From: Muribaculaceae bacterium
GTDB taxonomy: Bacteria > Bacteroidota > Bacteroidia > Bacteroidales > Muribaculaceae
Direction: 5' to 3'
DNA: 37,409 nucleotides
Assembly (NCBI GenBank): GCA_022509065.1
Contig: JAFLTY010000020.1
Span: 8,246 to 45,654, forward strand
The position numbers and the translations under genes were made by a program. This document shows, piece by piece, positions 1 through 37,409 of the stretch (within the stretch, counting starts at the first letter, position 1; the number at the start of each line of letters is the position of its first letter). Below the pieces are notes generated by a model. That model worked only from the letters and a program-made list of their open reading frames with translations. It was not told the DNA's origin and did not search any database.

Positions 1-36
1 AGGGGATTGTGTGGGTGTTGGTTGCAAAAAATGTTG

Positions 37-44
37 TAAATTTG
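37..44 (+). promoter_or_regulatory. Bacteroidales -7 promoter element (TAAATTTG)
   Basis: TAAATTTG matches the Bacteroidota TAnnTTTG -7 consensus and lies 76 bases before the ATG at 120. A start of transcription near position 50 would give a leader of about 70 bases. No well-spaced TTG box is visible 19-21 bases upstream, so the call rests on the -7 element and its position ahead of the TPR gene. Confidence 0.5.
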
Positions 45-119
45 CGCAATAAAGGTTAAGTATGTCGAGCCACGTAAAGATAGAAGGCATACTTACGCCT
101 CATAACATCATATTTGCTT

Positions 120-3100
120 ATGAACTCAAAACTGCTAACACTCATACTGACGGCCGCTACAACGAGCGCATTAAATGCCTCGGGTGCCGTAGTCGGTCCT
201 TATAATAATTACGCGTCGACTATAGTTTGGCCTCGTCCTGATATCAACGGGGTGGATGCTGCGGGACTTGCGACCCGCGGACTGTTGTATTACGATCTTG
301 CCAATCCTGTCGGAGCCATTGACCGTCTCAGAGAGACGTTGTCCGCTCAGCGCAGAAGTGGCGCTCTTAGCGATGCGGAAGCCGATGACCTCTTCCAGGT
401 ATTGACCGTGAGCGAAGTGTATGCCGGCACGCCTCAGTCCACCTCTGCTGTAGAGGAGTGTTTGCATCGACTGTTAGCCTCACCACATCGCAGTGACTTG
501 GCTCTCCTCCTTGCCGACCTTATCCTTGAACAAGGTCAAACAGGAACGGCGCGATTGACTTACGAAGGTATAAACGTCGAGACGTTGAGTCCAGCTCTGC
601 GACCCGATTATTTCTACCACCGAGCATACACCGATTTGCTCCTGGCCAATTATGATGAGGCACGTCAGGGATTCGACACCGTCGAGTTGCTCAGTTCCGC
701 CGAATATGGCAACGCTGCACGTTTCTATCTTGGGTATATCAGTTATATTGACGGTGATTATGCCCAAGCACTCGACCAATGGGATAAAGTGCCCACATCT
801 ACATTGCCGGGCAGTATGGCGGATTATTACCGCGCCCAGATCTCATACTATCAAGGCCGGTACGACGAGGCATTGCGTCTTGCGTTGCCGTTGTTGGACC
901 GCAAGGGAGTAAATTCCTTGTTCACTGCCGAGGCAAACCGTATAGTCGGGGAGGTCTATTATCAAAAAGACGATATGGGACGCGCTATCCCTTACTTGCG
1001 CCGTTACATCTCGGCCGTAGACAATCCGGAGCTGTCGACGTTGTATATACTTGGTTTGGCCGAATATCAAGAAGGCGACTACACGGCGGCTGTCGAAAGC
1101 CTTACACCCGTGACAGTCGACCAGTCGGCAATGGGTCAGAATGCATATCTATATATCGGTCAGGCTATGCTTAAGGTTGGCGATGACAACGCAGCCATCA
1201 TTGCTTTCAACCGCGCTTTGTCGATGAACTACGATCCTGCCGTGACAGAGGTGGCCTACTATAACTATGCTGTGGCCAAAAGCCGGGGCGCAAATGTTCC
1301 ATTCGCTTCGTCGGTAACCATTTTTGAAGATTTTTTGACCAAATTCCCTAATAGTCGATATGCTGACGATGTCGCCCGATATATAGTCACCGGCTATGTG
1401 ACTGACGGTAATTACGAGGCGGCTTTGGCATCTATCGATCGAATAAAAAAGCCATCCGACGATATCCTCGCCGCCAAACAAAAAATTCTTTATACCCTTG
1501 GTAGTAAGCAGCTTGCGGCCGATAACGCGCAGAGAGCCATTTCTTACCTCGAACAAGCCAAAAAACTATCGGGATATGATAAATCAATAGCAGCCGAAAC
1601 CTCGTTGGTGTTGGGCGAGGCATATTACCGTGTAGGTCAATATGACGCAGCGGCCTCCGAATTGCTTGAATACATATCGGCAACCGATGTGAGCTCCACC
1701 AACCACGCCATAGCCCGTTATGACCTCGGTTACACTCGCATGGCGCAGAAGGACTGGGGAAAAGCCCAACTTGACTTCGAGAGACTTTTGGCACATCCGG
1801 GTCAACTGTCTAAAACCACGCTTGCCGATGCTCAGACACGCCTTGGCGACGTGCGTTACTATCAGCGCGACTGGGAGGGTGCGGCACTGGCTTATCAAGC
1901 AGCATTTGATCTCGATCCCGACGGCGGTGATTATCCTTTATATCAGAAAGCCGTCATGCAGGGCTACAGTCGTGACTACAACGGTAAACTGACGACTTTG
2001 GCTCGCCTGCAAAGACAATTCCCGACGTCAGCTATAATTCCTGACGCCATGATGGAGGAGGCCGAAGCATATATCCAACTCAAAGAACCCGATAAGGCCG
2101 ATAATACTTACCGTAAGATTATCAATGAGTACGGTCAGACCTCGCAAGGTCGCCGTGCGTATCTGTTCCTAGCATCGGATCTTGCCGGTAACGACAAGAC
2201 AGACGAAGCCATCCAGGTCTATCAGCAACTCATCCGACAAGCTCCCACAAGCGAGGAAGCTGTTCTGGCAGACGAAGCTGTGAAACGTCTCCATGCCGAA
2301 AGAGGCACGCTGAACGAGTATTCAGAATTTATTTCATCAACCGGCACACCTACCACATTCGATGCTGAGGAAGCCGAAACGCTGTCTTGGAACGCAGCCG
2401 AACATGCCTATCTCAATGGTAAAGGCACAGCGTTGCTTGAGAAATTTGTCAGCGATTATCCCACAGGCACTTATTCAGCACGCGGTTTGGCTTATCTGCT
2501 TGACACTGCACTTGACGATGAAAACGAAAACGCCACCTATAAATGGGCTTCGTTGCTCGTTGAGAACTACCCGGACAATGTCGTTACCGAACAGGCATTA
2601 GTAGCCAAAGCCGATATAGAATACAGCCGCGGACATGCCATGGATGCCCTTCGTACATGGCAGCTACTTGACAACAAAGCCTCGACGCCCGAAAACCGTA
2701 ATATTGCTCGCATGGGTATAATGCGTGTAGCTCGTGAGACAGGCGATGCCAAGATGTTGCGCGAAACATCTGAAGCCCTCATGAAGTCATCGACGCTTGG
2801 CGCCGAGGATAAGACCGAGGTTGTTTTCAGTCGCGCCTTGGCAATGAGTCTCGATGGCGAGACAGACGGAGCCATAACCGTTTGGAAAGAACTGGCCGTG
2901 AACGCCGATGACCTGTATGGAGCTAAAGCCGCAGTATTTGCCGCCGAGGCATTGAACGCCACGGGTCGTTATGACGAGGCTGCTAAGTTGTCCGAGGATT
3001 TTGTCAATTCGGGAACACCACAAACTTACTGGCTGGCGCGTGGTTTCATAGCGTTGAGCGACGCGTATGCCGGACAGGGACGTACGTTCGAGGCCAAAGA

Positions 3101-3179
3101 ATATATAAAGGCGCTCAAAGAAAACTATCCCGGCAACGAAGCCGACATTTTTGACATGATAGAAGAAAGGCTTAAATAG
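120..3179 (+). CDS. Large secreted or periplasmic tetratricopeptide-repeat protein
   Basis: This is a 1019-residue protein read from the ATG at 120; a TTG two codons earlier is less likely. The N-terminus (MNSKLLTLILTAATTSA) looks like a Sec signal peptide. Almost all the rest consists of TPR-like helical pairs, with recurring patterns such as AxYYxAQISYYQGRYDEALRLA and LGEAYYRVGQYDAAASELL-like units. That predicts an alpha-solenoid scaffold in the periplasm or at the outer membrane. No catalytic motif is seen. The next gene, 68 bases downstream on the same strand, encodes an outer-membrane barrel, so the pair may be an assembly or transport unit in which the TPR protein contacts the barrel; that link is inference. 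TPR identity is secure, and the specific role is unknown. Confidence 0.85.
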   Translation: MNSKLLTLILTAATTSALNASGAVVGPYNNYASTIVWPRPDINGVDAAGLATRGLLYYDLANPVGAIDRLRETLSAQRRSGALSDAEADDLFQVLTVSEVYAGTPQSTSAVEECLHRLLASPHRSDLALLLADLILEQGQTGTARLTYEGINVETLSPALRPDYFYHRAYTDLLLANYDEARQGFDTVELLSSAEYGNAARFYLGYISYIDGDYAQALDQWDKVPTSTLPGSMADYYRAQISYYQGRYDEALRLALPLLDRKGVNSLFTAEANRIVGEVYYQKDDMGRAIPYLRRYISAVDNPELSTLYILGLAEYQEGDYTAAVESLTPVTVDQSAMGQNAYLYIGQAMLKVGDDNAAIIAFNRALSMNYDPAVTEVAYYNYAVAKSRGANVPFASSVTIFEDFLTKFPNSRYADDVARYIVTGYVTDGNYEAALASIDRIKKPSDDILAAKQKILYTLGSKQLAADNAQRAISYLEQAKKLSGYDKSIAAETSLVLGEAYYRVGQYDAAASELLEYISATDVSSTNHAIARYDLGYTRMAQKDWGKAQLDFERLLAHPGQLSKTTLADAQTRLGDVRYYQRDWEGAALAYQAAFDLDPDGGDYPLYQKAVMQGYSRDYNGKLTTLARLQRQFPTSAIIPDAMMEEAEAYIQLKEPDKADNTYRKIINEYGQTSQGRRAYLFLASDLAGNDKTDEAIQVYQQLIRQAPTSEEAVLADEAVKRLHAERGTLNEYSEFISSTGTPTTFDAEEAETLSWNAAEHAYLNGKGTALLEKFVSDYPTGTYSARGLAYLLDTALDDENENATYKWASLLVENYPDNVVTEQALVAKADIEYSRGHAMDALRTWQLLDNKASTPENRNIARMGIMRVARETGDAKMLRETSEALMKSSTLGAEDKTEVVFSRALAMSLDGETDGAITVWKELAVNADDLYGAKAAVFAAEALNATGRYDEAAKLSEDFVNSGTPQTYWLARGFIALSDAYAGQGRTFEAKEYIKALKENYPGNEADIFDMIEERLK

Positions 3180-3247
3180 GATGTATCCCCCTTCAGTGAG
3201 ATGTGATAGTGGCATTCATTCCTAAAAACCAATGATAACAAACGATA

Positions 3248-5002
3248 ATGAAGAAATATAGCATCATATATCTGACCTTACTTTCGTCCACACTCGGTGC
3301 ATCGGCGCAGACCCTCAGCGAAGAAGTAGTCATAGACCGCGAAATAATACCGGTCGAGCGGCCGGCAGTTCGACCGACCTGGCTGATGCCGTCATTGCTG
3401 ACCCCTGGTATTGAGAAAACACGTCTGTCATTTAAGGAGTATCTTGGAGTTGCCGAGATTACACGCTCCATATCGCCGCTCGAGCCTGTGGCATGGGCTG
3501 ACTCGGTGATGCGCACCCCTTATGACGGTTACGCCTCGATAGGATATTTCCCCACCTACAACCTCGATGTGGCTGCCGGGTATCGGTTTATCCGTACAGA
3601 AAAGCTCAATGTGGGAGCGCACATCAGCTACGACGGCAGCAGTTGGTCGGGATATCATGAGGACATTGATCGGTACAGCCGTAACAAAATAGCCGTCGGA
3701 GCAGACGCAACGGCTGTTTTCAATCCGGGCACGTTAAGAGCCGATATCAACTACGCGTGGTCTGAGACAAGTACTGCCCAACACCCGTTGGCTTATCATC
3801 GCGGCAGTCAGAGTCTTAATACTGTCGATGTCGACGTCTGTTGGAAACCTTCGCATAAAGGTGTATTCGGCTGGGATGTTTCGGGTAATTTCGGGTTTGG
3901 AGGCTTCACGTCAAACAAAACTGACCAATTAATGCCCTACCTGTCTATGACCAGATTCGATTTTAAACCTGTGCGTGACGTTACAGCCGGTGTAGCTTCG
4001 AATTTGTCGTTGAAAGTGAACAATTCTGTCGATTTTGTCGTCGGATTAGGTGCCGATTTGCGTCATGTCGCTGATTTCACTTATGTTGAACCGTTTATTG
4101 GGGCAGCCACGAATGTTTTTTCGGAGGAAGTGTTTCTCGAAACCCTTTCAGCCGGAGCCAAAACAATGGGCATCATTAATGTGCGACCCGGTTTTGAGTT
4201 TGGCTCCTCGCGATTCAGCGGACGAGCCGGCATTCGAGTTGATTTCAACACGGGCGGATGGCAAAAAGACACACACATCGCCCCTGATGTTGATTTAAGA
4301 TGGTCGCCACTCTCAACCTTCTCAATAGTGCTGAAAGCAACTGGCGGCGAAGTAATGAATACCAATGCGTCACTGTGGCAACGTAATCCGTGGATGACCG
4401 GCACGCTGACAACTGAGCGCAGTCACTTAAACGGCGATGTTCAGCTTAGCTTCACCTTCGGTTCTTATAAAGGATTCTGGGCTGTGCTGAACGGCGGATG
4501 GTCGAGTGTAAGCAACTGGGTGACTCCTGTGCTTATGAACGGCGTTAACACGTGGGCGCGCATGGACAATTTCAACGGATTCAACTATGGACTTGAACTG
4601 GGATACGCCTGGAAAGACAAGGTTGTTGTCACCGGTCACGCAAAAGGTGCAGGCCATGGTCGCTACTATCGCTGGGAAGACAATCCGTCATGGGCGTTCG
4701 ACATAGGAGCAAAGGTACGACCCATCGACAGGTTACAGATAGAGCTTGGTTACGAAGTGCGAATAGACCGTTGGGGTCATGTGCTTACTCCGGTCATCGT
4801 TGACGGTACTCCCTGCTTCTATGCTACCAAACAGGCTTTAGGTGACACTTCGAATCTTTACCTTGGAGGAAGCTATCGCATAACTGATGCATTCAGTGCC
4901 TTCGTGAAAGCCGAAAATCTTTTGAATTACCATTGGTTCATCACCTCCGGTATCCGTAGCCAAGGCATTCACGGCTTAGTCGGCATCCAGTATCTGTTCT
5001 GA
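3248..5002 (+). CDS. Outer-membrane beta-barrel protein, TonB-receptor-like
   Basis: The 584-residue protein has a clear signal peptide ending ASAQ (residues 1-21). A short N-terminal linker follows, then many alternating amphipathic strands rich in Gly, Tyr, Trp and Phe, ending in an aromatic terminus (VGIQYLF) typical of outer-membrane barrels. The late segment AFVKAENLLNYHW resembles the last strands of TonB-dependent receptors. The N-terminal plug domain of such receptors is absent or too short (full receptors are usually 650-1000 residues), so this may be a porin-like or truncated-class barrel. It probably shares a transcript with the upstream TPR gene, because no promoter element was seen in the 68-base gap. 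Substrate unknown. Confidence 0.7.
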   Translation: MKKYSIIYLTLLSSTLGASAQTLSEEVVIDREIIPVERPAVRPTWLMPSLLTPGIEKTRLSFKEYLGVAEITRSISPLEPVAWADSVMRTPYDGYASIGYFPTYNLDVAAGYRFIRTEKLNVGAHISYDGSSWSGYHEDIDRYSRNKIAVGADATAVFNPGTLRADINYAWSETSTAQHPLAYHRGSQSLNTVDVDVCWKPSHKGVFGWDVSGNFGFGGFTSNKTDQLMPYLSMTRFDFKPVRDVTAGVASNLSLKVNNSVDFVVGLGADLRHVADFTYVEPFIGAATNVFSEEVFLETLSAGAKTMGIINVRPGFEFGSSRFSGRAGIRVDFNTGGWQKDTHIAPDVDLRWSPLSTFSIVLKATGGEVMNTNASLWQRNPWMTGTLTTERSHLNGDVQLSFTFGSYKGFWAVLNGGWSSVSNWVTPVLMNGVNTWARMDNFNGFNYGLELGYAWKDKVVVTGHAKGAGHGRYYRWEDNPSWAFDIGAKVRPIDRLQIELGYEVRIDRWGHVLTPVIVDGTPCFYATKQALGDTSNLYLGGSYRITDAFSAFVKAENLLNYHWFITSGIRSQGIHGLVGIQYLF

Positions 5003-5003
5003 C

Positions 5004-5031
5004 ACTCCTCCGAAGTCAATATAAGAGGAGG
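5004..5031. terminator. Possible weak bidirectional terminator between convergent genes
   Basis: CTCCTC and GAGGAG form a 6-bp stem around the two facing stop codons. There is no good T-tract on either side, so this is only a candidate. Confidence 0.25.
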
Positions 5032-6368
5032 TAGATGAGGGAGAAAGCTGCCGTCAGGAGGAAAGACGCAGCGGAAATGACTATGGTACGTGGCAGGAAG
5101 GTGATGTCGTAGCGTCGCTTGCATATTGCGCAAACAATGAATGTGTAGGCTGCGAACCAGGCGACATAAGCTATTCCCAATCCTACGACCCCCCCCAACA
5201 GATATCCGGCGATGTTGCAACCAAATCCTATAACACTGCTCGAAATTTCGGTGGTGAGATAGGCCTTGCCATCGCCTTTGGCCAGGATAACGTAGGCCAT
5301 ACACCATGAGACGGCGCGAAATATCACACCCGAGCAACAAAGCACAACGTAGGGAATGATAGGCAGAAACTCTTCGGAATAAATCACTCGTATGACAGGA
5401 TTTATTAAGACAATGAGAACGCACAGCAACGGGGTGAGAATATACAGCGTTATGTTGAGCTGATTGGATGCCGTCAATTGTAAGCGTCGGCGTCCGTTTG
5501 CCTGAGCAGATAGCCGGGGATAGTATTCGAGTACCATAGCCGAGAATATGATGCCGACATACGAGTTCATCAAGGTATAACCCGATTGATACAGACCCAG
5601 TGTGTAGGTCGAGGCGTAAGTGTTAAGAAACAGGACGAAAAGATATGCGAAAGCCTGTGAAATGAACACCGCAGCCGTGATTTGAACTCCCAGTTTGATA
5701 AAGGAGCGCCCTTTTTCAACTACCTCTGTCCGAGGGAGCGTTATGCTTTTGATACGCGGACGGAAAATATAAGCGCCGAGCCATGATGAGACCCCATAGG
5801 CGAGTATTATCCATACGATTGAATCAATTCGTAGCCACACAACCAGGGGAACAGCCACCAGAAGACCGGTGACAGCGCCTACCACATTAGAGAGCGCCAC
5901 CGCCCGGATTCGTCTCAACCCCTGATTTTGAGCTATTGTGCAGTTACTGTAGGTGACGCACAGTGGTACGACAGACAGGATACAGAACACCGGCCAGCGT
6001 TCTATGGTCTCGAACGTCCAAAGGCTGAGCAAAGGAGACAAAGCACATGTGACGGCCATACCGGCTAAGCCCAACCATATAGTCCAGCGACGAACCACAG
6101 TAATGGTGACCACGGCATTCGATTCGGAAGTCTGGGATATGTCACGTTGAGCGCTCTGGTCTATTGACAGTCGCGTTGATTGGCTGATAAGGTCGACAAT
6201 GCTGTTTAAAAGGACGACGAGACCCATTCCGGCCGGTCCGATAAACCATGCAATGGCCTTGTTGCGGATAAGCGAACAAATTATTCCGACAATTCTAACA
6301 CCCGAAAACAACCCTATGGCACGTGTTATGCGTGCCGATGCCGAATGAGAGTTCAATATGCCGCTCAT
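5016..6368 (-). CDS. Polysaccharide (O-antigen-type) flippase, Wzx/MVF-like membrane protein
   Basis: Read from ATG 6368 the protein has 450 residues; the open frame continues to a TTG at 6443 that overlaps the preceding gene and is less likely. It has about a dozen to fourteen hydrophobic segments and the N-terminal pattern of WzxE-like O-antigen translocases (GVRIVGIICSLIRNKAIAW followed by FIGPAGMGLVVLLNS). Such proteins move lipid-linked oligosaccharide across the inner membrane for surface glycan assembly. It is the last gene of the dut-TPR-DUF4292-EnvC run, 62 bases after the EnvC-like gene. No glycosyltransferase or polymerase gene lies nearby, which is unusual for a Wzx. The coding strand carries an eight-G tract (5189-5196) that could slip. 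Confidence 0.8.
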   Translation of the reverse strand: MSGILNSHSASARITRAIGLFSGVRIVGIICSLIRNKAIAWFIGPAGMGLVVLLNSIVDLISQSTRLSIDQSAQRDISQTSESNAVVTITVVRRWTIWLGLAGMAVTCALSPLLSLWTFETIERWPVFCILSVVPLCVTYSNCTIAQNQGLRRIRAVALSNVVGAVTGLLVAVPLVVWLRIDSIVWIILAYGVSSWLGAYIFRPRIKSITLPRTEVVEKGRSFIKLGVQITAAVFISQAFAYLFVLFLNTYASTYTLGLYQSGYTLMNSYVGIIFSAMVLEYYPRLSAQANGRRRLQLTASNQLNITLYILTPLLCVLIVLINPVIRVIYSEEFLPIIPYVVLCCSGVIFRAVSWCMAYVILAKGDGKAYLTTEISSSVIGFGCNIAGYLLGGVVGLGIAYVAWFAAYTFIVCAICKRRYDITFLPRTIVISAASFLLTAAFSLIYLLLY

Positions 6369-6430
6369 GGGAGGATGTGTAAATCGAGGTTGAGAAGGAT
6401 TATGCGAGGGGTTTTCTTGCGAAATTGTTT

Positions 6431-7849
6431 TTATTTCACCCAATCAAGTGGGTTTAGTTTAGTCCTTTCGTCACGCACCTCAAAGTGTAGGGTGGTATTT
6501 CCGTCGGCTGTCGCTATGGTGCCCAATGTCTGTCCACTCTTGACAGCCTCGCCCTTGCGCACGTTTATTGATGACAACCCGGCGTAGACAGTAAGATAGC
6601 GACCGTGTCTGACGATTATGATGTTTTCGAAACCGTCCATAAAAAATATGGATGACACTGTGCCGTCAAAAACCGCACGCGCTTTAGTCCCCGCAGCCAC
6701 AGATATGTCGATACCGCTGTTGTCCACCTGCACGTGGTTGAGTTGACTGTGCTGGGAGCGACCGAAGGTTCCGGTTATGGTATATTTACCGGCAACGGGA
6801 AACAACAGTTTGCCTTTATTACGGTCGAACGAGCCTGTCAACGCTCTTTCGGTTTCGGCATATCCTTGTTGTGAGGATGTGCCGGATCCGGTTTTGCCTT
6901 TTGAGGTCGACCCTTTTGATGATGATTGTTTGTTGCGTTCTTGCTCGGCTCGTCTTTGCTCCTCAAGGATTAGGCGGTTCAGTTCGTCATCGAGTTGTTT
7001 AAGGCGCCGTTGTTTGTCCTGCAAAACTTTGTTCAGTGAAGCACCTTCCTTACGCAGGTCGTTAACGAGACGTTCCGATTCGCGACGACGATTATCAAGA
7101 ATGTTTTTCGCGGTGGAAAGTTGCTTCAATGCCGCCGAATGGTTTGCTTGCACACTGTCGAGTTCGTAGCGCACTTTCTCGATGTTGCGTCGCCGGGAGC
7201 GAAGTTGCGCCACTTGTTTATTCTGAGCGCGTTGCACCACATTAAGATAGTTCATGCGCTGACGCATCTCGCTGACGGTTGATGCCGATGTAACAAAAGC
7301 GAGAGGGGTTATGGACATTTTGCGAACGTGCTGATGGCGCAGCCCTTCGGCTATCTGCACGCGGAGCAACGAATCGGCATACAGCAACGATGCTATGGAG
7401 TCGGTAAGTATGTCCGAACGTAGCTGAAGTTCGTCAATGGTCTGTGTCAGGTCATCAATGGTGTTTTGCTGGCGTTCTATCTGACTGTCAAGGTTGCTGA
7501 GTTGGTCAAGCTGACTGCGGGTGCGTTTCTCGTTGTCGGTGAGTTTCTTTTTTGTGTCGGCAATCTCTTTTTCGGTGCGTTGTTTTTCCTGTCGTACTTC
7601 GCCCGATTTGCGGGTAGTTTGCGATTTGGTTGTGCCTGATGAGTTCTTTTTGGCTGACGAGTTACCTCCCGTTGACTTTTTTTTGGATGTAGTCTTTTTG
7701 GATTGGGATTTTTTTGTCGATGACTGTTTTGTGGCAGTCTTTGCCTGAACGGGAAAGTCGGTGGCGACACAGCAACATGTTGTCACAACAACTGCAATTA
7801 ATATCCTGGAAAAGATTTTTTTTATGATATTTTTGCGCAAAACACTCAT
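6431..7849 (-). CDS. EnvC-like murein hydrolase activator / M23-family protein
   Basis: The 472-residue protein starts with a signal peptide or membrane anchor. A very Lys/Ser/Thr-rich segment follows (about residues 37-80), then long coiled coils (about residues 80-300), a second low-complexity Ser/Gly/Lys linker, and a C-terminal LytM/M23 domain (about residues 350-472). The domain retains the fold signatures GIDISV, HGRYLTVY and LHFEVRDE. In active M23 enzymes the first zinc motif is HxxxD; here it reads NSGID, so the first His is Asn. That pattern fits the EnvC class, which activates amidases rather than cleaving peptidoglycan. Coiled coil plus degenerate LytM supports a role in daughter-cell separation. 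It lies 12 bases after the DUF4292 gene. Confidence 0.85.
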   Translation of the reverse strand: MSVLRKNIIKKIFSRILIAVVVTTCCCVATDFPVQAKTATKQSSTKKSQSKKTTSKKKSTGGNSSAKKNSSGTTKSQTTRKSGEVRQEKQRTEKEIADTKKKLTDNEKRTRSQLDQLSNLDSQIERQQNTIDDLTQTIDELQLRSDILTDSIASLLYADSLLRVQIAEGLRHQHVRKMSITPLAFVTSASTVSEMRQRMNYLNVVQRAQNKQVAQLRSRRRNIEKVRYELDSVQANHSAALKQLSTAKNILDNRRRESERLVNDLRKEGASLNKVLQDKQRRLKQLDDELNRLILEEQRRAEQERNKQSSSKGSTSKGKTGSGTSSQQGYAETERALTGSFDRNKGKLLFPVAGKYTITGTFGRSQHSQLNHVQVDNSGIDISVAAGTKARAVFDGTVSSIFFMDGFENIIIVRHGRYLTVYAGLSSINVRKGEAVKSGQTLGTIATADGNTTLHFEVRDERTKLNPLDWVK

Positions 7850-7861
7850 TGGACTAAAAAA

Positions 7862-8518
7862 TCAGAAATTTAGATTCTTAAAATAACTTTTAAGCGATGA
7901 TAAGGTGATACGCTTGTAGTTTGAGGGCATATTGAAAGAAACATTCCGTTGGGCATCGTTCCAAGTAGCGTCCGCAGGATTCCATGTCAGCATACCTTCA
8001 AGAGTCATTTGCTCGGATTTGGCATCGATAGCAATTGCCGATGCGACAGATCCCGCAGGAGTGTCAACAAAACGAGACGCCGCAATTTTCACGTCATCAT
8101 TGTCGGGAATGCTTTTCTGACCGAGAATTATGCTCTGAATGTCGGCAAGAGACAAGTAGTTATAGCGTCTGCCAAGTAGGTTGTCGAGAGATTCGGCAAA
8201 AGCGTATTTGTGATACTTGTCAATGAAGTACGCCGAATCGTTGTCCAGATAAAGGACAGCCACCTCCATACCGATGAAACGCATCGAGACATGGACATAC
8301 TCACCGTTTTTCATGGTGGCGCGAGCGCTGAAACTTGCCGACATGGGTTTGTCGACAGTAATGTTAACCGGCGTGTATAGGGTAGTCCATTCGACCGATT
8401 GGCCGGTGTAAGACTCGGCGACGGCTATTTTTTTTGACGAATGGCATGCTGTGAAAGTCATGGTCAACATAGCCGGAATGAAAAACAATATCAGTAGTCG
8501 TAGTATAGATTTCATCAT
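7862..8518 (-). CDS. DUF4292 family lipoprotein
   Basis: The 218-residue protein has a lipoprotein signal peptide with lipobox TFTAC, giving Cys25 as the lipidated residue. The rest is a beta-rich domain matching the DUF4292 (LolB/LolA-like fold) proteins that in Bacteroidota often sit between a TPR gene and an EnvC-type gene; I recognise it by sequence style and context. The start codon overlaps the upstream stop (ATGATGA at 8518-8512), which implies translational coupling with the TPR gene. A likely role is envelope lipid or lipoprotein handling, but this is inference from fold and neighbours. Confidence 0.75.
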   Translation of the reverse strand: MMKSILRLLILFFIPAMLTMTFTACHSSKKIAVAESYTGQSVEWTTLYTPVNITVDKPMSASFSARATMKNGEYVHVSMRFIGMEVAVLYLDNDSAYFIDKYHKYAFAESLDNLLGRRYNYLSLADIQSIILGQKSIPDNDDVKIAASRFVDTPAGSVASAIAIDAKSEQMTLEGMLTWNPADATWNDAQRNVSFNMPSNYKRITLSSLKSYFKNLNF

Positions 8519-10701
8519 TCGGTTGTTTCGGGAGTTTGGGTTTCGGATTGGTCTGGGTCGTCGTTATGGTCGTCTGATGACAAACCTATGCCGTAACTGT
8601 CTTTATATTTTTGCAGAACGGCGCTATCCTTGTCCATAATGGATATGCCGATAAGAGAATGCATTATGGCCGGTTTATATTCTTCTCCCATCGGAACCAT
8701 TATTTCCACGAGGTGTTCGAGAAATACCTGACTGTTGCTGCCAAATGTGTTGATGAGAGCCAATATGGTTGTCATATAATCATCCTCAGAACGTAAAATC
8801 TCAAAGAAATCGTCCGACGGCAGGTTAACCTTGCCGATAAACGGTTCTCCGGCTATTTGCAGTATTGACTTCATGTCGGGGAGTGCGGCCTCATAATCAC
8901 CCTTTTTATAGAGTATCCAAGCACGAGTGTCCAAAGCGTTGGCGTTTTGCGGTTCGTAATGGATGGCTCGCGAAACTATGCGCAACGCTTCATCAAGATC
9001 GGAGCCTTCTTCACCCATGAAAAAAGCCAAGTTGTTTAGTATTTCGGGGTTAGCCGGGTCGACAAGCTCGATGAGACGCAAAGGTGCGATGGCGTTAGGA
9101 TAGTCTTCAAGCATGGCGTAACTTTGGGAAATCATTTCCTTGACTGCTATCCATTTCCTTACGGGGTTCGATGAACCCAAAGCGTCCTTATATTCGGCAA
9201 TGGCATCGGCAAGTTCCTCATTGCTCATTGCCGGCAATTCGGCTTGTCCGGAAGCCACTCTCTCCTGATATTCGCTACGCAACATATTTGCCCAGTCGAG
9301 CATCGTGTCCATCGTGACAGGTTCGAGCATCTCTATGACTTTGTTATACTGTTCCGATTGATACAGATACTGTGCGTAAACTGACAGCAAGGAAAGATAG
9401 CTTGAAGAGTCGCGGTCTATTTTGTTCAGAAGGTTTTCGTAACCTGCGTTTATATCTTGGTTGGGGGGGAGCATGTTGCCTATGATGGCGGTCAACTGAA
9501 TGATGTCGTTAATGCTGTCCGGAGTGTTGGCAAACATGTCTACCCAATGAGAGTAACCGTATTTTGTGGTCCATTCATTCATATTGTCGGTGATGACCGC
9601 AGCGCGTGCATAGTCGACGGTATGAAGCGGATCCTCGGCGATAATGTCCGAGAAACTACTGTTAAAGCGCATAAGAACCGAGTCATTATCGGGTACTTCT
9701 CCAAGATAATTGATGTAGGTGGCTGTGAGCTCGGAAAGTACATCAAAGCGAGCTTCAGCCTCGTTATCCTTGTCGTCGATAAACCGATAGGCCAACGCTA
9801 TGGTTTTTTGCGCCAGACTGTCGACGGGTCCTGAGCCGAATAATTGCATCAAAAAACCACCTGTTGGGTTGCTTTCAAAAAGTTGGCGGTACGTGTCATA
9901 GCATTTTAGAGTGTCTTGTTGATATTGGTATATATTGGCCAACAGGTCGAGAGTGCTTTCATCTTTGTCCTCGCGCGCTTCAAGCGAGCGCACCAGTTTT
10001 TGCATAGCGTCGTTGTCTTTTGTCGTTATGGCGAGCACCGCGCGTGTACGGTCGATACTTTCGTTATAACCTGTGAAACGTTCTATTTCGTCTGCCAGAA
10101 CACGCAGAGTGTCAGCAAGTGCGAGCTGCCCGGGCGACAGGTGTAAGGTGTCGGTGATATCTACCGAGTCGTCATTGCCGTAACACCAAGCGCTCAGTAC
10201 ATCGACTCCGGTCTTCAACGCGTTGTCGCGAAAGATGGCGTCGGCCGGAAACTGACGGTATGCCTGCAGGGCAGTTCGGAAAGCGTACGTTGTGTCGGTG
10301 TCGGCATCCGGCGGAGTTGAGTTGAAAAGCGTGGTGTAATAATAGTAAGCGGGTGATTTGGCTTGACGGATAAGGTCAAGCTGTTTGTGATAGGTCGGGT
10401 TGCTGTCGTTATGCAGTATAAGGTCGTAATCGTTATAGGCCAGTTGCACGTCGGTATCGCCGGGCATCAGTTCATAGGCTCGATCGATAAGTATTATTGA
10501 AGGGAGGAAGGCATTTGACGAGATGGCGTGAGCATCCTCGATATATCGCAGGGCTTTGTTGCGTGCAGCTTTGGCGTTTATGTCGTTTTTTTGTGACCCC
10601 GTTCCGGCAAACGAAACGGCGACCGGCGACAGCACCACAACCGACAGTAACAAAAAGGCGGTGTAGCGAAGCAGTTTGTGACAAAGAGAATTGTTGGACA
10701 T
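8515..10701 (-). CDS. Secreted TPR protein of the dut-DUF4292-EnvC operon
   Basis: The start is taken at ATG 10701, where MSNNSLCHKLL runs into a hydrophobic signal segment (YTAFLLLSVVVLSPVAVSFA). A longer reading to 10812 would overlap the dut coding region and put non-signal sequence first. The product has 728 residues: many helical TPR-like units, clearest around IELVDPANPEILNNLAFFMG and the DEALRIVSRAIHYEPQN unit, and an acidic, low-complexity C-terminus. It is predicted to be a periplasmic or outer-membrane-associated scaffold. It starts 32 bases after dut and its stop overlaps the DUF4292 start. A seven-C tract lies in the coding strand at 9469-9463. Confidence 0.85.
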   Translation of the reverse strand: MSNNSLCHKLLRYTAFLLLSVVVLSPVAVSFAGTGSQKNDINAKAARNKALRYIEDAHAISSNAFLPSIILIDRAYELMPGDTDVQLAYNDYDLILHNDSNPTYHKQLDLIRQAKSPAYYYYTTLFNSTPPDADTDTTYAFRTALQAYRQFPADAIFRDNALKTGVDVLSAWCYGNDDSVDITDTLHLSPGQLALADTLRVLADEIERFTGYNESIDRTRAVLAITTKDNDAMQKLVRSLEAREDKDESTLDLLANIYQYQQDTLKCYDTYRQLFESNPTGGFLMQLFGSGPVDSLAQKTIALAYRFIDDKDNEAEARFDVLSELTATYINYLGEVPDNDSVLMRFNSSFSDIIAEDPLHTVDYARAAVITDNMNEWTTKYGYSHWVDMFANTPDSINDIIQLTAIIGNMLPPNQDINAGYENLLNKIDRDSSSYLSLLSVYAQYLYQSEQYNKVIEMLEPVTMDTMLDWANMLRSEYQERVASGQAELPAMSNEELADAIAEYKDALGSSNPVRKWIAVKEMISQSYAMLEDYPNAIAPLRLIELVDPANPEILNNLAFFMGEEGSDLDEALRIVSRAIHYEPQNANALDTRAWILYKKGDYEAALPDMKSILQIAGEPFIGKVNLPSDDFFEILRSEDDYMTTILALINTFGSNSQVFLEHLVEIMVPMGEEYKPAIMHSLIGISIMDKDSAVLQKYKDSYGIGLSSDDHNDDPDQSETQTPETTE

Positions 10702-10732
10702 TTGACAAAGAGGAATGAAAAGAGAGAAAAAT

Positions 10733-11194
10733 TTATTCGACGCCGGTGTGACCGAATCCTCCTTCGCCACGTGCGGTCTCGTCAATTTTGTCAACCTCGT
10801 GCCATGTGACATGGAGGTATGGTGTGACTACCATCTGACAAATGCGTTCGCCCGGTTCGATGGTATAAGGGGTGTCTGAAAGGTTTATGAGGATAGCACC
10901 TATCTCGCCTCGGAAATCAGCGTCTACCGTACCCGGAGAGTTAACCAGACTGAGGCCGTGTTTGAGAGCAAGGCCGCTTCTGGGTCGCATTTCTATTTGC
11001 AGTCCGGGGGGTAACTGAACATGCAAACCGGTGGGAATGAGCGCTCGTTGCAAAGGAGCCAGGGTCACCGGTTCTTTTATGGCGGCTCGAACGTCCATGC
11101 CAGCGGCTTCGAATGTCTCGTACGCCGGTAGAGGCTGTCCGCCTCGGTTAACTATCTTGACGCGGATGTTTTCGGTTTTATGAGAAGTTTCCAT
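10733..11194 (-). CDS. dut: dUTP diphosphatase
   Basis: This 153-residue protein is the normal length for a trimeric dUTPase, which hydrolyses dUTP to dUMP and pyrophosphate to keep uracil out of DNA and feed dTMP synthesis. All five family motifs are visible: AGMDVRA (about residue 30), PRSGLALK, NSPGTVDADFRGEIG with the catalytic Asp, RICQMVV, and the Phe-containing C-terminal GEGGFGHTG lid. It begins 11 bases after the preceding small gene and heads the TPR-DUF4292-EnvC-flippase run. The mix of nucleotide and envelope genes in one unit is odd functionally but the spacing is tight. Confidence 0.97.
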   Translation of the reverse strand: METSHKTENIRVKIVNRGGQPLPAYETFEAAGMDVRAAIKEPVTLAPLQRALIPTGLHVQLPPGLQIEMRPRSGLALKHGLSLVNSPGTVDADFRGEIGAILINLSDTPYTIEPGERICQMVVTPYLHVTWHEVDKIDETARGEGGFGHTGVE

Positions 11195-11205
11195 GCTTAT
11201 ATTGT

Positions 11206-11628
11206 TCAGTTATTGATGGTTAGACGTTTGGTTAAGGATCCTGTTTGCAATATGTATACGCCCCGCCCGGGAGCTTTGATGCGGGTAGTTCCGGGTTGTA
11301 TGTTCTGATGCGTGATCAGTTGTCCCAGGATGGAGTAAAGGCGTATGGTGACAGTACGCGGTGTTGAGATGTAGATGTATTGACCTTTTACGGTTACCTC
11401 GGTTTTTTCGTTGTCATCAGTTTCGGTGACTGTGGAGGGTGCCGGTTTGTCGATTTGAGCCGTGAGATAGTCGCCTCTGGTATCTGGAGAGACCGCAAAC
11501 GCTGTCTTCGAAGAGTTTCCGAAAACGATTAGAAGGAGTATAAGACAACAGCGCACAAGAATGTTTCTCGGACTGTTGCACCAAGATGGCGGACACGAAG
11601 TCATGTCCGCGGTATGTGTCACACGCAT
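11206..11628 (-). CDS. Small secreted protein with sorting-domain-like C-terminus
   Basis: Read from ATG 11628 it has 140 residues. A GTG at 11640 lies at the predicted transcription start, and another ATG at 11604 is also possible. A hydrophobic segment (NILVRCCLILLLIVFG) followed by TAFA suggests a signal peptide. After a short Thr/Glu-rich linker, the last ~65 residues follow the layout of type IX secretion (Por) C-terminal sorting domains: IYISTPRTVTIRLYSILG, then QLITHQNIQPGTTRI, then GVYILQTGSLTKRLTI. In family proteins this tail sits on much larger cargo; here it is nearly the whole mature protein. Cargo function unknown. It is first in the operon containing dut. Confidence 0.65.
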   Translation of the reverse strand: MRVTHTADMTSCPPSWCNSPRNILVRCCLILLLIVFGNSSKTAFAVSPDTRGDYLTAQIDKPAPSTVTETDDNEKTEVTVKGQYIYISTPRTVTIRLYSILGQLITHQNIQPGTTRIKAPGRGVYILQTGSLTKRLTINN

Positions 11629-11644
11629 TTTTGATTTCACACTT

Positions 11645-11676
11645 CAAAATTAAAAAAATTCCACCTTATCGCCAAA
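11645..11676 (-). promoter_or_regulatory. Bacteroidales promoter for the small-gene/dut operon
   Basis: On the minus strand TTTG (11676-11673) is followed by exactly 20 bases and then TAATTTTG (11652-11645), an excellent match to the TTTG-N(19-21)-TAnnTTTG consensus. Transcription would start about 11639, making the GTG at 11640 unusable and leaving only a ~10-base leader for the ATG at 11628. Confidence 0.7.
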
Positions 11677-11678
11677 TC

Positions 11679-11710
11679 TTGAGTAGGCTCTAAAAAAATT
11701 TGTATTTTTG
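11679..11710 (+). promoter_or_regulatory. Bacteroidales promoter for the lipid kinase gene
   Basis: TTG (11679-11681), a 21-base spacer and TATTTTTG (11703-11710) form a good promoter. The predicted start of transcription (about 11716) is within a few bases of the ATG at 11719, so the mRNA would be nearly leaderless. Its upstream box lies only two bases from that of the divergent promoter. Confidence 0.65.
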
Positions 11711-11718
11711 CATACGTA

Positions 11719-12690
11719 ATGTCCGAAAAAATTTTTCTGATAATAAATCCGATTTCTGGGACACACCCCAAGGATAAACTTCGGAATCGTGTTGTCGAAG
11801 CACTCCGACAACATGGTTTCGAAGTGACAACTGCCCTCACCGAGTATAGCGGCCATGCGTCGGAGCTTGCCCGTGAAGCCGTCAAGGCAGGTTACAGCGG
11901 CGTCCTTGCATGTGGTGGCGACGGCACGGTCAACGAGGTGGCAAGCGCTATGATAAACACCGGTGTCCCCATGGGTATATTGCCGTCCGGATCGGGCAAC
12001 GGACTGGCTCGACATCTACTCATGCCCATTGACGCTATTCGTGCCGTCGATATAATCGGGCGAAGATGTATACGGGATTGTGATTGCGGAATTGTCAACA
12101 ATACGCCGTTTTTCTGTACCTTCGGGGTGGGTTTTGACGCGACAGTGAGCGACCGTTTCGCCGAGGCCAGCACACGCGGTGCGTTGACTTATGTTAAAAG
12201 CGCTCTGCAGGAATTTGCCTCTTATAAGCCGGTTCGTTATCATATTGATGCTGACGGAGAAGTCTTTGACGATGATGCTTTTCTGGTGGCTGTCTGTAAC
12301 GCCAATCAATACGGCAATAATGCCTACATAGCGCCGCGCGCGTCGATTACCGACGGCAAGCTCAACCTTGTCATTGTACGAAAGATACCACGGTTTGATA
12401 CCGTGATGCTCGGCATAGAGATGCTTTGTGGCACGCTTGCCGAAAACCATGGAGTATTGATGCGCGAGGCAAGTTCGATAACTATCGAGCGCAAAGGCGG
12501 AGGCCCTGCGCACATGGACGGCGAACCTCTTGTCGATGTGGGTGACAAGATTGTCATCGAGTGTTGCCCCGGTGCCCTTAAGTTGTTTACAAACCCTGAC
12601 AAACCTCCATTCCGTCCACTCATTACCCCTCTTCAGTCTGTCGTTAGCGATGTGGGGACGTCATTGAGAAATCTATTCGAAGAACTGTAA
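11719..12690 (+). CDS. Diacylglycerol/lipid kinase family protein (YegS/DgkB-like)
   Basis: The 323-residue protein matches the usual length of the soluble DAGK-catalytic family. The N-terminal IINPISGTHPKDKL, the nucleotide-binding CGGDGTVNEV (about residues 60-69) and PSGSGNGLARHL (about residues 94-105) are the family signatures. The C-terminal beta domain includes the usual metal- and phosphate-binding region (near HMDGEPLVDVGDKI). It phosphorylates a lipid such as diacylglycerol at the inner membrane; the exact substrate cannot be read. The start is fixed because the NPxSG motif begins at residue 10. The HAD-MurD gene follows after 44 bases with no promoter element between them, so co-transcription is likely. 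Confidence 0.92.
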   Translation: MSEKIFLIINPISGTHPKDKLRNRVVEALRQHGFEVTTALTEYSGHASELAREAVKAGYSGVLACGGDGTVNEVASAMINTGVPMGILPSGSGNGLARHLLMPIDAIRAVDIIGRRCIRDCDCGIVNNTPFFCTFGVGFDATVSDRFAEASTRGALTYVKSALQEFASYKPVRYHIDADGEVFDDDAFLVAVCNANQYGNNAYIAPRASITDGKLNLVIVRKIPRFDTVMLGIEMLCGTLAENHGVLMREASSITIERKGGGPAHMDGEPLVDVGDKIVIECCPGALKLFTNPDKPPFRPLITPLQSVVSDVGTSLRNLFEEL

Positions 12691-12734
12691 GACTCATAGC
12701 GCCAACTCGCGCTTAAATTAACAAAAACTGAAAC

Positions 12735-14816
12735 ATGGACTTTTTAAAAGGCATAAAAGGTATAATTTTTGATTACGGAGGCACAATAGATAGTCACGCT
12801 GATCATTGGAGTCATATCATATATGACGGTTGGAAAGCATCCGGTCTGGACATTGACCGTAATGTTTTTCGCGACGCCTATGTGCATGCCGAGCGCGAAC
12901 TGGCACGCGTGCGTCACATTTTGCCGGGAGATAATTTTCTTGAGCTTCTGCGTAAAAAAATGCGTATAGAACTGCGTTGGCTTGTTGATAACGGATATCT
13001 TTCAGAAGAACGTATTGAGCCGATTTCCGAATCGATAGCGCAATATTGCTATAGGGCGGCTCGTAGAAGCATAGAGGATGCCCGTCCGGTGCTTGAAAAA
13101 CTGTCAGAACATTACCCTATGGTGCTTGTAAGCAATTTCTATGGCAATGTCGATGAAGTCCTTCGTGACTTCGATTTGCGCAAATACTTTCGTGGGGTAA
13201 TAGAAAGCGCGGTGGTTGGCATTCGCAAGCCTGACCCCCGAATTTTTATGCTCGGAGTCGTGACCCTGGGACTCGAACCCGAAGAAGTGCTGGTTGTGGG
13301 CGACAGCCTCAAGAAAGACATTATGCCGGCGCGATCAATTGGCTGTCGGACAGCGTGGATAAAAGGGCGTGGATGGACAGAGGACGAAGACGCGGCTACC
13401 GACCCGGCGCAGATTTCCCGATTGGAGGACATTCTGGATGAAAGAGATGGCGCCAGAAAACAAAAGGTTGTGGTTCTCGGCGCCGGCGAGAGTGGCGTTG
13501 GCGCCGCTATACTGGCAAAAGACCAGGGTTACGATGTTTTCGTTTCGGATATGGGTCACATAAAGGCTCGTTATAGCAAAGACCTTGACAGAGAGCATAT
13601 AGAATATGAATCGGGTCAGCACACCCGCGAAAAAATTCTCGATGCCGATTTAGTGATAAAGAGTCCCGGTATACCGCGTGATGCACCCTTGATAGTCGAG
13701 CTGGCAAAACTCAATATCCCGGTCATCAGTGAGATAGAGTTTGCCGGTCGATACACAGAGTCTAAAATGATATGCATCACAGGCTCAAACGGCAAGACGA
13801 CCACCACGATGCTTACATATCATATCCTGCAGGAAGCCGGTGTCGATGTCGGTCTGGCTGGAAATGTCGGTAACAGTCTGGCATGGCAAGTGGCGAGGAA
13901 TCCTCATCGGGTATATGTTATTGAGTTGTCCAGTTTCCAACTTGATGACATGTATGACTTTAAGGCCGACATAGCCATCATGCTCAACATAACTCCCGAT
14001 CATCTGGACAGATATGATTATAAGTTTGACAACTATGCCGCGGCGAAATTCAGGATACTGCAGAACATGAAATCCACCGACGCTTTTATTTATTGGATGG
14101 GAGACCCGGTGATTCGCCGGTTTATGGATAGCATGGACTTGCCTATGCGGTTGTACGGTTTTACCGAGACAATGGCGGATGATACACCTTGTATTCCGGC
14201 TGCGTATGTTAAAGATGGACGATTTATCGTAAACACCCCCAGAACCTGTCTTGATTTCAACCGGGACGACTTGGCGCTCAAGGGAGTACATAATCTATAC
14301 AACTCGATGGCTGCGGCACTGACAGCTTGTCTGATAAACCTCTCATCTGACGTAATCCACCGTGCTTTGGCCGATTTTGGAGGGGTTGAACATCGTCTCG
14401 AATACGTTGCCACTATCAACGGTGTGCGTTACATCAACGACTCTAAGGCGACAAATGTAAACTCGGCTTACTATGCCTTGGGTTCAATGACTACCCCGAC
14501 AGTCCTGATACTTGGAGGTAAAGACAAGGGTAACGACTACTCGGAGATTCTGCCTCTTGTCAAAGAAAAAGTGAAGACTATCGTGGCAATGGGATTGCAT
14601 AACGAGAAGATTGTTGAATTCTTTTCTCCCCACGTCACGGTTCTGTCTACGGACAATCTTGCTGACGCACTTGCCGCCTGCGCTACTGCGGCTCAGCCCG
14701 GCGACACTGTATTGCTGTCTCCCTGTTGTGCCAGCTTCGACCTTTTCACCAGCTACGAAGACCGCGGCACCCAGTTTAAGGATGCCGTCAGAAGCCTTGA
14801 AAAGAAACTTGGATAA
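12735..14816 (+). CDS. murD: HAD-phosphatase / MurD fusion (UDP-MurNAc-L-Ala:D-Glu ligase)
   Basis: This 693-residue protein joins two enzymes. Residues 1-~230 are a HAD hydrolase: motif I DYGGT (nucleophile D13, with Gly15 where most family members have the second Asp), motif II S133, motif III K165 (RKPD), and motif IV D190/D195 (GDSLKKD). Residues ~244-693 are a complete MurD, which adds D-glutamate to UDP-MurNAc-L-alanine in peptidoglycan synthesis: VVVLGAGESG, the ATP loop GSNGKTTT (from residue 350), NITPDHLDRYD, INDSKATNVNS, GGKDKGNDYSE and LSPCCASFDLF. A stand-alone MurD is about 440-450 residues. No in-frame ATG lies at the junction, so MurD has no start of its own. The gene lies outside any mra/mur cluster. 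The partner phosphatase's substrate is unknown. Confidence 0.93.
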   Translation: MDFLKGIKGIIFDYGGTIDSHADHWSHIIYDGWKASGLDIDRNVFRDAYVHAERELARVRHILPGDNFLELLRKKMRIELRWLVDNGYLSEERIEPISESIAQYCYRAARRSIEDARPVLEKLSEHYPMVLVSNFYGNVDEVLRDFDLRKYFRGVIESAVVGIRKPDPRIFMLGVVTLGLEPEEVLVVGDSLKKDIMPARSIGCRTAWIKGRGWTEDEDAATDPAQISRLEDILDERDGARKQKVVVLGAGESGVGAAILAKDQGYDVFVSDMGHIKARYSKDLDREHIEYESGQHTREKILDADLVIKSPGIPRDAPLIVELAKLNIPVISEIEFAGRYTESKMICITGSNGKTTTTMLTYHILQEAGVDVGLAGNVGNSLAWQVARNPHRVYVIELSSFQLDDMYDFKADIAIMLNITPDHLDRYDYKFDNYAAAKFRILQNMKSTDAFIYWMGDPVIRRFMDSMDLPMRLYGFTETMADDTPCIPAAYVKDGRFIVNTPRTCLDFNRDDLALKGVHNLYNSMAAALTACLINLSSDVIHRALADFGGVEHRLEYVATINGVRYINDSKATNVNSAYYALGSMTTPTVLILGGKDKGNDYSEILPLVKEKVKTIVAMGLHNEKIVEFFSPHVTVLSTDNLADALAACATAAQPGDTVLLSPCCASFDLFTSYEDRGTQFKDAVRSLEKKLG

Positions 14817-14840
14817 AGGCGAATCGCTCAGCCTGTTGGT

Positions 14841-15893
14841 TCAGCCTTTGCGGAGTTTGGGGGTGCTGTTTTTTGTCAGGGCTATGCAGACGAAGGTGAA
14901 CAGACCCAAAGCTATAAGCAAGAGTGTCTGACATCCCATTACCAGATTGGCAAAAGCTGTGGCTGGTTCCTGCGCAAGACCATACATTCCGAGCGCAACG
15001 ATTACTGACCATTGCCAGGGTCCGATGCCTCCATTGGAGGGTACGCCCATGGCAAGACTCGACAGTACAAAGGTGACCAAAACCGCCAGTATGCCATATT
15101 CGCGTATAATGTCGGTGGTGAACCCGAAGGCATAAAAAGCTATGTATAGCTGGAAAAAATAGCATCCCCAAATGCATAGCGTAAGCAGAATCCATCGTCC
15201 TTTGCCGCGCATGGTAGCTACTACTGCGAAGCCTTGCCACAAACCCTTGACAAAATGTTGCAATTTGCCGATCAGTCGGTTTTCGGTGGGTCGTTTCAGA
15301 AACCACCAGGCAACGGCCACACAAGCTGCGACTCCAAGCCACAACCACGGCGATGTGGCTACTGTGAAGACCCATTCGAGAGTGCCTGAATTTTGGGAAA
15401 GGTATGACCCGATTTGATGGGAAGCCAGCAAAAAAGTGACTACTGTAAGCAAAAGCACGGTGACAGTGTCGGCCAGTCGGTCAGCCACCATGGAACCGAA
15501 GACCGTGGCAAAAGGTGCATCCTGACGTTTGGATATATATCCGGTGCGCCATATCTCACCCAGGCGAGGTAACACGAGATTGACAGCGTAGGTGCCGAAA
15601 ATGGACAGTATGAGAGGAAACAATGGCGTGTCAATACCCAAGGCGCGCAATTGTATTTGCCAACGCATGGCACGGAATATATGACTGAAAACGGCTACTC
15701 CAAGCGCTATGCCTATAAAAGTGAAATCGCACTGTTTAGCGATGATGTCCATCATCTCGTCAAAATTGACATCACGAAACAGCATGACGCACAGGAGTAC
15801 TGTTATTAATAACGGCACTCCATATTTAAGGATGTATGTCAGTACGTTACGTGCCGCACTTTTAGGCTTGTTCGAGACTTCGGCGTTGCTCAT
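14841..15893 (-). CDS. Membrane protein with lysylphosphatidylglycerol synthase TM-like domain
   Basis: The 350-residue protein has about eight hydrophobic helices and the family pattern of PF03706/UPF0104: an early RAMRWQIQLRALG, then NLVLPRLGEIWRTGY, VADRLADTV and a late GGIGPWQWS. In MprF this region flips a modified lipid; stand-alone members of unknown substrate are common in Bacteroidota. There is no aminoacyl-transfer domain. Its ATG overlaps the dipeptidase stop (ATGA at 15893-15890), so the two are translationally coupled. The next gene (HAD-MurD) is convergent, 25 bases away, with no clear terminator. Confidence 0.82.
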   Translation of the reverse strand: MSNAEVSNKPKSAARNVLTYILKYGVPLLITVLLCVMLFRDVNFDEMMDIIAKQCDFTFIGIALGVAVFSHIFRAMRWQIQLRALGIDTPLFPLILSIFGTYAVNLVLPRLGEIWRTGYISKRQDAPFATVFGSMVADRLADTVTVLLLTVVTFLLASHQIGSYLSQNSGTLEWVFTVATSPWLWLGVAACVAVAWWFLKRPTENRLIGKLQHFVKGLWQGFAVVATMRGKGRWILLTLCIWGCYFFQLYIAFYAFGFTTDIIREYGILAVLVTFVLSSLAMGVPSNGGIGPWQWSVIVALGMYGLAQEPATAFANLVMGCQTLLLIALGLFTFVCIALTKNSTPKLRKG

Positions 15894-17569
15894 TTCTTGA
15901 CCGGTGTGTTAGTCTGAGGTACATCGATTACTTTAAGACGGTCGCCCTGTTCGTCGACTATCGAGCGATAATATCGCTCGTCGTAACCGCCAAACTTCGG
16001 GTTTGCCGGCATTCCAGTGGCAGTGCGCTGAAATGTGCCGTCTTCGTTGACCGGTTTTATGTTACCGTCCATATATCGCACAAAAAGCTTGTCGCCTAAG
16101 GCTTTGTAATCTTTGGTGACTTTGTTTGCCCAATAATTGGCGACATTGTCCAGAACCATCGTTTGCGATTTTGTGTCCAGACCGCCGATGGCGTCGGGAA
16201 GCACTGCAACAACACTCTCGACTTCGGTTTCGAGAGGTAACTGAACGGCGCGTATGTCATCAATCATCTGGCTGTAACGATTATACGCCTGATTGGCCAC
16301 ATAATTATTAACCCAGAAGAGAGCGTCCCACGACAGCGTGAGCATATCGCCGTTGCCTTCGCTCACTTCGTATGGAGCGTGAACCGTAGAGTTGAAGATA
16401 GGAATGTAAACCCCTGTGTTGGCATCGTCAACTCCAAACCATAGAATGCCTCTCATAGTAGCGGGTCGCTGGCTGTTCATATCCGAAACAAACGAGAACC
16501 CTGTCTGCTGGGTGGCGATGGCACGTTCGTGGGTGTATTCGTTGCCGTCCACAACGTATGTGAGAGGTCGCCATCGGTACGGCACATGGAAAGGCCCGGC
16601 TCCTATATCGTTGTTCATGTCCAAAGTTGTGCCTTCAAAGTGGTCGCGCATCATCCATTTCAAGTCGTTGGCGCTCACTTTCTTTTCGGGCACAATCCAT
16701 AATGGCATCGGGTCACCGAGGCCTTCGGTAATCCAAGGCAGATAGCTATCCATCTCGCCTTCAGGGGCAAAACGGTTGAAATATGCCCAGACGCGGCCAT
16801 CGCATCCCCGCAGAGCGCCCAAATCGTAAACGGCGTATGCACGCGAAAAGTCGAAATCGCTGTCTTTGCCATCGTAATATCCCATTCTGCGTGCAAACGA
16901 AATAACATCGTCGCTATAAAGCGTGTTCTCTTTGTCATCAAGAGGGAAAGTGTGAATGCGCGAGTGGTTGGCATGGCCGGCAATCGCGTTGTCGGGTACT
17001 CGGCGAGCCACCCAGACTGCTCCCGGGTCGTCTTTACCTTTGCCAACCATTTCGAGAAACCATACTTCGTCAGGGTCGGCTATCGAGAACGATTCGCCCT
17101 CGCTTCCGTAGCCATATTTCTCAGCTAAATCCGTCATGATGCCGACAGCTTCGCGGGCTGTTTTGGCTCGTTCCAAGGCTATGAATATCAGCGAGCCGTA
17201 GTCTATCATTCCCGACCCCTCGAGTTCGGGACGGCATGCCCATGTGCTCTCTCCTATGGTTACACCATGCTCGTTCATATTGCCAATACGGTTGTAAGTT
17301 ACAGGAGCCTCGGGTATTTCACCGCGCAACTCGTGGGTGTCCCAATCCACTATGGGGCGCATAGTGCCTGGTGCATGCGTGCCGCCCTGTTTTTCATATA
17401 GTTCACCGTAAAGGACATGGCTGTCAGCCGCGTATGTTATCATGGTGCTTCCGTTGTCGGTAGCCCCGCGCCCGGCTATAAGGCTGGTGCAGGCGTCGGC
17501 GTCCGTAGTGATGGCACAAATTGCCAAAAGCGAAAGGGATATTTTCAGTAAATTATGCATATATATCAT
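15890..17569 (-). CDS. Secreted C69-family dipeptidase
   Basis: The 559-residue protein has a signal peptide cleaved after TTDADA, exposing Cys27 (CTSLIAG). In peptidase family C69 this Cys is the N-terminal nucleophile of an Ntn hydrolase. The family pattern continues in TYAADSH, GVTIGESTWACR and EVWFLEMVGKGK. These enzymes cleave dipeptides, here probably in the periplasm or outside the cell for amino-acid nutrition. ATG 17569 overlaps the helicase stop (ATGA), and a second ATG at 17560 could also serve. It sits between a helicase and a lipid-flippase-like gene, and the tight overlaps imply one transcript although no shared pathway is evident. Confidence 0.93.
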   Translation of the reverse strand: MIYMHNLLKISLSLLAICAITTDADACTSLIAGRGATDNGSTMITYAADSHVLYGELYEKQGGTHAPGTMRPIVDWDTHELRGEIPEAPVTYNRIGNMNEHGVTIGESTWACRPELEGSGMIDYGSLIFIALERAKTAREAVGIMTDLAEKYGYGSEGESFSIADPDEVWFLEMVGKGKDDPGAVWVARRVPDNAIAGHANHSRIHTFPLDDKENTLYSDDVISFARRMGYYDGKDSDFDFSRAYAVYDLGALRGCDGRVWAYFNRFAPEGEMDSYLPWITEGLGDPMPLWIVPEKKVSANDLKWMMRDHFEGTTLDMNNDIGAGPFHVPYRWRPLTYVVDGNEYTHERAIATQQTGFSFVSDMNSQRPATMRGILWFGVDDANTGVYIPIFNSTVHAPYEVSEGNGDMLTLSWDALFWVNNYVANQAYNRYSQMIDDIRAVQLPLETEVESVVAVLPDAIGGLDTKSQTMVLDNVANYWANKVTKDYKALGDKLFVRYMDGNIKPVNEDGTFQRTATGMPANPKFGGYDERYYRSIVDEQGDRLKVIDVPQTNTPVKK

Positions 17570-18867
17570 TTTTTATTTGCGATAGTTTTGTTTGATTCGT
17601 GACGTCTTTTATTATTAGGCGCACCTTTCCCGACAGTTTTTGTTGATGGCGCTCCTCTATGTCTATTGTAGGAATGCCTTCCTTTTGTCTTGCCACCACG
17701 CCGAGTGCAGGGATTGGGGTTGTATTGAGGTGTGGGACCGAACTCTTCGGGAAGATTGAGTTTGGGTACTTCCTTGCGCAGAAAATGCTCAATACGTCCG
17801 AAAAATCGCTGGTCACTCTTGCTCACAAGGGTGACGGCGCGTCCTTCGGCACCGGCGCGAGCTGTCCTCCCTATGCGATGCACGTAATCTTCGGCCTCTC
17901 GGGGAACATCATAGTTGACCACCATCGTTATGTCGTCAATGTCTATGCCGCGAGATACAATGTCGGTGGCCACGAGGATGTCAATATTACCGGCTCTGAA
18001 ATCCAGCATAACCTTGTCGCGTTCCGCTTGATCAAGGTCGCTGTGTATCTCGGCTGCGTTTAGCTTCAGTTTTTTTAGTTCGCGGGCCAGTTCCCGGCAT
18101 TTAATCTTAGATGAAGCGAAAACAATGACGCGTTTTGTCGGATATGTGGTGAAAAGATGAGTCAGTATGCGGTTCTTGATGCATTCGTCACACAGTATGG
18201 CCGCTTGCTCTATATTGTCAGCGGGACGTGAAGGAGCCAGACGTATCTCCTGCGGGTTCTTCAGGACGTTGGATGCCAGCTTGCGTATCTTGGGAGGCAT
18301 AGTCGCGGAGAAAAGTAACGTCACGCGGTCTTCGGGTAAATGACCCACCACCTTCATGATATCGTCATAAAAACCCATGTCAAGCATCCTGTCAGCTTCG
18401 TCAAGAATGAAATATTTCACCTTGGACAAATCCACATATCCCATCTGCAGATGAGCCAGCAAACGTCCGGGTGTTGCTATGACGATGTCGGCTCCTTCTT
18501 TAAGTCCGCGTTGTTGTTGTGCGTAAGTTACGCCGTCGGTGCCCCCGTAAATGGGCAATGACGACAAGTCAAGATAATAACCGAATCCCTCCACCTGATG
18601 GTCTATTTGCTGTGCCAGTTCGCGCGTGGGAGCCATGACCACACAATTGATGCTGTCCGTGGGCGCGTTGTCGTCATAAAGTCTGCTTATTACCGGCAAT
18701 AGGTAGGCCGCCGTCTTACCTGTTCCGGTCTGCGCTATACCGATAAGGTCGCGTCCGGACAGTACGACAGGTATGGCCTGCTCTTGTATAGGGGTGCAAT
18801 CCTCGAAACCCATCGAGTCGAGGGCGTCAAGAACGCTGGGGTTAAGGTCAAAATCTTCAAATCTCAT
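17566..18867 (-). CDS. DEAD-box ATP-dependent RNA helicase (RhlE/DeaD type)
   Basis: The start is ATG 18867 (433 residues, MRFEDFDLNPSVLDAL). The frame extends to a TTG at 18924, but that codon lies inside the predicted promoter and is ruled out if the promoter is real. The family motifs appear in order: Q motif (MGFEDCTPIQEQAIP), I (AQTGTGKT), Ia (PTRELAQQ), II (DEAD), III (SAT), then VASDIVSRGID-like (VATDIVSRGIDID), and VI (HRIGRTARAG). The tail is short, basic and low-complexity (Arg/Lys/His/Asn), as is usual for RNA contact. It unwinds RNA in ribosome assembly or mRNA turnover; cold or growth regulation is typical but not shown here. It is first of a three-gene coupled operon. Confidence 0.95.
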   Translation of the reverse strand: MRFEDFDLNPSVLDALDSMGFEDCTPIQEQAIPVVLSGRDLIGIAQTGTGKTAAYLLPVISRLYDDNAPTDSINCVVMAPTRELAQQIDHQVEGFGYYLDLSSLPIYGGTDGVTYAQQQRGLKEGADIVIATPGRLLAHLQMGYVDLSKVKYFILDEADRMLDMGFYDDIMKVVGHLPEDRVTLLFSATMPPKIRKLASNVLKNPQEIRLAPSRPADNIEQAAILCDECIKNRILTHLFTTYPTKRVIVFASSKIKCRELARELKKLKLNAAEIHSDLDQAERDKVMLDFRAGNIDILVATDIVSRGIDIDDITMVVNYDVPREAEDYVHRIGRTARAGAEGRAVTLVSKSDQRFFGRIEHFLRKEVPKLNLPEEFGPTPQYNPNPCTRRGGKTKGRHSYNRHRGAPSTKTVGKGAPNNKRRHESNKTIANKK

Positions 18868-18921
18868 CTTGTCATAGAACCGAGGCGCGCTTTTTTCGCT
18901 CGGCGAAGCCTTGGTTTGCGA

Positions 18922-18929
18922 CAAAGTTA
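18922..18929 (-). promoter_or_regulatory. Bacteroidales -7 element (TAACTTTG) for the helicase operon
   Basis: TAACTTTG on the minus strand predicts a start near 18916 and a leader of about 50 bases to ATG 18867. No good upstream TTG box is seen. The element overlaps the TTG at 18924, arguing against that codon as a translation start. Confidence 0.55.
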
Positions 18930-19028
18930 CGAAATTTTCCCCGTATTATTAAATGCATTGAACCTCGTACCGCTTAATGGGGCATAGTTCGTGTGTTTGT
19001 ATCCTTTTCAGAATGCAAATATACGAGT

Positions 19029-19063
19029 TAAATAAAAGGGTAGCCGAATGTAGCGGCTACCCT
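19029..19063 (-). terminator. Rho-independent terminator of the secreted-protein gene
   Basis: A perfect 10-bp stem (AGGGTAGCCG / CGGCTACCCT, loop of 7) is followed on the minus strand by TTTTATTT. It lies 27 bases after the stop of the gene at 19090 and isolates it from the helicase operon. Confidence 0.85.
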
Positions 19064-19089
19064 CCTGTGAGTTATGGTCTCAAGTATGA

Positions 19090-20853
19090 TTAGTGTCTAA
19101 CCACTGTCTTGTTTACTGTGGTGGTGCCGTCTTCATGCACATTGCGTACGATATATACACCGTCTGACGGAGTGGTCACTTTTTGACCGGTGATGGTGTA
19201 ATATTCGGTCGAAACCACTTTGCTGTCATTTGTCACTTTGGACACACCGCTCTCTTCAGTCACTTTTCCGGTCTCTATATCGAGAGTCACCAGGTCGCTG
19301 TATGTCGTGACACCGTCGTAAATGTATGTCATCTGCACACCGGCAGTCTTGATATAACGTTGGTATATGCCGATCTGATGGTAGGTGGCTGTACTGAGAT
19401 AGATGTCCCAGTTGTTGTTTACGCTATAGGGAACCAATGTGGTGGGGCCTTCAAGACCACTGTACACGTATTCTTCGTCGTCGGGAACGAAAGTCATGAT
19501 TTCGCCATCGATATATACGCTGTAATACAGGCACGAAATGTCAAGCAGGTCACCCGTGGTAGATGTCATGGGAAGCTCGAAATCGAACGATGTGTATCCG
19601 TAGTAGTCCCACAGGAAAGGAGTCCACCACAGCGCATAGGGATTCGCCGGAGTGCCGGAGTACGATGCATTCTGAAGTATCTTAAGGTCGGAGAATGCGT
19701 CGACATAGTTCAGTGTCTCCGTGCCGCTGTTAAACAACAGATATAGGTCGGGATCGGTGCGTGTCAGCGAGTGTGCTTCGGCGTCATAGTCGAAAACATA
19801 ATCGGCGTCGGTCAACAGGTATTCGGGGCTGAAAGCGTTCCACTCCTGATAGTCGGGGTTACGGTAACCGCACATTGTGTAGATGTAATATACATCGTCA
19901 TCGAATTCGAAAATGCCAAGGAACTGCTTCTGCGGGAACACCACTTTGTCGCCTTCTATGCTGCCTTTGATTGCAAGATTCCTCAAAGTGCCGTAGTTGC
20001 ACAAGCCTTTTATGTACATGTCGTTGCCGTCTATGGCCACTTCGACCTCATAACCCGAATCGCCGCTTACGCAGTTGTATATCTCGGTCGTGCAGTTGGC
20101 CGGTATAGACACTGCGGTGTCTTTAAACAATGTGTATGTCTGCGAAAAATCGCAATAACCCAACCAATCGCCATAAGCCTGGTCTACAATTCCCAGAGAG
20201 TATTCGCGAGGGTCATCGCCGGTAGCGGGTTCACCGGGAAGTTCGAGCACCCAACTGCCGTTTTCGTCCTGGATGTATCGTATGCTTGTGAACGATTCGG
20301 CGGGAAAATAAGAATAAGCCAGTTCGCCGTCTTCATCGATAAACTCTCCGAGTTTAAGCACGTTAAGGGTTATCTCCAATGGCAATTCGCCCGGAACCTC
20401 TTCATACGCGAGAGTCTGAGGCAAAGGTATCTCGATTTGGTCACCTAACTTATAACCTTTGACATAGCTCCCGAACGGTGCCTTGTTAAGAATGTCATAT
20501 ATATAAACCTCGTTGCCGTCCTCATATATAGTGGCTTGGATGGCGCCCGCTTTGTACGGTTCGAGCCACGACCCTAAAAACATGAAGTAGCCGTCGCAAC
20601 TTTTTTGGTAAGTTGCCGGAGTGCCGGACGGCACGGTGATTATGCCATGGTTGTCGGTGGCGGCGGCTTTGGCTTTGCGAATAAGAGAGCCGTTTTCAAG
20701 AGCCTCCAGGGTACGACCCGGTTTGGCTTTACAGGTCACGGCGCGAGGTGTTTGGGCTTTTTCCGAACGAGAGTCTGTCAAGTGGTTAACGCCCGCGTAC
20801 GATGCGCCACAGCACATCAGTGCCGCTAACGTTAAAGTAAAGAGTTTTGTCAT
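19090..20853 (-). CDS. Secreted protein of unknown function with sorting-domain-like tail
   Basis: The start is ATG 20853 (587 residues), giving a good signal peptide (MTKLFTLTLAALMCCGASYA). The longer frame to 20946 runs across the promoter. The mature protein is acidic, beta-rich and full of Tyr, Asp and Gly, with repeated segments like VYIYDILNK, DDVYYIYTMCGYRNPD and EEYVYSGLEG, suggesting several beta-sandwich domains, perhaps for glycan or surface binding. The last ~70 residues (VVSTEYYTITGQKV then GVYIVRNVHEDGTTTVNKTVV) resemble the C-terminal sorting-domain class of Bacteroidota. No enzyme motif recognised. It is divergent from a similar secreted protein at 21074. Confidence 0.72.
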   Translation of the reverse strand: MTKLFTLTLAALMCCGASYAGVNHLTDSRSEKAQTPRAVTCKAKPGRTLEALENGSLIRKAKAAATDNHGIITVPSGTPATYQKSCDGYFMFLGSWLEPYKAGAIQATIYEDGNEVYIYDILNKAPFGSYVKGYKLGDQIEIPLPQTLAYEEVPGELPLEITLNVLKLGEFIDEDGELAYSYFPAESFTSIRYIQDENGSWVLELPGEPATGDDPREYSLGIVDQAYGDWLGYCDFSQTYTLFKDTAVSIPANCTTEIYNCVSGDSGYEVEVAIDGNDMYIKGLCNYGTLRNLAIKGSIEGDKVVFPQKQFLGIFEFDDDVYYIYTMCGYRNPDYQEWNAFSPEYLLTDADYVFDYDAEAHSLTRTDPDLYLLFNSGTETLNYVDAFSDLKILQNASYSGTPANPYALWWTPFLWDYYGYTSFDFELPMTSTTGDLLDISCLYYSVYIDGEIMTFVPDDEEYVYSGLEGPTTLVPYSVNNNWDIYLSTATYHQIGIYQRYIKTAGVQMTYIYDGVTTYSDLVTLDIETGKVTEESGVSKVTNDSKVVSTEYYTITGQKVTTPSDGVYIVRNVHEDGTTTVNKTVVRH

Positions 20854-20932
20854 AAAGATGGTTTTTGGATTAGAAAAAATACATATTGGAAACCTTAATG
20901 CAAATTGAAGAACAAAACGATTAAAGTTTAGG

Positions 20933-20963
20933 CAAAGGTACGACATTTTCGCATCATTGCCAA
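20933..20963 (-). promoter_or_regulatory. Bacteroidales promoter for the secreted-protein gene
   Basis: TTG (20963-20961), exactly 20 bases, then TACCTTTG (20940-20933) on the minus strand. The predicted start is near 20927, leaving a leader of about 74 bases to ATG 20853, which supports that start codon. Confidence 0.68.
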
Positions 20964-20996
20964 CAGGTGAATATAAGTTAATTGAAAGAAAATGCG

Positions 20997-21004
20997 TATA
21001 TTTG
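20997..21004 (+). promoter_or_regulatory. Bacteroidales -7 element (TATATTTG)
   Basis: TATATTTG matches the -7 consensus and sits 70 bases before ATG 21074. No proper upstream box was found. Together with the minus-strand promoter at 20933-20963 it forms a divergent pair. Confidence 0.5.
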
Positions 21005-21073
21005 CATAAAATATATCAAAAAACAACTCTTTCCTAAAAGAATTTCAGATAAATCAATCAAAAGCTTTTATTA

Positions 21074-23401
21074 ATGAATAAAATATCATTTTTGGCACTC
21101 AGTGTTTGTTTTACACTGTCACTATCGGCTCAAACTGCAGACTTGCAGTTGTCAACTCCTGTGAACAAGCAACTGTCTGCAAAGAATACAAACCGTAATG
21201 TTTCGTCAGTCCATAAGATAACCGGAAACATTACCGAAGAAACCGTTGTTTTAGACAATGGCTTAAAAATAAAGACCGTAAAGGGTCTTCCCGAAAGCGG
21301 CAAGTCAATAAACCCCGAGCGTATGTCTCCCTCCAAGGTCAAGGAAACCCCGGAAGGATATAATTTTTATGAAGACTTCGAGGAGTGGGACGGCGAAGAT
21401 GCCGCGTGGCTTCCCGAAGGGTGGATCATCGACCATAAGAACTCTCCCGTTTCCGACCGTGGGTGGAAAATGACACAACCACTCTCGTTATACGATTATA
21501 TTGACAGTAAGTGCTTGACTTACGAGGTTTTCGAAGACGAGGTCGATGAGTGGGCAATAACCCCCGAAATCTCAGTCAGCCGTGGTATGGAACTGCGCTG
21601 GAGCACCATGACAAGCCCATATTTCTATGATTGGTCGTATCTTAACAATACTACTTTTCAGCTTGACAAGTACGAGATAATCAACGACATCAAAGTGAAC
21701 ATATCGATTGACGGCGGTCAGACATGGGCGACAGTCTTCAGTCACGCTCAGGATCTTATCGACACCGCTCCAAGCTTTTTCGCCATGTTCGATTACAGGG
21801 TTCGTCCTTTTGTTTTGTCACTAAATAAATATGCCGGTCAAAAAATCAAGGTTGGTTTTCAGATTGTTGGACACGGTGGCAACACTACCTTTATCGACGA
21901 TGTCGCCGTGGGTTTGCCACTCACCGATACCTCCTATAAGCGTCCGCTATCAAATCTTTATTTCGGAATTTGCGAAACCGACGAATTTGTTCCCGCGTCC
22001 ATCATGGCAGGTCCGGTGTTCGCACCCGTTACCTACACCAATATGACCTCGACTGCCGGTGCCAAATTCGAATGGTCATATTCCACAGGCGATGACCTCC
22101 TCACCTCTTCTGACAAAAATCTCACAGTGTCTTATCATACGGACTACACCAGCGATTTTACCACACGCAACAATCTTTACGAATTCCCTGTGCTACGCGC
22201 CTGGTCCACTTTGACGGCTCCGGTCGATTTTACTTATCCCGGATTCTATCAGGCAGGAGGCTGTGGTGAATACGAACGCTATTTTACCAATACCGAAGAG
22301 TATGAAATCATAAACCTGGGTCTTACTGTGGCTGATCCTTTTACCGAGGGGACTGCAACCTACGCCGATATCATACTGCCTTACTTCGGTTATAATCACG
22401 AGTCGGATCGCTACTGGTCAGATTATTCGTTTGGCGACTACGCCGATGAAAACAACTGGGCGCATCTCGTAAAAATAGCCGATTTCTTTTATACTCCCAA
22501 TGTGCCTCTTGTCATCGACGGTGTTCACACACTCGCCTATGGCAAAATAAGCCGAGACGCTGTCCTTACCGCCGAAATATATCTTATTGATGGTGGTTTT
22601 GTAGTGTCCGACACACCTTACGCCACGGCAATTTGTACCGGCGAAGATATCGGCATTACCGACCGCTATTCGGGCAGCGATTTGTTGTCGCTTAACTTTA
22701 AGTTTGATAAACCCATTGTCATGACCAAAGAGGTCGCCCAGTATTTTATTGTGGCTATAGGCGGCTTCCACGATGCTGATAACGTGGAGTATTTCTCGCC
22801 CGAAATGTCCGCTTATTCCAATCCTAACAACCTTGGTCTGGGATGGGTCGGCAAGGAATTGTGCTTGGACGGCACAAGGCTGCCTCTGTCATGGTCGCCG
22901 GTCGCTAACCATACCGATGACGAATTGGTCTCATTCTATATCATGCTTGACGCCCATCTCCCATGGCTCGAAAGCGAAACCGACGTGGTGACAGTTTGTG
23001 GCGATGACACCAATACTGAAGTATCCCTCGACAGCTATTACCCCGCCTCAAGCCTTCAGGTGGATGGTCTTCCCGACTGGATATCTTGCGCTGAAATAAC
23101 AGGGCGGTATGGCGATACCAAACTCACACTTTCTCCTATATTCAATACCAACGACAACGATAAAGCCACCATCACAATACATGGACCCGGAGTCAGCAAA
23201 CAAATTAACCTCGAATCGAAGGCCTCATCTGTCACAGATATTCCCGTTGATGACTCTAACGCTCCCATAGAGTTATACACTCTTGATGGCCGAAGGGTGA
23301 GCGGTAGCGGCTCGACCGGTCTCGATTCGGGTGCTTCAAATCTTGCTCCCGGTATTTATATCAAACGCCAGGGCTCAACCTCCACCAAAGTGCGACTCTA
23401 A
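21074..23401 (+). CDS. Secreted adhesin-like protein with choice-of-anchor J-type domain
   Basis: The 775-residue protein has a signal peptide (MNKISFLALSVCFTLSLSAQ). After a ~75-residue linker comes a domain with the look of cleaved-adhesin / choice-of-anchor J modules: FYEDFEEWDGEDAAWLPEGW, then WAITPEISVSRGMELRWS, and KVGFQIVGHGGNTTFIDDVAV near residue 275. Such modules are jelly-roll folds in surface or secreted binding proteins. Further beta domains follow, and the tail (APIELYTLDGRRV then LAPGIYIKRQGSTSTKVRL) is sorting-domain-like. Ligand unknown. It ends before a strong terminator at 23511. Confidence 0.75.
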   Translation: MNKISFLALSVCFTLSLSAQTADLQLSTPVNKQLSAKNTNRNVSSVHKITGNITEETVVLDNGLKIKTVKGLPESGKSINPERMSPSKVKETPEGYNFYEDFEEWDGEDAAWLPEGWIIDHKNSPVSDRGWKMTQPLSLYDYIDSKCLTYEVFEDEVDEWAITPEISVSRGMELRWSTMTSPYFYDWSYLNNTTFQLDKYEIINDIKVNISIDGGQTWATVFSHAQDLIDTAPSFFAMFDYRVRPFVLSLNKYAGQKIKVGFQIVGHGGNTTFIDDVAVGLPLTDTSYKRPLSNLYFGICETDEFVPASIMAGPVFAPVTYTNMTSTAGAKFEWSYSTGDDLLTSSDKNLTVSYHTDYTSDFTTRNNLYEFPVLRAWSTLTAPVDFTYPGFYQAGGCGEYERYFTNTEEYEIINLGLTVADPFTEGTATYADIILPYFGYNHESDRYWSDYSFGDYADENNWAHLVKIADFFYTPNVPLVIDGVHTLAYGKISRDAVLTAEIYLIDGGFVVSDTPYATAICTGEDIGITDRYSGSDLLSLNFKFDKPIVMTKEVAQYFIVAIGGFHDADNVEYFSPEMSAYSNPNNLGLGWVGKELCLDGTRLPLSWSPVANHTDDELVSFYIMLDAHLPWLESETDVVTVCGDDTNTEVSLDSYYPASSLQVDGLPDWISCAEITGRYGDTKLTLSPIFNTNDNDKATITIHGPGVSKQINLESKASSVTDIPVDDSNAPIELYTLDGRRVSGSGSTGLDSGASNLAPGIYIKRQGSTSTKVRL

Positions 23402-23510
23402 TCAGTTATTATGCTGTAAGCGTGTAGCCTTTGAAAAGGACGCTCCCGAAGCGTGGAGCACGCCATGGGGTCATAGTAAACCTCTATATTCGAAATATCT
23501 ATTGGTATTA

Positions 23511-23549
23511 AATAATGTGTCGACGCATAAACGTTGACACATTATTTTT
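23511..23549 (+). terminator. Strong hairpin terminator after the adhesin-like gene
   Basis: AATAATGTGTC pairs perfectly with GACACATTATT (11 bp), extended by ACG/CGT after one mismatch, with loop CATAAA and a TTTTT tail. The A/T-rich outer stem means it could also act on the other strand. Confidence 0.85.
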
Positions 23550-23618
23550 GTGTCCGGTTAAACGTTTGGGTAGACAATACTAAGACATAGTTAAAATATA
23601 TTAAAATCGCCTAAATTG

Positions 23619-23650
23619 TTTGGATGATAAAAATAATTGTATTAATTTTG
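23619..23650 (+). promoter_or_regulatory. Strong Bacteroidales promoter of the capsid-portal cassette
   Basis: TTTG (23619-23622), 20 bases, then TAATTTTG (23643-23650) is a near-ideal match. Transcription would start near 23656, giving a leader of about 70 bases before ATG 23728. With the terminator just upstream, the cassette is an independent transcription unit. Confidence 0.75.
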
Positions 23651-23727
23651 CACCGAAATCAAAATTAAGGCGCGCTAAAACTTGATTAAAACAAAATTAT
23701 TTTTAAACCTATTATCGCTAAAAAACT

Positions 23728-24063
23728 ATGGACAATCTTCAAGAAAACCTTATCTCGGGTGTTGTCAACGCTGCTGGCTCGACAACCCTTTCAGCCGAAG
23801 ACGTCAGTCGTAACCAATCCCGGGAGTCCGACGCTGACATTTCGGAGAGCTCAACATCAGCTGTCTCCGTCGATACCAATCCTTTTGACGAAGCTGCAAT
23901 CGACCGTTTCGCCGATCGCATAATAGAGCGAATACGTCAGGCCGAGGAAAACGGGTTCAAAAAAGCAGTCGAAAAGGTGCGTCAAAACCCCGAACAATTC
24001 GGCATAACGTCATCAGTTCCCAATTTCCTCGCTGACATACGCCCCGACATTTGGGAGAACTGA
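23728..24063 (+). CDS. Small acidic protein, first gene of capsid cassette
   Basis: This 111-residue protein is not recognised by sequence. The first half is Ser/Thr/Asp/Glu-rich and probably disordered. The second half (from about residue 50, FDEAAIDRFADRIIERIRQ onwards) is predicted to form a charged helix or coiled coil and ends NFLADIRPDIWEN. A small acidic helical protein directly before a major capsid gene is the usual place for a scaffold or decoration protein in tailed-phage head modules, so a scaffold-like role is possible by position only. It is the promoter-proximal gene of the cassette, 137 bases before the capsid gene. Confidence 0.6.
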   Translation: MDNLQENLISGVVNAAGSTTLSAEDVSRNQSRESDADISESSTSAVSVDTNPFDEAAIDRFADRIIERIRQAEENGFKKAVEKVRQNPEQFGITSSVPNFLADIRPDIWEN

Positions 24064-24123
24064 ATGCCGCCATGTTAAGCATCCGCTTTTAAAAAGATCA
24101 TTAGATTCTTAAAACCTTTTTCA

Positions 24124-24137
24124 TATCCTGCAGGATA
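24124..24137. repeat. 14-bp perfect palindrome between the first cassette gene and the capsid gene
   Basis: TATCCTGCAGGATA is a perfect palindrome in the 137-base gap. It could be an operator for a dimeric regulator or a short mRNA hairpin; there is no T-tract after it. Confidence 0.4.
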
Positions 24138-24200
24138 AATCTTAATCTTTTACACACAAACAAAATCACTTAACCACAAACCTACAAACAACTAATTACT

Positions 24201-25448
24201 ATGTCTACATTATCACAATCGGGCAATGCCACCCAGGTAAACGGCGCTCCTCTAACCACCACAGTGACCAACTCCGTCGGCACGTTGCTGTCAGCCGAAA
24301 TTGACAAAAGAGTAACTAAAATCCGCCCCATGGCTACTCCTGTCGACCAGCTGTCGCGCTGCGGCGATATACGTCATGCCGGCTCTATGAAGGTGCAGTA
24401 TTACACAGCTGATGTCAAGGAAGTCTCGACCAATATTTCCAGCGATTATACCGGTAGCGACTATCAGGCGCTCCCGAACGGCGATCAATCGTCCGGTCAG
24501 CTCACGCTTCATGTCGACAATCCCGCCATTTTCTCGGTGTCCGAAACCATACTCATGCCTGAGGTAACCATCAATAAAGCGCCTCTTATGCTCTATCTTA
24601 CAAAAGTCGATGTCGACTCCATCTCGGGCATTGTTGTCAACGAAATCAAAAATGCCGGTACTACATTCAATATGGGCGTAAAGACCGGTCGTAAGGTAGT
24701 ACGCATGGGGCGTGCGGCAGGCGAACTTGACGTTCAGACTCCTCAGTTCGAGACTATACCCAAGCGTAGTGAAAACTACTGTCAGATTTTCAAGATGCAA
24801 GTCGAAGAGTCAGCAATACACAGACTGGCCAACAAAGAGGCTCAGTGGGGTTTCAGCGACCAGGAGGAAGTGGCTATCATCGACATGCGACAAGGCATGG
24901 AGAAAAACTTCATTTTCGGCCGCAAGGCTATCATCACAAACGGTACAACTCCCGATGAGATTTATATCACCGGAGGTATATGGAATCAGGACGGTTTGCA
25001 GGAATATAAATACGAAAAAGAATCGTTCACCGAAACCAATCTCATAGAAATATGCCGTAAAGTGTTTACCGGCGGTAAAGGTTCGGCACGTAAAATACTG
25101 ATGGGTGGAAGTGAGTTCATCGAGATGCTGTCCAACTTGCCTTATCAGAAAGTGGTGAACGGTGCCGACTCAGTGACACGATGGGGTCTTGAGTTCCGAG
25201 AAATAAAATCCAACTTTGGCACTCTCTATGTCATCCATAACGAAATTTTCGACCAGTGCGGTCACGAAAAAAGCGCTATGGTCATCGACCCCAACATGCT
25301 CACAAAGTATGTGCATATACCCTTCTCGACCCAAAAACTCGATTTGCGCTCGGCAGGAACTCGCAACACTGATGCGGTGGTCATTACCGAAGCATCCTGC
25401 CTGGTACTTCGCAACCCCGCGTGTCACATGCGCATCGAGGCCGAATAA
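24201..25448 (+). CDS. Phage-type major capsid protein (HK97-fold, SU10/DUF5309-like)
   Basis: The 415-residue protein resembles the SU10-type / DUF5309 major capsid family. The N-terminus has the typical RPMATPVDQLSR segment, the middle carries long helices and loops (AIHRLANKEAQWGFSDQEEVAIIDMR), and the end has GGSEFIEMLSNL, then FGTLYVIHNEIFDQCG, AMVIDPNMLTKYVHIPF and TEASCLVLRNPACHMRI. Assignment is by pattern and by a portal-like gene downstream. These proteins self-assemble into icosahedral shells. No maturation protease gene is present in the cassette and no obvious cleaved N-terminal domain is seen. Its base composition matches the surrounding chromosome rather than a recent insertion. 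Confidence 0.75.
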   Translation: MSTLSQSGNATQVNGAPLTTTVTNSVGTLLSAEIDKRVTKIRPMATPVDQLSRCGDIRHAGSMKVQYYTADVKEVSTNISSDYTGSDYQALPNGDQSSGQLTLHVDNPAIFSVSETILMPEVTINKAPLMLYLTKVDVDSISGIVVNEIKNAGTTFNMGVKTGRKVVRMGRAAGELDVQTPQFETIPKRSENYCQIFKMQVEESAIHRLANKEAQWGFSDQEEVAIIDMRQGMEKNFIFGRKAIITNGTTPDEIYITGGIWNQDGLQEYKYEKESFTETNLIEICRKVFTGGKGSARKILMGGSEFIEMLSNLPYQKVVNGADSVTRWGLEFREIKSNFGTLYVIHNEIFDQCGHEKSAMVIDPNMLTKYVHIPFSTQKLDLRSAGTRNTDAVVITEASCLVLRNPACHMRIEAE

Positions 25449-25484
25449 TTCACCTTGTTTGTCCCCTTCAACGTTATTTTTACA

Positions 25485-26051
25485 ATGTTGATAACTCTTG
25501 ACGACGAACGCATGCTCGGACTATGGCGCGAAGGCGCCGGTCTCGAGCCGGCGTTGGCCGACGCTTCGATAGAGCGTTTCGACGGCCTCGATATTAATAC
25601 TGTGTTGCGCGTCGCGATGCGAGCCTGGTACGTAAGATACCTTCACGACGCTCCTGTCGATATGGCGCCTGTGACCAATCTGCTTCCATACGCTAAAATG
25701 ACACGGGCTTCGTTGCCCGACACATGGTGCGTCAACCTGGCTTGCCGGACAGCAAGAGTCTTGTCATTTGACATCGAGGGTTATGGGTCTCTCCCGGTAA
25801 TCAATCCTTATGATGACAAAAACAGGTCGCTCATGGCTGCCATGGCAAACAAGTTTGTGCGAAATGGGGCGCGTCCCACGGCTTTATATCGTCCCGGTGC
25901 CGACTCGGTCTTTGTGGGATTGCCTTCAAACGCTAATCCTGTCATAAAGGCTGTTATGGGGGTGCGAGTTACCGACGACGATACTTTTGTTGTCGACGAA
26001 CGAGTCCTTGCTGACATCCCTCTCCTTGCAAAAGAAGCTCTTAACCTTTAA
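25485..26051 (+). CDS. Unknown protein between capsid and portal genes
   Basis: Read from ATG 25485 it has 188 residues; a TTG ten codons earlier is less likely. I do not recognise the family. The N-terminal half is helical (DERMLGLWREGAGLEP, then INTVLRVAMRAWYVRYL), and the second half is mixed alpha/beta with FVGLPSNANPVIKAVMGV near residue 150. No signal peptide and no catalytic motif. By position it could be a head-completion, adaptor or ring-type protein. It begins 36 bases after the capsid gene and ends 12 bases before the portal-like gene, so it is surely co-expressed with them. Confidence 0.7.
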   Translation: MLITLDDERMLGLWREGAGLEPALADASIERFDGLDINTVLRVAMRAWYVRYLHDAPVDMAPVTNLLPYAKMTRASLPDTWCVNLACRTARVLSFDIEGYGSLPVINPYDDKNRSLMAAMANKFVRNGARPTALYRPGADSVFVGLPSNANPVIKAVMGVRVTDDDTFVVDERVLADIPLLAKEALNL

Positions 26052-26063
26052 TACTCTAAAACT

Positions 26064-27356
26064 ATGTCTTCACAAATAAACCGTCGCGTGTTCGACACTG
26101 TCGTCGAACTCTGGGGAACGCGTGTTCCACTCATGAACATGCGTGACCGTCTTAAACGATACACCTACGGTGACCAATGGGGCGACATCGTCTATGACGA
26201 CAACGGTGTCAGAATCATCGAATCCGAATTGCTTAAACGCTCAGGCCGTCGCCCTGTGTCAAACAATCTGATCAGGCGTCTCGTAAAGGCTGTCATCGGA
26301 CGATACCGCGAAATGGCTGTCAGTAACTTATGGTATGACACACCCGGTACGACTTCCGATATTGTCGCCGATCTCGATGAGCTGGATTGTCGCCTTCTGG
26401 AGGAGTTCCTTATTTCGGGGATGGCCATACAGCGTGTCGCCGATGACGACCCTCTGGCAGGACACATCCCCTGTGTCCGGAACGTCAGTCCCGACAAATT
26501 TTTCTGTAACGCCTTCCGTGACCCGGCGGGAGCCGACATCGACATGGTGGGAATGTTGCATGACATGTCGCCGGCCGAGGTGTTCATGCGCTTTGCCGGT
26601 AAGCGGGGCATGAACAGTCAAAAGCTGGGGCATGTGTTTGAAGCCTCGCGAAACCGTATCAATACTTTACCAAGTGCGCCTGCCGATTTATTTATCGCAG
26701 AACCGGGTCGGTTGCGTGTCATTGAGGTATGGTCGCGCGAGTTCGATAATGCCCGTAACTTGCTTTGGCGCGTCAGGTGGTTCGCTCCCGACGGCACTTT
26801 GCTCGATTCGTACACGTCTCCTTGGGCGCATGGAACTCATCCTTTTGTCGTTAAGTTCTATCCTCTCACCGATGGCGAAATACATTCCTTCGTTGAGGAT
26901 GTGGTCGAACAGCAGCGCTACATCAACCGTATCATCGTTCTTATTGACCGCATAATGTCAACATCTGCCAAAGGTGTGCTTCTTTTCCCAACGTCACAAA
27001 AAGAAAGCAAAATGTCCTGGGAGGAGATATGCAAACGATGGGCAGCCCCGGACGGTGTCATTCCCATAACGGGTAACGGACCGCATATACCCACGCAGGT
27101 CAGTGGAACCAACGGCGATCTTAGTGCCTATCGGCTACTTGAAATGGAACTTAAACTATTTGACCGGACAGCAGGTGTCGGCGCTGCTCTGCTCGGCGAA
27201 GCCGATGGCGAAAGTGCAACTCAGGGTATAGAGAAACTCAGAGCAAAGGTCGAAAACGCTACAATTGCGCTCGCCGACATCTTCTATACCTTCCGGGCTC
27301 ATATACGCCGACGTGATACCAAACTCAATGCCATCTGCTCACCCCGGCAGAAATAG
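26064..27356 (+). CDS. Phage portal-like protein
   Basis: The 430-residue protein follows the layout of tailed-phage portals: an N-terminal RLKRYTYGDQWGD, then RPVSNNLIRRLVKAVIGRYRE, an acidic segment leading to CVRNVSPDKFFCNAFRDP, the wing strands VIEVWSREFDN and WRVRWFAPDGTLLDS, then WAHGTHPFVVKFYPLTDGE, the helix VEDVVEQQRYINRIIVLIDR and the Q/N-rich crown-side helix near GVGAALLGEADGES. Portals form the 12-mer ring at one vertex through which DNA is packed. Many portals are 450-700 residues, so this one is short at the C-terminus. No terminase is found near it. The stop codon lies in the first unit of a 9-base tandem repeat. Confidence 0.7.
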   Translation: MSSQINRRVFDTVVELWGTRVPLMNMRDRLKRYTYGDQWGDIVYDDNGVRIIESELLKRSGRRPVSNNLIRRLVKAVIGRYREMAVSNLWYDTPGTTSDIVADLDELDCRLLEEFLISGMAIQRVADDDPLAGHIPCVRNVSPDKFFCNAFRDPAGADIDMVGMLHDMSPAEVFMRFAGKRGMNSQKLGHVFEASRNRINTLPSAPADLFIAEPGRLRVIEVWSREFDNARNLLWRVRWFAPDGTLLDSYTSPWAHGTHPFVVKFYPLTDGEIHSFVEDVVEQQRYINRIIVLIDRIMSTSAKGVLLFPTSQKESKMSWEEICKRWAAPDGVIPITGNGPHIPTQVSGTNGDLSAYRLLEMELKLFDRTAGVGAALLGEADGESATQGIEKLRAKVENATIALADIFYTFRAHIRRRDTKLNAICSPRQK

Positions 27357-27387
27357 CTAAAATAGCTTTGATAGCTACAATAGCTAT
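27352..27387 (+). repeat. Four tandem 9-base repeats (nATAGCTnn) over the portal stop codon
   Basis: ATAGCT occurs at 27353, 27362, 27371 and 27380, an exact 9-base period. The 9-base step keeps the TAG in the portal reading frame each time, so the natural stop is followed by further in-frame stops (TAG 27363, TGA 27369, TAG 27372, TAG 27381). Confidence 0.85.
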
Positions 27388-27426
27388 CCAACCCCTTTTG
27401 TTAATCCAAAAACATTCACACCAATC

Positions 27427-27783
27427 ATGTCATCAGAAACTTTTCATATTTCAAAAACCGAAATCATCGACACGGTACTGGCTCTTTCGGCACTCCGGGG
27501 TGATGTGACAGGACGTGGCATGCTGCTCGTTGACAACGACAGCGTGGCCTTGGCTGCCGTCCTCAAAACACTCGTGCCAAAATGCCTCACTGAGCATAAC
27601 ATCGAATTTCAGGAGGATGATTCGGGATGGACAATAGGCCCGACGGCCTTTGACAAGAGCGTCTTGGCGGACTATCTCATTTCGGGATTGCTTTTCCGCA
27701 TCACCGCCAACGAAGCATGTCGCCCGAGGCTTCTCCACGAGCCGTTCCCATCTTCATCATCAAAAATACAACCTTTCTTCTGA
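27427..27783 (+). CDS. Small unknown protein, last gene of capsid cassette
   Basis: The 118-residue protein is not recognised. It appears alpha/beta (EIIDTVLALSALRGD, then LAAVLKTLVPKCLTEH, FDKSVLADYLISGLLFRI) with a Ser/Pro-rich end and no signal peptide or membrane segment. By position it might be a head-tail joining or regulatory protein. It follows the portal-like gene after 70 bases and its stop is 35 bases from the convergent endonuclease gene, so it closes the transcription unit. Confidence 0.65.
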   Translation: MSSETFHISKTEIIDTVLALSALRGDVTGRGMLLVDNDSVALAAVLKTLVPKCLTEHNIEFQEDDSGWTIGPTAFDKSVLADYLISGLLFRITANEACRPRLLHEPFPSSSSKIQPFF

Positions 27784-27790
27784 CCTTATA

Positions 27791-27825
27791 GTCTGTTCTC
27801 AACAGACGACAGTCTGTCTTATTTC
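27791..27825 (+). terminator. Possible terminator of the capsid cassette
   Basis: GTCTGTT-CTC-AACAGAC (27791-27807) is a perfect 7-bp hairpin, directly followed by GACAGTCTGTC (27808-27818) and a short TTATTT. It lies between convergent genes and overlaps the end of the endonuclease gene. The T-run is weak. Confidence 0.4.
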
Positions 27826-30254
27826 ACCAAGACGCGTCGTGTCGACTGGCCGACAACCACAATATACAGATTGGGTGCCAGAGAGAAGGTGTGAAGGCCG
27901 GCTTCAAAGTGGCCGTTAACGTAAGTGACTCCGTCGACACCATGTATGGCGATATTGGCAGCCTGTTCCATATTGACGGTCATCATGCCGTTTTCACACC
28001 AGGCATCCCAACCGTGTCCTTTTTCATCGCCGAAACAGATATCCTCAACCGAGGCCTGTCCCGAAACTATGATGTCGTCTATGCATACTCGTTGCCCGTA
28101 AGTCTGGCGTAGTCTCAACCGGACATTACCGGGGCAATGAATGCCAACAGTGTATTGTTTATAGACAATGGTCGATGAGGACGGTGTCGGCAGGTCAAGA
28201 ACAGCGGCTTCTGTCCATGTGTTGCCTCCGTCGCTGGAATAATCTACAGCCACTTTTGCCGAACCGTCCTTGTTGCTCCAAGCGGCCGCCTGTAAGGTGA
28301 CTATACCCATGCCGCCGGACTTGTCGGTGGTCATGGTGGCTGAGCTGTCCGAGTTCTTGCCCAGACGCAGGTAAGATGTACCGCTGTACGCTTCGTCGGC
28401 CGCGCGATAGACGCCGGCGTTCGACAGCGCCCATGTCGCCGCGTTGCCTACATAGGGGGTCGAGGTGTAGTTGCCGGTTTCCTGTCCGGGATTGTCGAAG
28501 TCCTCAACAAATACTGTCTCGTCTTTAACAAGACCGGTCACTTCGGCGTTATCGTAGACATAACTGCCCGCCACAGCCGTGATAGGCGTTGTGAAAGTGC
28601 CTTCCTCATACGACAACAACCGAATATACATGCGGTCTTCGCGAGGATCGACGACAAGATTGGTTCCCCACGACGCCTTGTCCGAACTGAGTTGGAACGG
28701 TGCCTTGACGCTGAAGGTGATATCTGTGAATATGTTTTCGATGTCAAGAAGCAACTCCTCGGCCTCCGATGCCACTCCGGTGCTTGATGTCAACAACAGG
28801 TCGCCGTCATACAGTACCTGAATACTCGGTATGGGCTCGGCTGTCGTTACTGTCATCACGTTCGATGTCGAGTTGACGTTGGTGATATAGAAGCGATATT
28901 GTGTAGCCGGCTCAAGCTCGTCAACAAGACAGCTTTCGGCCTTGGCATTTACCGACCGTGGGTAGGTGTCTATGCTTCGTCCGGTCATATCTTCGACATG
29001 TATGGTGTAGCAACCTTCCGCATCCTCGTCACCGATATACACCCAGTGGGCTATAAACGAGCAATCCGATATGTCGGTGGGCTGAGTGGCCGGCAGACCG
29101 TCTACAGCAGTCACCGTGAGATTCACGCTGACGTCTATGTTGTCCGAGGATGAAGTCAATTTTAGCACTCCGTTGAAAGTGCCGGCTTTCGAAGCCTTCG
29201 CGGTGATGATAAGAGGGGTGCCGTTGTCGCTGTTGACTGCCGATGCCGTCAAGGTCGATGTGTTAAGCGAAAAGACATTGTCCGACTGTGTGATGGTTGC
29301 AGTCACAGCGTTTTTCAATGCGGTACCTTTTACATTGAGCGTATATGTTCGCGCCACGCCTACCGATACTGTGCCAAGGCTTGCGGTGCTATTGTTCACC
29401 GGTGTATTGATGGCAGCTTTGGCGGCGCTTCCCGAAGTCCATCCCGACGTTTTCTTGTCACCCCAAATGTGCTCTACCATATCAGGATTGTCAATAAACG
29501 GGTTGCGGTTGTGTTGGTAAGAGTACACAGCGTCGTTGCGAGCTATCTCTTTGGCGCTTACCGGGTCTTGGCGATGCCATTTCAGTAATAACTCTACAGC
29601 CCATGTGGTGAACGCCGGATAAGCGTTGCCGGCAAGCATAGGAGAGTCCCATGTCGATATGCGATCGTTATATGCAGCTGCCATATAAAAATATGAACGG
29701 GCGAAGTCACCCTTGTACTCATCGTCGGGTTCGAATACTGTCCCTGAGTAGCCGGCGAAGGTTGAAGACCCCAGTCGCCCGAGAGCGCGTACCGAACCGT
29801 TTGAAGCAAGTGTCGTTCCTTTGGAACACTCTCCATAGGGATAGTCGCTGCGCTGTCCGTTAACCTTGCCGTCGGTGGGATATAGATGGAAAGCATCGCT
29901 ATACATCGGCGAAGCATCGTTAAACCAGCTCTTCGGCATGGAGTGCTCGCGGTTATAACAGTCACCGACATTCTTGTAATTGCCGCATTGGTCATTGCCG
30001 GGAGTCCACTCCTTGGTAGAATACATATCCCACAGTTTACCGTTGGACTTGGCATCGGTAGTTTTGAACACATCCCACAAACCGTTATAACTCACCACGC
30101 TGGGATTACCGACCACATTTTTAAGCGCTGTCAGTAACGCCGCGCCGCTTTTGTTCTCACACGAACTATAATAGTTGGCAGGTGCGGCCGCATTCAATCC
30201 TGCATAGCTCAATATAACGGCTATCGCACTCAGGGTTGTTCTGATTTTTTTCAT
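27819..30254 (-). CDS. Secreted endonuclease I family protein with C-terminal beta domains
   Basis: The 811-residue protein starts with a signal peptide. Residues ~25-275 are an EndA/endonuclease I domain: YNGLWDVFKTTDA, then GDCYNREHSMPKSWFND with the catalytic His of the beta-beta-alpha-metal site, YPTDGKVNGQRSDYPYGE, DFARSYFYMAAAYND and the QHNRNPFIDNPDMVEHIWG end. These nucleases cut DNA (and RNA) extracellularly or in the periplasm to scavenge nucleotides. The rest holds Ig-like and choice-of-anchor beta domains (the pattern VFVEDFDNPGQE near residue 580 and VCIDDIIVSG near 730) and a sorting-domain-like tail ending RRVLVK. It is preceded by cytidine deaminase 46 bases away, which fits nucleotide salvage. 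Confidence 0.9.
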   Translation of the reverse strand: MKKIRTTLSAIAVILSYAGLNAAAPANYYSSCENKSGAALLTALKNVVGNPSVVSYNGLWDVFKTTDAKSNGKLWDMYSTKEWTPGNDQCGNYKNVGDCYNREHSMPKSWFNDASPMYSDAFHLYPTDGKVNGQRSDYPYGECSKGTTLASNGSVRALGRLGSSTFAGYSGTVFEPDDEYKGDFARSYFYMAAAYNDRISTWDSPMLAGNAYPAFTTWAVELLLKWHRQDPVSAKEIARNDAVYSYQHNRNPFIDNPDMVEHIWGDKKTSGWTSGSAAKAAINTPVNNSTASLGTVSVGVARTYTLNVKGTALKNAVTATITQSDNVFSLNTSTLTASAVNSDNGTPLIITAKASKAGTFNGVLKLTSSSDNIDVSVNLTVTAVDGLPATQPTDISDCSFIAHWVYIGDEDAEGCYTIHVEDMTGRSIDTYPRSVNAKAESCLVDELEPATQYRFYITNVNSTSNVMTVTTAEPIPSIQVLYDGDLLLTSSTGVASEAEELLLDIENIFTDITFSVKAPFQLSSDKASWGTNLVVDPREDRMYIRLLSYEEGTFTTPITAVAGSYVYDNAEVTGLVKDETVFVEDFDNPGQETGNYTSTPYVGNAATWALSNAGVYRAADEAYSGTSYLRLGKNSDSSATMTTDKSGGMGIVTLQAAAWSNKDGSAKVAVDYSSDGGNTWTEAAVLDLPTPSSSTIVYKQYTVGIHCPGNVRLRLRQTYGQRVCIDDIIVSGQASVEDICFGDEKGHGWDAWCENGMMTVNMEQAANIAIHGVDGVTYVNGHFEAGLHTFSLAPNLYIVVVGQSTRRVLVK

Positions 30255-30300
30255 GATGGTTAATCTATTCTTCCTTCGGAGGCTCTACGTCCCCGTTGTC

Positions 30301-30774
30301 TTAAAATTCAGTGAAAGCCAAAGGTAACAACGTTTTAAGCGAAGGCAATCGGTACACCTTGTCACGTCCTGCAAGTAACACTTTTACCGGATGTCCGGCG
30401 AGCGTCTCATACTCGAGTAACGACTGGCGACATGACCCGCAAGGCGGGATAGGATCGTTGACAAACTCTCCGTCGGTGCCCCGTGCAGCTATGGCCACGC
30501 AACGAAAGTCAGTATTAGGATACTGGGCATGCGCATAAAAGCACGCCGACCGTTCGGCACAGGTGCCAGACGAAAAAGCGGCGTTTTCCTGATTTGACCC
30601 AGCCACTATCTCTCCGTTGCCGAGCAAGATGGCGGCTCCAACAGAAAAATGACTGTACGGTGCGTAAGACCTGTAAGTTGCCTGACGTGCGGTGTCGACA
30701 AGGATACGTTCCTCTGCTGTCAGCTCCTCGAAGCTTAACTCCTCGACAGGCACAGTGATATTAATTGTCTTCAT
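30301..30774 (-). CDS. cdd: Cytidine deaminase
   Basis: The 157-residue protein is slightly longer than the usual ~130-residue tetrameric cytidine deaminase but complete. It converts cytidine and deoxycytidine to uridine forms in pyrimidine salvage. The zinc site is clear: CAERSA (Cys and the proton-shuttling Glu) and PPCGSCRQ with two Cys. The substrate motif GSNQENAAF precedes it, as does the YSHFSVGAAI segment. It is upstream of a secreted endonuclease, an arrangement consistent with using nucleic acids released outside the cell. A promoter about 170 bases upstream gives a long 5' leader. Confidence 0.96.
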   Translation of the reverse strand: MKTINITVPVEELSFEELTAEERILVDTARQATYRSYAPYSHFSVGAAILLGNGEIVAGSNQENAAFSSGTCAERSACFYAHAQYPNTDFRCVAIAARGTDGEFVNDPIPPCGSCRQSLLEYETLAGHPVKVLLAGRDKVYRLPSLKTLLPLAFTEF

Positions 30775-31090
30775 GGTCTATCCATTAATTGTTTATGTAA
30801 TCTATCCTTTTCTTATGGACATGATATATCACTTTATTGGGGTTATTATCCATCCCTGATTGTTGAGATGATTTTACCCTGCTGATAGTGAAAAAACCTA
30901 TCGGCATTGAAAATCGACAGGTATATCGTGAGTATGCCCACAAATTTACACAAAAACGCCGAAAGTTACAATAATCCACAATGACACAAACGTTCAAGCA
31001 CACAAACACACCTGCTTTCAACACTGGTTTTGTTCAGTGTTCGCAAAATAGCATATGCGTGGACGAGATACCCCGGAGGTATAATAACGA
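30775..31090. other. Intergenic region upstream of cdd, no gene
   Basis: These 316 bases contain the cdd promoter (30941-30971) and a ~160-base leader. A small imperfect inverted repeat (ACCTATCG / CGACAGGT) lies in the leader, and a 7-bp hairpin AACACTG/CAGTGTT is at 31020-31041, near the end of the neighbouring FKBP operon. No open frame here looks coding. Confidence 0.6.
30941..30971 (-). promoter_or_regulatory. Bacteroidales promoter for cdd-endonuclease
   Basis: On the minus strand TTG (30971-30969), 20 bases, then TAAATTTG (30948-30941). The predicted start near 30935 leaves a leader of about 160 bases before ATG 30774, long for this genome. Confidence 0.65.
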
Positions 31091-32377
31091 TTAAGGGTTG
31101 GTGGGGAGGATTTCGATGTCGAAGACGATGGTTTCCATGGGGCCGATGTCCAGTCTGGGCATGCCGTGGCCGCGATAGCCAAGGCTACCGGGTATCCAAA
31201 ATGTGGCTTTGTCACCCTCACGTAACATTCGGAGCCCTTCCTGCAAGCCGGGTACCACGCGGTTTATAATCATAGTCGCTTTGTCCTTGGACTCAAAGAC
31301 TTTGCCGTCAAGGTGTTTGCCGGTGTAGGCCAGCGACACTGTTTTGGCTTCGCCGACAGGTTCGCCGTCGCCTTGATGACGAATGACATACATTAGTCCC
31401 GACTCAGTCTTGACTATGCCCGGAGTTTCGTTGGCAATACGGGTCATTAGTGCCTCACCTGTCTTGATGTTTTGGATAGCTTCGTCAGTAGCGGCCATCT
31501 GAGCGTCCTCGCGATCGAAATGAGCATTGTTCACCTCCGAGATGATAGCGTTGAGTGTCTCTGAGTCAATGCGCAGTTGCGCGTCATCAACATTTCCGGC
31601 AGTCATGTACTCCTTCATGGAAGCCAGGAGGGTTTCGGGACGTACATTGACACCTTTTTTCTCTACGACGGCAATCTGTTGTGCGAGCATAGCTCCGTTG
31701 TACACGCCGGCGTAGTACGCTTCCGGGTGGTCGGACAGCGCAACGGTACGGAATCCGCGCAGGAAAGCTGGAAGATCATACTGACGTCCTTCGTTGTTTT
31801 GGAAGTTGTATAAATCCTGCGATACTTTCGCTGATATCATGTCGGCATAAAGGCTTTCTATGCTGTCGGCAAGAGCCTTCGAGCCCTTCGATGAAGACGT
31901 GTTCATCGCTCTGGTAGCCAATGCCATGTATTGTTGGCTTACATCGTACGATGTATCGGCGTGGATGGAGTCTTCGGTATTGATGTTCTGTTCGATCATA
32001 TCGACGAGTCTTTTTCGGTCGATAGGTAATCCGGCTTGTGTCAGTGGGTCGATATCCTGGTTGACCTGCACTCCCAAGGACAGTCCGAAGACGTATGCAA
32101 GGGGATGACGTCGGTCGAAAACCGTTGCCATACCGTTAAGAAACTCGTCGGCGCTAAACGTGGAGTCGCGTTGAGCCCGATAATGCTCTATCTCATAAAG
32201 AAAGCGAGCTCCCTGAACTTTGCCAAGGAGGGTGGCGATAGAGTCTGAGCGCGGAGTGTAAGTGGCGGTGTCGGGACCCTCGTCGGCGTTCCCCCCTCCG
32301 CATGTTGCCATTGACAGGCAGAAAAAGAGTGCAACAATAGCTGTTGCACTCCGTTGTGTAGCTGTGAATTTTTTCAT
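31091..32377 (-). CDS. FKBP-type peptidyl-prolyl isomerase lipoprotein with FKBP-N domain
   Basis: The 428-residue protein has a lipoprotein signal (lipobox region LSMATC, Cys26, followed by GGG). Two stretches of FKBP-N-like dimerisation helices follow, and then a catalytic FKBP domain at the C-terminus (SLAYTGKHLDGKVFES, VVPGLQEGLRMLREGDKATFWIP, TIVFDIEIL). Such proteins (FkpA/Mip-like) act as chaperones and prolyl isomerases in the periplasm or at the outer membrane. It is 33 bases after another FKBP lipoprotein gene and probably the last gene of the operon from 35097. It is longer than typical FkpA (~270 residues) because of the N-terminal region. Confidence 0.92.
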   Translation of the reverse strand: MKKFTATQRSATAIVALFFCLSMATCGGGNADEGPDTATYTPRSDSIATLLGKVQGARFLYEIEHYRAQRDSTFSADEFLNGMATVFDRRHPLAYVFGLSLGVQVNQDIDPLTQAGLPIDRKRLVDMIEQNINTEDSIHADTSYDVSQQYMALATRAMNTSSSKGSKALADSIESLYADMISAKVSQDLYNFQNNEGRQYDLPAFLRGFRTVALSDHPEAYYAGVYNGAMLAQQIAVVEKKGVNVRPETLLASMKEYMTAGNVDDAQLRIDSETLNAIISEVNNAHFDREDAQMAATDEAIQNIKTGEALMTRIANETPGIVKTESGLMYVIRHQGDGEPVGEAKTVSLAYTGKHLDGKVFESKDKATMIINRVVPGLQEGLRMLREGDKATFWIPGSLGYRGHGMPRLDIGPMETIVFDIEILPTNP

Positions 32378-32410
32378 GATGTGGTTTTATTGCCCAATCG
32401 GCACTTATTC

Positions 32411-32992
32411 TTACTTAGCGATATCCACAATCTCGATATCAAAAATCAGATTGGAGTTAGCGGCAATTCCGGCTTGTGGAATGGCGCGTGGGCCGTAAGC
32501 GAGATCCGAAGGAAGATAAAGAGTGGCTTTACCGCCTTTGCCGAGCATGCGAATACCTTCGCCAAAGCCGGGAACAACCTGGTTGGGTTGGAAAGTAGCG
32601 GGTTGGCCACGGTCGTACGATGAATCGAACACAGTGCCATCGGTAAGGGTACCGCGGTAGTGTACTGTGACGGGGGTGTTTTCACCGGCGCGTGTCGCGT
32701 CGCCTGGTTTCTCAATGACAATACCGAGTCCGGAGGGGGTAATCGTCACATTTTTTGGCATCCACGAAGGGATAGCTTCGTTTGAAGACACCTTTTCAAC
32801 AGCTTCAGTGACTTGTTCGCTGACAACTTCGGCCACTTCTTCGGCAGTTTGGGAGAGGGTTTGTTCCTCTTGTTGGCTGACGGCGTCGTTGGTCATGTCT
32901 TCGTTATTGGTTGTGGATTCCTTGTCGTTACCCGAGCATGCGGCCAGAGCGGCTGTCATTGTTGCGAGGGCTATGATTTTGATTTTATTCAT
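32411..32992 (-). CDS. FKBP-type peptidyl-prolyl isomerase lipoprotein
   Basis: The 193-residue protein has a clear lipoprotein signal (AALAACSGN, Cys19), a Glu/Thr/Val-rich acidic linker (about residues 25-75) and a single FKBP catalytic domain: VTVHYRGTLTDGTVFDSSYDR-like strand (split here as VHYRGTLTDGTVFDSS), then VVPGFGEGIRML, LAYGPRAIPQ and SNLIFDIEIVDI. These core residues are intact, so activity is likely. There is no FKBP-N domain, so it may work as a monomer or with its neighbours. Confidence 0.93.
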   Translation of the reverse strand: MNKIKIIALATMTAALAACSGNDKESTTNNEDMTNDAVSQQEEQTLSQTAEEVAEVVSEQVTEAVEKVSSNEAIPSWMPKNVTITPSGLGIVIEKPGDATRAGENTPVTVHYRGTLTDGTVFDSSYDRGQPATFQPNQVVPGFGEGIRMLGKGGKATLYLPSDLAYGPRAIPQAGIAANSNLIFDIEIVDIAK

Positions 32993-33086
32993 CGTTATCT
33001 TTTTATGTGTTAAGGTCTGATTAAAAATGGTTTTTTATTTAACCTATTGATAGTGAATTGTTTCGGAAAGAATTATTGGAAGTGCA

Positions 33087-33719
33087 TCAAAAAGGTTGAA
33101 TTTCCGATTCGTCCATCGAGGAAGGTGAGGATGTTTCATTATCGACTGCAACTTCGACGACATTTGTCTCCTCTTCAAAGACATCAAGACTGTCTGTGGG
33201 TATCACGCCATCGACCTCCTCGACTACCATAACTTCGTCGACTTCGCCACGGCGCATCTGCTCGCGTTTTTCAAGGATGCGGTCTATTGTCTGATAGAGA
33301 TCCTGCACTTCTTTGTAAACCAAAGCGTATTCAACCTGATTCATGTCAAAGTCCTGTAAATAGTTGCGGAACTGGCGCATGAAAAGGTCGCGGTTGACGT
33401 TGACTCCTTCGGCTTCCATGTTTGTGAACTGTTCAGCCATGCGTATAGCGGCGCGTATGCCCATGAGCTTGGCCGGAGTGTATTTGTGGCCGGCGATGAG
33501 TTGGTATCCTTCAATGTATTCGTCGATAGATGGAAGATAACGAACCTCGTCTTGCAGGTTGATACCCATAAACTTGCCAAGAGCTACCGACAGCGAGTCG
33601 CATGTCTGCTTGCTTACGATAGTGTCATTATCTACACATTTGTCATTGCAACCGCCGCATGATGTGGAGAGGGTGGCGAATCCGGCAATCACTGCTATGC
33701 CAAGTAGAAATTTTTTCAT
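33087..33719 (-). CDS. Lipoprotein with FKBP-N-like domain only
   Basis: The 210-residue protein has a lipobox-like LSTSCGG (Cys21) followed by more Cys (CGGCNDKC). The middle is the helical FKBP-N pattern (SLSVALGKFMG, then SIDEYIEGYQLIAGHKYTPAKLMGIRAAIRMAEQF), but the FKBP catalytic domain is missing. The C-terminus is acidic and Val/Glu-rich. This may be a dimerisation or chaperone subunit that partners the two downstream FKBP lipoproteins. Family assignment is by pattern; the role is inferred from gene order. Confidence 0.7.
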   Translation of the reverse strand: MKKFLLGIAVIAGFATLSTSCGGCNDKCVDNDTIVSKQTCDSLSVALGKFMGINLQDEVRYLPSIDEYIEGYQLIAGHKYTPAKLMGIRAAIRMAEQFTNMEAEGVNVNRDLFMRQFRNYLQDFDMNQVEYALVYKEVQDLYQTIDRILEKREQMRRGEVDEVMVVEEVDGVIPTDSLDVFEEETNVVEVAVDNETSSPSSMDESEIQPF

Positions 33720-33812
33720 TGTCAGAATTTTTAAGTTTGTATGTTAATTTCTTGATTGATATATCTTTTGTAAAAAAGAGTGTAATTTTTTATTGAAATC
33801 GAATATGTTGGG

Positions 33813-34550
33813 TTAGTCCTCGAGTTCGGAGGGATGTTTGGCGTAATATTGTTCAAGCAGATGATGCAAATCGAACCAATACTGTCGCGTACCTTCCGAA
33901 TCGGGCAGCTGTACGGTAACGCATTCATAGTAAGGTTCTTGGAATTCCTGATTAACCACAGTAACCCCCGAGAGGTTGAAGTAATCGAACTCGTGCGACG
34001 GATCGACCACCACAAAGGCATGTTCGGTGTCTGCCCCCGTTCCCGAACGCGATATGGTGAGTAACAGGTGGTCGAGCTTGTGTTTCCATATACGGGCGAG
34101 ATTTTGTTTGCCCGACTGTTCGTAGGCATACACCAGGTACATGAGCTGTCGCAAGTGCAAGGGATTATTTGCCAGTGATTTTTCAGCGAGATCCTTTATC
34201 TGTGACTTCTCGTTACGCGACAAAGTGCCGTGTTTGTAGTAGAGGGGCTCTGTGGCTTTCAGCCTGTCGGCAAAGGGATAAGGTCGGTAGGGATTATAGT
34301 CCTCCTGAAACATCGAACCGTAGTACAGGTAATGGTACCCGTCATCGGTCATTGTGGTGTCGTTGCTGTAGAAAGACTTAAGGAGTTTGGGGTAATAATA
34401 CTCTGAGTCGGGATTGGTTGTCTCAGCGCGTATTACCTCGAAATTGGGATGAGTAGGTGTTGTCTTGGTCGCCGCCATCAAACGTGTCGGCATCGACAGA
34501 GCGATTCCGGCTGCTAAAACTATAAAGAAGAGCAATTTCTTACTTTTCAT
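33813..34550 (-). CDS. DUF4919 family secreted protein
   Basis: The 245-residue protein has a signal peptide (KKLLFFIVLAAGIALS then MPTRLMAA). The mature part matches the DUF4919 style seen in Bacteroidota: HPNFEVIRAETTNPDSEYYY, YLYYGSMFQEDYNPYRP and a C-terminal GTRQYWFDLHHLLEQYY. The central helices resemble TPR-like repeats. Function unknown. It sits 93 bases upstream of the FKBP-N-only gene and 34 bases after the membrane-protein gene, probably in the same transcript. Confidence 0.72.
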   Translation of the reverse strand: MKSKKLLFFIVLAAGIALSMPTRLMAATKTTPTHPNFEVIRAETTNPDSEYYYPKLLKSFYSNDTTMTDDGYHYLYYGSMFQEDYNPYRPYPFADRLKATEPLYYKHGTLSRNEKSQIKDLAEKSLANNPLHLRQLMYLVYAYEQSGKQNLARIWKHKLDHLLLTISRSGTGADTEHAFVVVDPSHEFDYFNLSGVTVVNQEFQEPYYECVTVQLPDSEGTRQYWFDLHHLLEQYYAKHPSELED

Positions 34551-34584
34551 CCCTTTTTTGTTTTAGGTTGCGGTTACTAAACGC

Positions 34585-35097
34585 TTATAAGGCTCGAATG
34601 ACGATGCCGGCTATGATAAGACCGGCCATCGATGCAGTCATAACAGACGGTATGCCTTTGGCTCCCAAATAGTTGAAAAACTTAATTGTTGGAAATTCCA
34701 GAGCGGCGCCCCTTGATGTCCTGGCATAGGCGATTGCTCCGATGAGGGCTCCTAAGATAGCGCCTCCAATAATGCTTGCTGCCGAATATAGGGTGAGGCC
34801 GATAGCCATGCCTGCCAACGCTCCTCCGGCAATATATCCGAGTCCGCGTCGTGAGTCACGTATATGAGCCGGTAGCATATAGCGGTTAATGACAACAAGC
34901 ACTACGGCTATGCCCCAGAATATCATAGTAGAGTTCGGGAAAGGGGTGTAGCCACTCAGCCGGGCAGCCCACATTGCAGCATAAGTCGCCACGCACGACG
35001 GTGTGCGCGGAAAAAACATCGAAACCACACCTGCGGCCAACAATATCATGGCTATCACCAACCACGGCGTTGATGTCAGTTCAGTTGTCATTTCCAT
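34585..35097 (-). CDS. Small integral membrane protein of unknown function
   Basis: The 170-residue protein has four to five hydrophobic helices, with small-residue packing motifs (GGALAGMAIG, GGAILGALIGAIAYA). The overall plan (hairpin helices, Gly-rich middle) resembles DUF456-type membrane proteins, but I cannot confirm the family. It is the first gene of the likely DUF4919/FKBP operon. Confidence 0.65.
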   Translation of the reverse strand: MEMTTELTSTPWLVIAMILLAAGVVSMFFPRTPSCVATYAAMWAARLSGYTPFPNSTMIFWGIAVVLVVINRYMLPAHIRDSRRGLGYIAGGALAGMAIGLTLYSAASIIGGAILGALIGAIAYARTSRGAALEFPTIKFFNYLGAKGIPSVMTASMAGLIIAGIVIRAL

Positions 35098-35180
35098 ACT
35101 GTTAAAAAATGTCCGAACGATATGAACTTTTATATTCGGTCAGAGAATATATCTCTGAGAACGATTTGACAAATACTTTA

Positions 35181-35188
35181 CAAAAGTA
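35181..35188 (-). promoter_or_regulatory. Candidate -7 element for the membrane protein/DUF4919/FKBP operon
   Basis: TACTTTTG on the minus strand lies 84 bases before ATG 35097. The upstream box is poorly spaced, so confidence is low. Confidence 0.35.
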
Positions 35189-35217
35189 CAATAATTTTGT
35201 TACAAACTCTTGTTTGG

Positions 35218-35247
35218 GTTTGTATTTTAACATCATTTAATACAAAC
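35218..35247. repeat. 9-bp inverted repeat
   Basis: GTTTGTATT and AATACAAAC flank a 12-base A/T-rich centre. It could be an operator or weak hairpin; nothing else supports either. Confidence 0.4.
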
Positions 35248-35427
35248 AGAACGTGTTAGTTGAAAGTGTAAGAATGAATTCTTTAATTATGTTTTTTGTT
35301 GTTATTCATCTTGGGCTATCGGAAAGTAGCTCGGTGGCTAATCACAACAGTTCATCATGTTTGTTTTATTTTTCAATGTCTTGGGGAAAACCGGTTCAAT
35401 AAAATTTATACAGGATTAACATAACTG

Positions 35428-35485
35428 AGTCATGGTCTATAGATTGGTCTATAAATAGTGACTGTTTGTAAAAAAGTCATGGTCT
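35428..35485. repeat. 11-base direct repeat, 47 bases apart
   Basis: AGTCATGGTCT occurs at 35428-35438 and 35475-35485; GGTCTATA is also repeated nearby. The significance is unknown; it could be a remnant of an insertion or duplicated regulatory sequence. Confidence 0.5.
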
Positions 35486-35628
35486 GTCAATAACTGTCCC
35501 GACATACTGACATAATGTATTTCTTTCCCCATACACCGGCAATTTTCTAAATGTTCGGTGCTTTGGAACCCACACAGTTGTATGTATTTATCTCGAACGA
35601 ACATTGAAAAATACGGCATTTGAAAAAT

Positions 35629-35660
35629 TTTGTGCAATTATAAAAATTTTGATAACTTTG
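35629..35660 (+). promoter_or_regulatory. Strong Bacteroidales promoter of the structured RNA / HEPN locus
   Basis: TTTG (35629-35632), exactly 20 bases, then TAACTTTG (35653-35660). This is one of the best promoter matches in the window. Transcription would start near 35666, about 350 bases before the first ATG. Confidence 0.75.
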
Positions 35661-35665
35661 CAACG

Positions 35666-36019
35666 CAGACCGAACCGCAGAAGCCCGGCCTTGGGTAACG
35701 AGGGGAGGGATGCAAGACATATTGTTATAGAGCGTTTATCCGACGCTTGTTCTTGACATACTGAAATGTGGCAATTTCAACTCTCAATCAAGAATAAGAC
35801 AACGATGAATGCCTTGTGGATATGTAATATCCTGCGGCGGTGCACGGTTACCGCTGTGGTTAATTGCATATTTTGCGTGAGGCTTCTGAGTTGTTCATCT
35901 TATTGAGAAGGCGAAGCCACATGCCAAGTATGTGAGATGGACAGCAGGTAAGTTCCCCACGCATTCTTTTTGTTAAATGAAAACGCCAATTTCTGGGGAG
36001 AATTGGTTTATATAATTTT
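35666..36019 (+). ncRNA. Highly structured leader or small RNA, about 350 bases
   Basis: At least six perfect or near-perfect hairpins can be read: AGCGT/ACGCT (35731/35743), a two-tier arm TTCTTGA/TCAAGAA (35750/35788) enclosing TGAAAT/ATTTCA (35762/35774), GGATAT/ATATCC (35818/35827), CGGCGGT/ACCGCTG (35835/35850), GGCTTC/GAAGCC (35881/35913) and CACAT/ATGTG (35918/35930). A last hairpin (35986-36006, loop GGGG) is followed by a T/A-rich run and the ATG at 36020. UCCCCA (35954-35959) can pair with that GGGG loop or with GGGGA at 35702. There is no tmRNA, RNase P or SRP signature. It is more GC-rich than the genes it precedes. It could be a cis-regulatory leader or an independent RNA; the class is unknown to me. 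Confidence 0.6.
35986..36006 (+). promoter_or_regulatory. Start-proximal hairpin, possible attenuator
   Basis: CCAATTTCT-GGGG-AGAATTGG forms an 8-bp stem with one bulged T, followed by TTTATATAATTTT and ATG 36020. It resembles a terminator or attenuator placed immediately before the coding region. Confidence 0.45.
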
Positions 36020-36412
36020 ATGGAAGTAAGCAAAAACGGTAAAACAAATGATTTTTATTCTATCAAAAAAGAATATGATATCCTCAAAAGTGTTTACAAC
36101 GATGGTCTATTTTTCCTTAAAAAGAAGGGAAAAGACTCAGAGGAAACATTAAATGTATTAGTATTAGATGTTATTGACCATATATTCGTAATTTCTTTTA
36201 CTAAGGATACAAATAATAAAGTTTACACACTCATAGAAAACCTATTTAAAAATCTTGATAAGAAAAGATTTACGTTACTATGTGAACATGACATCTTTCC
36301 GCATCCATGTGCCATGGCCGTTGATGAACATCTTAATAAACGACAAGAAGATGAAAAATTCTATTGTACTATAAAAGAAATAAGTTACGAGACAGGATGT
36401 ATGTTAGTGTAA
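36020..36412 (+). CDS. Unknown AT-rich accessory protein upstream of HEPN gene
   Basis: The 130-residue protein is not recognised. It is Lys/Asp-rich with no signal peptide or membrane segment and looks alpha/beta (TLNVLVLDVIDHIFVISF, then KVYTLIENLFKNLDKK and RFTLLCEHDIFPHP). It has AT-rich codon use unlike the chromosome to the left, which suggests horizontal transfer. It lies 28 bases before the HEPN-like gene and directly after a structured leader. By gene order it could be an antitoxin, immunity or sensor partner, but nothing in its sequence proves that. Confidence 0.65.
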   Translation: MEVSKNGKTNDFYSIKKEYDILKSVYNDGLFFLKKKGKDSEETLNVLVLDVIDHIFVISFTKDTNNKVYTLIENLFKNLDKKRFTLLCEHDIFPHPCAMAVDEHLNKRQEDEKFYCTIKEISYETGCMLV

Positions 36413-36440
36413 TGTAGTTATATAATAATTAGTTAATTAT

Positions 36441-36902
36441 ATGAATCAAGATAGAACGGATCTGTTCATTGAGGATTCGGTGGAAAAAGGAAAAATGATA
36501 GATTTTCTAATTTTTTACAAAAAAATCAGCATCATTCATACCGATAAAGAATTAGACAATAAATTTCCACAAATAAAACCATTTATTAATGATAAAATAG
36601 GGAAACAAAATCTTATCCATATAACAAGAGAGGAACTCAATTCTTATGATGTATATAGTATGTGCCCAAATTCCATTGCTTATACTGTAAAATATACGAA
36701 AAGTTTGTGTTTTCTTCGACACTTAAGGAACTCCATTGCGCATTGGAATCTTAATTATCAAGATGACAAGTCAGATATAATAATCTTTAAGGATTTTAAA
36801 GATACTAGTAATAAGACGTTAACTTGTTATGGAATTATTAAGGAGGATACTTTTAAAGAAATTATAAATGAAATTTCAAAACTTCTAAATGAAAATCAAT
36901 AA
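36441..36902 (+). CDS. HEPN-like protein with Rx4H motif (possible RNase)
   Basis: The 153-residue, mostly helical, AT-rich protein contains HLRNSIAHWN with R96 and H101, the R-x4-H motif that defines catalytic HEPN ribonucleases in toxin-antitoxin and defence systems. The context of the motif (LRNSIAH) and the length suit the pEK499_p136-type HEPN group. HEPN proteins cleave RNA as dimers to stop growth or phage infection; this function is inferred from the motif, and some HEPN relatives are inactive. The gene follows the unknown 130-residue gene and is followed at once by a repeat-protein stub. Family call is moderate confidence. Confidence 0.65.
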   Translation: MNQDRTDLFIEDSVEKGKMIDFLIFYKKISIIHTDKELDNKFPQIKPFINDKIGKQNLIHITREELNSYDVYSMCPNSIAYTVKYTKSLCFLRHLRNSIAHWNLNYQDDKSDIIIFKDFKDTSNKTLTCYGIIKEDTFKEIINEISKLLNENQ

Positions 36903-36903
36903 A

Positions 36904-37224
36904 ATGATGAAAACAAAAATAATCCTTATTTTAATTGGAATAATAGTTTCCAGTTTCACAGTTACACAAGCCTACGATTTCGCGGTTGACGGCATATTTT
37001 ATAATATTACAGATAAATCGAATAAAGAAGTAGGGATAACATATAGCTCTTCAAAATATAAAGGCCAAGTGGATATACCTTCATCAGTCACTTATAATGG
37101 AACAACTTATACAGTGACAAGTATAGGAAGAGATGCTTTTCGGGATTGTACCGAACTCACCTCAGTAGCAATTCCCTTTTCGATAAAGAATATAGGTATT
37201 TATGCTTTCAACAATTGTATTTAG
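36904..37224 (+). CDS. Truncated BspA-type leucine-rich repeat protein
   Basis: Read from ATG 36904 it has 106 residues (an ATG at 36889 would overlap the HEPN gene). It starts with a signal peptide (KIILILIGIIVSSFTVTQA), then the conserved start of Bacteroidales BspA/LRR_5 surface proteins (DFAVDGIFYNIT, then VTYNGTTYTVTSIGRDAF) and only about one and a half repeats (RDCTELTSVAIP, IGIYAFNNC) before a stop. Normal members have many repeats and several hundred residues, so this is probably a 3'-truncated remnant. No further repeat is seen after the stop. Confidence 0.7.
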   Translation: MMKTKIILILIGIIVSSFTVTQAYDFAVDGIFYNITDKSNKEVGITYSSSKYKGQVDIPSSVTYNGTTYTVTSIGRDAFRDCTELTSVAIPFSIKNIGIYAFNNCI

Positions 37225-37279
37225 AAGGGTATAAAAGACTATGAAAAACGGGGAATAACTATTATAAAAACATTGAGTA

Positions 37280-37409
37280 TTAGCATATTATAGATTTTAA
37301 CACTTTCGGGGTTGGTGTTTTGTAATCACCGATTTTAGGCATATTTTTGCTACATATTTCTACCGCGGAGAAGTCAAGGCTTTCCGCTTTCGTCATTTTA
37401 TAAGGGCAG
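37280..37409 (-). CDS. Possible partial gene running off the right edge
   Basis: On the minus strand an open frame enters from the window edge and ends at TAA 37282-37280. From an internal ATG (37396) it reads MTKAESLDFSAVEICSKNM and then PKIGDYKTPTPKVLKSIIC. Codon use looks plausible, but at about 40 residues it cannot be identified. The sequence between 37225 and 37279 shows nothing else. Confidence 0.25.
   Translation of the reverse strand, partial: CPYKMTKAESLDFSAVEICSKNMPKIGDYKTPTPKVLKSIIC

Follow-up and report, generated by a model that had tools for sequence, protein, structure and literature searches.

The stretch of Muribaculaceae DNA analysed here (37,409 nucleotides, hereafter the window) carries genes that are best explained, with a probability of about 70%, as part of an old domesticated podovirus that is dispersed, mostly vertically inherited and still packaging DNA, in other words a viriform resembling gene transfer agents (GTAs). 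The domestication, which the initial annotation had already proposed for the capsid, is well supported: the genes are intact, conserved, mostly inherited vertically and under purifying selection. Packaging of DNA is predicted from the gene set, and the joint retention of capsid, portal and terminase across many gut bacteria and related lineages suggests a tamed virus that is used to package DNA and perhaps to pass genes between bacteria.

The head cassette

The cassette comprises five genes on the forward strand, and all five reading frames are open at the positions first assigned to them. The leftmost (23728 to 24063) encodes a protein of 111 amino acids with counterparts at the same position in related loci and a putative scaffold function. 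Related phages encode a protein of 251-263 amino acids directly 5' of the capsid gene, of which the window's protein is, by position, a shortened relative. A profile built from 27 family proteins, excluding the phages and the window, was run on the reading frames of the fetched loci and retrieved the proteins of phages and outliers with E-values between 7e-10 and 2e-4. Since the window's own copy scores E=0.14 with this profile, it was assigned by its position and its C-terminal 'RPDIWEN' motif.

The protein encoded at 24201 to 25448 is a major capsid protein of the SU10 type. It matches Pfam SU10_MCP (PF17236) at 1.8e-50 (172.5 bits, cut-off 24.1) and PHROG 1328, major head protein, at 8e-12, and it keeps 82 of the 84 positions that are near-invariant in the other 51 relatives kept. 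In a profile search against solved structures, its family retrieved the major capsid structure 9in6 at 3.5e-14. The P22-type portal protein (26064 to 27356; alignment A2) could be identified in the same way from Pfam P22_portal (PF16510, 1.6e-8, above the cut-off), PHROG 156 (3.9e-27) and the solved portal structure 8jov (1.1e-8 with the family profile). Both the capsid and the portal proposed in the initial annotation are thus borne out by sequence families and structures. The window portal measures 430 amino acids, whereas the four aligned relatives with unreduced portals have 621-714. All seven family portals in the alignment end short of the C-terminal 102-145 residues of these relatives, so a local truncation does not account for the difference; about 50 internal residues are likewise absent from the window portal and three other family portals.

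Between capsid and portal lies a conserved gene (25485 to 26051, the first ATG of a frame that opens at TTG 25455) whose head-to-tail position makes its product an adaptor candidate. Related phages, too, have a member of this family downstream of their capsid gene, and in 49 of 69 related loci the 2.5 kb that follow the capsid contain both adaptor candidate and portal; the profile search of solved structures returned nothing credible for it. The last gene (27427 to 27783, 118 amino acids) matches weakly (E=0.0024) the profile of a small protein family, here called 'D2', that comes after the portal in related loci and whose profile also matches gp24 of Bacteroides phage BS-TP4 (4e-4). The three small genes are thus linked to the cassette as well, one by its family, one by position and motif and one by a weak match.

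In agreement with the initial annotation, the cassette has a host-like base composition (G+C 0.499 compared to 0.491 for the first 35 kb of the window) and flanks of ordinary chromosomal appearance, with genes for a DEAD-box helicase, endonuclease I, cytidine deaminase and FKBP isomerases. The two large frames directly to its left (19090-20946 and 21074-23401) have no Pfam match.

Packaging genes at a second locus

The cassette had been described as free of other phage genes. This holds within the window, but another contig of the same genome carries the gene for a terminase large subunit (G000:C9:7525-9105), adjoined by a phage structural-type protein (locus L083); the two together span G000:C9:4945-9153. 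The idea of an isolated set of intact head genes without packaging genes was given up once this terminase had been found. A small terminase could not be recognised in the window's genome.

The Walker A residues, the Walker B glutamate and the nuclease acids D/E/DD, as we take these active-site residues to be, are identical in all 14 terminases aligned. In a comparison with T4 gp17, the significant alignment covers Walker A, the glutamate and the last acid pair; the first nuclease acid aligns only within an insignificant stretch. The structural-type protein, 816 amino acids long, is poorly conserved, with 13-25% identity to the copy of the window's genome. A search with one such protein found matches in 58 of 146 genomes but not this copy, which was recovered by clustering next to the terminase. 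Among solved structures, the profile search found nothing credible for the structural-type protein.

Distribution and dispersal

Across 87 genomes of the family, the occurrence of four genes was sorted and counted manually. The window-type capsid occurs in 72, the portal in 70, the terminase in 70 and a small-terminase candidate in 68; all four are present in 54 genomes and at least one in 80. Capsid and terminase are associated (Fisher p=0.0007 in the 67 family genomes that are at least 90% complete), and in six other families of the order all 25 genomes with a capsid also have the terminase. Six of the seven family genomes devoid of all four window-type genes carry a divergent relative. Loss does occur, as seen from one 99% complete genome (G030), which lacks a terminase match and has its portal divided between two frames, and from stops within several terminase matches. 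A cultured mouse isolate, Muribaculaceae bacterium Isolate-002 (NCI), carries capsid, adaptor candidate and portal at locus L169.

Only 3 of 30 capsid loci with at least 9 kb on both sides include the terminase. Capsid and terminase are 32-33 kb apart in two single-contig genomes, G342 and G375, and in G342 the intervening 33 kb hold two class II tRNA synthetase genes, gpsA and secA. Capsid loci were fetched from seven genomes outside the family, and in six of these, from five families, fumarase adjoins the capsid cassette. Where the loci are far apart, such dispersal may make it unlikely that all genes are packaged together in one particle. One lineage, by contrast, has the set together in about 10 kb: seven of eight genes lie contiguously within 9.4 kb (L354) and the eighth follows in L353.

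No tail fibre was found for the dispersed gene set in the 146 genomes. The N-terminal domain of the phage fibre is present in only eight of them, each with phage-type or divergent genes. Two tail fibre candidates were rejected: a 1270-amino-acid protein of G113, whose matches in 8 of 146 genomes include its own and are otherwise limited to part of its length, and a 617-amino-acid match in L044, which did not align as a relative.

Inheritance and selection

Trees were compared for 38 genomes having capsid, terminase and rpoB. The capsid and rpoB trees have 14 of 35 splits in common, capsid and terminase 13, and terminase and rpoB 14, compared to at most 3, 2 and 3, respectively, in 500 label shuffles. 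At a support of 95, none of the 11 capsid splits conflicts with the 13 of rpoB; at a support of 80, 14 of 18 capsid and 14 of 21 terminase splits are compatible with the rpoB tree. The splits shared with rpoB, the compatibility of the strong splits and the fumarase site common to five families point to mostly vertical inheritance and co-diversification with the host. Against it stand the four conflicting capsid splits at support 80 and the weak correlation of capsid and rpoB distances (r=0.14, a value reached by 993 of 10,000 shuffles; r=-0.21 for the 19 genomes of the family that lie outside the genus).

Close pairs of capsid and portal genes are under purifying selection: in the listed pairs with dS up to 1, dN/dS amounts to 0.016-0.15 for the capsid and 0.03-0.29 for the portal, figures that come from other lineages than that of the window, whose capsid is a long branch without a close pair.

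In the capsid tree, a branch with support 98 separates these capsids (56 rows) from the phages (38 rows), with the group taken to include three short IMG/VR fragments, the L002 capsid and three capsids from other families, and without three long phage rows. A single clade of the family capsids alone was rejected (p 3.8e-9), but that test carries little weight, since it leaves the three nested IMG/VR fragments outside the group; when these were labelled viral in an earlier capsid tree, the label needed four changes. Among the matches listed, 5 of 80 IMG/VR relatives and 80 of 80 bacterial-genome loci reach at least 45% identity, in scans that used partly different patterns. Side-chain carbon is slightly lower in these capsids than in phages (2.83 and 2.87, p 0.001; 52 and 41 rows), a difference to which no weight is given because the relatives are not independent.

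Related phages and gene transfer agents

Homologous capsids with about 34% identity are found in the Bacteroides phages BS-TP4, BKO1-TP3 and BF1-TP2. BS-TP4 and prophage-like loci in G004, G029, G050, G075 and G105 have portal, terminase, scaffold-position and small-terminase-candidate genes, as observed here, whereas the portals of these phages and loci are long and their fibre proteins large; an endolysin and a reverse transcriptase are also annotated in BS-TP4. The window's clade does not include the capsids of BS-TP4, G029, G075 and G105. The G105 capsid was dropped from the second capsid tree as a long branch, and those of G004 and G050, a further lineage, were left out of it.

Two established GTAs are RcGTA, which is siphovirus-like, and BhGTA of Brachyspira. 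Both rest on experiments, whereas the present genes belong to P22/SU10-type podovirus relatives of Bacteroidales with a function deduced from the genes. Rhodogtaviriformidae (RcGTA) and BhGTA derive from caudoviricetes, are endogenised at multiple loci and are passed on mostly vertically with the host (PMC9662315), and the gene set described here resembles them in all these respects. The same paper lists as ICTV features of viriform GTAs proteins of caudoviricete origin, caudovirion-like particles, packaging of mostly random host DNA, endogenisation, own genes that cannot all be packaged together, vertical inheritance and DNA delivery (PMC9662315). Caudoviricete descent is seen in the SU10_MCP, P22_portal and terminase large subunit matches, and full endogenisation at several loci in the window's genome (the window and G000:C9) as well as in G342 and G375; the conserved terminase motifs would be compatible with packaging of mostly random host DNA.

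A close parallel in gene content and layout is FpGTA of the gut commensal Faecalibacterium prausnitzii. Its description reports a TerS candidate, TerL, portal, scaffold and capsid genes within about 10 kb, a second locus elsewhere with an operon for holin and endolysin, occurrence across the host genus and particles on which no tail was identified (PMC12946183). Both systems combine a podovirus-type gene set with a gut host. FpGTA belongs to another phylum, and its particles, proteomics and packaged DNA have been shown (PMC12946183), whereas particles and packaged DNA are predictions for the genes described here. These genes also range more widely, over seven families or more, and may lie at three or more separate places.

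Alternative explanations

The initial annotation had offered a compartment, a satellite's or GTA's head module and a capsid-interference defence. Among these, the evidence favours the GTA head module most, since the terminase that the genome also retains has conserved active-site motifs; neither an empty compartment nor capsid interference would need such an enzyme. A defence in which relatives of capsid, portal and terminase poison assembly or packaging of related podoviruses is conceivable, if unlikely. Related prophages do exist in the family (L268, L269, L270, L272), and phage-type or divergent relatives are found in six of the seven family genomes without window-type genes compared to 5 of the 80 others. 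The relatives in these six, however, turned out to be divergent and either compact or apparently dispersed instead of forming complete prophages. The contrast is therefore too weak a basis for the defence reading, and the co-conservation of the assembly set with the terminase active-site residues goes beyond what interference needs. Use as a protein compartment or another shell without DNA (storage, secretion or a killing particle) appears quite improbable. The shortened portal and scaffold-position protein and the lack of a detected tail fibre would suit it, but portal and terminase match the capsid in frequency, and the ATPase and nuclease residues of the terminase are conserved. An encapsulin-type compartment, a shell protein with cargo, needs neither portal nor terminase, and here both co-occur with the capsid.

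The conserved genes might also donate heads to a phage satellite, packaging a mobile element encoded elsewhere, and the loci read indeed present a packaging set with no recognised replication or integration genes alongside. Satellites and their helpers are usually sporadic, whereas these genes occupy distant chromosomal loci, follow the topology of the rpoB tree and extend over seven families, which renders this reading very improbable. Least probable is a prophage remnant in the course of loss, or a prophage split by draft misassembly, although most genomes are drafts and damaged copies exist (the G030 portal, stops in some terminase matches). Whether the cassette is what is left of a larger prophage at the same site was checked in the related single-contig genome G342, and the reading was rejected on the synteny of G342 and G375: the spacing recurs in both, with housekeeping genes in between in G342. 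Instead of a contiguous integrated or decayed element, unlinked loci with mostly intact frames under purifying selection were found, in a distinct clade and with a fumarase site common to five families.

Proposed mechanism and significance

Under the GTA-like reading, the window would hold the head cassette of a podovirus scattered over the chromosomes of Muribaculaceae and six further families of the order. Host regulation would turn on the dispersed genes in few cells, scaffold, capsid and portal would assemble a small procapsid, and the terminase, together with the small-terminase candidate in genomes that have one, would load it with chromosomal DNA. A short-tailed particle would then exit on lysis and bring the DNA to kin. 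Particle formation, host-DNA packaging, release and delivery are thus predictions drawn from the genes.

It is moderately probable that this is a previously unreported, independently exapted GTA of Bacteroidales, derived from a podovirus captured before the split of the seven families, reduced to about eight genes and still forming DNA-filled particles that move host genes among abundant mammalian gut bacteria. The portal devoid of its C-terminal part, the short scaffold, the missing tail fibre and the scattering in many lineages are, with comparable confidence, the reductions belonging to this scenario. No link of GTAs with Muribaculaceae or S24-7 was found in the literature within scope, which excluded most subscription papers and bioRxiv; GTAs and Bacteroidota do occur together in the literature.

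Gene exchange in gut Bacteroidales is usually credited to conjugative elements and phages. If the proposal is true, a chromosomal, host-owned packaging system would constitute a new route of gene exchange in these bacteria, and the taming of the phage would date back to before the split of Muribaculaceae and six other families. Genes of this putative system occur, at least in part, in 80 of 87 family genomes, with capsid and terminase as named genes for deletion in cultured mouse commensals.

Capsid and portal cassette

The five reading frames of the cassette (23728..27783) are open where the initial annotation had placed them, and Pfam and PHROGs bear out its assignments, the capsid-like gene encoding a major capsid protein of the SU10 type and the portal-like gene a P22-type portal. 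Base composition and third-position G+C agree with those of the neighbouring genes, and the flanking genes that have Pfam matches are ordinary chromosomal ones. Near-invariant positions are kept in the window's lineage at 82 of 84 sites in the capsid, 46 of 48 in the portal and 97 of 101 in the terminase described below. The C-terminal part of the P22 portal is a barrel inside the head. In an alignment, the window's portal lacks 102-145 C-terminal residues present in the phage portal and in three portals of other families, and the same residues are missing from all seven family portals aligned.

In alignment A1, a hydrophobic, signal-like N-terminal stretch precedes the capsid domain of several relatives (loci L033, L043, L045, L047, L049, L002 and L052) and is missing from the window's capsid. 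Elsewhere in the window, G+C drops to 0.27 at 36001-37000, close to the right end, vs about 0.49 across the first 35 kb, possibly a recent insertion, and a single frame at 12735-14816 contains HAD-type hydrolase and Mur-ligase-type (MurD-like) domains.

Packaging genes

Partners of the capsid were sought by clustering the proteins that neighbour it in related genomes. Those that recurred are a terminase large subunit and C1, a structural-type protein related to gp26 of Bacteroides phage BS-TP4. Both are present in the window's own genome (G000:C9:4945-9153), so that the claim of a cassette without packaging genes had to be abandoned. C1 and terminase adjoin each other in most family terminase loci read; the capsid is usually elsewhere. 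The terminase copy of a related genome, G069, has a PHROG terminase match (1.3e-16), and the terminase profile matches T4 gp17 (3e-19). Walker A residues, Walker B glutamate and nuclease acids are identical in 14 of 14 aligned sequences, including that of the window's genome. Significant stretches of the gp17 alignment cover Walker A, the Walker B glutamate and the last nuclease acid pair; the first nuclease acid falls within an insignificant stretch and the middle one is unaligned.

A small family placed after the portal in many loci, D1, is considered a small-terminase candidate because in six of seven phage or prophage-like loci (L271 excepted) its gene precedes a co-directional terminase, separated by at most one gene, and because its profile gave phage-gene matches on fetched loci (3.6e-15 in L002, 4.8e-14 in L052). 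D1 matches were found in 78 of the 146 genomes searched, the window's own genome giving none. In many relatives the gene 5' of the capsid encodes a shorter homologue of the scaffold-position protein of phages (50 of 80 loci, E <=1e-3).

Distribution

Among 146 related genomes, mostly drafts with family names taken from record titles alone, the capsid matched in 78, the portal in 81 and the terminase in 82. After phage-type relatives had been set aside by hand, the 87 genomes of the window's family contained capsid in 72, portal in 70, terminase in 70 and D1 in 68; capsid, portal and terminase occur together in 59, and 80 carry some part of the set. The 40 genomes at least 97% complete gave 35, 34, 34 and 34, respectively. 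A scan of bacterial species genomes returned 374 relatives; 70 of the 80 listed are titled Muribaculaceae, Porphyromonadaceae or Bacteroidales, the rest bearing various submitters' names. An order-wide sample of 393 genomes yielded 33 capsid matches. Six other families account for 25 of them, all with a terminase, and the window's family for six; the remaining two are single matches of weaker score (G105, G394).

Gene arrangement and relation to phages

Of the 69 loci with sufficient sequence, 49 have both the adaptor candidate and the portal no more than 2.5 kb downstream of the capsid. A prophage reading is opposed by the rarity of the terminase in the capsid locus (3 of 30 loci having at least 9 kb on each side) and by the single contig of genome G342, where 33 kb separate capsid from terminase and two class II tRNA synthetases, a pseudouridine synthase, gpsA and secA lie between. 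Capsid flanks differ among lineages and are alike in some of the closest (L183/L200, L184-L186). Outside the family, the cassette adjoins a fumarase gene in six of seven genomes with a fetched capsid locus (five families), G107 being the exception.

The set is contiguous in relatives of G069, an arrangement that may be near the founding order or may reflect later regrouping. Three IMG/VR pieces filed as viral, L353, L354 and L355, jointly carry eight genes contiguously: structural-type protein C1, terminase, scaffold-position protein, capsid, adaptor candidate, portal, D1 and the small cassette family D2. L354 bears the first seven within 9.4 kb, ending in D1 (cut by the contig end), and L353 covers the stretch bounded by a cut terminase and D2, D1 included. 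The capsids of L353 and L354 nest among those of the family, and all three pieces are probably chromosomal.

Searching IMG/VR with the capsid alignment gave 119 relatives. Among the 80 listed, five reach at least 45% identity, namely L002 and the short pieces L353-L356, which bear the same genes; identities of the rest range from 23 to 37%. In a capsid tree from which three long phage rows were left out, chromosomal capsids and these IMG/VR pieces stand on one side of a branch (support 98) and phages on the other. L002 (IMGVR_UViG_2681813420_000001) has the phage-like order terminase, D1, scaffold, capsid, adaptor candidate, and its capsid clusters with chromosomal capsids of other families; it may represent an early form or stage of domestication.

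Divergent relatives, their portals 506-565 aa long, occur in six family genomes that lack the window-type set (G006, G012, G014, G035, G048, G077). Three of these genomes (G012, G035 and G077) have capsids sharing 62-72% identity with the one in a prophage-like locus of G050, and where compared the divergent set is nearer to local prophages. It is compact in G077 (L265, G077:C17:80000-99900, at 6628-15270) and within 15 kb in G006 (L264) and G012 (L263); in G014 (L266/L267), G035 (L261/L262) and G048 (L259/L260), portal and terminase are on separate draft contigs that may or may not be linked. This set may be a second, younger, parallel domestication. At L263:5814-7712, a fibre-like protein with a DUF4886 domain occupies the place of the giant fibre in the phage.

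Inheritance and selection

Capsid, terminase and rpoB were all present in 38 genomes, from which maximum-likelihood trees were built. Out of 35 splits, capsid and rpoB have 14 in common, capsid and terminase 13, and terminase and rpoB 14; 500 label shuffles gave at most 3, 2 and 3. At support 95, 11 of 11 capsid and 14 of 15 terminase splits are compatible with rpoB splits; lowering the threshold to 80 leaves 14 of 18 capsid and 14 of 21 terminase splits compatible. Patristic distances correlate at 0.36 for terminase-rpoB and 0.51 for capsid-terminase. The capsid-rpoB value across the 38 genomes is weak (r=0.14, reached in 993 of 10,000 shuffles), which speaks against a clock-like reading, and is -0.21 among the 19 genomes of the family that belong to other genera than the window's. 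The poor distance agreement is interpreted as rate variation along deep, saturated branches; some transfer of genes between lineages is possible.

Nei-Gojobori dN/dS, computed for close pairs of other lineages (C1 and the window's lineage having none close enough), is 0.016-0.15 for the capsid and 0.03-0.29 for the portal (printed pairs with dS <=1), 0.09-0.41 for the terminase (all printed finite pairs) and 0.15-0.31 for the adaptor candidate.

Proposed function

Judged from its sequence, the terminase is apparently active. In genomes where the genes are dispersed, a single small particle would scarcely have room for all of them, as is the case for gene transfer agents. Of the seven features considered from a published list for such agents (PMC9662315), three can be recognised here, and the set is therefore filed as one that works like a gene transfer agent, not as a proven member. 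A 2026 report (PMC12946183) presents FpGTA of Faecalibacterium prausnitzii as the first podovirus-like gene transfer agent, packaging 8.4-8.9 kb, with a gene set resembling the present one and spread over two loci. That scaffold-position protein, capsid, portal, adaptor candidate and this terminase have been conserved together suggests that selection acts to maintain DNA-containing particles.
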